A model generated the notes under the pieces. That model saw nothing but the letters and a program-made list of their open reading frames with translations. It had not been told where the DNA came from and did no database searches. Shown piece after piece: positions 1 through 64,000 of a DNA stretch of 64,000 nt. This DNA comes from Symbiodinium sp. CCMP2592. Taxonomy: Eukaryota > Sar > Dinophyceae > Suessiales > Symbiodiniaceae. The first letter of the stretch is position 1. Each line of letters starts with the position of its first letter. Both the position numbers and the translations under genes were made by a program. Location of the stretch: the NCBI GenBank assembly GCA_905221615.1, contig CAJNDT010003224.1, positions 21,001 through 85,000 of the forward strand, read 5' to 3'.

Positions 1-279
1 TGCTCGAGCCTTTCCAGGGAAACAGTGGATCGGCTTGGCTTGGGAATCTATAAATCTGGGGGCCTCATTAATTGCAGTAGGGATGTCGCGTGTAATATGG
101 GTATGGTTGTAGAAAGGCACCCTCGGGAGTAATTTGCATTGGCAATTATTTGGCCTGTCTCGGGTTCGGGAGTTCAAGTGCTGGGTTCAGAGTTAGCCCG
201 GCTTGCGCTGCACTTGATGACATTCTTGCTTTTTTTGTCGCTATGTCTGTTTGGTTGCTTCTTTCCCGTTAGCCAACAC

Positions 280-304
280 AGAGAGAGAGAGAGAGAGAGA
301 GAGA
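280..304. repeat. GA dinucleotide microsatellite
   Basis: About twelve perfect GA units, followed by a looser purine-rich stretch. Simple-sequence DNA; no coding value. Confidence 0.9.
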
Positions 305-2993
305 TAGAAACAAAACAGCAAAGATAGGGGGAGAGAGAGACGTCCTCCTACTACTCTTAGGGGTTTGCTGGTCTTGTGTTTCCATCTTACTGACTACATC
401 CTGAACCGGAGACCTACATTTTAAACGTCAAACCTGAAATCGCACACCGGAAACCCGGGAAGCAGCACCGATCCTCGAGGCGTCAGGCTGTTGGCCAGGT
501 GGCAAATGGCAACACCGGCCCGCACAGAGCCTAAATTGAAGCCCGAATAAAACATCGGAATCTCGGGGTGCCTCAGATGCGTAAGGAAGGAAGGGTGCTT
601 CAGAAAGCTTGCTTAAGCCGGTGATACGAGACCATGCCAACAAAATTTAGTCTGGGACTAGCAGGCTAGCGCAGAGGTCATGTGAGTGCATGGCGCATTC
701 TTGAGCCTCGCCTTCACATGCGGCAGAAAGACTACTTTAATGAGAACCAGGGTTGGTAAAGGTAACGAGGCTTCACGAAAAAACACACTGGAGCCCACTG
801 ATTCTGCTTGCTAGGGTTCGCGGTTCAATCTCTTTTGTCAGACAATTGAAGCATCGCAGAGGCCCCCTCCATTTTCTCAAAGCTGAATTGAGCACAGCCC
901 CTGTGCAAGATCTAGGGTCTAGGGTGTAGGTCGTTAGGGGTTTTAGGGTCTTGTGACCTCGGCACAGGGTTCTGTATGTTCCTTTGATCTTGAGCGGCAT
1001 GTTGCCTGTAGGCATCAAATTCTTAAGGTGTTGAGAAGCACTTGGCTGGGGACCGAAGATGTGTCCGGATTCCTTTTGGCATGGGCACAAGATGGCACAA
1101 GCTATGACACAAGAGCGTGAGCTCTTGGCTTGGTGGTGCTTCAGGTTCTCGGCTGCGGGCTCCCAGCCTGAATCCTGAGCCCTCTAGGCCTCAGGCCTGC
1201 GGGTCAAGGGTGCTGAGGTCGGTCCCGGATATTCTTTCCATGGCAACTGAGGCTCGTTGCAGCTTTCTCCCTCTGGATTGTTTTCAGGCAACCTCAACAC
1301 CCGTGCAATTCAAGGTCCACTCCAAAAGACCCACATTTCACCCAACGCACTTATCCCTCATTTCAGAACTCAACAACAAAATCCGCTTGCCACAGTGACG
1401 GTAAAGCTGTTGTTTTTCTCCACGACAGCACAATTCTCTCTAAACCCTAAATCAGGCTGACCAGCCCCTAGTCTGTTAATATTTGTTGATCTCTCCCTCT
1501 CCCTCTCACTCTCTCCCTTTCTCCGTCTCTCTCGCTCTATGTATGTCTGTGTACATATATACATATGTACTGAGCATGATACTGACAAGTAGTTCATATA
1601 TAGGGACTTACAGACATGCGAAATCCTTCCCTGCACCGTGCAAGTTGGCACTTTTTGCCCGCATTTGTCGGACAGTGTGGGCCGCCATCAATACCTGGAG
1701 GATGTCTGTTTCCTTCAGGTGGCTTCGACTCTATCTGCCTTGTTCTGGGAAGCACTCCTTCAAGCAACCAGTGGTACATAAGGCTTGACCACCTCGGGTT
1801 CACTTTGGGAGTTTGCGACTTGGGCATGGGGTTGGAGCGAAAGTTGAGGGTTGAGGGATTGTTGTTCGGGGTTTCAGGGTCTCTGAGTCGTTTGGGCATT
1901 GGATTCTTGGGCTTTAGCTTGCGCCAGGGTTCAAGCTCTGGGTATCTGTTGGGTTTAGTATGCTGCTTCAACCGCTTGCACTTGCCGGCTTACAGTCTGT
2001 TGACCACAGAAAGCATGCGGCTTGTAGCAAGATGGAACAGAAGCTTGCGGCGCCGTGCTAAGCTAATCTCTCACCATGACTGAACATCCCTAAGTAGACT
2101 GCTGCCGAGTCCACACTGGAACGGTTTGCAGTACTCACATGTTGCAGGGAAGATTTGCTCAACTGAGATAAATTTTCCTATCTACACAGAATCATAGGCA
2201 TGCACTCAAACTACTGCGGCGAGGCTGCAGTATTGCAACCGTAGGTCTTTGATGTTTTCCGATTGCACCATCGCAAAGCGAGCAGGTGCATGCATCGTTC
2301 TCGGCAAAGTGCAGGCATGGCACCGCAAGACACCAACGGACGGCGTCTCTGCACCATCGAAGAAGTCGGAGGTCTGCGTCGCCCAAACGGGGACGGGCCT
2401 GCAAAACAATTGCAATAAGATGTGGGTTCATTTGGTCTAGGGTTGAGATGGGCTTGAGGTTTTGGTAGACGTCTGAAGGTTTGGAGCGGAGTTCGAGGAA
2501 CGCCGCACGAGGATTCTGGAGCTAAACAACAAACTGCCGATTGACAGTTTTGCACAGAGAGTTACTGAGCGCTCGGAGCCGTTCGGGAGGCGACTCAGTA
2601 GATGCAACGAAGGGTTGGGTGTGGAAGGTGGCATTCTCCATCTCGGCAGCAGTAGTAATCGTGATACTAACATATATACGTGTACACAGATGTGCGTCTG
2701 CGTCCATGTGACCATGTATCTACATCCACATCTACATGTAACTATGCAAACACATATACGTGGGCATGGCATGGACATAGACATGGACATGGAAATATGC
2801 ACATACAAACACCAACACATATTATATACATCTACGTATAGCTTTGCATACACATACGTGAGTACCGAACATCTGTATGTGTGTATGTATATACATATAT
2901 ACTGCACATATGTACGCACAAAACCCGACCTGTGCATCTGCACGTGTGTATATACATGTATATACATATCCATCCATATACATACATGCATAC

Positions 2994-3098
2994 ACAGACC
3001 GACAGACCCACGGCCAGACGGACAGACCGACGGACGGACCGACGGACGGACCGACGGACAGACAGACAGACAGACGGACGGACACACAGACTGACAAA
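2994..3098. repeat. Tetranucleotide microsatellite (GACA/GACG mixture)
   Basis: A run of four-base units, mainly CCGA, CGGA and CAGA, with interspersed changes. It creates spurious open frames rich in Thr-Asp-Gly and Arg-Thr-Asp on one strand and Ser-Val-Cys on the other. A similar array of the same unit type is at 44272-44346. Confidence 0.85.
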
Positions 3099-4073
3099 CA
3101 TATCTCTACATATATATATATATATGTATAGACGGACACTGACAGATTATGTAATGCATACCCATACAGCTTCCAAATGAATACTCTTGCTCCTAATGAA
3201 GCTTACCTAGCAAGTAGCTCCGAAGAGGTATAGGATACGCACTTGGGGCCACATGCAAAGGCCGAAGGCTCTGACCTCTTCTCGAAGCGGGCTTCGGCGC
3301 CATAGGCAGCCTGAAATGCCTCGCCGGTTTGGGGTGTATGAATCATTGTGTCCCATTCTCGCAAGCCTAAAACAGCAAACCGGCCGTTACTCTAACCCGA
3401 ATCTGGCCCTTCTCGTCTTTGTTTTCGGCGACTTGTTCCAAGCTTGGATTGCGACCATACGTGAGCTCAGCACGAGGAATCGAAATTAAGCCTTCTGACC
3501 CCGAAAGTCGGATCAGAATGATGAAAAAGGCACTGACAACATATTCAGTCTGCTAGTGGTAACGTCGAGCTTCTGGTGATAATGCTGTCCGTGACGGCAC
3601 TTTGTTCTTGCTGTGGCCTTTGCTCACGGGGTTGATCATTTAAATCGTGATCGTGATACGAGTGTTTCCGTGTTTGCCGTAATGATATGTTTTGGGCTTA
3701 ATGCTGCTGCACAGCTTCTATGAACACTTACTATGGCTATGATGGTTCAGGTGTTGCTGCCAGTGGAATCGATGATGATGGAGTTGACTGCTTGTGAGCT
3801 TTTGTACAGCCTCGTCGTTCAAGGAACCCCCACTCGAGGCTAAACCCTAAACCCCTTGCCCGAAACCACGAGCCCAAAGCTCACAATTCTCAACCTCAAC
3901 CCCTGAACGTGGAGCTCTTGAAAAAGGAAGCCCTAGGCACTGCTATGCCGGCGAGTACCGTAGAAGCCTTAATCGGTGGTCAGGGGGTTCCGGGTAGATT
4001 GCTATAGCAGAGTTTATGTAGGAAAGGTATAGGGGCTATGAATATACATATGTATAAACAAATCAAGCATGTG

Positions 4074-4076
4074 TAG

Positions 4077-4113
<37 letters not shown>

Positions 4114-4124
4114 TAAATAAATAT
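4074..4124. repeat. AT microsatellite followed by AAAT array
   Basis: About 14 AT units pass directly into about five AAAT units. Simple-sequence DNA. Confidence 0.9.
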
Positions 4125-4299
4125 ATAAAAATATATGTGTATGTATAGATATAGACATACTATCTAGCTACATTGATGCTATACTTTACCAGTCATCGAG
4201 ACCTCTATACTACTTCTAGTAAGCTTGTGAAGGTACCTCCAAAAAGGCGGCCCGACCGGAGCGACCGCCGTCCGTGAGGATGAGAGTCCCCTGGGCTTA

Positions 4300-4392
4300 G
4301 GGTTTCGGTTCAGATCTGTTAGGGTTTAGGGTTTAGGTGTTTCCTGGGCTTCGGGTCTAGAGTAACCCTGAACCCTAAACCCTGGGTTTAAG
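4300..4392. repeat. Degenerate telomere-like repeat cluster
   Basis: Copies and near-copies of TTTAGGG, then CCCTAAA in the opposite orientation, within about 90 bases. The heptamer is the plant-type telomere unit, also reported for dinoflagellates. The short length, mixed orientation and decay show interstitial repeat, not a chromosome end. Confidence 0.7.
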
Positions 4393-5633
4393 CGTTGTTT
4401 AGATTCCTAATAAGGCGCTCAGGCTTTAGGGCTTATAGGCTGTGAGGTTTAGGCTTTCTGTTCGTGTCCCCTTAGTAACCCAAAGGGTCCAAGTACTCCC
4501 TACTGCCCTGCTATACCTACTTGTCGGGTATCATGGGGAACTAAAGGTTAACCTTTTTTTGGTTATATAGCGATGGTATACGGACTATACTACCTAAAAC
4601 CTAGCGCTTCCACAGCGCACCCACGCAAATTGCTGATAGGCGCAGTATTTCGGACTGTTTTCCTGCGTCGAAAGTTAGTTGCCCCGTCGATTTCAAAAGT
4701 TTCTGAAGCGATTCTGCTTCAGGAAGCGACCCAGCATGAGGAGCAGTGCTCTCATGTTCATGTTTTATGAATGCGAGTACACCACTGATACACATATTGC
4801 AACAACTCAGGGTTCGCACGAGGCTCGATGTCGGGAAGGCCAACAACAAGGCCAGGTGGAAGGGACTGCTGAATATATTTCCAGCTACTATCAATGGTGC
4901 CAGAATGCGCCTGCAAAGCAGGCTTCCGGCCCCGACGGTGCATTTTACGCCACACGCCTTTGCCGTGGGAGACATGGTAGTGAGGCAAACCTAGGTCGTC
5001 GGCTACAGTAGGGTACAAGCGCGCCCAATCACTCACGACCGCCTCCGTGCAGCATCTGTCGATGCAGCGAAGGCCATGGCAACTCTCCTTTGCGATTCTA
5101 TATAAAGATGACTGCGACCAGATGGTCTACGCCAGCTTCGCAGAAGAGCTCAAACGTGTCCTGCAGCTCCACGGTTCCCACCACGCGCAAGCAAAGGACC
5201 ATGGAAAGGCCGAGAGCCAGCCATGGCACCACCTGCTCTTGTGTCACGTCCATGGCAGAGTGGGAGTACCCTGAACCCACAACTCCAAACCCGAAACTTT
5301 ACATGAACGTCCTTGCTCGGGCAGTCTGGGAGTACCCTGCACCCGACACCCTAGACGAACCCAAAAATCCCTGGACTTGTACTCCAACCCACTCGGCAAC
5401 CATCCGGTACACTTCTCGTTTTGTGCGTGTGCACCTGAGCTTGCATGTGCCATGCTAGGGCTTCGAGCTTCGAGGCCTTGAAGGGTTTGGGGTTTGGAGG
5501 CGTTTAAGGGTTGGAAGGGCTTGGGGTTTGGAGGCGTTTAAGGGTTTGGGACCCTAGAGTAAGGACGTGTTTGGGGCTCAGGCTTGTCAGTGACTTCGTG
5601 GTTGTCTTGACGCGCTTCCAATGTACGTAATTG

Positions 5634-5678
5634 CCCCCCCCCCCACCCCCCCCCAACCCCCCCCCACCCCCCCACCCC
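5634..5678. repeat. C-rich homopolymer-like tract
   Basis: Runs of seven to ten C separated by A or AA. It gives a poly-Pro frame on one strand and a poly-Gly frame on the other, both of which I treat as non-coding. Confidence 0.9.
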
Positions 5679-7318
5679 TCACAAAACCAAACCGGAAACC
5701 GCCAAACCAGGCCTTGGGGTGTTGAACACACTAAAAAGCGCGGGTTCCTTATGGAGACGCTTAGACCTAAAAAAGGTAGTAGGGCCGCTTGGGGTACCAG
5801 CAGCCATAAATAAGGACTTCTTGGACCCTTACGGTCAGGGTTTAGGGTCAAGCGTTTAGGGCTTCGGGTTCAGAGCGAAGGGTTTAGGACTGTTAGGATT
5901 AGCCTGGATTTAGGGTTTGAGAGCTTTCAGAATAGGAGTACCCTTCTGTTGCGAGGCCTTAAAATGAGTCCAGAGTGTCCTGGGCTCAGCTCGAATTCCT
6001 GGTGGTCCTAGTGCTGGGATTCGGGAATTGAAATGCAAGGAAAAGGGGCGATGATTTCGCGTTTGGTGTAACTGGCAGTGGGCTAGGTTTAGGGTGCACT
6101 GCAAAGGCCTTATGCAAGAGTGTCACAAGAAACATGATAACAACCTTCCATAAATTCACCTGCTTTATTCAGGGGTATTCGTTTCTCTGAGTAACTGATG
6201 TTATAGCTGTGAGCTTCAGAGCTTGAGACTGTGGCTGAGCCACCTCAAGCTTGAAGACTATGGGTATGTTCACAGGAGCCTGTACGGATACCTACACACA
6301 ACATAGCTTCAGTCGCGGCTAGTCTGCATCTTCATCAAGCTGCTTACCACCCCTGCAAATAGAGCACTCCCTGTACCTCATGCTCTCGACCTCCTGAAGC
6401 CCTGACTGTATGCTGGGAACCCAAAACGCAAAGATTGCTCAGTTGTCGTAAGTCCAATTGCCAGAATCCGTCGATTCTACTATGGACTATAAGGACCAAT
6501 GAGCCATACATTTCAAGATGTTGATGCATCATTGGAGTTTCAGTAAGTAGACCCAAAGATAGGTCATTAATCTTTAGAACCCCATATTAGTCTGACGACC
6601 CTTCGGGAGCTACTCTTTCCGTGCAAACATGCCTCCTGATCCCGGAGCCAGGTGCCCAAACGTCGACCTCGGCAGGCATGGTCTGGGCTTGAGGTCTCAG
6701 GGGCAGTAGTTGTTCGGGCTCCTGGTTGGTTTACAGTTTGAGGTTGGGTTAGTGCGATATGGTCAAAAAGCAGTAAACTGACGAAACCACCGCAGGCTTC
6801 AGTGGGCTTGGTGATATGATGTAGGTATTCGTATTGCCCCATGATTGATACTGGCTAAAAAGCTCTTTGAGGCCAACAAAACAAGGGAACACGATCACGA
6901 ATCATTCAGAGCTCTGTAGAAGGTGCCGCACCCACAGCTTCGCCAAGCTCGACGCTATAGAGCAGGTCCTTGGGGCTTAGGGCTTCGTAGTTCTCTACAC
7001 CTCTTAGGGATGTAGGGCTTCTTTCCGACAGAAACAACATCAGAAACAGCGAGCTATTTGGGGGTCTTGAGTTTCTGTTTCGGTTTGGACGGCTCAGGAT
7101 CATCTTTCCCTGGCGCACTACCTCGCGGATGTACCCTGGCCTCAAACAATAACCGAATAGGAGGAGAGTAGCGAGATCTCGGAACAGCTTGGTGGTCGAA
7201 ACGGTAGATTTTGCGTTGCATGCGACTAGAGTGTTGGGCCTTTGAACTTGTCAGAAAAGCTCGTGAACAAACGCTCCGATGATTTTTCCAAAATGTCTAC
7301 TTTCGACCAAAAGACGAC

Positions 7319-7433
7319 TATAGGGGCCTTAATAATTGGAATAGGTTTCGGGGCCCATTCATTATACTAAAATTACAATAAGGAACCCCCAAAATAGTAT
7401 AATAGTAGGTAATTATATCAAGGCCCCCTATAT
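7319..7433. mobile_element. Inverted-repeat (MITE-like) element, family E
   Basis: Left arm begins TAGGGGCCTTAATAATT and the right arm is its near-complement, ending AAGGCCCCCTAT. The core holds AATAAGGAACCCCC. Other full copies are at 39975-40081, 42033-42131 and 54315-54421; single arms are at 41287-41335 and 55686-55735. No coding capacity. Size, terminal inverted repeats and multiple copies suggest a non-autonomous DNA element; a target duplication was not clearly resolved. Confidence 0.65.
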
Positions 7434-10417
7434 GAAGCTCTTGTGTCCGGCAGCCGCGAAAGAGCTTCATATAGTTCGTACCCCGACTCCAAACCACCCT
7501 CCCCCCAACCTTCTGCAGCACTGCTGAGATGCGAGCACTGACGACCACAAGGTCCACCGAATCGAACATATCATCCTAGCTAGGCACTCTGACGAGGAAT
7601 CAAGGTTTAAGAACCAAATCATCTACGACTTGAATGCTTGTCAAGGGGCTTGAGGTTAGGAAGGGTTGGCGGAGTTCTTTGAGGTCACGTTTTTAGGGGG
7701 TGCGGCATCCCAATGACAGGTGGCGAGCCCATCGCGAAGGGCGAGTTTCGAGGGTAGCATGAAACTTCAGTTTCGACGTCTCGGCTTGGCATTTACGAGC
7801 TCAGGCTTTTCAGAACTGATGAGATTTTGAAGCCTAGAGTTGGGTTTCAACCCAAGTTCAGAGCACATCTTTGTGGGTCTTCGGGCTCCGATACTCATAC
7901 GAAGCCGATTCAGAATCTAAGCTACATACTTACAAGAGTCCCAAACTCTACCTTTCGAAACCTGTCCTTCATGCAGCCTGGCATCCATTTCTTTAGCCCC
8001 TCAAATTGACTTACATAGCTTGTCCACCCTCCCCACCAAAGCCTCCATAGCGGTGGCATCCCCGCGGCGGACGACCAAGGAGGCAGAGGCGGGGAGGCAC
8101 GAGGAACCTTCTGGTGTAGCTGTCAATAGCTTTAAGAAGGGGCCTCCATAACTAGCATAAGCTTCAGGGTGTAGAAGAATGATAGGGCCTAAGGAGTAGC
8201 ATTATTGTCTATGGAAGGCTTTAGGATTGGCTCTAGAGCTAGGTTGCTGAATATTATTTGAATAAAATAATGGGCCCAAAACTTATTCGAATTATTATTG
8301 CGACCCCTCTGTTGGCCCTGTGCTAAGGTTCCATCAAGGACTATTTTCCTGTCTAAGCTTGAAAGCTGCACAGCTTGAAAGTCCAGACTCGATCCACAAA
8401 ACGTATGAAGCCACGGAAACCTATCCCCAGACCGCCAATCCCAGAGACAGAAGTAATGTAGTGTAGTGATCGATTGTTGAACTTCACAACTTTCGATATT
8501 TCAGTGTAAAGCAAGGCAGCTGAAGACAAAAAGAAGAGGCAAATCGACAGGTGCGTTGCAATGGATTGCAAAAAGCTTCACTTGCTGATTGTTTTGGCGC
8601 TGCCTTGTTGAACTTTATGATTTCCACAGCGATTCCGACTGTGCATTCCAACAGCCTTCTTGCTTGAAGCTTGTTCAGAGTGGTTGGTTTGAGCGTTTCT
8701 GGTTAAAGTTCGAGTTAGCAGGGGAACTTCTCCCCTGAGACCCTGAACTGGCCGGGACTGTCCTAAACGAGACACTTGAAGCAAGATTGGACGGGGCGAC
8801 GGCGTTTAGAATGAAGAGCTCAAGTCTAGGGGACGCAGCATATACAAATTCGGAGGTTCGTATTATTCAGTCGTGTTCGCATGGAACTCCACGCCATCAC
8901 GACAATGTGCATGCAACAAGGATCCGTCATGAACGCCCCAGGCCTAGTCACTCAGCCTTGCATCAGAGCATCGAAGCCCGAACCCTAAATTCACAACTGA
9001 ACGCCTCAGATTCAAATATCCCACCATCCCTTCGCAGAGACCCCCTCGATAGAACTTCGAAGAGTCTGACAAGGTTGATTGTACTGTTTCCATGTTAAAG
9101 CTTCGGATGTTCACTGTGGCTATCATGTTCATTTAACTATGCGTTTTCGGTGACTTGAACAGGACCAGTACAACTACCCGCAAAGAGATCACGGCTACGC
9201 CTGTGAATGCGCAACTTCTACGATGTAAGAACTCCACCCCGAAATCAGAACTACCAGCCCGAACCTCTAAACCTCAAATCGAAACTAAGCAAAACCTAAC
9301 TCCTACACGGATAGATTAAGTTAAGCGTCTCACCTCCCTCGATAGAGGCGAACTGCTGCAAGCATCCGAGCCAGCGACCCTTCTGGCGCAGGAAAGCTTC
9401 TTGGAGCAGGTCCTGTTGTCAGGGTTAGGGTTCAGGGTTCAAGGTTTCGTATCGTAGAGGAATCCTGCTGCCCTGCGTTTGCATCTGCCGAGTCATGCGA
9501 TTCTGGAATCCGAACTCTCTGGGAGGTGCCGCTCGGGGTTTCAAGTTATCCTTTGTCGTTTAGGGCACTACTTGTGGCTCGGGGACTTTGCTCGGGTCTG
9601 CGCGCGATCTAGTCTTTGGATGAATGATATGAGCCTTCGCAAGCCACCTCAGCTGTCTGTCGCTTACGGCATGTTTTCAGTGACTGCTCCGCCCGAATCC
9701 CATATAAAATCCTTCAACATCGTGATGAGAAACCCCCGCTCACTGCTCTTGTTCGAGGTTGTTTCCTTTGCAAGCCCTGGACCTTCACCTCCGAAACACG
9801 CCACTTTAGTGTCCGGAGTCAAACCCTAAATCCTGGGCCCCTATAAAAATCCTGAACCCCAAAACCACCAAAAAAGGACCGAAACAAGCGAACGGCCCGC
9901 TGTCCAGAGGCAGCTGCTCACTGTCGAAGGCCAGGACTTGGGAGCCCAGCTTTGCAGCCACGAGGGACCTTGGCAAAGTAAGTTCAGGGTTTCAACGGTT
10001 GCTCGCGTTTTCTGCGCTTCCAGTTTAGGGTAGGGCTTTGGGATCTGGGAAGCTCGTGGGTTTTGGGCCTTTTAGTCTGGGGCCCGGTTTGGGGTTTGGC
10101 GTTTAGGGTAATTAGGATGCTGGGCTCTAGAACTCTAGGTTTAGGGCTTTAGTGCTTAGGGTTCGAGTTGCTCCAAAGCGCGAGAATCGTGGACATTGAT
10201 GAGCTTCCTGAACCTAAAGTGAAAGCCCAAAGTTGCACATCGCGGAAACCGAGCATCATCCCCTTCTAAAACGATGAGCCTCCGACGGGAAGCCTGCGCC
10301 ACAGCCGACCTCGACAAGGAGCTGAGAGTAGAAAGGCTTGTGCAGGCTATGAGCTTCAAGATGCAACAGGGCATATCTACAAGGGAATGGGTCAAGGGGT
10401 TGAAGATAAATTGAGTC

Positions 10418-10576
10418 CTGTCGGCACCAGATTCTAGCAACAATCTAGCAACATCCGCATGGCCTCTGCCGCAAGCCCTGGCAAGCGGGATTCTGCCAGA
10501 GTCATCGGCCATATCTGGATCCTGCCGAACCTGCAGTATCGCCTCAACATCTGACACGCTGCCATTTTCAGCCGCA
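10418..10576 (-). CDS. Ankyrin-repeat protein, exon
   Basis: On the minus strand this segment encodes about 52 residues matching the ankyrin repeat consensus: AAENGSVSDVEAIL, then DDSGRIPLARACGRGHADV followed by ARLLLESGADR. The pattern G-x-x-P-L-x-x-A-x-x-x-G-H-x-x-V-x-x-L-L-L-x-x-G-A is clear. A plausible AG acceptor lies just upstream (CTCACCAG). The exon end is set at a GA donor (GACAG then GACTC), but GC or GA choices a few bases earlier are also possible. The flanking frames are closed, so this is one exon of a longer gene or a surviving gene fragment. Ankyrin repeats are protein-binding modules and do not define a specific function. No start, stop or downstream repeat exon was identified. 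Confidence 0.7.
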
Positions 10577-11009
10577 CTGGTGAGCTTGTGAACATGCCCC
10601 TCGGCGACCGTTGCAAAAGGCCAGGTGCAACTTCACATCATCCTCAGAGAAGCCCGAGGCGAAACCGCGGAGGCAGACCAAGCATGTGCAACTTCCGCAT
10701 CAAACTTCTCAAATTGCCCACCGATTCATGCCTCAAGCGTGAAGCATCCAGCAGGAGGAATCTGAGCAACACAGCCTGTCCCCCGAATGTCAACTCGTGC
10801 GAAAATCGAAGTACAGACACCAGCCCGACGCCCGGGTTTCAGGTCATGCACGCCTTGGAACGATTTTTGCCTGCGCTTGCAACAATACATCGGAGCTGAA
10901 AACTAGGCCCCGCGTCAGAAACACGAAAGGGAGCCCGAGGCAAATCACGGGGTTTCGGACTGCCACGGGTCGTTTGCTGCGCTCGCCCCGTCATCAGGCA
11001 GCCGGCGCA

Positions 11010-11099
11010 GCACAGCCCGAGCATTTTTCCTCTGTATGGAGCATTGCAGAAGCACCTCAAAGGCTGTGATAGTGCCGGTCTTGGCTGCCAGCAATGCAT
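11010..11099 (-). CDS. Possible further ankyrin-like exon (tentative)
   Basis: After an AG (GTCGTCAG) the minus strand reads DALLAAKTGTITAFEVLLQC, which resembles the middle of an ankyrin repeat (L-L-x-A-A-K-x-G-x-x-x-x-F-x-x-L-L-x). It lies about 430 bases upstream of the clear ankyrin exon, on the same strand, so it could belong to the same gene. The exon end is not defined and the similarity is weak. The 10580-11000 interval between them has open stretches in all minus frames but nothing I recognise. Confidence 0.35.
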
Positions 11100-11279
11100 C
11101 TGACGACGGCCAAACTTTCAATGGCCCTTATCGCAAGGACCCACGCATGCGATACCCTTCTTGGCGGATCAAGGACTTTCTATTCATACGTAATTGCGGT
11201 GAGCAACTATAGCCATAGTTGCGTGACCTATATCTCATGACCCCACTTACGAAGTCCTATGATCCTCTAAGCAATTTCA

Positions 11280-11377
11280 CCAAACCCTGAGCCCTAAATC
11301 CTAAACCCTGAACCCTAAATCCTAAACCCAAGATCCTAAACCCTAAACCCTGAACCCTAACTCCTAAACCCTCAAAT
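11280..11377. repeat. Telomere-like repeat cluster (CCCTAAA orientation)
   Basis: About ten copies of CCCTAAA or one-base variants (CCCTGAA, TCCTAAA). Interstitial and degenerate. Confidence 0.8.
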
Positions 11378-11473
11378 CCTTGGGTCTCCGGCCTCCAAAC
11401 ATTTCCAGGGCTCACCCTTTGACATCCGCTCGGCCTCAGCTCAGACTCACGGCATGCCAACTACGGTGACATT

Positions 11474-11577
11474 TGGGCGGTTGTCAAAATTAGGATCCCT
11501 TTTTGGGTCCCTAATATAGTACGGCACGTCATATTTAGGGTATCCAAAAAGGGGCCATAATTTTAACAACCACCCAT
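11474..11577. mobile_element. Inverted-repeat (MITE-like) element, family A
   Basis: Left arm GGTTGTCAAAATTAGGATCC, right arm near-complement ending GGCCATAATTTTAACAACC; a hairpin of about 100 bases. Related copies at 22564-22676 and 35688-35781. Non-coding. Confidence 0.65.
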
Positions 11578-13689
11578 TTACAAGACGCTATCTCCGAAGA
11601 TCAAAAGCACCTGAAGCTCGATTTCTGAAGATGCGAGAAGCTCTGGCGCGCAACCCTAAACCTCCCCATGTCCGATGGTGGCGCCGAGGTTCCAGCCCCG
11701 AATCGGAGGACCATCTGCAATGTGGGAGAACGATTGGGGTTTAGGGGGTTAGGTGCTCAGGTTGCTGGGTTCAGTGTTGTCGAATCAGGGAGATTTGGTA
11801 CTCAGTCGTAGGTCCAGGGTAACATCTTCCTCTAGTAGAGCCAATACTGCGCTGTCATTGCTCTTGACATTGGCGGTCACGGAGTTTGGCAGTGAAAAGT
11901 TGACCACGGTGACCACGACTGCAAGTATGGAGGATGGTGAGATGGTGATGGTGATGATGATGGTGCTGATGGGACTGACGCTGAGGAAGAGGAAGAAGAG
12001 GAGCACGGCAATAACAAAACCCCAGAACCCTCAAACCCTAAAAGCCCCTACACCCTATCGAAACCACACTATACACCCTAAACCCTAAACGAAACTATCC
12101 GCCCTAAACCCTGAACTGAACTACAAATAGTTGCTAAGGGCAGCCTGCATATCCCCGGGCCGAGGCCTCACCCGCCACGAAGGCCGCCGGCCACACGCCG
12201 ATGGCCTCACGGAGTGGTGGCAGCCCAGCATCGAGTGCTTAGTGCTGCCGACAGCAAGAATACGTCATAGCAGTAATGTAGTAATCTCAATATAACCATG
12301 AGCCAAACAAGCATAACAATAATCAAGCTTATCAACAGTATTTGTGTCAGTGCTCTTGTTGTTGTCACCGATAGGACTGACGCGGCGTTGAACCAGCCGC
12401 AACAGACCATCAGTTAATAGTATTGCTATGGCTTTCTTTTACTATTGTTCTTGTTAGTCTTATCCTTAACCATACATCGTAGTACAAGAATTAGCCATAA
12501 CCCTATGTGTCAGTAGCAGTATAACCGTAAAACATAAAACCAGCGTGGGGGTTTGGGGTTTCGATCCCCGAAAAGGCGAAGCATTGCGACAAACACGGTG
12601 TAGTTCTCTGCTTAGGATTTAGTCGGCTGCAACCTCCTGTACCAGCGAAACCATTCGCTAATGTTACTGCCTGAAACATCATGCATACACATAGCGACAA
12701 GAACCCTGTGACTTGCCAAAAACTTCTGCCCACGCAACCCACAAGTGGGCATCACGATGTAAACGAACCTCAATTTGTGGTAACTACGTATCTCAACCGT
12801 GTGAGGCACCGGCACCATAGATGTCCGAGACCTGTGCGCAACGAGCATGGCACCACATGGTGTCTGTGCCGTCTGGTTCCCACAGTTCCAGAAACTCCAC
12901 CGTTCATGATTTGGGGATTCAGCTCTGAGCGATGAAACCCTCAAAATCAAGAGCTAAACCAGTGTGCGAGTTCTCATAGCAAGGGTTACATTTACCAGGC
13001 ACACCGAACTCCAAATTGGATCAAGACCCACATGACAATTACTTGCAACGATTTGAGGATTTGAGTCCGTCGGTGATATTCTGGCAGCTGGCGCTTGCAA
13101 GATTTCGACAGCAGGTTCTGTCATCCTGTTATTTCTTGTCCAAACCCATCCCGTTTAGCAACATGAGCAAACGCAAGAAACTGTGTAGAATAAGGCCCCA
13201 AACATCAAGTTGAAACCCACCCTCTCCAAAAGGCATACGTACAAGCGAAATTACAAGGTATCCCAAACTGCCACCTAGAACTGCCCGCAGGAGGCATGGG
13301 CGAGTCACTGGGATTGTTGTGAAGCATAACTTTGTTCATTACCTTCTTTTGTTACAACCGTAAAACACGATGCAAACCTTGTACAGCTTATCTCAGCCCT
13401 CATAAACTCACACGGTCTAGGACATGCGGCAGCAGGCTCTCCAAGGGTCCACCATGGAGCACTGGAAAGCCCAAAGCGAGACCAAAAGTGCTTACAACAA
13501 CAAACGGACCTTCAAACCTGTAATTGGGCCCTTGAAGGAATCCTTAAATCATCCCTTGAAGGAACCCTTAAATATTGTTCAATGGAAGCCTTAAAGGATC
13601 CCTTGAAGGAACACATCGGTCCTTGCAGCCGAGCGACGGACTCGTCCCCCATGACTGGGCTCAGCCATTCGGCTGGGACCTTTGCCAGG

Positions 13690-13810
13690 GCTTAGGAGTT
13701 AGGGTTTAGGTTTTACGATTTATAAGGGTTCAGGGTTTTTGGGTTTAGGGCCTTAGGGCTTTAGGGTTTAGGGTTTATAGGGTCTAGGAGTTTAGGGTTT
13801 ACGGTTTAGG
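13690..13810. repeat. Telomere-like repeat cluster (TTTAGGG orientation)
   Basis: A dozen TTTAGGG-type units with point changes over about 120 bases, in mixed spacing. Interstitial. Confidence 0.8.
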
Positions 13811-16800
13811 ATTGCAGGGCAAAGATTCAAGTCTAAGTGGCCTCCAGGTGTTTTTCGTGATATGAACGTGGCTCTATCTCGACGTCCTTGGGTTTATTCA
13901 GGAACAGCCACTGCTGCATGTGGAAACACCAAGCCCTAAACAGAAGTTCAGAGTTCCCATGCTTCCCATCTTTTTATCTGCATCACCAGCTCTTGGAGGT
14001 TTAGATTTCTGGGTTCTTGAAGGCCCGCGAATACTTTGAAGATTTGTTGGTGCAGCAATCGCATGGAAACGCTAAGAATCACAATCTACCTAGAGGCGGC
14101 ATAGTTGTTCCTCTTTGGCGCTCATATTTAGCATCCTACAAGGTACTCCCCAAAGAGGAACTACTATGGAGGCTATGGGTAGCTACCGGCTCGAGAAAGC
14201 CAGGAGCGACAGAAAGCTACAATGGAGGGGCCTTTGTGAAATTTCGCACTGACGGTACGAATATTCCCCTACTACAAGGAGTTAGACCTACGAATACTGA
14301 AAATAAATTATGTAGAAACTATAAGGAGTTAGACCTCGGAGCACAACAGTCATTAATCTAGGCGGATTCGTCTGCCGCGCTTGCAGCTTGGGGTTTGGCT
14401 TTTCGGGCTACCGTAGCTGCAAATCCTCCACGCTAGATCCTTCGCCTAGACTCCCTAGAAACTCAATCCTCAACTCCGAAACCGGCACCACTCGGGCTTT
14501 ACTCCTCAGCTTTTAGGTTGAGTGTTCAAGCTTCTAGGGTGTGTATATATATATATATATATATATTAGTATTATATTCGCTTACAAAGCAAGCGCTGTA
14601 AGGCATAGGCCCATTCAGGGACATCCTCTTGCACTGTCTCTGCTGCCTGCGGGCAGCGAGTATTGACGAGGTTCAGAAGTTTAGGGTTCGGGCTTCGGGG
14701 GTTCACGGCCAAGGGCGGCTAATCAAACTTAGAACTCAATAGACCCTGTAGAGTTCAGGGCCCAAAAGCCTGCATCAAACAGTCCTCGAATCCTTAAACT
14801 CGAACCCCCCGAGGCTCCACAGCCCTGACTCCTCAGCCACTGGGCCTGTGCAGCCCGAGGTCCTGAAAGTCTAAACCACATCTTAACCCTGAATAACCTA
14901 CCTTTAGAGGGTTCCTTATTATGATTTCCTTGTGTAAGTCCTAAAAAGGTAGGCAGGTTATTCCGGCTTAAGGCACAACCTAAACGGCACAAGCCCTGAG
15001 GCACCAAGTAAGGAGACCCCAACCACTGCTCTTTAGGCCAGATCCTGAAGCAAAACCGTTGTGCCCGGTTTCTCTTTACAGCTTTGCGGCAGCAGTTTGA
15101 CCTGAATTGGTGCCGGCATTTTTGTCAAAACCGCAAACCCATCATCCCTTAACCCAACATCATAACACCCCAGACCCGATGTTGCAAGTCCTAATAAGAG
15201 CCAAGGAGGGGTCGGAAAGAGACTGGATGCTCTGGACAAAGAAACCTGCCTCTGAGAGATCTCTGTGCACATGCAACTCTACGGGTTCCTAAACCTTACG
15301 TCCTGAACCTCCACCAATCATCAAACTCTACATTTCGTGCTTTTTGTTTCGAACCCTAAGGCCCTAGGCCCCTGAACAATAAATCCTAAACTCTAAACTG
15401 CAAAGCTCCCCTGTCTTTACTTAGTGGACCCACCACGCCGGTCTTGCCTCGTCCACTACGAGGGCCGCCAAATCTCCTGGAAGATGCTTTCCCTGATTAG
15501 CACCGTAAATTTCTTTCTAAAAAAACTGAACTGACTACATTTCATCATGCGGAGGTCTATCGGGCTCTAATTTTCGGCTTAAGATAGACTCGACGGGTGC
15601 TAGGTCAGGGCTTCAGCGTGATTACAGGGTTTCTTTGTATGTGGTGTAGATCGTGGGGTTGAGCTCGAAGGTTGGAAGTTTAGGGTTTGAGCCTTCAGGA
15701 GAAGCCAGTAGAGGTTCTGTCCGTGGTGCTCAGGATAATTCGTGGTAGGTAGAAATTGCAGCGTCCAAGGTATGGAGTCAGTGCCGGGCTCCCAGCCTGC
15801 CAACACTGTGGAAGGTGTGCCTACGTCCCCACACTCAAGATCCTATATTCGGTGTGGAAGGAGATCAGGCATGTGGAGGTTGCACAGCCCGATGGTCAAT
15901 GTCCAGCCTAGGCCGTCCGGAAGAGATGCCACCACCGGTCGGACAGCATATCCTCAGTGACTTACCAGGGGTTGCCGCTTTCAAGGACCGGTGTCCAGGC
16001 AAGCAAACAGCGCAACCGCGGGAACTATCGCAGCAACAGCATCTCAGCGGCTGTGTTGACCAGCGACTTCACAGAGACTTTACAAGATGCTTGGCATTTA
16101 CTTCAAAAGCTCTCAGGTCACCAAGGCTCGTTCCGCCCACGGTTTCTGGCCACACCACACCTGACAAAAATCTCTGTCTGACGAAGGGTCCCAGTACCTA
16201 ATAATCAGATACTCCCCAATATTCTAACCTGCATTAACGCCATCCTCGGCCCACCTAATCACTGGGTCCTTTGGAGCCTTATAGAAGTCTTTCCTTCACG
16301 ACGCCCACGACTCCAAAGGCCTGGGTTTAGGGTCTGTTTTCTCTGCTTAGAGAGCTATTTCTCTTGGCAGCACACACTCCTCTAGAATCTAGAAGCCGAC
16401 GACAGGCGAGCTGGGGTTTGGGGTGTGCGAATTTAGGGTTTCCTGAAACCTCAACCACACCCCAAGGCCTTTGCGTTACGTGAAGTCTAGCCCCACTACA
16501 TGGCCTCCTCGGCAAAGGACACGGGAGCGACGTGGTCTTGTCAGTGCCTGTGCTTGGGGCTAAGCGGCTAAGGAGTTGAATTGAATGCGTTAGGACTAAG
16601 GGATACGATCTTCTTTTTGAAACATGAGAAAGAGGGTTGGGGCTGGATGCAGTGTATTCTTCGACTTTACAGCTTCTTTGGCAAGGCTCATGCGTCTGAT
16701 GAGAGGGACCTTGGCTTGGGTTTGCGCTCGCTTCGGGTTTTTCGGCTCTAAAATGGAAGTGACTGTGACCGTAAAGCAGTCGCACAACAAAAGCTGCTAC

Positions 16801-18095
16801 GTGGAGGGCAGACGAGTACCTCACCCTTCTTGATTCTGATTCTTGATTCTTCCACTGCTGTCTTCTTCGAGGATCCTACATTACTCCACATTACACCAGA
16901 ACGGCACGCGGAAGGCTCAACCAATGTTAACACTTTCATGGTTGGAAACGGGTAATGAGGAACATAATCTATTCTAGTACCAGTTATGTAGCCACGATGA
17001 TATGGGGTGCCACAGCCAATTACTCCCCCAAAAGCATTCGGGACAAGAGGTGCTTCCCTCTAAGGTTAAGGTTTGTAGGGCTTTGTCTCCAAGTGTGGTG
17101 GAGACATGGGAAGCTTGCTTGAGACAAGGTCTGGAGTTCATTAAGTGTGTAGAGTTTCGTCGTTCAGACCCCTGCAGTCAGGGGCTGGTGCCTTTCTTGT
17201 GTGAACTGCAGCAGTGAATAGCCGTGGATAAACTTGTGCAGTGCGAAACGGCCGGAACTCGAACAGTCCAGGAATTTCGGAGTCGTGGCCTAGGTGTTCA
17301 CCGGCATGCCATGAACAGCGAGCGCTTCACGTCATCTTTTTGATCTTTTGCTTAAGAAAAGGGACAGAAGTCCCCATTCGATTAGTGCCACAGAAGGCTT
17401 CTCCAGCACTGGACCATCGCAAGCCGTATGTTGGGTGTTATGTATTCCTTTACGGACCGGATCACTGAAGTTTCTATTCGCCGGGGCCTTCGAGTAGAAA
17501 CAAGATCCAGCCACGCCACAGACTGCCACAGATAATGTAGCTTCTTCGCGTGATCCGTACTTAGCGAGGTCAAGCTTGTGCCTTTGATCTCCTCTATCTA
17601 CTGATGTCCTTGACACATGGCTTGATGGGCTCACCTGCTGGGCATCTGACTGCTCTCTTTGTACAGGCTGCCGGCACTGCTTCCCTTGTATATAACGCAG
17701 TTTCTGGGTTTGTCAGGCATAGGTTCTACGGAGTTTACTCCAGAAAAGCTGCGGCATTTCTCGAGACTCTTATTTCGCGTGGAAGGTGGACACCGACGGA
17801 AGGAAGGAATACCATGCAGCCAAAGACGGCATGCACCGAATTGTGTGCCAGTCGGTGCTTCGCACGGCGGCTCTGCACTGCAGACACACGCCAGGAACGC
17901 CACCTCGCTGATGACGCGCCAGGTTAAACCAATGCTGCAGCCTGTTTTCATCATGCTCTGGACGTGACTCCTGAGTTCTACATGCAAAGCCCGAAGCTCC
18001 GAACCCTACACCCGAAGGACCCAAGCGAATCGCGCATGCCTTTCTTCGCGAAGTACATCTCATCCAGTTGCAAGTCCCTCCTTCCCAAATAAGAG

Positions 18096-18192
18096 TTTCC
18101 GAAAATTGGGGGGTACCTTATCTTGGGGTCCTTATAATAAGGGTCCCACTCTTTAGGGTACCATATTAGCGTCCCCTATTGTCGGAAACTTC
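18096..18192. mobile_element. Inverted-repeat (MITE-like) element, family F
   Basis: Left arm GTTTCCGAAAATTGGGGGG and right arm CCCCTATTGTCGGAAAC are near-complements, with TCCTTATAATAAGGGTCCC in the centre. The same type, with its left arm amplified, is at 29067-29471. Confidence 0.6.
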
Positions 18193-18304
18193 CAAATCTC
18201 GTCATCCCACAACCCTCGAAGTCTGCCCTGGTGGGTTCCTTTCAGGGAAGATAGGACCTCGCAGGACCTTCGACGTGGCAGAGCCGGATGGATGGCTTGC
18301 CCCT

Positions 18305-18435
18305 TCATGTGGTTTTGGGGGGTTTCAAAATACTTGTAGGATACTAGAACCAATAACCGGTCGTTTTGGGGGTTCCTGTAACCGGTCGTTTTGGGGGGTT
18401 CAAAATACTTGTAGGGTACTGGAAGCTATAACCGG
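18305..18435. repeat. Partial tandem duplication
   Basis: A unit containing TTTCAAAATACTTGTAGGAT and then ATAACCGGTCGTTTTGGGGG recurs about 95 bases later with small changes. Two copies plus a third partial one. Non-coding. Confidence 0.6.
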
Positions 18436-19660
18436 TCCTATGTTGAGGCAGCAGGCAAATGCACGACTCTACCACCCACGCAGCTTAAGGAAAAGGGCAG
18501 CGGCCTCACATATCGATGTGCTCGCTTTGAGTCACCGGAAGACAAATGCTGCGCTGCCAAGCACGTCAGTGCGATCCAGTCTATCGAGGCCTGAACCAAC
18601 TACCACACGCAGGTACGGAGGTGGAGCTGTAAGAACGGAGGACTGCTGGTTGGCGTGCAAGGCATGCAGCTTGTGACTGTGAGCGCCAGTACGATTCGAC
18701 AACGAATGCTTCCGATGGGCTTCTCAAGCTCTGCCCATCCCAAGGAGCAGATCTGAGTTGCTAAGCTCTAAGGTCAGAGCTAGTAAACTCAGACACTACA
18801 GGGACTCGCCGTCTACAGCATCGTGCGATGACACTCTAGTCACGGATTACATGCTGGAATCGCTAGAAAGTTAAAAACTCTAAACCCGACAAGCCGAAGC
18901 CCCAAACTCCTAACCTCAGGCCCTACAACTCGGAAGCCTCAAAGCCCGTCGGTCACATGCAACCTCTTCAGGATCACACCTGCTTTGCATTGACCAAGTT
19001 GCCCAGCCGTGTGCCACAAGGATGCTTCCGTTTTCAGGCTTAGTGGCCTTGGGAGTGCTAGGACAAAATAGTCTTGAAAGGTCTTTGGGTAGCACATCAG
19101 CACCACGCATTGATCTTGAATTGTCTTGAAACTGGATTTAAGAATGTAGGGTGCTTTTGTATGCTTTTCTACACGCACAGGTTCGTGGAACCACGCGAGT
19201 TGTTGTTTCTAGGTTCTTCCGAACAGAGATCCTGCTGTGGCAGGCAGGGGAGGCATAGCAGGCTTTGCCTGCTTCTTCCGGACTTTCTTTCTCTGCACCG
19301 AGATATCTTCGAAAGAGGGTTTGTTCGGATCTAACCCTTCATGCCAGGGGGTTCGGCTTTGCGGTCAAGAGTCTTCGGGCAACTCTGCTGAATGGCCATA
19401 GTTAAAAGCCCATTCTGCACTGTGAGGGTTTGAAGGACTTAGGGCTGGAGGTTATAACCACGAAAAGTAAGGCCCATCAGCTGACCCGGAATGCATGAAC
19501 GGCCGGTGGGATTGTGCACTGAGCAAGCTTGCGAAAAAACGCTTTAAGATCTGCGGTACAGGATTTAGAGTTGCGGGAGAGTACGCGTGTTTTCGGATTC
19601 TGGCTCTCGCAACTCGGGATCAAAGTCTCGCTCGCAGCAGAGCTTGTTTTAATCTAGACC

Positions 19661-19770
19661 CCTACGGTTGATGATATAAACCTTGCATTACCCATAATAA
19701 GGAATATGCCATAATTCCCATAGTTTAGGGTCCGTAAGGCCATGCAGGATTTATATCATCGACCGTAGGA
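19661..19770. mobile_element. Inverted-repeat (MITE-like) element, family B
   Basis: Left end TACGGTTGATGATATAAACC, right end the complement, ending ATATCATCGACCGTA. The core includes ATAATAAGGAATATGCC. Related copies at 21962-22069, 30199-30299 and 52088-52191. Confidence 0.7.
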
Positions 19771-20212
19771 ACCAGGAAAGTCCAGTGACTGGGAAGATCT
19801 CGGCCGCTGCTTCCCTGTTTGGCAGGGAAACTTGGGCCGCAATTAAGCATGCACTGCGCAGAAGGTCGCATGCTTCCCATACATGCCAAGGGCGGTTCCG
19901 ATGAGTTTGAGGTCTTCCTACAGTAACCATTTATCTTGAAACAGGACAAAAATCGTTACTCGAAAAGCTCTCAGCCTCCAGATATGGAGACAGTTGTTGT
20001 TTCGTGGTGTATAGTCTATAAGTAAGACCTGCTTCGGGCTATTTCACGGCTGCTTGGGTCCTTCACGATTCACTGTACGAGACCCCGGACCTAAAGCCCA
20101 AGTAGCATAGAAACCTCTCGCTGCGAAGGCGAGCTCCAGCTCTCTAAAGCCCCTCAAACCCAAACCCCAAGCCATAAGCCCCTGAGGCCTTAAGGACGTT
20201 AAATCTCAGGGA

Positions 20213-20327
20213 CTACTTGGAGGTTCATGGGTAGTTATAAGTAGGGTTACAAGTCCCCTAACATAGGTTATAACTATAGTTATCATACTTATAACCCTAC
20301 TTATAACTACCCATGAACCTCCAAGTA
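20213..20327. mobile_element. Inverted-repeat (MITE-like) element, family C
   Basis: Left arm CTACTTGGAGGTTCATGGGT continuing AGTTATAAGTAGGGTTA; right arm its near-perfect complement ending CCATGAACCTCCAAGTAG. Arms exceed 35 bases. Related copies at 23325-23435 and 53717-53818. Confidence 0.7.
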
Positions 20328-20713
20328 GAGGGCCTTAGGGGCTCTTGGAGTTTCGGTTCATGTCTTCGGCCAGCTTTCAATACCCACCCCCCCCCTTAAA
20401 GGACTTAGAGACTTCTGCGATGGAGATTAAGAGGTTCCTTAGCCTACCAAACCCTGCTTTTTTGCAGGTTCTTATTCTGAACCCTAGTATGGAGTTTGTA
20501 GGGACCCTACAAGCAAGTAGGGTTTGGTAGATTAAGATGTTCAGGGCACAGGGTCGTTGCGCTCTACGGATAGATACTTCTCGGGTTTCAGGGTTGGGAT
20601 TAGAAAGTATATAACCGCCAATAGCCTGACCTCATGGGAAGACATGCTTTCTGGAATATGGAGTCCCGGTGATAGCTCTGAAGGGGATACAGGTCAGCGA
20701 GACAATAGAACCC

Positions 20714-20837
20714 TACTTAAAGGATCATGGGACTTAGTAAATATTGTTATACGTACCAAAATTGAGGTTAGAAGTAATTATAAGTGTAGATACCCCAGTA
20801 ATAGCCCCAGTTACTAAGTCCCATGATCCTCCAAGTA
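20714..20837. mobile_element. Inverted-repeat element, family D
   Basis: Arms ACTTAAAGGATCATGGGACT and AGTCCCATGATCCTCCAAGT are near-complements enclosing an AT-rich core. The terminal ACTTGGAGG-like end is shared with family C, so D may be a relative of C. Confidence 0.6.
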
Positions 20838-20999
20838 AACCTCAAGATCCTCAACCAACCCTAAACCCTAAACCCTAAACCTCAAGATCCTAAACCCCCC
20901 AAACACGAACCCATTTTTGAATGTGCTACAGAGCTGAGGCTCCAAGAGTCAAGCATGCAAATGAAAGTTCGGCTTCGGGGATTACGGATTCGGCTTGTG

Positions 21000-21090
21000 G
21001 TTTAAGGGTGTTGAGGGTTAAGGGGTCTAGGGTCTAGGGGTTTAGGATTTAGGGCTTATGGGTTTAGGGGTTTAGGGTTTAGTTTAGTTC
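21000..21090. repeat. Telomere-like repeat cluster
   Basis: Several TTTAGGG/TTTAGGGG units and variants. A CCCTAAA run of three units lies close by at 20855-20882, in the opposite orientation. Confidence 0.75.
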
Positions 21091-21961
21091 GGATGCCGTT
21101 CGGCTTTAGGGGCTTTGCGTTTGCCTTCAGAGCTTTTGCTCCGAGCTCCATTTCCCGGCAGCTCAGGCTCGTACGCCTCCGGGACGTGCATACAGGGCGA
21201 ACGAATTCGGAGAGGCAGGAAGATGTTCAACTACACTCGAGATCCGTGGCACGGTTGATGATAGAGGTACACTCTGAAGCACATGGCCTGCAGAGTAGAT
21301 CATACTACCACCCCTCTTCCCAAGGGAATTGGCAGGAACCCTCAACCGGAAATTTCATCATCAACCACGAGGTCTCGAGTCCGGGCCACGCCCAAGTGGA
21401 AGAGTTCTCACAGAAGCGGTGACCGCGGGGCTGGGATCATGTTCTGCGAGAGGATGCTGGGCAGAGCCTCCCGACAAGGGAATAGACGGGCTTCTCGAAA
21501 GGACATGGGAGAGAAGTTGTACCCGAGCTTGGCTGAGCTTTCAACGACGGGAACGTTCTACCGGGCTATAATTAGAAGACCATGTTGAAGACTGAACGGA
21601 CAGACCTCAAACCCAAAACTTCAAGGCCACAGCCCCAGCATCTGGAGAGGCTCAATGGATGGAAGAACATGTCAGAGTCGTGGATTACGGACAAAAACTC
21701 ATGCTCGGGACTGTTTTCAGCATACCCCTCAAAGGAAGTGCCACGTAACAAGATGGAGCGAGAGCCACAGTCGAAAACCTGGAAATGATTGATAATCCGA
21801 ACCTGTATAAGAAAAGGCCCATGACAATACAACTACCAATCTTCCAAGCGTCCACATGCTATACTGGAAGTTCCTCCGGTGCGTGGCCTTACACTGCAAA
21901 CCCTCTTGTGTGAGGGTTTACAGTTGCATTGGCTTATATGTAGTTTATTTGGCAAGGGTTC

Positions 21962-22069
21962 CCCACGGTTGATAGAAATCCTGCATTACCTTAATGACCC
22001 TAGACTATCGTAATTATGGCATATTCCAAATTAATTATTTGTAATGCAGGATTTATATCATCAACCGTA
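21962..22069. mobile_element. Inverted-repeat element, family B (second copy)
   Basis: Ends CCACGGTTGATAGAAATCCT and AGGATTTATATCATCAACCG are imperfect complements; the core carries GACCCTAGACTATCGTAATT as in the other copies. Confidence 0.65.
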
Positions 22070-22563
22070 TCAAACCATGCATCCCGTTCCGAAATCTCCT
22101 TTCCCCAAGCTGCAGGTCGAAGAGCAAAGAGGCCAAAACAGACTTCACGGAGGCCAAGGCCAAGTTCTGCTTGAAAGGCTCTGGGGGACCGTGGTCACCA
22201 GATTTTTTGGGGCTTGCAGGCTTGCAGAAACCAAAAAACACGGCTTGGCAGCTTCTGAGGCTTAGGCTTAGGGATATACCCCAGGAGCCAAGCCAAAGCT
22301 CAAAGCAATAACACCCTTTGAACCCTAGAGCCTACACAATTCCGAACCCCCGAGACCGCATACCTTCGTCGCCGCCCTTCGGTCTAAGACCACCACCTGC
22401 TGACGCTGAAACTTTCGGGCTGAAGTTCGGTAATTTGGACTCGCAAAAGATATTAGGGTTACGTTTTGGGGTCCAGCGACCTGGGGGTCGCGAAACTTTG
22501 CCCCAATGTGCACCACTTCTCCAGCACTGACCGGGGCCTTCGGGCCTTTTCTTGTTCTATGTG

Positions 22564-22676
22564 AGTGGTTGTCAAAATTAGGGTCCCCTTTTTGGGTCCT
22601 TATGATGATACGGCACCTAATATTTAGGGTACCCAAAAAGGGGCCATAATTTTGACAACTACCCATGTGTGGCGAC
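22564..22676. mobile_element. Inverted-repeat element, family A (second copy)
   Basis: Arms GGTTGTCAAAATTAGGGTCC and GGCCATAATTTTGACAACTA around a core with TACCCAAAAAGGGG. The arms are better preserved than in the 11474 copy. Confidence 0.7.
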
Positions 22677-23324
22677 TAGCAGCTTTGGCTGTCTCGCGGA
22701 AGCATGGCAGGAGAGGAATCTTGGACGCCACAGTGCTGTGAATCATGTGGGGAGGATTTGCAAACAGGTTTGCAGTTGGGCCCTCCGATGCGTATCGACG
22801 TGTAGAAGTTTAGGTTTAGAAGTCTGAAAGAATAAAACCGATAGAAAGTCTTGGGTCCTGGACCGTAAAAGCCTCCGCGCTGCCACCAGCATGAGTTTCA
22901 GCTTTCAAGAATGGTCTGACGATGTTTGATGGCTTCTGCGTCAGTCTTCCACAGGGTTTGAGCTTCGGGTCTGGGGAGTCTGGGCACAGCTCGCCTCGAA
23001 AAGGATTCTTAAACAAAACCTATGCAGATATTCCAGAATAATTCACCCCCGAACCCCTGTTCCGTCTCATCAGGCAACTATCGGCCGACAGAATTTTAGA
23101 CACCCTGAACCTCAAAATTGCCAACACCCTGATTGAACGGGACTTTCGAAGATCTCTTCTAAAAATGGGGGCTCGTGAGGAATTCTCATAAGGTTTAGGG
23201 TTGTGTGGCTTGGGACACTGAAAAGAATGGAGCTGATCTTTTCACTGCCAGAAACTGCCACGGCCCGAAGTGCAAAGTCTGAAGCCGAGTTGCTACGCCC
23301 TGAACCATCCAAAACTCCAATCAC

Positions 23325-23435
23325 TCGGAGGTCAATGGGTAGTTATAAGTGGGTGCTAAGTCCCCCAATACAGGCTATAAGTATAGTTATCAACTTATAA
23401 ACCCTACTTATAACTACCCATGAACCTCCAAGTAC
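23325..23435. mobile_element. Inverted-repeat element, family C (second copy)
   Basis: Right arm TAACTACCCATGAACCTCCA is intact. The left arm is mutated (GGAGGTCAATGGGTAGTTAT). Confidence 0.65.
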
Positions 23436-24320
23436 CTCCTGCCATCTCCCCCACCTCCTTGCTTCGGAACACGAACTTGTGGTACTTCTCCTGCGGTCTG
23501 ATACTATCTTCATGTTTAGGGCTTAGGGCTCCGAACCTGAGTGCAGGGTTTACGAGAGTTCTACGACCAAGCACCTGAGAAAACAACAGGTTCACCGCTA
23601 GGCCCCAAACCCATAAGCCCCGACCAGTTACTGAAACCCGCACATTCAATCCCTACAGCCCGAATGCCTATCCTTGCTTTGAAGGGTCACCTCCTTTTCC
23701 ATGTTAGAGTTCAGAGGCCCTTATTGAGCAACTTCGGACCTGGATCCTGCAAAGGGAGAACACGAGCGGGGAATGGACGACTAGCAATACTGAAAATCCA
23801 AGTGACGATAGATCAGTGCGTAGCTGAGAAGAAAACAAACTGTGGTGTTCACGACGGTGCAGACAAAAGCTCTCATGCTCATGAAGTATGGCTACTAGTC
23901 TTCGATCGGTCTCCCTTTCTGCTGAGCTTCTGACAGCCACAGAAAAACACTCTTGCATACGGGACTTGCCAACAAGAAGCTGCAGCCACGACAAAATGAG
24001 GCTTTAGGTGTAGTGTGCTTAGGGGTGCCTGCAGGCTCGAAATTTTTACAGCAAGGCGAAGAGCATGGGTCATCAGGTGTGGACAGCATGGGACAAGCTT
24101 CACGTCTGCTGCTTTGATTCGCCTCCCGCTTAGCAGAAAGCCAAGCAGTTCAAAACAATGACCATCCTGAAGCCTATATAAGTCCGGAATCTGGACTCTA
24201 AACACACGCAAGTCCCAACCCCGGCAATCTGGTCCTGACTGCTGCTCTCCAGCAACTGCGCGAGATGGTTGAGGTTCCGGACCTGCACCAAAAAGCCGTG
24301 AACATAAATGTCAATAATAA

Positions 24321-24337
24321 ATACATATATATCTATA

Positions 24338-24386
<49 letters not shown>
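24321..24386. repeat. TA microsatellite
   Basis: About 30 TA units interrupted by single C. It generates Tyr-Ile frames on both strands, treated as non-coding. Confidence 0.9.
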
Positions 24387-24388
<2 letters not shown>

Positions 24389-24841
24389 GTGCGTGTGTGT
24401 CCAATGCATGTCCAGGTAAAGGTATACAGGCACTTTACATACGCAGAGGAGCACACCGAAAAAAACAAACCGCACCGAATCTGTGCAGCATGCAGCCTAA
24501 AAGCCAGCCAGATCTTCAAGGCAGTCGTCGTCGTAGTCGTACTATGAGTCATTAGAAACCATTAGTACAAGACAATGCAAACAAATCGATGAACTCCGGG
24601 ATCCCACTTTCTGACACGGAGCATAGTACTTGGCACGGGTAAGTCTGCTGGGCACCAATTTCGGACGTTGCAGCACGGGTCCGAGCCCGAACTGAGACAA
24701 AGAAAGCTGCGACGACGAGGCATGTGGCCATTGCTTGGCATCGTTTTAGCCGGCACGCTGGGAGGGAAGTTCACTCCTTGCTTTGGCTCTGATGAAGAAG
24801 CAGATGGGAGAGCCTTTCCTGTCGCAAGCTACATTCATTTC

Positions 24842-25897
24842 TCATACCGTCGGAAACCCACCCACCTTTTGCAGTGATGCTTCGAACAGTTGCACGAGGC
24901 TGCTGAGATGCAATCCCTCTGCTTTTGCTTCCTGGATCACTCGCCATGCCTCTGCCCTCCGACTCGCCGAAGCATCCCGAACCACTGTGTTTGTATCCTC
25001 CGCCCGTATCATCGTATTCATCTTCAGCTGCCGAGCACCGAAGATGGCACACACGAGCTCTTCGAAGAAAGCCGAGTCTGGTAGTGTGTCATGGTCGTTT
25101 AAGCGCTTCGCTGCTTCACAGATGCGCTCCACGGGCTTTCCACTCTGTGCACCCACCAAGAGAGCGAATGAAATTATGTTCGGCTGCACACCTGCTTCAA
25201 TCATGTTATCGAACAAGAAGCTTGCGGCGCCGGCTTCACCAGCTACTGCGCATGCGTCGATTCCTTGGTTCCAATCAATCACATTTAGTTGCTTCCCCCT
25301 TTTCTGCATGAGATCCAGCAAAGTTGCTGCGAATGTAACATTACCTACTTTCGAGGAAGCATACAGCGCAGCGCACATGAGGGAGAGTGCTTGCTCGTCG
25401 CTCTTCCATAGCTCGTCCTGCTGTGCGTCCATCCACAAGGCCGTGATGCGATCTCGCGAGCCAAGCTCACCAGACAGTCTAATGGCACAGCAGTAGCTTT
25501 TCAATGTCTTGCGAACACCCGAGGCACACAGCTCGTCGAATATAGCAATCCCTTTCTTGAACTGTCCACATTTCAGAGCTCCCGCCATTGCGAAGTTGAA
25601 TTGTGGAGCTACAGTTTGACTGGAGGCCCCAAACGTACGTAGGACCGTGAACCAATCCCTGCTGTTTCCAGCAGTCACCATGCTGCTGATTAGATCTCTG
25701 TCTTTGATGGAAAGCCCCTCCACAGACTCGGATTCGTCCGCCGCTCCGAGTTCGAGTTTGACATACAAGTCGCGATCCTCCCTGCCAGGCTGGTACTTTG
25801 ACTTTATGGAAGCGGGCTTCGCGAAATTCAGTGCACCGAAGAGCTGCGAAAGCAGTGCAAGGAACAGCATACACCCAACACGATGTTGTGTCGCCAT
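24842..25897 (-). CDS. Pentatricopeptide-repeat (PPR)-like protein, possibly organelle-targeted
   Basis: A single uninterrupted frame of 351 codons, the longest well-behaved gene-like frame in the region. The start is taken at the second Met (MATQHRVGCMLFLALLSQLF), because this begins a hydrophobic leader; an upstream in-frame Met would add eight residues. The leader is followed by NFAKPASIKSK, a basic, Ser-rich stretch with a Phe, as seen in bipartite plastid-targeting sequences of peridinin dinoflagellates (inference). Helical-hairpin repeats follow: FNFAMAGALKCGQFKKGIAI, IDWNQGIDACAVAGEAGAAS and PNIISFALLVGAQSGKPVER match the PPR pattern. PPR proteins bind organelle RNA and act in its processing, editing or translation; no catalytic domain such as SMR or DYW is visible. 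It ends in a TGA stop at GGFPTV. It lacks introns, unlike its upstream same-strand neighbour. A TPR-type or generic helical-repeat protein is the alternative. Confidence 0.75.
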   Translation of the reverse strand: MATQHRVGCMLFLALLSQLFGALNFAKPASIKSKYQPGREDRDLYVKLELGAADESESVEGLSIKDRDLISSMVTAGNSRDWFTVLRTFGASSQTVAPQFNFAMAGALKCGQFKKGIAIFDELCASGVRKTLKSYCCAIRLSGELGSRDRITALWMDAQQDELWKSDEQALSLMCAALYASSKVGNVTFAATLLDLMQKRGKQLNVIDWNQGIDACAVAGEAGAASFLFDNMIEAGVQPNIISFALLVGAQSGKPVERICEAAKRLNDHDTLPDSAFFEELVCAIFGARQLKMNTMIRAEDTNTVVRDASASRRAEAWRVIQEAKAEGLHLSSLVQLFEASLQKVGGFPTV

Positions 25898-25929
25898 GGC
25901 AGCTGGAACCTGATGCTGCACTGCAGAAG

Positions 25930-26440
25930 ACTGGGCATGTCAGTACGTACTTTGCGGAATCTGTCTAGGCCTTGGGGAAAGAGGATGATTGGCTTTCAGA
26001 ATCTTGTTGTGCCAAGGCCAGGAGAACCAGGATGCCAGAGAACGGTACATGATAGAGAAGTATATAGGTGTATGTACAGCAAGCAGTCCACGTTGTTCCA
26101 GCTACGGCACAGGCAGACTCAAACGATGGAATGCTCGCTGGTGCAGGTGCAGAGAGATTTAACGTTGTTCACACTCAACCCCAATCCTAAAAGCTCATTT
26201 CGCCAGTGTTGCGAATCCACAGGCTCCCAAAACATGCAATGCCAACACACATCTCGGACGGTGAAAGACCATGCAATCACACCAGGATCACATCCTGAGA
26301 CAGTTCCGAGACTACCACCCATGATGTGACGAGAACGGACCGGAAAACGAGTCAGATTTGCATCCCGACTTTGCTGACGACAGGAGCTTCGCCCTCACAA
26401 TGCACATGAGCCATGCTCTGAACGTAGGAGGCCCGTTGTG
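25930..26440. other. Interval between PPR-like gene and last recognised protease exon
   Basis: The protease gene should end here or nearby, since its last recognised exon ends with a GT donor at 26449. I could not identify the final exon or a stop codon. The interval also holds the 5' region of the PPR-like gene. No polyadenylation signal or promoter motif was recognised. Confidence 0.4.
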
Positions 26441-26449
26441 CTACTATAC

Positions 26450-29400
26450 TTTTTGGGACATTTGGAACAGCTCGCCCACCTTCTCACCATTGAAGGTCTC
26501 CAGAACCTGCCGAATCGCCCGAAATGTTGCAGCATATGCTTGTTCGTTTCGTGAAAGCTGTGTCTGTGACCATACCGGTCAGTAGCTGCACTGGTTTTGG
26601 TTCAGACTCTTATTTCTCTCTTCCTCATTATGACCACCTGCCTAGTTTTGATGTGTGGTCATCATTGCTGTGATGTATTTGCACGCAGACGAGCCGTAGA
26701 TGAAGAAAAGACAATGTTTACTAAAAGGTAACCTACTGTAGGTCGTGGAGAGAGCCTATTGTGTCCTGTTATGGTCGTCGAACCCTGATGCAGCCAGCTG
26801 TACTTGATTCATGTACTTATAAGCAATAACTGGCACCGCCGATATTAAGACTGTGAGCGCAGTAACATCGATACTGCGGCCAAAATTCTGCGTCAGCGTA
26901 AGTCGCCTGAACTATGGGAGACATGGGATGCTCCTGTTTATGGACATGCAGGCTTTGCCCGTCAGCAGTGTGATTGCGCACTGCCTCTGTGAAGCCAGAG
27001 CTATCACCATAAGCCCGAAAGCCCTAGACTCGCAAGGTCACACCAACTGCATGCAAAGCGGTATGCACGACAGAGTAGCTCGCCATTTTACGTGGGCGAA
27101 CGGCATCTGGATCCTTAACAGCGCACGACCCGAAGAGCAAAGAACCAGGTCTCAAGCATGAACCTAAGACCTAAACACGTAGCCCAGCACCTCAAACTCA
27201 AAATGCCTCATCCCAAACCATCTCAAACCGGAAGGATGTTCCGACGCCTCATTCTCCAAGTCGGAGTATCCCACCTCAAGTACTTGTTGGGGCACGGTGC
27301 AGGCCCATAACTTTCGGCGCAGATGGGCTGCGCAGGGCTGGAGGCGACAGGTTCGCAAAAGGTGGAGAGTGGATATGTGCGAGGTTTGGTCTCAGCTTGC
27401 TTGGGGTGCTGGAGGCATGGGATTGGCAGGGGAGTGAGGAGAGCATGTGGCTAGCGTGCCCGTCTTTCAGGCTTTACGAATGTCTCGGCGCACGCAAACA
27501 AAACAGGCCACCTTCATGTCCGAGATTGCAATGAAATAAGGGGCAGATCTAGGATCGTGCGAGGAAAACGGTTCCTAAACCTCAACACCCGCCCCCTAGA
27601 TACCGATGAATCCGACGACACATGTGAACTGCGAAGAACGGGCCGAGTGAGACGAGCAGCCGTCACCTCGCTGGCCAAGACCTGCTGCAAGGCTCCCGAT
27701 GTAAGAGTTTAGGGTTCAGCATTTGGGGCTCCTTATGCAGGTTCTGGACTTGGGGTCGGCTACCATACCCGAAATGAAGATGCATGCCAATGTATGTTCG
27801 TCTAGGTGAGGGTAGCATCCATGTCTACGATTCTGGGTGCTCGGCCTGCAAGACTGTATGGCCAACACCTGTAGGTGGTCGCTGTAGGAAGAGAACTCCT
27901 TGTTCCAGAGATACACGTAGTCGCGAATTACTTAGTTATAACCCAACAGACCCTGAACCCTAAACCTTATAACCCTTAAATCTTTGAGCTCTAGCCATGG
28001 CAAGTAAGTCACCTTGCGAATCTGGTTCTCCGCCATACAGTATCTAAATGTATCTAAGCCCAAACCGTTCTTTCCAATTAGTTCTCGAAACCTTCAACTG
28101 GACACTGTCTCCATAAACTCCGAACCTTAAGCCCCATGCGAAACCCGCCAGTCCCAAACTCAATCTACCAAGCCCAAATCCTTCTCGTCCAAACCGGTGC
28201 CCGTACAGGAAACCTCATCCCTAAACCCCCAGAGCCTATGAAACCACATGGGCTCCTGTGAAACCCACTAAGTATCACCGTCCCAAACAAACAAGAGACT
28301 AACAATCAGAATAACAAGCAAAAATCATAACAGTATCAATACTACTAACTGATCGGAATATTGAAAACAACTGCAACAATCACGAAGCTCGTTTCTTCAA
28401 GGAGCCTGGGTGAGGACCACGGGCTCCTGATCCGACTCCCTCGGTGCAATCTCTCGAAAGCTTTCCATGGACTTCTAGGGTTTCGGGTTTAGGTGTTCTT
28501 AACTCGCTGTTCAGGGTTGTTTGCATATGGACTCTAGGTCTCCAGGGCTTTGCTATGGTTCCTTCATGCGGGCCATTCTTCCGTGTTCGCAGGGCTCGGA
28601 CTCCAAGGCTTCAACGATTGAAAGTATTTAAGCAATCAGGGTCTCCGATGTCTGGAGTTTAGGAACCAAACCTGCAAGATCTGCTAAGTCGAACTCGCGC
28701 CCACTACCAAGACGCGGACGGACGAGCCCCAAACACGCTGACAATCCTGAAGCCCAAGTTAAGCCTGCGAGTGCGGTTTAGTTTCCGCGTTTGGCCTGGG
28801 CACTTAAAGCTTAAGAAACCTAAGCCCCAAGCGCCTAAGTGCCAAAGCCTAAACCTAAACCGAACCCCCCCCTCAAAAAACCACACATAATTACAATAAT
28901 AATAAGAAGAAGAATATTAATAACAATAAGAAATACAAAATAATCATAACAACAATATTAATAACTCACAACATTACGCCGAAAGCCCTCCGCCCTGGAG
29001 AGGCTCCGACTCCCGAGTGCCATTCTCCAGGAGATAGACCAGCCTCGGCCCGACCCGGCAATGTGGGAGTTTCTGAAAATCAGGGGTGTTGTCTTTTGGG
29101 GTCCTTTAAAGGGGTTACTACAAGTAATAAGGGTACTATAAGGGTTCTATAAAGGGTTTAGGGTTTAGAGTTTCTGAAAATTAGGGGTGTTGTCTTTTGG
29201 GGTCCTTTAAAGGGGTTACTACAAGTAATAAGGGTACTATAAGGGTTCTATAAAGGGTTTAGGGTTTAGAGTTTCTGAAAATTAGGGGTGTTGTCTTTTG
29301 GGGTCCTTTAAAGGGGTTACTACAAGTAATAAGGGTACTATAAGGGTTCTATAAAGGGTTTAGGGTTTAGAGTTTCTGAAAATTAGGGGTGTTGTGTTTT

Positions 29401-31391
29401 GGGGTCCTTGTAACAAGGATCCTACTATTTACGCTACTAAATTAGGGTTTCCTATTTTCGGAAACTACCATGTGGCGGACGACAGTTTAGAAGTGTATGG
29501 TTAGGCACGCTTTAGGGTTTAGGGCTTGACGGTTTTAGGATTTAAGGGTTTAGGGTTGAGGGATTAATGGTTTGAGGGTTTGGGGGACCAATAGCTTTGA
29601 GGTACGTCTTTTCTGATGGGAACCTTTAGAAGGTTGCTACAGGCTGTTGTGTTTGGGTGAGCAATGCGCTTACAGAGAGGACTTGCTGTAGGTCGACACG
29701 GACGGTGAAGCACTTCCCATTGCTGATTCTCGCATCTTCCAGGTTTCAGCTGTTGGGGGCTGCAGGCTGAGAGTTTGGAGTTTTGCTGTCGTGGGATCTT
29801 AGGGCTTAATAGTGCCTCGACAGTTCGCCCCGCAACCCTAAGCCACAAATCACAACCAAGAAATCCCTTCAACCGTGGGAAGCGAAGCGCGGACAAAAGG
29901 CCCGAATTTCTGTCTAAGCAAGAAGCAGCCTTAAGCTTTAGCCGCTTTAGGGTCTAGGTCTTGGGGAGATCGAAAACCTTGAAAGGAGAGCTGCAGGACC
30001 TCAAGTTTCTGCCTCTGCAGCTGTAGGATTCGGGTGGGGCAAAGGTTAACTCAGCAAATGCTCATCATCAAGTAGGGCATTTCAAGATATACAAAAATAG
30101 CAGCTCGAGGCAGTTCATTAACAAGATTAAGGTAGCTGCCCGTGAGAACCATGATCAGACACTGTAATGACGATGCTGCTGGTTGGGGCTACTCCTGTTC
30201 ATGATAAAAAAATCCTGCAGTACCTCAATGGCCCTAGACTATGGGAATTATGGTATATTCCTTATTATGGGTAATGCAGGATTTATATCATCAACCGTCG
30301 GTTGTTTTGTTCAATATTGTGTCGTGGGGCTCGGCCGTCATCTCCGATGGTCGCTTGTCTGCATAGTCCTCACGGAGCTGCCGCGGCCGCCGTAGGTGCT
30401 GGGAGATTGAAAGCTTCGAGGATCTACGGAGATTGAGGTTTGGCAGAGGCAGCAGGTTGCTTCAACAACTCTTCACACAGGCTGCGGAATAGTTGAGACC
30501 ATGCTTTTGAGCACCATCACTCGCCGCGCACAAGTTGCTCTCCAACTGAGCAGGCCACAAGATGCCAAGCCGAGGACTATACAAACACGAACCCGAATGA
30601 ATACCTGAACTGTACACGGCCTGACCGCCCAGGATTGAATCCCTCAATCCTCAAAAAAACGTCTACATGCTAAACCGTAAAACACGAACTCTAAAGTCAG
30701 ATCGCAAAAAAGCCTAAACCCGAAAAACCCACCACCCTAACCCCTCGGATTGAAGCGACCATAGTATTAGTACTAGTATTAATATCAGTATTAGTATTAG
30801 TATTAATATTAGTATTAGTACAAGCATTAATACTAGTATTGGCATTAGTATCAGTATTAAGGTGAAGTCCTCTCCGAAGGCAGCTTCCAGGAAAGGCTTC
30901 GTCAAGGGCACGAAGACGAGGCCTGAAACAAAGGTCCACGGTTCAGGGTCTGAGGTTGCGGGTTTAGAGTTTTGGGCTTAGAGTTTAAGTTTTGGGGTTT
31001 TCAGTTTAGGTTCAGGGTTTAGAGTTTAGGGTTGGGGTCCAAGGATTAGGGTCTCAGCAACTCAGATAAACATGCACCAGGGAGTTCGACGCAGTGCAGG
31101 AACGACTCACTTCAAGCCTTCTGCGGAGCAAACCTTCATGCGTGGCCATGGCTTGCAGCCATGGCCGAAAGCAACGACTGCCGAGCCCATCTTCGGGGGT
31201 TCCATCCGTATAAGGGAGTCCTGGAACTAAAGTAATGAACTGAAAAAGGAATGCAATGCATATGTGTACTACCTATGTCGTTTATGTGTATCATGTACGG
31301 TACAAGTTGTATTCTTTACTTCCAGAGTCTTGGAGGCCTCCTGCCACGATGTAGCGGGGTGCCGCAGAACCCGCAAAGGCGGCCGGGCCGC
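26450..31391 (-). CDS. Deg/HtrA gene: exons for the C-terminal (second PDZ-like) region
   Basis: Exons, minus strand: 31338-31391 (GPAAFAGSAAPRYIVAG, GC donor), 30870-30922 (LVFVPLTKPFLEAAFGE, GA donor assumed), 29674 to about 29712 (CFTVRVDLQQVLS, strong GT donor GTAAGC), 27661-27684 (QVLASEVT, GC donor), 27248-27274 (VGYSDLENE, GC donor), 26450-26506 (VLETFNGEKVGELFQMSQK, GT donor). The reading Y-I-V-A-G-G-L-V-F-x-P-L-T, then V-L-S-Q-V-L, G-Y-x-D-L-x-N and F-N-G-x-K-V-x-x-L follows the C-terminal region of Deg9-type proteases. The 24- and 27-nt microexons rest mainly on phase and similarity, so they are less certain than the catalytic exons. Linker residues between LEAAFGE and VRVDLQQ look too few, so an exon may be missing. 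Confidence 0.72.
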
Positions 31392-33729
31392 CTGCAGGGT
31401 TCCGGGGCTTGACAAAGGATTTATACTGCAGGGGCCTTGATACTTAGAATAGGGTATATCATGCTATAATTGTGATAAGGAGCCCTGAAAAGGGTTTAGA
31501 GGATTTCATAGGGGCTTGACAGGGCTCTGTTGACATAGGGTCATGGAAGAGCTTTAAAAGTTTCTTTTCTGGTCTCGTTATCGCAATGAAGGGCTGAGGG
31601 GCTTCGGGTTCAGGCTCTTGGCGCTACTAAGGCTCTTTCAACGGCATTGCGGGGGTCACCATGAGACTTTCTAAGGGCTCTATGAGGAGCTTTGGGGTTT
31701 AAGTCGTTTTGGTCTGGACCTGCAGTGGTCGGGTTAGGGCACCGGAAGGAGAAGAACTGCGATGTTGTCGGGCTCTGACTTAATGAACGCATGTTTTCAA
31801 TATTCTTGGGGCTTGAGTTTGCTGATTCAGAAGCCAATGCCGAATGGTCTTATGGGTTGGTTGAAGCATGCCATCGCTGCTAGAAGGGCATCCAGCAACA
31901 CTACCTCTCGGTGACTTTCATCTTCAAGTCTAAACGTTCTAAACCCTTCCCATGCCTGGTTTTGGACTTGATTTAGCTTCCCCACTAAGCCACAGAAATA
32001 AAAGGTTAGACTTTGCGGTTCCTACTAAACTGCAAGAACCCAAAAAGTTTGAAGGTTGGGTGTTGGGGATCTCAGTTGACCCAGGCTTATGGCGCAGGAA
32101 GGACAGCTTTACCCGCCTGCATCTGCAGCCACGAGATCGCGACAGCGAGACAGGCGGAACTGCCAAGAGCGGCCAAACGGAGGAGATCGTTAATTGGACA
32201 TTCACTACTTCAACCCCTAAGGTACAGCTAGCAATCCACAGCCGCTAGCGTCCACCTGTCTCAGTGCGAATGCAGGTTTGCGAAAAGCTGGAGGACTTGA
32301 GGAGCTAAAAGGCTACATGCAGCATTGTAGGGGGGCTCAGATTTCCCAGTAGAGTGGGGACTTAGCATCCGGACGTCAGACATCATCTTGTCCAAAAACC
32401 TAAACCCTAACCCCCAAACCCCACACACCAAACCCCACACTCCAAACCCTTACTAACCCCTAAACCTACACACCCTAGGCCCTGAATGTTCAAGCACCTG
32501 CTTCCCTGAGGGCCATGGACGCCCTAGGCCCGGCTACAGTAGCTGGGAGGTCTCTATCTCAGTGAAACAAAGCTCCAGATATCCTAGATGATTGAATCAA
32601 ATATGGCTAATTATGACTGGAGTCAATACAGGGCGAACTATGATTAGAGTATAGGGCTTGGGGGTACAATGTAGAGGTTAGGGTTGAAACCGCGCAAGAG
32701 GCTATGCGACGCCTTGAGAGACATCTTCTTCACGCCCTCCTCCTGGGCGCGAAGCACCTTTCGCCGTGGTGGGGGCCAGATTTAGGGTGTGGGTGCTGTT
32801 CTGGGGATGAAAGAAAGATGCCTAAATCTACTCGTCAATGTTTCATGGCAGGTGCTGCTATGTGTATTTTGCATGGGTACCACAAAGGTACGACAGAAGT
32901 TAACCGGGTTGTTGCGCGGGCGTCGCCAGCGTTTGACATTGGGACTGCTGGGTTCATTGAGGTTTCGTAAAGCTGTTTGTTAGAGGCTCTAGGTTTCAGG
33001 GATAAGGCTTTTCAGTTCATCAGTTGTAGGGTCCAGGGCTTAATTTAGGGCCCAAAGGCATGGTGCGAACATGAATTTCAGCAGCGGCTACTTTAAACTT
33101 GTGGAATACAGACGTACCCTGAGCAAGAACTTGGCTCCAATGCAATCGATTTGAAGAATCGTCTTCAGGAGTGTCGAAGTTCTAAGGCCCAGCTGAATGA
33201 AGGGAAAACGATGGTGGGAGAAAAGCCTTGCACCCAGAAACAGAAACTGGACAACACCACCCAGGGTGTGACAGGCACGAACGCTTCCGGCTTCTCCCGA
33301 ACTCCCGAGCTACCGGATCCGCAGTGCGGAGTCTTTGAAGCTGCTACGCTGGCTCAAGCGGGCGGAGGCAGAGGGGGGGAGGGGGGGGTGCGCCCTAGTG
33401 GCTGCAGACGCCTCTGATCTCCTCGAGTCGTTTCGGGAATTGGCTTGCAGGTGTTTTGCTTTTCACGGGCCGGCCCTGTTGCTACGAACTGAGTATGGGC
33501 CACCCTCATCCCCGAAACCCTAACCCCCTCAACGCGCTAATATGGATGTATGTATAGATATACATACATGGGTGTATATACACTATGTATAGATTGGATG
33601 GGTATAGACAGACAGATAGCAGATAGATAGATCGATCGATAGCTATAAGAACTCCAAAACGCCTTGCACAACCTCCGAACTCCTCTTGAAGCTCTTGCAC
33701 CCATCCTATACATATATATATATATGTAT

Positions 33730-33770
<41 letters not shown>

Positions 33771-36700
33771 GGAAACAGACAGATAGATACAGAAGAAAAA
33801 GAACACCAGAACGCTCTAGAAACCTCCGATCTCCTCTTGAAAGGCGTCGCCTGCAGCTCGCAGGACTCCCCGGGGAAGCGCTGGTTCAGCAAGTAGGCAA
33901 AGGGGATGCGGCCCCACCTGGGTCCAGATGTCCTTTAAGGGCTCCTTTAAGAAATAGGGGGCCTCCGTTTGGGGCTCCTTTAAGGGCTCCTTCAAGAAAT
34001 AGGGGCCTCCTTTCGGGGCTCCTTTAAGGGCGTTTTGGGGCTCCTTTAAGGGGTCCTTTGAAATAGGGGGCTCCTTTTACGGCTTCTTTAGGCACTGGTG
34101 GACGCGGGCATCTTTGTTTAATTCAAGGGTACCAGGCTAAATGGAGGGCATTCTAAGGCTTTACAGGGTTGGGTGGTATCTTGGAGGATTCTACAGGGGT
34201 ATAGTATGGTGTTCATCCAAAACCCTGCACAAAGTGCCAAAGCCCAAGCAAATGCCTGAGCCGAAACCCTAAAGAAATGAACCTTAAACCTCTGATGCCG
34301 AACCCTCAAGTCCCAATCCCTGCACCGTAAGTCCCCCCCCCCAACTCCTGAAACTCGACCCTCAAACAAATTCCCTCTAGATGCCCCAACACAGGAAAGG
34401 TACTTAACGTGCACTCCAGTCCTTACGAGCTGTACGTCTCGCGTTGAAGCGAAAGCCTTCGGTATGGGGATCTGTAAGTTCCAAGCTCTGTAGATCCGGC
34501 AGGTTTAGGACACCTACTACACATAAATGTCTTTCAATATGGAATTGACCCCAAGTCACTGCTACGCCCGCATGGGACTCCCACGGCATCGCCACTTCCC
34601 CGTCATTGCCAACCTGGAAACGGCAAGCTTCTGGCAGGAGCATCACTCCGTGCTCTTTGGGGGTTTAGGGAGTTTAAGGACCAGCCCTAAGGGTCCATGT
34701 ACCCAAATAGTACACACTTTGGCCCCGAAGTACCTATATAGGGACTACTTTAAGGCCAAAGTATATACTGTTTGGGCACACGGACCCTTAGGGCAGGGCA
34801 TTGGGATTCTAAGAGGGTTGCAGGTTTCCGGCGCGGCTACTCTAAGGTTAAAAAAACTCGGGGCCTCGGGGTCACAGCATGCCTGAGGGTTCAGCGTAAG
34901 CTTCCACACTTTGAGGGGTGCAAAGGATTCAAGCTGTCGTGAAAGATCATGGCCTCTGCATACCATGACTATGGGGGGCATTAAATACTAGTGAAGTAAT
35001 CGTATCTGGAAATCTGGGGAATTGAATCGTATACAGCTGCTACTCACCAACGATTCAGACCCCCACAATGATCACAAACGAAATGGCTGTGAAGTATTCT
35101 TCCCTGCTTCAGTGTGGCTGCATGATGAAGAGAGCCTGTAGGGCCTGGAGTGACGAATGTGCGCTTCCAGGTTTCCCAGAGTTTATGTGGCGTCACGTTT
35201 GATAAGAGTCGAAATCACAACCCCCCAGAGCATATGGTTGAAGCCCTTTCGGGCGCCTTGCGTCCATCCACACTGAGCACCACATCGTCAGGCAGCAGCA
35301 GGCCGTGAGCCGGGCTGGCCGGCTCCACGCACTGAGGCAAGGCTCCAGGCTCTGGCTTTTTGTTCGCATCTGTGGCTTTGTGGGTCTCAGCACGGGCAGG
35401 GGCAAGATTTTGAATTTCAGGTGTTTGAGGGACTCGGATTTGAGGGGTTTCGGTTCCTGTAAGTATGCTAAATCCCAAGTCCTGTAAACCCAAGCCCCCT
35501 AAACCCTACATGGCCCCTACATCCTCTAAACCCTAAGCCCCGGAACCCTTAACCCTCTCTTGCTTTGAATTCAGGTCTCAAGCGCAGGACTTCGCATGTA
35601 GAAGGCCGGGAGGTTCGGGGACTTGGGCTTCGGATTCAGGGTCTATGTAGAGCTGAAACGATTTGCATTGTCTTGTAGCCTTTATCTGGGTGGTCGTCGA
35701 AATTATGGTCCCTTGTTGGATAATTACCCTAAATATTAGGTGCCGGTATAAGAATAAGACCCGGATATTGACAACCACCCATCTATAGTCTCCAATGTAG
35801 CTGCTTGTTGTTGCCTGGTGTCTGGACTAGGGGCACTGCTACAAGTTGGCCGACCAAGAAAAGCAACCACATTGGAGACTGAAAGTGGGGGTTTACAGGG
35901 TTTGCAGGAGCAGAGCTTCAGGGCGACTCGCGCCTCCGTGTTCCGGGCTAGGGCGACGCGGCCTCGCGCCTAAACCCAAAGCCCTTAGCTAAAACATACC
36001 CAACCCAAAGAAACCCAAGCGCAAAAAAAACCCTTTGAAGCCTCTGGGGCTGTGTTTGTCGTTTCTTCTGCTGTTGGCGGAAGATCATCTGGCTTACTGG
36101 GATCCTTTGGGTTCGGACTCGTGACAGAGGTTTTGTTAGGACTCAGCTTTTTGTATTTTTTTGGAGTTAGTGATTAGGTCTTGTAGCTTTCTTTGTTTAT
36201 TAACGGGCTGGTCATTAGGTCCTGTGCTTTTTGTATGCATTCAGGGATAAGCTTGGGGCATCGTTTGTTGTTCTTCCTCGAGGCGCTTCCATGATCAATC
36301 CGGAGCCCCGGCCCTGAAAACAAGAACCGGGCCTTCCGACAAGCCGAAGCAAGCAAAACCTGGGCTACTTAATTTCAGTAAACCCAAAAACTCTTCAGGC
36401 CTACGCCGCGAAACCTCAAATGCCAGACTCTTAAAGCTTGAGCCCCGGAGATCTCCACCCGAGACCCCAAAGCCCCAGCACCCGAAACTCCAAAGCCCAT
36501 ACCGTGTACCAGAAACCATTTCGCAAATCTCCACCACGCTCTGAATCTCTAGGCTTCGGAACTTCACGGCTCTCGTAAGTATCCTCGAACTGCCTTCTTG
36601 GTTTAGGGGCTTAAGAGTCCGTAGGATTCGGCAGGACGTTCCAAATCCCGACGTGCCTTGATCCGGACGCCAGACCTGGCTCAACAAAAAGTGTTGCCTG

Positions 36701-39700
36701 CATACGCTTTCTTGGGGGTTTCTGATAGGGTGCAAATGAGTGCTGATTGGAAGTCGCACAATCCGATACTCCAAGAGTCAACAAAATCATGCTGGATCGT
36801 GCCTGCAATCAGTCAGGGCCGCGCTGCTACCAACCCCGAACCAAGCAGTCAAAGAAGCCCTGGGGCCCTCGCTGCGTCTTCGTCATACCCAGCGCTTGCC
36901 GGAGCACCGGGGACTCCAGGCCCTGGCAGGAATTCTGGGTTGCCCTGATTCCATAAGACTCTGAAACAGCGAAAGCAACCCTCCATCCTGAAATGCTCAA
37001 ACGCCACAAAAGCCCCGAAACCTGCACCTGCTTCGCCAGAGGGCTTGAAGCATTGTCTAGGAGCCCAAAAGGCATATATGCACGTGTGTGTATATAACTG
37101 TACAACGGACCGTGATCGCACGACATCATGCAGGCCTGCATCTACATAGTGCACCTTCCAGAAACTGAAGAAGGAATACGATGTGCGCATAGGCGTATAG
37201 ATTGCAAGTGCATCTATCAAATGTTTGTGATGCGTAATCGTGCATCTGTCGCACGTATCTACTATGAGCGTGAATGTATGCATACTCGCCACGACAACAC
37301 ACACACACATCTCTGTCTCTCTCTCTCTCTCTCTCTGTCTCTCTATCTCTATCTCTCTTCCGTCAGGTACATGCATACAGTTACACGTACAGCATCTGCT
37401 CACATATCTGTCGTCAGAGACCACACACATGCTTGACAGGGACCCTGGCCTGGGTGAGAATGCCCGCGCTTCCGAAACCGGTGAAGCAACCATTCCTCAG
37501 AAGCGTCGGACTCGTCGGCTTTCGAGTGAAACTTCGGGGTAGCCCGGCTTTCGTTGCCTGGCTTCGAGGCCTTGGGTCAAAGAGCCAGAGAAAGACCATC
37601 ATCTTGAAGATTTTGACTAGGAAGTCTTGAATGAGAAGCATCGCTTTGTTCATGTCAGTGCAGTACGGTGTCCTGGGACCTTTAGTAATTGCTACCTTGA
37701 ACAATGGAGCTGGTGAGGACGTTGGTCATTTCTGATACCGTGTAGTCGCGCATTGTGAAAGCACGTGCAGTCCGAGCTCATATCTATAGATCGGGGAAAC
37801 AGCTGAGATCCGGCTTCGGCGTCCATTGTAATTCGAAAACCCAAAGCACGCCCTATCTAAAACACGCTATTCAAAATGATCTCCGATGCTCCATTCTGCA
37901 CGATGCCTTGGCACCCCGGCCGCCTGTAGTCCTCCAGAAAATGCCGGACGATCTCCGTCGGAATAATGTATCCTGGGCTTGTAAGCAAAAGGTCCTTTCG
38001 GGTCAGGGCCTGTATGACCTTTTCTTCTCTGCGGGCCAGGACTCTGAGGTTTAGGATTCAGGGCTTATGACCAAATCTTCTAGGGCCTGGATTTAGACGG
38101 GGGGCTTTGAAGGGCAGATCTGCAGGGCAGCTCTGCACTGATGATTTGAAGCTTCAGCTTCCAATCAGAAGCCTTCGCAAGGGGAGCAAGGCCTCAAGCC
38201 GGCAATGCAAGGACTAAAGCCGAAACAAGAAGTCAACCTTAAGCCTTAAACCCGACATCACAAAGAAACCTCAGCCCTGAGCTGTCACTGCGACGAGGCT
38301 CCGATGTTCTCTGCACCATCTTCGTCAGAGGCGTCAAGGTTCTGAAAGGCAACGCCGACACCTGGGATTTGGAGTTCTGGTCCTGGCACCGTGCCACGGT
38401 CTTGGATGACGGGGTCAGCGAGCATCCGATGCCTTCGGCCCTGAAGCTTGAAATGTGTTCCGGTTTCACCATTGCAGGTCTCACCCGCCAATCTTCAACT
38501 GCCGACCTCAAAAAAGCCAGGTGACACAAACCTCCAAGCCCACAGTGCGTGTTCAAGATTTCGGGTGTAGGTTGCAAGGCTGGTCAACGCTTTTGAGGTT
38601 GGAGTTCAAAGGAATCCTCGGACCCGAATTGATTCGATCCAAAATTTGAGGATTCAAAACGGACCACGGATGCAAGAAATTCATCATCCACAGTCCCGGG
38701 TCTCACAGTGGTAGTGCCAAAAACCGTCATCCAAATCTCCTGAAGCCTTAGAACCGACCAGTATTTGCGGGTTCCGTACTGAGGCATCCCTGGATCCCTG
38801 CGGGATCCTCCCTGCCTGGTCCAGTGATCTAGTTTCTCTAGCTGCCGTTTGGGAGTTATATATATATATATATGTATATATATACACATACATATTATAT
38901 ATCTATCTATCTGTCTGTCTATCAATCTATCAGTCTATCTATCTATCTATCTATCTATATATATATATATATATAATGCATTCCATAAAGCGGTTCCCTT
39001 CGCTTCCTAATCCAAATTGGACACAAGAATCGGGCGTCCAAGCAAGCCCACATCCCCGCCAAAGCCGGCCAAAAGGCAGTTGCCCTTGGAGTCCACCACA
39101 GGACCCCCGCTGTTGCCACTATTGATGGCCTCGACTTCTTCAGCGTTTTGCAACTCACATGTAGAGCCCACTGCAATGAAGAAAACAACGATGCATGCAC
39201 AACACTTTCCTGTCTTCTCCAGTGTCCGGGCCCAATAAAGTTCAAACTTTCCATCATAGGCCAGATATATAAGGCAAAACAGTTCAAATTTCTCCCATTC
39301 CATAAGTAATGGGCTTCCATCACTTTGGTTATGGCTTCGAGACGGAGTGAAAGTCAGGGTTGGATGTCGCACTGTCTGGTCTGAGGATTCGTCTTGGCCA
39401 CGATGTCTGCTGACACTACACTATGATGCCATTGTCTTCCTCTCGCATTCCAGCCGCCCTCGAAAGCACTACAGCAGACCTGTGGAAACATCTCGCACAC
39501 CAACGAGGGCTCCTGAAACAAAGCAACTATCAACTGGCATCTATGACCAATCATCACCAGACCTGCGCCTGGAGCTGACCAAACAGAGATGTATACAAAG
39601 GCAGTTCTACGGAGTTGGGATCAGTGGGTAAGACGGCTGAATCGTAAGCTCCAGGCTGCGTCGATCTGGACCTCCGGAGAGTAAGACACGCTTCCCTACC

Positions 39701-42700
39701 GTCCCTACAGTCACACTTCCTCAGGGTGGGACAGCGTAGCTGCCCAGCCGCTCGGTTTCAGCATTACTCCAAGCTTCCGGAATCCACCCTACCTGCAATG
39801 TACGACTAGCCTTGACATTGAAAGGATACATTTTCTTTCTGATAGAAGCCTTGGTCATTGTATGACAATCGGACCAGGACTAAAACAAGCCAGGCTGAAA
39901 CATGAAGCTCGGGATGCTTCAAGGACTTGCGTTGGAGAAATCGGAGGCCAGAACGATGATCAGAATCGGCCTGCTATAGGCGCCTTGATCATGAATTAGA
40001 ATGGGGTTTCGGGGCAGATTATACTAGAACTATAATAAGGAACCCTAGGAATGATATTGGTAATTATTTTGGCCCCTGTATTAAGACTTCAAGCAAGCAA
40101 AGCCGGGACTTGTCACACGCATCGAAGTCTTTAAGGAAGGAAGTGAATTCGGACCCGGCTTCGTGCCAGGCTTGGCTTATAAGCGCAGTATACGTAGCCG
40201 GTGCTCGAAGGCAGTGGCTCACTACTCCCACTGGGCTTCCAGGCAAGCCGAGAGAACTAAACATGCCCCACAATAAACAACGAGTGATGACGCTTTGAAG
40301 AGGTCCCTTAAGTAGGGTTTTCGGGCTCTGAATCCCAAGAAGGCTATCAAGCCCTGAGATAAGAAGTCGTTTATCACTATGCCATGGAACACCGTACGGT
40401 AGCAAACCCGATAAACCTTGATAGAGAGATCCACCGAAACTCCCTGGGAAAGTTCGTGCGCTAGCCTACACCCTAAACCCACGACGCTCCCAGGAGAACG
40501 AGGCGCAGGCAGCCAGCAATGTCACCCCGGTTTGGGCATACCTCACTCACAAGCGAAACCCAGAAATCCAATGAAAGCTAACAATAACAAACCCAGCACC
40601 ATAATCAACCCTATGCCCTCAAACCCCACAACTGAAAAACCTGAAAGCCCTTTGCAGGTCCCTGGGACTGCTTCAGCTTTCAGGGTCTAGGGCTTAAGGC
40701 ATCGAAGATTGCTCCGAAAGAAGTAAGCGAGAGATCCGGGGATTGCAGCCCTTGTCAGTCCTCTGGCTCTAGCCGCTCTAGCCGCTTGCACACAATAAAG
40801 GGTATGTATGTATGGATGGATGGATATATGGATGTATGTGGCACAGCCACACAATAGAAACAGGTACAGTAGAAGTGAACATGCAACTAAAGGTGTAGAT
40901 CGATATTTGCATATACTTGGCCTGAAAAACTCTATGCTCAAGCCTTACGAAGCTGGAAAGCAACGATCAATTTTGATCAGCGGCTCTACCAGATCAATCC
41001 TGGAGACCACGCCCACTGTGACCTGCAGCAGATGTGTTGCAGGAAGTCTGCGATTGAAGCTACTTCGCTAAACTCTAGACTCGACATGTGAAACCTCCTG
41101 TTCCTTCCGCTGCTCCCACTATCCAAAATGTAAGGAATTCAAGAAGAACTCCCGAAACGAGTTCCTTCCTCCCCTCCCACCCCTTCAACAATCTGCAGCA
41201 TAGTCACCGACAGGCTTTCACCTCCTGTTGGGTAGCCCACCACAGAGACACTATCCTGTCCACGGCGCAGGTTCTCGAATACTGCTAATATAGGAGCCTT
41301 AATAGTTAGAATAGGGTTTTGGGGCCCACTACACTAACCCAAGCAGGGCTATCAGGCAGGGTTTGCAACAAAAAAGGAGCCACGGGTGATCTACGTGGGG
41401 TGAAGGTCTGTGAGACTTGAGTGTCCTTTTGTTATCAAACCCGTTGACGATAAGGCACGGGAAGAAGGAGCAGCAGGAGGAGGACAAGGACTAGGAGAGT
41501 GACCCATGATACGACATATTCATGCGCTTGTATTGTAGTCCTAACCTACGGTCTGCAATGGGTCGAGCAAACTCCGAACAGTAAGTTGAGGATCAGCTCT
41601 GACCATGGAGGCTGAGGGTGCAGGAGTAAACCATAGCATCTCTTTCTCGGCAGGTTCGGGGATGCTTGAAGTTTTTCGCTGCAAAAGAACGCTTGTGTGG
41701 ACATATATACTCCGACGGATTAGGTAACTGTCCTAACTGCGTTGCATGCTTGAAGGCGACCCTCAGCCCCAAAGCCACTCAAATCCAAAGGCCCAAGCCC
41801 AAACAGCAACGGCTTATCCAAAACGGGCCTGGTCAAGGCTTGGTACTTGTGGCCAAATTCCGCCCTACCCTAATCTCCGCCCCAACTTAAAACTCCACTC
41901 TGCCCAAACACGTAGCCCCAAACCCCAAACCTTGAACTCCAGAAACCAAACCGCCCTAAACCCCAAACCCCAGACTCTGGACCCTAGATCTTAAACCCTA
42001 AGCCCCTACTTCCAAAATCCAACCCTTTTACTGTAGGGGCCTTCATAAATATAATAGGGTTTTGATGATACTATATCATAACTATAGTAAGGAACCCCCA
42101 AAACCCTGTTCTAATTGTTAAGGTCCCTACATTAACCCCCACAGTAGCCCTTACAGAAACCCTTATAGACCCTTTTACAAGAACCCTTTAAAGGAAACCT
42201 ACTCTCTGGGCCTGAAGCTTCGGAAGTCCTGGAAGGATATCCAGCGGCTCTAGGCCCTGCAATTCTGCAGCGAAAGGGCATCAAGGCTCTCGTTCTTGTA
42301 GGCTTTTGCAGGGGTTTGCTATGGTTGGTTTCGGGGCTTGAGGTTTGCATGGGGTTTACGGTTTATAGGATTTTGTAGGAGTTTGTTGTCGGTTGAGGGC
42401 TTTGTGGGTTCGTAGAGATGTTGCACAGCACACATTAGAGGTCCCTTACTTACGGGGCATCCATGCTTAGACGCAGCAGCCTGCTGTTTGGGGTCTACCC
42501 TGGGGTCTTGCATTGCCTGGAACTCCAGTATACGCCTCAGGGCTTCGAGGCAGTCGTTGCTTCCGAGAGTGTGTCATACGCAATGGGCTGCACTGGAGGA
42601 CTGCGAAGACTTATCTGGCTTGAAGCCCATGACTTTCGAGTTGGCTGCAAAGCTTCTCAAGACTGCTTGGCATTTGTACCGCCCCGCCACGAGAGGGAAC

Positions 42701-44272
42701 CAGTGTGCTCCAGCTGGCCAGTGAAGTCTGAAAGGCTACCTCTTATGTCCAAGCAAGACATTGAAACAGGGCTGCGGGTGTATGTCTACAATAGAAATAT
42801 GGGCGTACTATGCATTGAACCCGCATCCCGAGCATGCACTTGCCTTCCAGAACTCATCACTGGGCACGTCCAAAAGGGCCAGGTCGCAATCCGGACCCAC
42901 GCAGAGTACCTGCTAAGGCTCTATAGTCTAGAACTGTTTATCCTGAATGTAAAGGAACCTGCGCAGGGACCTACTTTGCTTGATGAGCTTGGGACACTGT
43001 GTATCGTAGTGCAGCGATTTCATGTCATGTCACGAATGTCGGGGTCACCAAGGAAATTGCAATGACTACCCGCCGACAAAACATGAAGTAAGGCAGACTG
43101 CCCTATATCCGACATTCTGAGGCAACGGCCTTTGCAACGTACTTCTTCTCGTGGCGATGTCTCTTCACCTGTTCGCAGGACACGTGTCGGTGTTGCATCC
43201 CTCGAAAATAATCACCAGCAAGTCTCAAACCTCTGATGCTCCTCGACGCACCCTCGCTACAAGGGTGTCATCCAACGTATGCTGAAGATGTTAAACCTCG
43301 GAAAACACATGAAGAGCGATGCCCCCCCGACGTCGCATTGGCAATTCTTGTTCTGCGCACAGCTACTGTACTGGTCTGTCAGAACTGTCATTCACCGTCA
43401 GCTGGTCGATGTGAATGCTGGCAACGGTTAACTACCAATTGAATGACAGAACTTGGGAAGAAAGCACAGACCAACTCCCAATGTGTCCGGAACCGAATGG
43501 CTGGAAAAGACAAAGCCAGCCTGGACCAGCGCCGCGTGCTCAACAGAATGTGCGTTTGTCACGACCTTCGGAAGCCGTAAACAATACAAGTTCCGATAAC
43601 GCATATGTACATGCTTGTCTATGGGTTTACGGTTTACGGGTGGATGATTATCTTGCTCGACATGGTGAGACTTGGGCGGACGCAATCGTACTGTATGCAT
43701 ATATATACACACACACACACATTCGTGTATGCATGTATGTATGTATGTATGTACGTATGTATGTATGTATGTATTCATGCATGCATGTCTCTCCCTCGTC
43801 TATATATATATATATGTACACACATACACCTACACGCACACTCCACACAGTACAAGAACTCGTTGTACGGTAGGTAGCTACTCATCTAGGTAGGTAGATA
43901 AGGTGGTACATAGCGAACAAACTGGAAGTCTACGAATATGCAGATGTAGATCGATGCATGACATGGCTTGGAGAAGCTTCGTGTCAATGGCAAAGCCGCC
44001 GCACAAACCTGATACCTTCTCTAATGGCAGACATGCGCAGTCAAGAACCTTCAGGACCCCTTTTAAAAACCCTGGCCAGAGACTCCGGCTCGCAGGGAAC
44101 CATCGTCCAGGCGCACGGGCCAGGCGGATGAAGTTGACCTTTGATCGTCTTGTGGTCTCATTTTGCTTCATAGTCTACAAGTATTCATTCGGTTCATGTA
44201 CCTGCGTATGCATACACAATATACATGTCAGTGCTTAGACAACCCGATTGGTAACAGACCGGCCGACGGAGG

Positions 44273-44303
<31 letters not shown>

Positions 44304-44534
44304 CGACAGACAGACAGACAGACGGACAGACGGACAACACAGACAGACAATACAGACAGAGAGAAAGATGTGCTGTGCTGTTTCTCGTCTAAACTACTCG
44401 TTTCAGCCTTATCAGCATATCTCTTGATGCATCTCTCTGTGCATGTTGTGTACGTATGGGTATATACCACTGAAGATTGACTGTGGCAGGCGAAACGCTC
44501 TGTCTGTCTCGCTCTCGCTCTCTCTCTCTGTCCG

Positions 44535-44569
<35 letters not shown>

Positions 44570-44570
44570 T

Positions 44571-44618
<48 letters not shown>

Positions 44619-46940
44619 TCTCTCAGTCACTTGCGATGCAGGGCAGCAATGACAGTCACCTGGAGCTATTCAGGATCCTCCTTTAGCTCTGGTGGATCTT
44701 GAAGATCTGACTTTGCTGCGGCCTGTGTCAACAGAAACAGGACTGAAAGTAACTTGGGGGACATAACATCCTGGCCCTGGACCCTTCGCCCCAAAACCTT
44801 AACCAAGGTCCACAAATATAGATCGCTATTTTGCAATAGAGTTTGGTGTTTTGTCGTACTGGAAATGTTGCAATTAAGGCCCGTACAATGCCGTACAACA
44901 GCTCTGAAAAAGGCTCAAGGGACGTTGGCGAGTGAAAGACTGAAAGCACCCTAGGGCCAACAAAGCAAGAAAACCAACAATCAATCAAACATTGCCCAGC
45001 ACGTAAACTACTAAGAAAACTCAGAGCACGGTGCGCACATTATTCATGGACACACAAACCTCAGACATACAGAGAGCAATCGAATGCAACCGTCAATAAA
45101 CATAAACAAAGCCCAAACAACGAAACTGAGATGGAAAGAGAGAGCGAGAGAGCGGGACAGCGATGGCAAGACAACCAGAACCGACTTGATGCGACAGATT
45201 GTACAGCGAGAAAGCACATCATGCAACACACCTGCACGATGCATCCCCTTGAAAGGGGTTTATAAGGGTTCCTATAAAGAATCTATATATAGTAAGGGTA
45301 TTATGTAGGAACCGCTTTCTCCCATGGCTCCCGGCGAGGTCTGCGCATCCGAACACCAGGGCTGAGAGTAGTTCGGCTTCACATGGGAGACGAAGACCTC
45401 GAGGTTGAACCCAACTGCCGGGCTCTTCTGAGCTTCGCAGGATGCTCCACGGCGTTGCTGGCGTTTGTTCTAGCAGTTTTAAACGGCCGTTCTAGAGTTT
45501 CTGCAGGGTTTAGATAAAAGAGTTTTCTACAGGCTTTAGAATCTAGGGACTGGGGAATTTGATTGTCTGGATGTCGAGGGGCTAGCAAGGGTCCAGTAGT
45601 TCAGGATTCCTATAGCTGGCTAAACAAGATTCCTAATCTTTAGGGCCAAAACTGCTGGCTTCACAGACAGAAACATACCCTAGGGCTGTTAAACACTTAG
45701 GCCTCATAGGGGTCGTGTGCTTGGGCATTTTAGAGCTAAGAAACTTAGGCCTTGTAGGGCTTGTATACTTCTACCTTATGTAGGTGCTTCAGTGGCAAAG
45801 CTGGGCAAAGTGTACACTACATCTGCACATGGACCCTTACAATTCAAAAGGGCCGGCCTTCAGTACGGAGTTGTGCACGTCCTTGGACAGGGACAGCGCA
45901 TTCTTAAGTCCCGAGCTGAGGAGCCCACGAGTCTCGCTGACCCAGGGCTTTGGGGTTGAGGTTAAGGGGCATTTAGGTATAACCACGTTTGTACTGGTCT
46001 GGGACCTGCGGCCGGAGCAGTGAATGGCATGAACTTATAGATAAAGCGGAGTTTGCCGACATTCAACTTCAGAGCTGCAGGATTATTCATATTGCTGCTC
46101 TGCTCTCACTGCTCCCACGCACGACCTTGAGAGGTAGCAGGTTAGTCATCTTCTTGATGTCTTCTTGTCGCATGTCTTCCCTTCTGAGCGTCGCTCCGGC
46201 TGTGTCACTTCGCGCATTGAGGGAGTTTTGTGCACTGGGGAGACATATTTTGTTAATGGTAGGAATATCCATGATTGGATTAACATCTTTATCTTCAATA
46301 TCAAGAATGCTTTTAATCATACAATATACCAAGTATTACAAGGCTGCAGCCTGCCGGGCTTGAGGGTTTCGCAGGGTTGGGCTTCAGGGTTTTTGGATCC
46401 CAAACCCAAAAGCCCTAAGACTTGGAAACTTGCCGGCTGAGGAGAAGTTCAGCTCAACCTTTAGGGGTCCGATGGAGCTCGGCACACAGTAAATGCCTCA
46501 TGCATGGTCCGCGGTTGACTCAAGACCTGAATTCCCCATGATGCGTCCACACGAGGATGGTGAGATTTAATTTTGCTTCTTAAATCCCAAACCCTGCACC
46601 CTCTAATTACACATCTACCCCAAAGAGCCAGTGTAATGCTGGGACCTGGCTGCGAGTCCATGAATGGGATTTCTACGAATCGCAACCGGAATCCGAACTG
46701 CGACCGACTGGCGTTCAAGCTCAATCGCCGACGCCGTTTCGCCACCACAGGTGCCTGAGGAGAACTGCTGGCACAACCGGAAATAGCATTGTGAGCCGCA
46801 AGGCTCGGAGATCGTTGAGAACACGGTTCTCATCCTGCAAGTGCCTAAACGCTACAGAAGCCTCAAGCCCTAACACCTCATACCCTTTCAAAACACTGAC
46901 AGCGGAGTCTGAGTCCACGATCCTCCCAACCAAATTACCA

Positions 46941-46999
<59 letters not shown>

Positions 47000-47508
47000 G
47001 CGTCCTTATTCAAGCAGCGACGGATTCTGGTAGGTATCCAACAAGGGAGCCGACTGCAGCCAAGCAGAGCCCAGAGGAGCATTCTTATCCTCACACCCTC
47101 AAGTTGCAGCGAACATCTTTCAAGGGAGTCCCGGCGCTGATCATCCTATGATTCAACTCTGTGGGGCTGCAGATAGCACCGAGACAGCAGAGAGTTGAGG
47201 GTTCGGGATCCAAATTTCGGGCTTAGCAGGCGGACCTCTTGGACCCGAAAAGAATCTGCCTCCCAAACCTTGATCCTAAATCTCCCATACCTTTAAGAAA
47301 CCCCGAACCCTGTCAACACAAGCTAGAATCCTAAACCTCCTGCAAAACCTGATGCCTTTAAACCCCACTGTTGCCCAAATATGGAAACGAACTCTACTTT
47401 TTGCAGCTTAACATTTTCAAATCCGGCTTTGTAGCGAACCTTACGACGCCTTACAACTGAGGCATCCCCGGCCTTCTGCACCTTCTTGACAGGAGCCGCC
47501 TCCGCGTC
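26450..47508 (-). CDS. Deg/HtrA-type serine protease with PDZ domains; multi-exon gene (incomplete at both ends)
   Basis: A trypsin-fold protease of the Deg/HtrA family reconstructed on the minus strand from small exons. In gene order the pieces read: pre-protease PWVSETRGLLSSG, His motif VVTNAHSVEH, Asp motif PDCDLALLDV, oxyanion region DSVSVVGYPTGG and VTVGVVSRIDL, nucleophile motif INSGNSGGPVV, then GVAFQNL, YIIPTEIVRHFL, a PDZ domain (CVEPASPAHGLLLPDDVV) and a second PDZ-like region (VGYSDLENE, VLETFNGEK). The order and spacing follow the family, closest in my judgement to plant Deg9-like proteases with two PDZ domains. Such enzymes degrade or refold damaged proteins; the compartment is unknown because the N-terminus was not found. 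Almost all neighbouring exons join in phase. Missing: the first exon(s), one exon between 40990 and 39170, probably one between 30870 and 29712, and the C-terminal end. The triad is intact, so an active enzyme is likely if the gene is expressed. Confidence 0.85.
28880..28975. repeat. A-rich AAT/AAG low-complexity tract
   Basis: Irregular AAT, AAG and ACAAT units within a protease intron. A similar unlinked tract is at 28300-28380. Confidence 0.7.
29067..29471. mobile_element. Family F inverted-repeat element with its left arm amplified in 101-base tandem units
   Basis: The arm GAGTTTCTGAAAATTAGGGG starts at 29067, 29168, 29269 and 29370, so the unit is 101 bases. Each of the first three units ends in AAAGGGTTTAGGGTTTA, a telomere-like spacer. 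The fourth unit continues into a right arm ending CCTATTTTCGGAAAC, the complement of the left arm. It lies in an intron of the protease gene. Confidence 0.75.
30199..30299. mobile_element. Inverted-repeat element, family B (third copy)
   Basis: Right end AGGATTTATATCATCAACCG intact; left end shortened (TTCATGATAAAAAAATCCTG). Core GACTATGGGAATTATGGTAT as in the other copies. Inside a protease intron. Confidence 0.65.
30758..30862. repeat. ATTAGT-type hexanucleotide array with internal symmetry
   Basis: About 16 units of ATTAGT and variants (ACTAGT, ATCAGT, ATTAAT). Several variants are self-complementary, so the array can pair with itself. It sits in the intron directly downstream of the 30870-30922 exon. 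Confidence 0.8.
32691..36922 (-). CDS. Deg/HtrA gene: exons for the first PDZ domain and following linker
   Basis: Exons, minus strand: 36889-36922 (GLESPVLRQAL, GT donor), 36313-36359 (FACFGLSEGPVLVFR, GC donor), 35257-35331 (CVEPASPAHGLLLPDDVV then LSVDGRK, the PDZ carboxylate-binding core, GC donor), 34585-34613 (VGNDGEVAM, GT donor), 33851-33917 (WGRIPFAYLLNQRFPGESCE then LQ, GC donor), 32691-32757 (VLRAQEEGVKKMSLKASHSL then LR, GT donor). Every junction keeps frame with AG acceptors. P-A-x-x-x-L-x-P-D-D-V-V-L-S-V-D-G is the classical Deg/HtrA PDZ signature; such domains bind C-termini and control protease activity. Confidence 0.87.
33711..33768. repeat. TA microsatellite in a protease intron
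   Basis: About 27 TA units with TATG/TACA interruptions. A duplicated sequence of about 50 bases flanks it (33647-33700 and 33797-33850). Confidence 0.85.
33930..34100. repeat. Local direct repeats of GGCTCCTTTAAG type
   Basis: Five or six copies of GGGCTCCTTTAAGGGCTCCT or part of it, alternating with AAATAGGGGGC. Within the intron upstream of exon 33851-33917. Confidence 0.7.
34687..34793. mobile_element. Inverted-repeat element, family I
   Basis: Arms AAGGGTCCATGTACCCAAAT and GTTTGGGCACACGGACCCTT are near-complements, followed inward by matching TACACACTTTGGCC and GGCCAAAGTATATA. A single arm of this type is at about 45800-45842. Inside a protease intron. Confidence 0.6.
35688..35781. mobile_element. 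Inverted-repeat element, family A (third, diverged copy)
   Basis: Ends GGGTGGTCGTCGAAATTATG and ATTGACAACCACCC pair imperfectly; the core differs from the other copies. Inside a protease intron. Confidence 0.5.
37296..37358. repeat. CA then CT microsatellite
   Basis: ACACAC units grade into about 20 CT units with single changes, in the intron upstream (minus strand) of exon 36889-36922. Confidence 0.85.
37450..39170 (-). CDS. Deg/HtrA gene: exons with the catalytic serine and end of the protease domain
   Basis: Exons, minus strand: 39084-39170 (STCELQNAEEVEAINSGNSG and the GPVVDSK end; nucleophile Ser in GNSGGP; GC donor), 38302-38361 (VGVAFQNLDASDEDGAENI, GA donor), 37915-37972 (YIIPTEIVRHFLEDYRRP, GT donor), 37450-37495 (NGCFTGFGSAGILTQ, GC donor). 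Joins are phase 1, phase 1 and phase 2 and each restores a Gly codon at the junction, which strongly supports the boundaries. The 39084 exon is preceded by a pyrimidine-rich acceptor (TTTTCTTCATTGCAG). It needs one base from an exon not yet found between it and 40990. Confidence 0.88.
38856..38976. repeat. TA and CTAT microsatellites
   Basis: A TA run, then about 15 CTAT/CTGT units, then another TA run, in the intron just downstream of the catalytic-serine exon. Confidence 0.9.
39975..40081. mobile_element. Inverted-repeat element, family E (second copy)
   Basis: Arms TATAGGCGCCTTGATCATGA and TAATTATTTTGGCCCCTGTA; core TATAATAAGGAACCC. Inside a protease intron. Confidence 0.6.
40990..45947 (-). 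CDS. Deg/HtrA gene: exons for the N-terminal half of the protease domain
   Basis: Exons, minus strand, in gene order: 45911-45947 (PWVSETRGLLSS, GA donor), 43968-44008 (LCGGFAIDTKLLQ, GC donor), 43521-43565 (VVTNAHSVEHAALVQ, catalytic His, GC donor), 43130-43168 (VKRHRHEKKYVAK, GC donor), 42844-42909 (catalytic Asp in CDLALL, ending DEFWK, GC donor with GCAAGT), 41208-41255 (DSVSVVGYPTGGESLS, GT donor), 40990-41022 (VTVGVVSRIDL, GT donor). All neighbouring pairs join without frame change. A weak candidate for the short piece between DEFWK and DSVSV is 42508-42542 (LRRILEFQAMQ), which fits in phase if DEFWK uses a GT donor four bases further on. A 200-codon plus-strand frame covering the Asp exon is a shadow of this gene. 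Confidence 0.85.
41287..41335. mobile_element. Single arm of a family E element, adjoining an exon
   Basis: Only the left arm is present (TATAGGAGCCTTAATAGTTA then GAATAGGGTTTTGGGGCCC). It lies about 30 bases from the acceptor of the exon at 41208-41255, so it occupies the 3' end of that intron on the minus strand. Confidence 0.6.
42033..42131. mobile_element. Inverted-repeat element, family E (third copy)
   Basis: Arms GTAGGGGCCTTCATAAATAT and GTTCTAATTGTTAAGGTCCC; core TAGTAAGGAACCCCC. Inside a protease intron. Confidence 0.65.
43702..43820. repeat. CA, GTAT and TA microsatellites
   Basis: Compound simple sequence: CA units, about eleven GTAT units, then TA units, between the His exon and the preceding exon of the protease. 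Confidence 0.9.
44272..44346. repeat. CAGA tetranucleotide microsatellite
   Basis: About 18 CAGA-type units with CCGA and CGGA variants, in the protease intron upstream of exon 43968-44008. Confidence 0.9.
44505..44626. repeat. CT microsatellite
   Basis: About 50 CT units with a few interruptions. It produces Ser-Leu frames that are not genes. Confidence 0.92.
46942..46994. repeat. CT microsatellite
   Basis: About 26 uninterrupted CT units. The minus-strand frame is Arg-Glu repeats, not coding. Confidence 0.92.
47455..47508 (-). CDS. Tentative upstream exon of the Deg/HtrA gene (linker)
   Basis: After CTGAG the minus strand reads DAEAAPVKKVQKAGDASV and then meets a strong GT donor (GTT then GTAAGG) in phase 0. 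A Lys-rich linker ending in S-V-V-K just before the protease fold is usual in this family, and the next recognised exon (45911-45947) starts in phase 0. No direct motif proves membership, and an intervening exon for the V-K-V-type strand is missing. Confidence 0.35.
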
Positions 47509-50500
47509 CTCAGAGCAAAAGACATCCAAAACAAGAACTCCAAAAGCCTCTTACTTGACCATTACATGTACAGCATTGAGACTTGAAGAGTCTCAGGCTG
47601 TGGGGTTCCGGGCTCGAGGCTTCGACGTGTAAGGCTTTTACATCAATGACGGTTGATTTCGTCAGATTGTTTGAGTATTTGCCCACTACGTGCTGAATGC
47701 ATTAGGGTTCCCTAGTGAGGGGTCTTTCAGCACGGGTTGCGGCAGCTGCTGCTCTTCATCATGGACCCCTGAAGCCATCGGACACTTTGCTTTTCAGGTT
47801 TAGGGTTTAGCGTTTGCATTTTTTCGGTTGTGGAAATATGAAAGCCACGGATGCTTGTGATGCTTCAGCTTTTTTGGTGTTGCGGAAATAAGCCTGAGGC
47901 CTAAGGTGCTGGTAGATCCAGGGGAAGTTGATGCTGATGCTGGAATAGGCAACAATCTGGTCTTTTGGAGGGGACTGTTGGTTCCGCTGCCTCGTTCGGC
48001 TTGTTGTTTCTACTCCGTGCCCCTTTCATGCCAGCCATCACACCATCAGCATGTCGTCTTACTGCACGACAAAGGGCAGCGTGCTCGTGGCTCAACGCAA
48101 AAACTAGAATGGAAGACCCCCTTTCCATTCCGGCTTTCTTTTTACAGTAGTACTTCTCGTTTCAAGTACTTCTGCCGAGCAGTCAATCCAATCTCCGTCC
48201 GGTACACCCACCGTCCAGTACACCGACGGGAGATCAGTTCAACCGGTCGGTTGTCACATTCTCCGGGGCAGTGCGGATCCTTGGAGAATGCCTCGCCCAA
48301 AGGCGTTTCTCACACTCTCCCACAGGCAAGGCTATGCCTCTGCTTCGACTTCCGGGCGCAACTTGCTGCGAAACATGAGAGCCACAAACTATTGAACTGA
48401 ATATGCTCCTGGCAACAAGGAAGGGTCGCCATGAAAGGATGATACTACTGTAAGGTTTGTAGAGGGTTTTAAACATACTAGGTACCCACACAGCACGAAA
48501 CCTACTGAAATCAGGTGTCATCGGGGGTCCTTTGCATTCTACAGCCTTAAACACCCTTCAAGGGGAGCTCTAAGCATGCGGCGGCTCTGCATGGTCGAGG
48601 CCTGAATTGCGACACATCCATTGTCACTGTTGCTTGATCGCTTCGGCTTATGAGGCTTAGAATTCCAAGTATCAGAGTTGAAAGAGTTGTCTAAGTTTAG
48701 GGGCTTCATGCCACAAAGCCAACGTCTTCTTTTTCAGAGGAGTCTGATGATGAGGCACAAGTTTAGCCCTAGGTATACATCATGCTCGCAATAACAAGTG
48801 CAACGGCCGCCCGGTGTCAGGATTCAGGGTGCACGGTTAGGGGTTCAAAGGTTAGAATTGAAGATCCTGGGTTTAAGGCTTAAGGTTCCGGTTCCAGGTT
48901 TTGGCCAAGGTCTATGGGGTTCAACGCTATGGTTAAGCGTCCAGGTGTATAACGCTTACGGCCTGCTCATACAGTTGGGGTTTATGTTGCCCAGCTTTGC
49001 GCACCCTGAGCCTTGTTGCTGGGGGTGCGACGATGTAAGGTCTTGGGGGGATATGTCAGGGTGATTGGGAGGCAGAGTTTTAATGTCTTGGGTCTTCAGA
49101 TCACAAGTCCTCGATGTCTGAGGGGCTTTAACTTGAAGTGGCGTTGCAGGAAAAACGGTATGACCAGGAGTTGGTGCCTCGCAGTTGTGAAGTTTAGGAC
49201 TTCAGGCTAGTCAGACAGTCGGATTCCGGGTGGCCGGGTTCAGCCGTGGTGTAGGGTTTCGGGCGTTGGGCTATGATGGGATTTAAGCTGGAAGGATTGC
49301 TGAGTCGTTGAATGATTTCATCCAAAGTCGCATGGGTACACGTGGGAAGACTCGCAATGCTGAACCATCTGGAAAAACCTACTTACAAGCTCTATGCAAC
49401 TTATGATAACGCTGCCCTCAATGCTCGCTGCGAGACACAAATGAAGTGATAGGCCCGAACGACCACCCACATGCACGAGTTTCCCAAGACAGAGAAGTGC
49501 AGTAAGGTCCAGCTGTCGCACTCAGCGAATACCTGTGCCTACTTTCCACCCCATAAATCCAACATCCCCCCTCCAATGTTTTGAGTAAGCCTCTTCCTGT
49601 CGCTGCCGGTGCAAGTCCTGCCGGACAAGCATTTGCAGGAACTGATGGGCCGCATAGCTCGCAGGGCTTGGGGGTTTGGGGTGCAATTGAGCGCTAAACC
49701 CTAATCAGGTGATTGCCTGAGCCCTTACCCAAACCCCCAAAAGTGGGTAAAACAATGGCCCAATACCCATCAAAGGCCATTCTTCTATATACATACTTTT
49801 GGGGTCCAGGTAAATGTATTTTGCTTTTACCAACCCGGCTGCCAGCCTCCCAGAAGGCCGGCCCCGTGTAGTGACTGTGGACTTCTTGGTTTTTGCGGCT
49901 GGCATCCTCTGAACCTCGGCACGATGCTGTGTTCAGTGGCTGCTATGGGTTGGGCCTGAGGAACTGGTCTGGAGCTTATAGGCTTTAGTGCAAATTTAGT
50001 TTGGAGGACTTAAACATCAGCACCTTTTCGTTCGAGGGTTTAGGCTTTGACAGTCAAGGAATGTTGCAGTCCTCGCAAGAGCCGAAGGTCCCTGTATGCT
50101 GTGGCAGCATGAGTATAAGCAATCCCTTGTGCTTCCTGCTCTGCAGAGAACCCTTTGTCAAGGTTTAGGATGTATAGAGGCCAGGAACATTGATTGATTC
50201 ATGTGTAGGCCGCATCAACCCCAACGAGAAACTCGTGCCACTGTTGGATATGCATAGGACAAGCACCTTGCAAGTCTCCTGGATGTCCCGCAGCTGTAAG
50301 TGTAAGCACAAATCCTGAGCTCCCCAGACTCTGTCCAAGGACGCCATAAATGAGCTTAGCACTCTGAACCCGATAGATTTACCAGCCGTCGAACCAAGTC
50401 TCTACTACTGCATGTCGGGCCACGAGAAGGAAGAAGTCCTGCAATAGAGATGGCTGGAAGATGAATGGATCGTTGGGGTCCAGTGGCCGCTCTTCTCTGG

Positions 50501-51330
50501 CGCACTCGGTGGCCACTGTGTCGGGTTCCGAGTTTAACATTTTACCCCTTAGTAAAACCTCGATACAACACCTAGAGATTCCAGAACATCATGCCCCCGC
50601 CCAGTCTACCCCCTAAACCGCACCAGTACCCAGTGGTTCCCTGCTTCGATACATAGCTAGCCGCTAGGATCTGAACCGCACATCACCTAAACTGCGGCCC
50701 TCGCTTGTGAGTACCCAGTGGTTGGCGCAACACCCTGAAGAGCTTCAGGGTTCCCCCACTCCACGAAGTACTTCAAACATCGACGAGGCACAAACAAGCT
50801 TGGATCTTCAGCATCCACGACAGAGGCACAAATCGTTTGGGGTGCTGGGGTCTTAGTCAGGGCTTGTCCTGCGTGTGTAGGACTCGTCCAGGGCCCCGCA
50901 GTGGCAACAGCTACGCCATCCCCGTCAGAGCAAAAAACACGACAGCAGTCGGCCGGTGGCGTACACAGGTGCGTCTAGGCTTTGTGTCGATTCCTGAGCA
51001 TAATAAGCTGTGCGTACATGTTCATAGAACCCTAAACCCTAAATCCAGAAACCCTCAATCCGAAACTCTAAACCCGAAACCCTAAATCCGAAACCTGCAA
51101 TGCCTTAAAGCGGAAATCCGAAACCCGGAGGCCGCAGTCTCCGGAGTTTTTGCTGCGCCTGGCCGGCACATCGAGGCCGCCTCTGGAAGGCAGGAATTGA
51201 GAGTTTCGGGCTTACGGTTTTAGCCCTCAGAATTGAGTCTAACATGCCTTCGTACGGCTGTACCATGAGGTCGTATATTCTGGTGTTTGTAGATGCTCTG
51301 CTTTTGCGTTTCTAGACAGCGATATATACA

Positions 51331-51346
51331 CCTACTCCTACTACTC

Positions 51347-51429
<83 letters not shown>
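51331..51429. repeat. ACT trinucleotide microsatellite
   Basis: About 32 ACT units, nearly perfect. The minus frame is poly-Val, not a gene. Confidence 0.93.
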
Positions 51430-51659
51430 GTTGCTACTACTATACTGCTGCTACTACCAGTGTTGGTTCTAGTACTGCCACGATTAATTACAACCACAAT
51501 GCATCGGGTATTCTTATCTAAACCCTAAACCTACAACTCCCAAACCCCTAAGCCTTTAGCTCAGACTTGCCGGTCGGAATCTAAACCACGCCTCGAGATG
51601 TGAAGAAGCGCGGCGAAGCTGAAGCCGAACACAGACCAGGTGATGGGGGCCTCACTCTG

Positions 51660-51791
51660 TAGGGTTTAGGGTTTTGTAGGGTTTAGGGGTTTCGTGTTTA
51701 TAGGGTTTAGGGTTTACAGGGTTTGTAGGGCCTATAGTGTTTATAGGGTTTCAGGTTCTTATAGGGGTTATAGGGTTGATAGGGTTTAATC
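51660..51791. repeat. Telomere-like repeat cluster
   Basis: About a dozen TTTAGGG-like units, many changed to TTATAGGG or TTGTAGGG, over about 130 bases. Confidence 0.78.
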
Positions 51792-52087
51792 TACAGCACT
51801 CGAACATATGGCCCAGACACACTCCGAAAGCTTTATCTCGTGGGAAGTCCTGCTGGATCCAGCTTCCATTGCTTACTCTGTAGTCGGACGGTTGATCTGA
51901 TTAAGCCATGGCATCTTTCAGTGCCTTACCTGGAATCTCCCGAAAACTGAACAGCTACTGCACCAAGATGCCGCAAAGATGAGACCAGAAGGCCTGTGCT
52001 TGACTCTACAGACACAAGCCTCAAGCCGGCATCTGAAAACTAACCCCGCAGAACTCTATTCACACCCCAACCCGATTCTGCATGCGA

Positions 52088-52191
52088 TACTGCTGATGAT
52101 ATAAATCCTGCATTACCTTAGGACCCTAGACGATGAGAATTATGGTGTATTCCTTATTGCGGGTCATGCAGGATTTAAATCATCAACCGTA
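52088..52191. mobile_element. Inverted-repeat element, family B (fourth copy)
   Basis: Ends TGATGATATAAATCCTGCAT and ATGCAGGATTTAAATCATCA are near-perfect complements; core CTAGACGATGAGAATTATGG. Confidence 0.7.
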
Positions 52192-53716
52192 GTTCGTTGG
52201 GCGACCGACTTTGTCTCCTCCAAGATTGGCCAGAAGCCCTGCGCCTGCGGTGTGAGGGCTTAGGAACTTGAGGAGAGGTGGAATGGTGGAATCGTGATTC
52301 TGGTTTTCTACCTGCTGATCTACCTGTCTGCCTCGTTACCTATGTCGTAGATGACTGCTTGACATTCTCTCCATCTATGAATAAATACACATGTGCGCAC
52401 AGTCTGTGAGTTATCTGCGCGCACAATCTGTGAGTTGGTAGAAGACGTCTATGTGCGCATTTGTTCCTTCTCTCTATCTCTCTCTGCGCCTCTCTCTCCA
52501 TCCATCATGTGTGTGTGCATATATGTGCATATTGATGTATGCATATATGTAAACACACATACAGTACAAATGTATCAGATGTATAGACACGTATGTGGGT
52601 GTAAGCCATCGTACAGTTTCACACAGAGACGTGTAGGAAACCGCATATGCAAATTAGTCGGATAGGTATAAACACAAATGTGGCAATGCTGTGCAGCATA
52701 GACATCGAGATGACTTCTGCCGTGAACGCTTCCGCGATCAATATGCCTTTGCACGATGTGGAGGTTGCTCTAGACTAGTCCCTGCCGGGAAAAACTGTGC
52801 TCCTGCTGTAGCCCCAAATACCGATGTGCTTGCTCCCAAGCATAACAGAATCACCTCGCAACTGTTGTAGTGATTTAGGAAATCGCATTATAGCGCACCT
52901 CATATTCAGACAGGCCATAGAGTTTGTCTCACGCTTTGGGAGTCAGCTATCCTGGGCAAGAGGTGCGCGTTGTAGGACTTCATCAGATACCACTGCAGAA
53001 ACAAGGTACAGGGCTTAGAGTATTTGGTCTGGGATATTGGGAGTCGAGTACAAACCTGGAGTTAGAGCCCATGCTTCTACGCAAATTTAAAGCAGTCCCG
53101 TCCATGATCATATACCGCATGCACCTTGGCTCTTTGACTTAGACTTTGCGCAGTACAGCCGCCCACCGTCATTTGTTTTCACCCTCGCTCCGCAGTTGCA
53201 AGAGGTGCGGAGAACGCAAGCGCAATCAAGAAGGGAGAAACAAGACATGCGCCAGCCCGAATGTAATGAGGAAACCTCAGAATTCATGCTTGTAACTATC
53301 GGCCCTAGCCAGGCTCACTAAGGGACTTTCGCCAGCGAAAATCAAACGTGACAAAATCGACCTTGTTTTAGGCTCAGCTGGTGTCTCGTTACAAGATATC
53401 TTGAAGACTGTTTTCATCATTCTTAAGAGCCCTCCTCCTCATGTTTCTCACGCTCCTCATGATCATCAGGCTCTGCGCAAAAGCATCGTCAACACCACCA
53501 CAACCATCACCTCTCACATCTTTAAACCGTTCAAAATTTTCTCATAAAGATTCAAAAGCCTGTCCCCCCAAACCCTTAACCCCTAAACCCTCAACCCTAG
53601 AGGACCCGTGGCATGCTTCTCCTGCTCTATCTCAAACTGAGTTCGCTCAGCTCCGTCTTTTGAAGACGCAGGCTTCTCCTTTGGAGATCGCCTCTGAAGT
53701 CTGTTGAAAACTGGAA

Positions 53717-53818
53717 CTACTTGGAGGTTCATGGGTAGTCATAAGTAGGGTTATAAGTAGGATAGCTATAGAGATAAGCCATATTCGGGGACTTATGACT
53801 ACCCATGAACCTCCAAGG
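53717..53818. mobile_element. Inverted-repeat element, family C (third copy)
   Basis: Arms CTACTTGGAGGTTCATGGGT and ACCCATGAACCTCCAAGG; shorter core than the 20213 copy. Confidence 0.7.
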
Positions 53819-54131
53819 ATGGCTCTCAAACCACAGGCCGAGAAGCCATGACCTACGAGGGAACCGGTGGGTCATTTTGCAAAATGAAGTCGGAGCCCAT
53901 CATCTGCCAAGCGGTTCGGAATCTTTAGCGTGTAGGGTTTTGGGGCTTGAAATCAACACAACTCAGGTCTTGATCATTTCTGGATGTTCCTAGACCCCCC
54001 AGGTACCCGCTAACATCGCCCAAATACCCACTATTAAGGACCATAAGGGCTTCTATTAAAGGGCCCTTTGGGGGTCCTGGTTAGCTGTGGGTTCGCATGC
54101 TTGGCCCAATCGACTTGTTCATGAGACTGCT

Positions 54132-54242
54132 GCCCAGAGACTCCAATACCCCTTAATTAGGGAATATTTCTTAAATCATATTAAGGATCCTACTATAATT
54201 TAAGGTATATTCCTTAATTAAGGGATATTGGAGTCTCTGGGT
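54132..54242. mobile_element. Inverted-repeat element, family G
   Basis: Arms CCCAGAGACTCCAATACCCC and ATATTGGAGTCTCTGGG with inner TTAATTAGGGAATAT matching ATATTCCTTAATTAA. Only copy seen in the window. Confidence 0.65.
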
Positions 54243-54314
54243 GGAGCAGAAGCCCACTGAAGAGAGCTGGCCGTCCTGCCTCGGGGACTGTTTAGCAGAA
54301 AACTACAGCGATCT

Positions 54315-54421
54315 AATATAGGGGCCGTAATTATTACCAATACTATTTTGGGGGTGACTTATTATATTTGGAGTAGAATGGCCCCCAAACCGTATTCTAG
54401 CTATTAAGGCCCCCATATTAT
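54315..54421. mobile_element. Inverted-repeat element, family E (fourth copy)
   Basis: Arms ATATAGGGGCCGTAATTATT and AGCTATTAAGGCCCCCATAT; the core is inverted relative to the other copies. Confidence 0.68.
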
Positions 54422-55513
54422 ACTACGGAGGATGGCAACTTCAAGACCTCTTGCGACATCCATTAGCCAAAGATCAGTTGCTGGATCGCGGGAGTATCTT
54501 TCGGCAGAAGCGACGAGTGTGCAATAGTACACATCTCACGAGGCAGGCTCGTGCCAGGGAGTGGCATTGCATCTTCCAATCGTGAACTACATCGGCCAGA
54601 AGAACTTTCAGCTACGCATGGAAAAGCAGAATTCGAGACGACTCGATCGAGAATGCTGGACGAGCTCGTGAAAGTCACAAGGGCTCCTTAAGGCCTACAG
54701 GGCTGGGAGAACGAAGCCAACGCAGGAGGTTTGCAAACCAGCACTGTGATACGGTGATGCATGCTGTCGGGACGACAGAAAGAAACGACGACAATGACCA
54801 CCCCTTCGGAGCCTACTCTTACAGGCAGGAGCAGGCTTACTGCTGCGCTCTGCGTCCTGCAGCCCAGAACTTTGACCGCAATTCAATCTCTTGCTGGCAT
54901 TCAGCCATGTGGTGTAGCATCAGTATAGAAGCTTGGCGCTGTGGATGAAGCGCCAAGTTTAAGGAGTGGTGTTGGGGGCTCTGATGTGATCAATGTTTAC
55001 ACGCTTCAAAGATTACACAATTTCGTTGTCTCGATCATGAGTCTTCCCAGAACAATTTCGCCAGGTGGCGGTCGCAGTGAATCACACTACGATGAAACAT
55101 GGTGTCTTACAACGAGTCATTGACACCATAGGCGCATCGGGCATGGATGAGAGCGCTGCGACACTATATTCACTAAATTCCGATAAATCAATCCATGGAC
55201 AATTCGAAAACCCAAGCAATTCAGGGCACCGTGCCCGAAACATCTCTGGTTCTCTCTCACAGTGCCTGCGGAGGAACGGTTGATATATTACAGCCCTACT
55301 ACAGTGTAGTTCAACATCGCATCTTCGGCTACACAAGCTTCGTGGAGTTGTCCAGGCAACCTACCTCCTTAAGCTCGATCTCCGTGCTTTATTTATGAAC
55401 CCTACCATGTGCGACACAGCCAATCTATATAAGCTACCTCCATAAATCCCCCGCCTACCTACGTGCGCCTGACCCAGAACTAGCAGTGCGCACCTTTTAG
55501 TTCTCATCTTTCA

Positions 55514-55680
55514 ATGAGCGGTCGAAGAGCCATAACCCGATCTGAATTTCCCGCAGACTCCATACCCTACACATCGTCGTCGCCGTTGTGCGACGATGGC
55601 GAAGACTGGCGCCGGAAACGAAACAGCGTGCGTGCCAAACGAGGAACGCAGAGAAGCGTCCGCCGAACCTGCCCTGGGCT
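55514..55680 (+). CDS. Possible orphan exon, unknown protein (tentative)
   Basis: A GC-richer frame starting MSGRRAITRSEFPADSIPYT, rich in Arg and Ser, with a cluster WRRKRNSVRAKRG. It stands out in composition from its repeat-rich surroundings and ends at GGGCTGCAG just before a single arm of a family E element (55686-55735). I recognise no family and cannot show splice partners. Confidence 0.2.
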
Positions 55681-55685
55681 GCAGA

Positions 55686-55735
55686 TAGGGGCCTTAATAA
55701 CTAGAGCAGGGTTTTGCGGTATGTTATACTTTTCG
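55686..55735. mobile_element. Single arm of a family E element
   Basis: ATAGGGGCCTTAATAACTAG then AGCAGGGTTTTGCGG; the partner arm is absent. Confidence 0.55.
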
Positions 55736-56854
55736 TAAAGGAAGGATTGCCTTCATAGGGTTTAACCCCATCAGCTACACCCTGAAACCCTAAATCGTTA
55801 GACCCTGTAACCTCCGACAAGAAGACGTAAAACCTTACCCCCTGGACCCCTAACCCCTCAACCCTGATTGAAGCCCTAAACCCTTGAACCCCTCCATCGC
55901 CTCCCTGAAGCCCTAAACACCTAGTAGCTGATGCCACAGCATAACCCTGAGACCGAGGCTCGGGGGCATTCCATAAGAAGAGTCTGAAGCATCCTCAACA
56001 CCCGAACCTGCAAACCCCACACAAATCGAAATCTACTTCTATCCTAGGCTCTTTTGTCGAAAACCTCTTCGTAAATGGCTTAGGCTTTTTGTTCTTGGAT
56101 TAGTTCGTAGAAGGTTTAAAGGCTGAATATGATATTTAAAACAACATCCTGAACTGGCGTGTGCTGGAGTACCTCCGGACCTATGCGCTCAGCCCTGAGA
56201 ACAAAAACGCAAAGGTCAGCGATCCCGATCCTTAAAGGATCTTAAAGCCTTGTTCAAGGGTCACCGGAACTCCTACCAGTACATCTAAATTGTAAGGCCC
56301 TTCCCCAGTCAAGTTCTCTAAATGTGAGCTATCTAAACCCTAAACCTAGATTCCCTAAACCCTAAACTTACCCTAAATTTGGGGGCAACTGCACTTATTG
56401 TGGGGGGTGGGTTTAGCGCGAAAGTTTCTCCACAATCAGGGCCTCCTGCTTTAATGACCCGCCAATGTGTGCCATAATGCGGGCCGTCTGTTCCGAACCC
56501 TGAGCCTCTGAATAAGTACATGCTGACGTGCGGAAACGAAAAAGCAGCAGCAGAAAACATCTAACCCCACATTGCTGCAGAAAGCGATATGTGGTCTCCT
56601 AATTTGTTGTGTCCTTTTGTCGCCTTACACATAACAGGTAACCCCATACTCTATACAACAACCCTTGACTCAGTAACTCCGAGTACTTGGTCGAGTCTTG
56701 GCCAAGGCACGCAAAGGGAGCTGTGCAGCTGCTGCCTCCCCCTCGGGTTTAGGGTTTAGGGGTTGGGGTTTGAAGGCTCGTTCTGGGTGGTATAAACCAA
56801 GGCCCAGCCTCGAATGGCCTAGAGCAGATTCGAAGACCCAACACGACCCTGGAA

Positions 56855-56931
56855 TGCATATGTATATATATATATATATATATATGCTGGGGGAGGGGGG
56901 GGTTACCATATATATATATATATATATATAC

Positions 56932-56989
<58 letters not shown>

Positions 56990-57037
56990 ATATATGTGTA
57001 TATATAAATATATATATGTATATATATATATATATAT
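56855..57037. repeat. TA and TATATG microsatellites
   Basis: TA runs separated by a G-rich segment, then nine TATATG units, then TA runs again. Confidence 0.92.
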
Positions 57038-58531
57038 GCTTGATTCGGAACCTGGACAGAGCAGGTGAACATCAGCCCACAAAAGAGTCGCTGCAACAGA
57101 ACATCTTTGATCCTTGTTGAAGTTTCCTGAATCTAGGGACTGTCAAGTTGTCGAATACCACGAAGAGCCTCTTGCTTATAGTTTGCATAGCCGATATAGT
57201 CTAAGAGGTTCATGGTGCAGATTACGCTCTTGGGATTGGGGTGAGGGCCGGAGAAAAGCCATCGAATCAGCTTCAGGCGCTGGGGGATGAGTAGGAGCCA
57301 GTAGGGTCAAGACAAAAAAGGACCCTCCGCTTCAGACAAGGCTTAACGCTGACAGCTGAGGGCTCGGGTTTCGGGTTCAGAATTTTGGATTGAGAAGACA
57401 GCAATCATAATAAATGATAGTACTAGTGATGGTATTTATGTTTTTGATTGGCTCAGCATGTCTCAATTTAAGTACCTCCAACTCTTTGCCCGGCACCTTC
57501 CAGGCCAGGAAGACGGCGCGAATGTCCACCGAATCATTCCCAGCAGTCATTAAGCTGGAAAGACCTCAAAAGCCCCCTACCCTCAAGGCGTTGGGGCTTT
57601 AAGGCTCAGGGTTTAGGACGGTTTAGACTGTGGAACCGCTTAGATGGTAGAAAGTTGAGGATTTATGGGCTTTAGAGTTCACGCTTTTCGGATCAGGGTT
57701 TGGGGCTGAGGGTGCGTGATTCATACGATTTAGTGTTTTTGATGTTTGGTGTATAGGGCCCAGAGGGCAACAGAAAGAGCTTCCAACAGAAAGAGCTTCC
57801 AACAAACACTCCCTGGTGCTTAGTAGGGAATGGTGGAATGGATTTTGGGGACTCTTATTGGGGATTTTCGGGGCTACTATATCATGAAAGTGCTTGGTGA
57901 CCCAGGCACTACTCCCCCCCCCAAATGACTGGAGCCCAACCAACGACTATTTAGTCGTGGAATAGCACTTAGTAGTGCTTATTTCCGGTTTCGGCGGGCT
58001 TTGGTCCAAATTCAGCTGAATTCGGGTTTTGGCTTAATCTAGGCTTATTTTGAGTTCGAAGCTTGCGTGATGCTTTCAAGACAATCGGTCAGCCAGAGAT
58101 TGAATCTGTGTCTTACATGTCCACGCCATTCGCCCAGCCTGCTCAAAGGGACAGCATGCAAAGACAATCTGAAGCGGCTTGTTGCACTCCCCTTGCAAAC
58201 ATTAAACCTTCCAAGTGAGCCAGGCTAAGGTTCAGGACGGGGATTTATGCGGCCCTATAGATCAAAAACATGTGGCATTTCCCTCATCACGCTTAAACCC
58301 TTTAGAAGGAACGAGGCTAAGCGTCAGAACGGTGGTTCCGATGAGAAACATGCAACCTAGGAGTCAGCGGAAAGTTGACAGGCAACGGGCCACTACTGTA
58401 GCTTAGACTTGAGACTTGTGGAATGGCAGTTGCCGTTGAGAATGCAGACGGCAATGTCTTGCAAGATGATGTGGATGCCGAGCTTCAATTCACATCAGAA
58501 GGCTTGGTGCTCAGATGCGGTGTGGCACTAT

Positions 58532-58642
58532 GGTAGAAGCCAGAAAGTTGGAACATTAGTATCCTCATGCCCCTAAAGTAAAGTATACGGGATCCTAGCA
58601 CAAATCCTCCTAAATCCATGTTCCAACTTTCTGGCTTCTACT
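58532..58642. mobile_element. Inverted-repeat element, family H
   Basis: Arms AGTAGAAGCCAGAAAGTTGG-type and CCAACTTTCTGGCTTCTACT pair over about 24 bases (the left copy begins GGTAGAAGCC). Single copy in the window, about 280 bases upstream of the methyltransferase-like gene's first recognised exon. Confidence 0.65.
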
Positions 58643-58920
58643 CTAGGGAAAGCTAGCGCAAAATACTAGTGAAACACAACTTCTTCGTTGAGGTCTGGTG
58701 CTGTGTGGGGGCCACCAGATCACTGTCTATGCGTCGACAGTGCGCATGTCCGAGTGGGTCGTTGGCCAGGCCAGCCCAGCATCTGGAAGCCCGCATTACT
58801 TGAAAGATCTAGCCCATTGTGTTAGGCACGAATGCAGGAAGTTCAAGAATGCAGCGCATGTGGCAACTAACACCCCGAACACCAACATTATGGCCTTGCA
58901 CGATCCAACGCCTGTGTCAG

Positions 58921-60674
58921 GTCCTGATGCTGTTCAACGTGACTCAGAAAGGCAAGAAACTGGTTGCAAGTTTCCGCAACAACGAAGTTGGGATCACAGA
59001 CTTCCATCATGCAGTGTGGCCGGGGATTCCTGTATCCCTCTTGAAACCCAAGCACGGGCGGGTCGGACAAGAGCCTCCTCGAGATCAGCCGTTTTGGGCA
59101 CGGCAGATGACCGTGCCCACTTCCATGCTCATTGCATACATTACATTTGCACTGGGCTCTTCCAAGCGCAATCCATCTGCTCGGTCGCGTTCTGCTGATG
59201 GGTTTGCAACGTTCATCGTCATGCTGGCTTCGTGTTTGGGTGGCTTGCGCTTGCCCCATGAACGGTTCGGTGACAATGCCCCAACAAACCTACGTGTGGA
59301 TGCCAGGGGTGAGGTCGACAGCGTAGAATTCTGGACCTTTGATTTTTTCCGAAGACATGTGCAGGATAAATGGGCCCAAGATCTTGCCAACGCCAAGAAG
59401 GAATGGATCACGAGCGAGCCAGTTGTGGGGAGACTTCCGCTAGTACAGGTGCTGGCTTTTTGTCTAGACCCCAGCCACCCGACACGTCTCAAAGATCTTG
59501 TCTGGAGCAGAGTGCTTGCCCTCATGAGTCAACTGGCGTATGTGTTGGATGAAGCTGTCCCACGAATTCTGCACTCAGCAGAATCGCTTCCACGAGGCAG
59601 CGGTGGAAAGGTAACCTCCAAACGCAGATTGTCAATCGACACAGTAGTTGTGGAGGCAGTTGCCAACAAAGTCTGGTCTGGACAGGACGGTTCGTGAGTT
59701 TGTTTGTGGCTGCTCGTTGTAACAATATTGTTGGTTAACTGCCCTGAACTAAGCTGAGCCTGACACCCAGCTTAATCTGCCCACTAAATACCCGACCCTT
59801 GTCAGGAGAGAATGCTGTCTACGGCGATTGCGAGCCTTGCGAAGCAAGAGCAGCAGGGACTGCGGCCAGCAACAGTGAGTTTGCCGGCAACGGCTACTTT
59901 GATGCACTGTCTTGGCATGTGAAGGTGTGACAGTTTCTTGTCGTTTGCCCACGCAACTGAGTTTGTCTACTTCAGCAGTTTGTGCACGCAGCTTCGAGAC
60001 TGTCACCAGTTTCATGTTGAAACCTCAGTCGCTCAGTCGTGCTGGCAGTCGAACTAATGGCCACTTGTCGAGTTTATGCATTGCAGGTTTTCATGGACGC
60101 CAGCAGCATCTCGAAACGACCGGTCGAGCTTGTCTGGCTCTGGTCGCCGGAGAAGCAGACAGGTGGATGGTGTCCACCCATCGCCAGACTCTCAAAGCTT
60201 GCTCTGCCCGGTGTCCGCGCACGTGTGTGTGTGTGTCTGATTCTTGAGCCAGCACACGAGGGACCGTGATACATCAGGCTCAATGTGCTCAGCTTTTAAT
60301 CCAGTTTCAACAGAACGAAACAATGTAGGCTAGCTGTAGAGGTGTGTCACAGACTACCAGTGGCAGTGCAGGTGGCTTTGAAACTGTTAGTCAGCTCCCG
60401 TGCGCCCAGCGGCCATGAAACGGAGAATGCCTACAGACGAGTTGCCGTCGCTGACGGATGGCGAGTCCGACGAAGGGGTGCCAACGCAAACGTCGTTGTC
60501 TTCCAGTTCGAACCCAGTTGAGGACACAGCCCCTTGTGATTTCAACCCGGTCCCGTGGCCAGTGACGTGACATGTGTGCTTCCGTGCATCCCTCCAGGAT
60601 ATGGTCGATGAAAGCCCGCTGCAACAGGCGGCACGTTGTGTGCAGCTTGCGTGGGCCAAGCTACAGAAAATTAT
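58921..60674 (+). CDS. Methyltransferase-like gene: N-terminal region of unknown function
   Basis: The first exon encodes about 255 residues with an even, globular composition: VASFRNNEVGITDFHHAVWP, DQPFWARQMTVPTSMLIAYI, RSRSADGFATFIVMLASCLG, WTFDFFRRHVQDKWAQDLAN and HPTRLKDLVWSRVLALMSQL. The second adds VFMDASSISKRPVELVWLWS and PEKQTGGWCPP. The third is acidic and Ser-rich (DELPSLTDGESDEG), looking like a linker, and the fourth reads DESPLQQAARCVQLAWAKLQ. I recognise no named domain. Frame continuity through three introns argues that it is one protein with the methyltransferase half, though a separate gene ending in the linker cannot be excluded. Confidence 0.65.
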
Positions 60675-62378
60675 GTCAATACGACACTTGCAGGCAGGAG
60701 CTGTGTTCGATGTGTTTAATTAATGAGCACACATGAATGCCTCAAGGTATTTTTACTGAAGCTTCGCCCCTCCGCGTCAGGCTTCCATGTTGAGGACGGC
60801 GAGAAGAACATCTTCTTGCTGTACTGGCGCCTTCACGGCGGAAATGGCTTTGTCCGTTGTTGAGCGCACAGTGAACGAGTGCTCTCGAGAACTGCTTGGG
60901 CTTCCCGTTGAATACACCCCGGTCTTTGCACATGCCCCCTGGAAGCAGTCATGCCACAGCAACTACCCGCAATCTCCCAGCTGCCACTATTGTAGCTAAG
61001 GAGATAGATGAGCATTGCCGGCAGCTCATCCAGGATCACCATGGCTGGTGTCAGAAAGCAGTTGGGCTACCCCGAAGTGCTCCATGTGTGTTTGGCGACG
61101 TTGTTAAAGTGTTTGGCAATGACCTGAGTTTGCCGCCCCTGGATCAAAGCCAGCCTGCAGGCAGTCGATTCCAGGCGGTTGTTCGTGCTGCGAACCATGC
61201 CTCTTTGCGAGTCCGTCACCACTGCTACACGCACAACCGAAAGTGCGCCTTGTTTGGTGATCAGGCACCAGTGGCCGATGTGGATATCAGTGGGCTCCCC
61301 TGCCCTGACATGTCAAGGGCGGGTTTGCAGAGGTTCCAAGATGGGCGCACGTCCATTGTCTTTGCGGCACACGCCAAGATGCATGCTCAGAAAGGGACCA
61401 AGCTGCTGGTAATCGAGAATGTACCAGACACTCTGATGCAGTGAGGGCCAGTGAGAACAGTAGTGCAGTACATGTGCAAGGCTCTTTGTGTTGTAGCGGT
61501 GCGCGTGTCGTTCTGCGAGTGCTCGAGGAACTGCGGATGGAGATGATCGAGCGGCTGTACGGCCGCTGCTACACCGTGAAGCGGTTGCTTGTGGACCCGA
61601 GTCATCAGGGTCATGCGGGAATGGCTCGGCCAAGGGTGTACTTGGTGCTTGCGCGGAAGGGCAAGGTGAGGGAGCTTCATGACGTCGTAGACATGTACCA
61701 GAAGGTCTCAAATTTCATATCTGGATTGGTTGCCACGCAGCCGCAAGACTACCTAGTGGCTTCGCGGGTGGACCGGCTGATGGATGCCACCAGAGTGGCG
61801 CTCAAGCGTAACAAACGCCTCTGCGTAGCCTGTCCAAAATAGCGGCACACACGCAACAGCTTAGCTGTCGTTTGAGTTTTACGAGATGATGAGTTTTCAT
61901 TGTGCAACCCAGCCCGCTTGAATCATTAATTGAATCCGAGGCAGATGCTAAGATGATGAAGTCTTTGCTGAATGAGAGAGAGAAGCAGGCCCTCTCGGTT
62001 GCATGCGGCATCTACAAGGACAGGTTTGGCACGGAGGCGAAGGAAGACCCGAATCTTTTCATTCACCTTGGGGATAGCCCACCAAAGTTTTTGTGCTGGA
62101 GTGCAGTTTCGGGGAAAATCCCCACCTTTCGATGCAGTTCCGGCTTCCTGTATCACCCTGCTAGTGACGTTTGGCTCACCCCGCGAGAGAAACTCGCAGC
62201 ACTTGGCTTTCCTGTAACGACAGAAGTTGCTACCTCAATGGGGGTACCAATGGTACCCGTAGCCGATTCCGGGCGGGCATCTAGTGTTGCTGGCAACTCC
62301 TTTCATTTCTGCTCAGCAGCAGTTGTGGCCCTCGTGGCATTGTGTTGCCACAAGGACATGGAATCCGATGAGTTGTGA
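58921..62378 (+). CDS. C5-cytosine DNA methyltransferase-like protein, multi-exon gene
   Basis: Eight exons are proposed: 58921-59685, 60087-60222, 60410-60561, 60598-60674, 60795 to about 60950, about 60981 to 61440, 61497 to about 61806, and 61913-62378 (TGA stop). Four junctions are clean: 59685/60087 (GA donor, phase 0), 60222/60410 (GT, phase 1), 60561/60598 (GT, intron of only 36 nt) and 61440/61497 (GT, phase 2). 60674/60795 also fits GT-AG in phase 2. The junctions near 60950 and 61806 need a GC donor and are not fixed. The C-terminal half carries the methyltransferase motifs in order. The first half is a region of unknown function. The enzyme class transfers methyl groups to cytosine C5 in DNA; some relatives act on RNA. 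Catalytic Cys and Glu are present, but motif IV is Pro-Cys-Pro rather than Pro-Cys-Gln. The N-terminus is not defined; an upstream frame from about 58700 looks coding-like. Confidence 0.75.
60795..62378 (+). CDS. Methyltransferase-like gene: catalytic region
   Basis: Motifs in order: motif I-like CCTGAFTAEMAL (about 60820-60862, SAM-binding loop position), a strand with VEYTPVFAHAPWKQ, CVFGDV, motif IV SGLPCPDMSRAG (about 61290-61325, nucleophile Cys), motif VI LLVIENVPD (about 61404-61430, catalytic Glu), motif VIII ARPRVYLVLAR, and motifs IX-X LTPREKLAALGFPV with AGNSFHFCSAAVVALVAL. The target-recognition segment between VIII and IX is short, with a charged helix (ESLIESEADAKMMKSLLNER). The order matches C5 methyltransferases. 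The Pro in place of Gln after the catalytic Cys and the loss of the usual F-x-G-x-G in motif I mark it as divergent; activity cannot be judged from sequence alone. Confidence 0.75.
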
Positions 62379-62667
62379 CATCCCGCAGCAGCAGACGACA
62401 GGTGCGAAAACAAGTCGACTCGGCAGTAGAGTTTTCCCCAGACAATGATGCATTGAAGCTTTGTTTGCTCGCCTTGCGCCTCTGTGCCTCTGCAGTCTGA
62501 TTCAGTCATGTGAGTTGTGACCCTGAGCTTTGAGTATGTTGCGTGTGCATGCATGACATGGCAGGATATTTGTCAGAGTCTTGCAGATCTTTCGCACACT
62601 CAAGGTGTTTAGCACCCAGTGCAACCCACAGCCGCCCCACGTTGGGCAGCTTCTTCTTTTGCCAATC

Positions 62668-64000
62668 ATGGGCGGCAGCAGGCGGAAGGCGGAGCCGTCG
62701 GCGTCGAGCCCAAGCGACAGAATCGAGGATGCGGAAAGAATCCTCGAGGATTCTGAGTCTGGAGAATCGGACATGTTCCCGGGCGGGATAGATCCTGCCC
62801 CTCCCAGCAAAGGTGGGAGGAAGAACGAAGGTGCTAGTGGCAGCAAAAAGCCGCCCAAGCCGAGAAACCCGAAAAGCAAAACGGACAGCAGCACCGGCCG
62901 CAGAATCGAGAAAGAAGAATACAAGAGCCAAAGAATTTACAAGGACTTTGTGAATTGCCACCTCCTGAACTGGTTGGACGAGACAGATCCCACCTTCCTC
63001 AGCAAAGACGCGCTGAAGGACGCGCGCAGAATCAAGCTCTTCTCGGCGATCCTCTTCAACTTTGGCTGGTTTCCATGGGAAGCGAAAGCAGGGGACACCA
63101 AGGCTGCGGTGATACGCGCAGCGCAGGGACAATATGAACGACGGAATCGTCCGGCGGCCCGCACCGGATGGGGGATCAACGAGATGCACGCCTTTGCCAA
63201 GTGGCAGATGAGGGAATACGCGAAGGGACGCATGAAGAAAGAGGCCATGGGTGGATGGTCGTGGAAACTTCCGACAAAGAACCCTGAGACTGGAGCACCC
63301 GCCCCTTTGCCAAAGGAGGTCCAGGAGTTCATTGACAGCGGCGGCGCCCCCAAGAAGAAGAACAAGGACAAGGAGAAGACGAAGCGCAGAGCCGTCTCTG
63401 AGTCCCCGACTGAGAACGACAAGGAGAAGTTGAAGAGGAAGCGCAAGGTCAAGTCCGATTCCGCGAGTGAGTCCGAGCACGACACGGAGAGCACCGGTGG
63501 CCAGATCGAGGACTACACCATCATGAGCCGGTCCACCGATGGAGTTGCCATGTTGACACAGAGTCTTGGCTGCAGTGTATGGAGTGCAATCACGAAGCAA
63601 ATTTGGACAGTACCCTACATTGCCTTGAGTCTCTCAGTGCATTGTTCCAGCCGCTTGTGGTTGAGTAAAACTAAATGAAGTGTTGCAGTGTCGCTGCTGT
63701 TGCATCCATGCAACGTTGAGCGCTTGCTTCCAAGGAAAGCGACCGGCACAGCCATTGCATTGCCCAAGCTGGGTGATGCAGAGCAGTACAAGCTTGTGCT
63801 CGACCAGGAGGGCAACACCGTGCTCGTGGGCGGAATCGTGCCGGCCACTTGCGACAAGATCTTCAAGGATCGTGCTGCACACACGGAGATGAAGAATCAG
63901 AAAAAATCGAAGGAGACGGATGCAGAGAAGCCCACGAAGCGCAAGGAACGCTCCCGCTCCAGATCGCGCTCCATGCGAAGCTCGAAGAAGCGGGACGCCA
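62668..64000 (+). CDS. Basic, highly charged protein with KR/SR-rich tail; partial (runs off the window)
   Basis: First exon 62668-63530, starting MGGSRRKAEPSASSPSDRIE; second exon 63735 to the window end. The intron (63531-63734) is GT-AG with G after the AG and joins in phase 2, giving I-M-S-R-K-A-T-G without a break. Residues 1-90 are acidic and Ser-rich, then Lys/Pro-rich. A globular segment follows (RIYKDFVNCHLLNWLDETDP, FSAILFNFGWFPWEAK, INEMHAFAKWQMREYAKGRM). The rest is Lys/Glu-rich (KKKNKDKEKTKRRAVSESPT) and, at the window end, Arg-Ser repeats (KERSRSRSRSMRSSKKRD). The composition suggests a nuclear RNA- or chromatin-associated protein (inference). I do not recognise the globular part. 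The frame is open upstream to 62581, so an earlier exon or a non-Met-started extension is possible. It begins about 290 bases after the methyltransferase stop, on the same strand. Confidence 0.75.

Follow-up and report, generated by a model that had tools for sequence, protein, structure and literature searches.

The locus and its exon-intron structure

The window, meaning the whole stretch of 64,000 nucleotides analysed here, carries on its minus strand a predicted gene for a DEG2/DEG9-type Deg/HtrA serine protease, of which 30 exons were kept, running from 45881 to 21408 (about 24,000 bases; Table 1). The kept exons are very small, with a median of 45.5 nt and a mean of 44.0 nt (range 15-75 nt); 20 of the 30 measure 51 nt or less and six measure 27 nt or less. 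Introns span 185-2197 nt where both borders could be placed, with a median of 578 nt in one model. Twenty consecutive exons (43565 to 30870) join into an open frame of 314 codons without a stop, and eight further exons (28439 to 21408) join into an open frame closed by a stop codon a few codons past the C-terminus of the family, the remaining two frames of this second block containing stops. No start codon was found for the gene as a whole.

The 29 donors in the kept list comprise 20 GC, five GT and four GA sites, as read by an aligner whose starting model favoured these three dinucleotides and permitted others. All 29 acceptors end in AG, which was obligatory in the model, and 28 of them are followed by G. 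The stretches 45330-43566 and 30869-28440, whose exons are candidates only, are bordered by two of these donors and two of these acceptors. Pieces at 47514/47508, 45184, 44797, 34009, 28671 and 30368-30336 were left out of the 30; the last of these was excluded because its border varies between profiles, despite having no equal-scoring match in control DNA. Two candidates were dropped: the 3-nt exon 34009-34007 of the automatic model, superfluous once the preceding exon reaches 34579, and the piece at 47508, a weak match with five equals in 300 kb, the N-terminal pieces differing from run to run.

A first-pass annotation of this DNA had chained more than 20 minus-strand exons into a single Deg/HtrA gene at 26450..47508. 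Most of that interval stands, but the 3′ end lies about 5 kb further on, at 21408, with four extra exons at 24.3-21.4 kb, and the part between 47.5 and 45.9 kb is without solid support. The exon sizes it gave, 24-87 nt, become 15-75 nt, and the introns, put at 250 nt to over 2 kb, begin at the somewhat shorter length given above.

Table 1. Exons and candidate segments of the protease gene, in order of transcription. 'Both models' denotes the bacteria-only and the wider-profile models; control matches were counted in 300 kb of control DNA.
Feature	Position	Strand	Support and remarks
Exon DVHNSVLK, first conserved residues	45858..45881	-	0 equal-scoring control matches
Exon VFVSHVKPNYSQPWCSDAQTSP	45331..45397	-	Wider-profile model; 3′ border 45331 or 45336, depending on profile
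Candidate exon(s), TGSGFxI..R segment	43566..45330	-	45184-45168 + 44797-44783 (12 and 8 equals in control), or 44138-44115 + 44015-44000; profiles disagree
Exon VVTNAHSVEHAALVQ, TNAH, catalytic His	43521..43565	-	Both models, joined frame
Exon VKRHRHEKKYVAK	43130..43168	-	Both models
Exon VLCVGPDCDLALLDVPSDEFWK, CDLALL, catalytic Asp	42844..42909	-	Both models, joined frame
Exon GLEPLDILPGLPKLQ	42212..42256	-	Both models; weaker alone, ungapped part with 3 control matches
Exon DSVSVVGYPTGGESLS	41208..41255	-	Both models
Exon VTVGVVSRIDLV	40985..41022	-	Both models
Exon EYAQTGVTLLA	40511..40541	-	Both models
15-nt exon VQIDA	39657..39671	-	Both models; 0 control matches
Exon AINSGNSGGPVVDSKGN, GNSGG, catalytic Ser	39078..39129	-	Both models, joined frame
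Exon CVGVAFQNLDASDEDGAENI	38302..38361	-	Both models
Exon GYIIPTEIVRHFLEDY, protease domain end	37924..37972	-	Both models; eukaryote-only profile sets border at 37921
Exon RNGCFTGFGSAGILTQ	37450..37495	-	Both models
Exon GLESPVLRQALGMTKT	36873..36922	-	Both models
19-nt exon QSGVRIK	36657..36675	-	Both models
Exon CVEPASPAHGLLLPDDVVLSVDGRK, first PDZ domain	35257..35331	-	Both models, Pfam
Exon VGNDGEVAMPWE	34579..34613	-	Border placed by hand
Exon WGRIPFAYLLNQRFPGESCELQ	33851..33917	-	Both models, joined frame
Exon VLRAQEEGVKKMSLKASH	32703..32757	-	Three-gene splice-weight parse, wider-profile model
Exon SGPAAFAGSAAPRYIVAG	31338..31391	-	Three-gene splice-weight parse, wider-profile model
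Exon GLVFVPLTKPFLEAAFGE, within PDZ_3 domain	30870..30922	-	Wider-profile model, Pfam
Segment with candidate exons	28440..30869	-	Likely exon at about 30368-30336; then 28671-28646, or extension from 28471, uncertain
Exon (R)ESDQEPVVLTQ	28406..28439	-	Wider-profile model; 5′ border 28439 or 28471
21-nt exon VLASEVT	27661..27681	-	Wider-profile model
27-nt exon VGYSDLENE	27248..27274	-	Wider-profile model
27-nt exon VLETFNGEK	26480..26506	-	Wider-profile model
Exon VRNLNHLAQLLESSSQ, beyond the first-pass limits	24235..24282	-	Wider-profile model, collinearity run
Exon EKYHKFVFRSKE, beyond the first-pass limits	23455..23490	-	Wider-profile model, collinearity run
Exon VVVLDRRAATK, beyond the first-pass limits	22364..22396	-	Wider-profile model, collinearity run
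Last exon ALPSILSQNMIPAPRSPLL and stop codon	21408..21467	-	Collinearity run, joined frame

Other features of the window and assembly

An intronless 359-aa PPR-type ORF (24842..25921, minus strand), whose start, MATQHRVGCMLFLALL, resembles a signal sequence by eye, is nested in the protease intron 26479-24283 on the same strand and is not part of the protease. On the plus strand, three consecutive ORFs occupy 60896-62378; the first matches C-5 cytosine DNA methylase (7.7e-6), the other two are without a Pfam match, and together they may represent a split or element-borne methyltransferase. A minus-strand ORF at 10156-10557 gives weak ankyrin-repeat matches.

Repeated DNA is also present. The introns 30335-28671, 23454-22396 and 22363-21467 contain dispersed repeats of about 100 bp that recur elsewhere in the genome at 77-92% identity, a tandem array at 29067-29409 consists of 3.4 copies of a 101-bp repeat, and degenerate telomere-like AAACCCT/TTTAGGG repeats are scattered through the window (e.g. 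11282-11372, 13687-13810 and 51660-51788). Searches of the window with Rfam (at gathering scores) and ARAGORN returned nothing. For the spliced-leader relic that marks retrocopies, the 14-base leader end was found twice in the window with up to three mismatches, against 8.1 occurrences expected by chance. Elsewhere in the assembly, a contig of 2.96 Mb (C5051) bears uninterrupted HtrA-type and gcvP genes and is probably an associated bacterium.

Evidence for the exon chain

The chain was recovered with a purpose-written spliced profile aligner that permits introns in all three phases. Its profile was built from 37 bacterial DEG9-like proteins (the first 44 of 80 bacterial loci were taken, and the 37 of these 44 with a protein of 380-620 aa were used). 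The DEG9 family was chosen since hand-picked window pieces had matched Arabidopsis DEG9, and the profile sequences themselves are external to the window. Taken alone, the first hand-picked pieces match Arabidopsis DEG9 at 2.7e-29, several of these by-eye pieces having later been replaced. With the bacteria-only profile, the minus strand of the target scored 143.7 nats against 6.1-9.9 nats for 18 control stretches, namely the opposite strand, other window parts, six other contig regions on each strand, and a paralogue region on a single strand. Under a stiffer intron cost the target still scored 80.3 nats, with 11 introns and recovering profile positions 68-287 only, and the controls 4.5-8.6. 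In a second run the borders of two paralogues supplied the splice weights, and the profile was widened by plant and paralogue sequences; the target then reached 243.3 against 8.7-15.1 for 15 controls, with a slight leak in that these paralogue borders had themselves come from a parse weighted by all three genes. The bacteria-only model yields mostly the same exons as the wider-profile model.

Lax splice rules might let any 20-kb stretch give in-order short matches to a protease family. The exons are indeed short and the donors lax, and weak single exons do arise by chance: of the 34 exons scored in the wider-profile model, five are equalled somewhere in 300 kb of control DNA and the other 29 are not. 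The control stretches nevertheless fall far short of the target in both runs, and when the order of blocks cut at intron midpoints was shuffled, the score dropped from 243.3 to 47.9-87.1 (15 shuffles), and to 37.1 when the order was reversed. Chance chaining was rejected on these grounds, its probability being negligible. Joining of neighbouring exons in phase, which the first-pass annotation had noted for almost every pair, also held: when each border was moved, irrespective of frame, to the best donor or acceptor lying no more than 9 nt from the modelled one, 25 of 27 joins were in phase, compared with 1332 of 3876 at random sites, in a test that leans towards the model because it is centred on sites that the model itself picked in phase.

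Family identity of the predicted product

Against Pfam, the joined product matches Trypsin_2 at 77.9 bits (cut-off 27.6), covering all 144 positions, followed by a first PDZ domain (PDZ_6 32.1 bits and PDZ_2 27.2 bits, both with a cut-off of 27) and a C-terminal PDZ_3 match at 137.1 bits (cut-off 22.8; positions 8-143 of 145). The exons with the catalytic His, Asp and Ser are all present, so that the full triad and the PDZ domain proposed at first pass are both borne out, as is the expectation that the joined product would find its family.

Among the best 60 of 103 PDB matches, DEG9 (3.5e-120) and DEG2 (4.7e-115) lead over about 460 residues, the next family being DegQ at 2.2e-17; these E-values are partly circular, plant sequences being also in the profile behind the final borders, a circularity from which the bacteria-only model and the first hand-picked pieces are free. 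Within the same best 60 of 103, full-length DEG2/DEG9 chains score 388-408 bits against 66 for DegQ. Identity to plant DEG9 is 44.6% and to DEG2 46.9% over about 450 residues. In a tree of 42 rows, the window gene groups with plant DEG2/DEG9 and the two paralogues described below (100/97), and with the plants at 97/83, with a program warning that the window gene and the C2924 paralogue are long branches meeting. No NCBIfam HtrA-type model, all of them bacterial, was reached at its cut-off by the joined product (best, degP_htrA_DO, 122.5 of 416.2 bits). By these partly circular comparisons, the predicted product appears closer to DEG2/DEG9 than to DegP, DegQ or HTRA1/2.

Paralogues and their intron positions

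Two further DEG2/DEG9-type genes are present in the assembly, at C2924:666131-677951 (+) and C102:619082-640827 (+). Their regions were first flagged by protein search and then modelled with the bacteria-only spliced profile, giving 24 exons with a median of 50 nt for C2924 and 27 exons with a median of 40 nt for C102. The two paralogues thus share family and tiny-exon style with the window gene, but their intron positions mostly differ. Between the window gene (25 positions) and C102 (26), four identical positions are shared where 0.61 are expected (P 0.0015); between the window gene (34) and C2924 (22), one is shared (0.56 expected), and between C2924 and C102 none (0.41 expected). When positions within 6 nt are counted, no pair gives a clear excess over chance (P 0.21 to 0.78). 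The sets contain uncertain exons, and misplaced borders would reduce the shared counts.

High intron turnover in dinoflagellates is described in the part of a review drawn on here (PMC11453091), and the few positions shared among the DEG copies fit with it. The three copies may have been cut up largely independently, with most introns gained or relocated once the copies had diverged, a tentative reading to which we give somewhat less than even odds. If it is true, a single gene family preserves a record of introns repeatedly approaching saturation, leaving exons as short as 15 nt. Introner-type introns found no support in a small comparison of this gene's introns plus about 236 kb of other DNA from the 1.1-Gb genome: no end-to-end intron repeats were seen there, the 40 strongest blastn matches listed being all internal (66-144 bp), and a perfect terminal inverted match of 9 occurred in one of 33 introns (null 4%).

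The host genome and published gene architecture

The genome contains 429 exact copies of the spliced leader (the reversed pattern, 0) and 143 matches to PCP, which had none in 14 control genomes; it is therefore taken as that of a peridinin dinoflagellate. Together with a window G+C of about 50% and the donor usage, this points to a Symbiodinium-type species. For S. microadriaticum, the portions of the literature used here give a mean exon of 109.5 bp, 21.8 exons per gene and GC/GT/GA donors (PMC5177918), and a median exon of 51 bp, a median intron of 231 bp and 74% GC|GA-AG introns (PMC7789003). The same portions put the median exon of S. microadriaticum and S. minutum at 51 and 53 bp; genes of the two have about 21-22 exons each, and their introns average about 500 bp (PMC5177918, PMC7789003). 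Table columns in PMC7789003 were matched to species by G+C and size values agreeing with PMC5177918. For F. kawagutii, the table lists a median exon of 81 bp, with 4.07 exons per gene (PMC7789003), so the tiny-exon style has not been reported throughout the group.

Other genes of the same genome were also considered. On contig C780, gcvP appears to be split in a similar way, being represented by nine collinear matches of 23-35 residues each, lengths that approximate exon lengths only; E exceeds 1 for two of these matches, and one match contains two stops. Eight of them span 50 kb, and the ninth, which would stretch the span to 85 kb, has an E of 4.14 and is equalled by a match on another contig. 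Many PCP genes, by contrast, form one open frame across all 145 positions, so not every gene of the genome is split. Literature searches returned nothing on the point by title for dinoflagellate microexons, and no Symbiodinium or Symbiodiniaceae paper among the matches listed for Symbiodinium DegP/HtrA or exon size.

Interpretation

We read the locus, with a probability of about 0.93, as a nuclear gene of the ordinary kind, belonging to a Symbiodinium-type dinoflagellate and predicted to encode a Deg/HtrA serine protease of the DEG2/DEG9 type that carries two PDZ-type domains in its C-terminal part. Exon order, strand, phase, splice-type borders, catalytic triad, domains and stop are shown by the sequence. 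One long pre-mRNA would be transcribed and then cis-spliced by a dinoflagellate spliceosome accepting GC and GA donors, and a spliced leader would be added in trans, as in other dinoflagellate mRNAs. Plant DEG relatives are ATP-independent proteases, and by analogy with them the product is predicted to be one as well.

The exons might instead be what is left of a formerly active gene that is now neither expressed nor spliced, given that the genome holds two other split copies and that part of the N-terminal half is without placed exons. Such decay is improbable: 28 joined exons run without a stop before the last codon and close with a regular stop where proteins of the family end, the splice borders and the three catalytic residues are all retained, and the identity to plant DEG9 and DEG2 is that reported above. 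Marginally less probable again is a distribution of the exons over at least two transcription units, for instance with those lying 3′ of the nested PPR ORF forming a unit of their own, or their joining in trans. Dinoflagellates do trans-splice a leader, and four 3′ exons lie beyond that same-strand intronless ORF (24842-25921), yet these four exons carry the same domain on in phase and finish at the family's C-terminus.

On the preferred reading of a single, ordinary nuclear gene, the first-pass chaining was good: the gene is real, and its architecture is ordinary and known. The first pass held that ORF-based annotation would miss the gene, and a domain scan indeed does not see it: searching the six-frame translated genome with Trypsin_2 gave 17 matches, none of them in the window, whereas the spliced search with a bacteria-only profile recovered the gene. 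Genes of this kind can thus escape domain searches run on raw dinoflagellate DNA. The rarity implied by the first pass does not survive, since the two published Symbiodinium genomes are similar in median exon size and the two paralogues in the assembly are split likewise. Chopping into tiny exons looks normal for such algae, and this gene style has already been published for Symbiodinium. As a case of splicing, the locus adds a clear example of a 15-nt exon and no new principle.

Comparison with known systems

Arabidopsis DEG9 (PDB 5il9) and DEG2 (4fln) likewise consist of a protease domain with the triad, a PDZ domain and then PDZ_3, and match the predicted product along its length; unlike them, the window gene is divided into many tiny exons with GC/GA donors. 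Set beside S. microadriaticum and S. minutum, it is alike in having a median exon of about 50 nt and, for S. microadriaticum, in its donors and acceptors, with slightly smaller exons (45.5 nt) than either and longer introns than S. microadriaticum (578 versus 231 bp).
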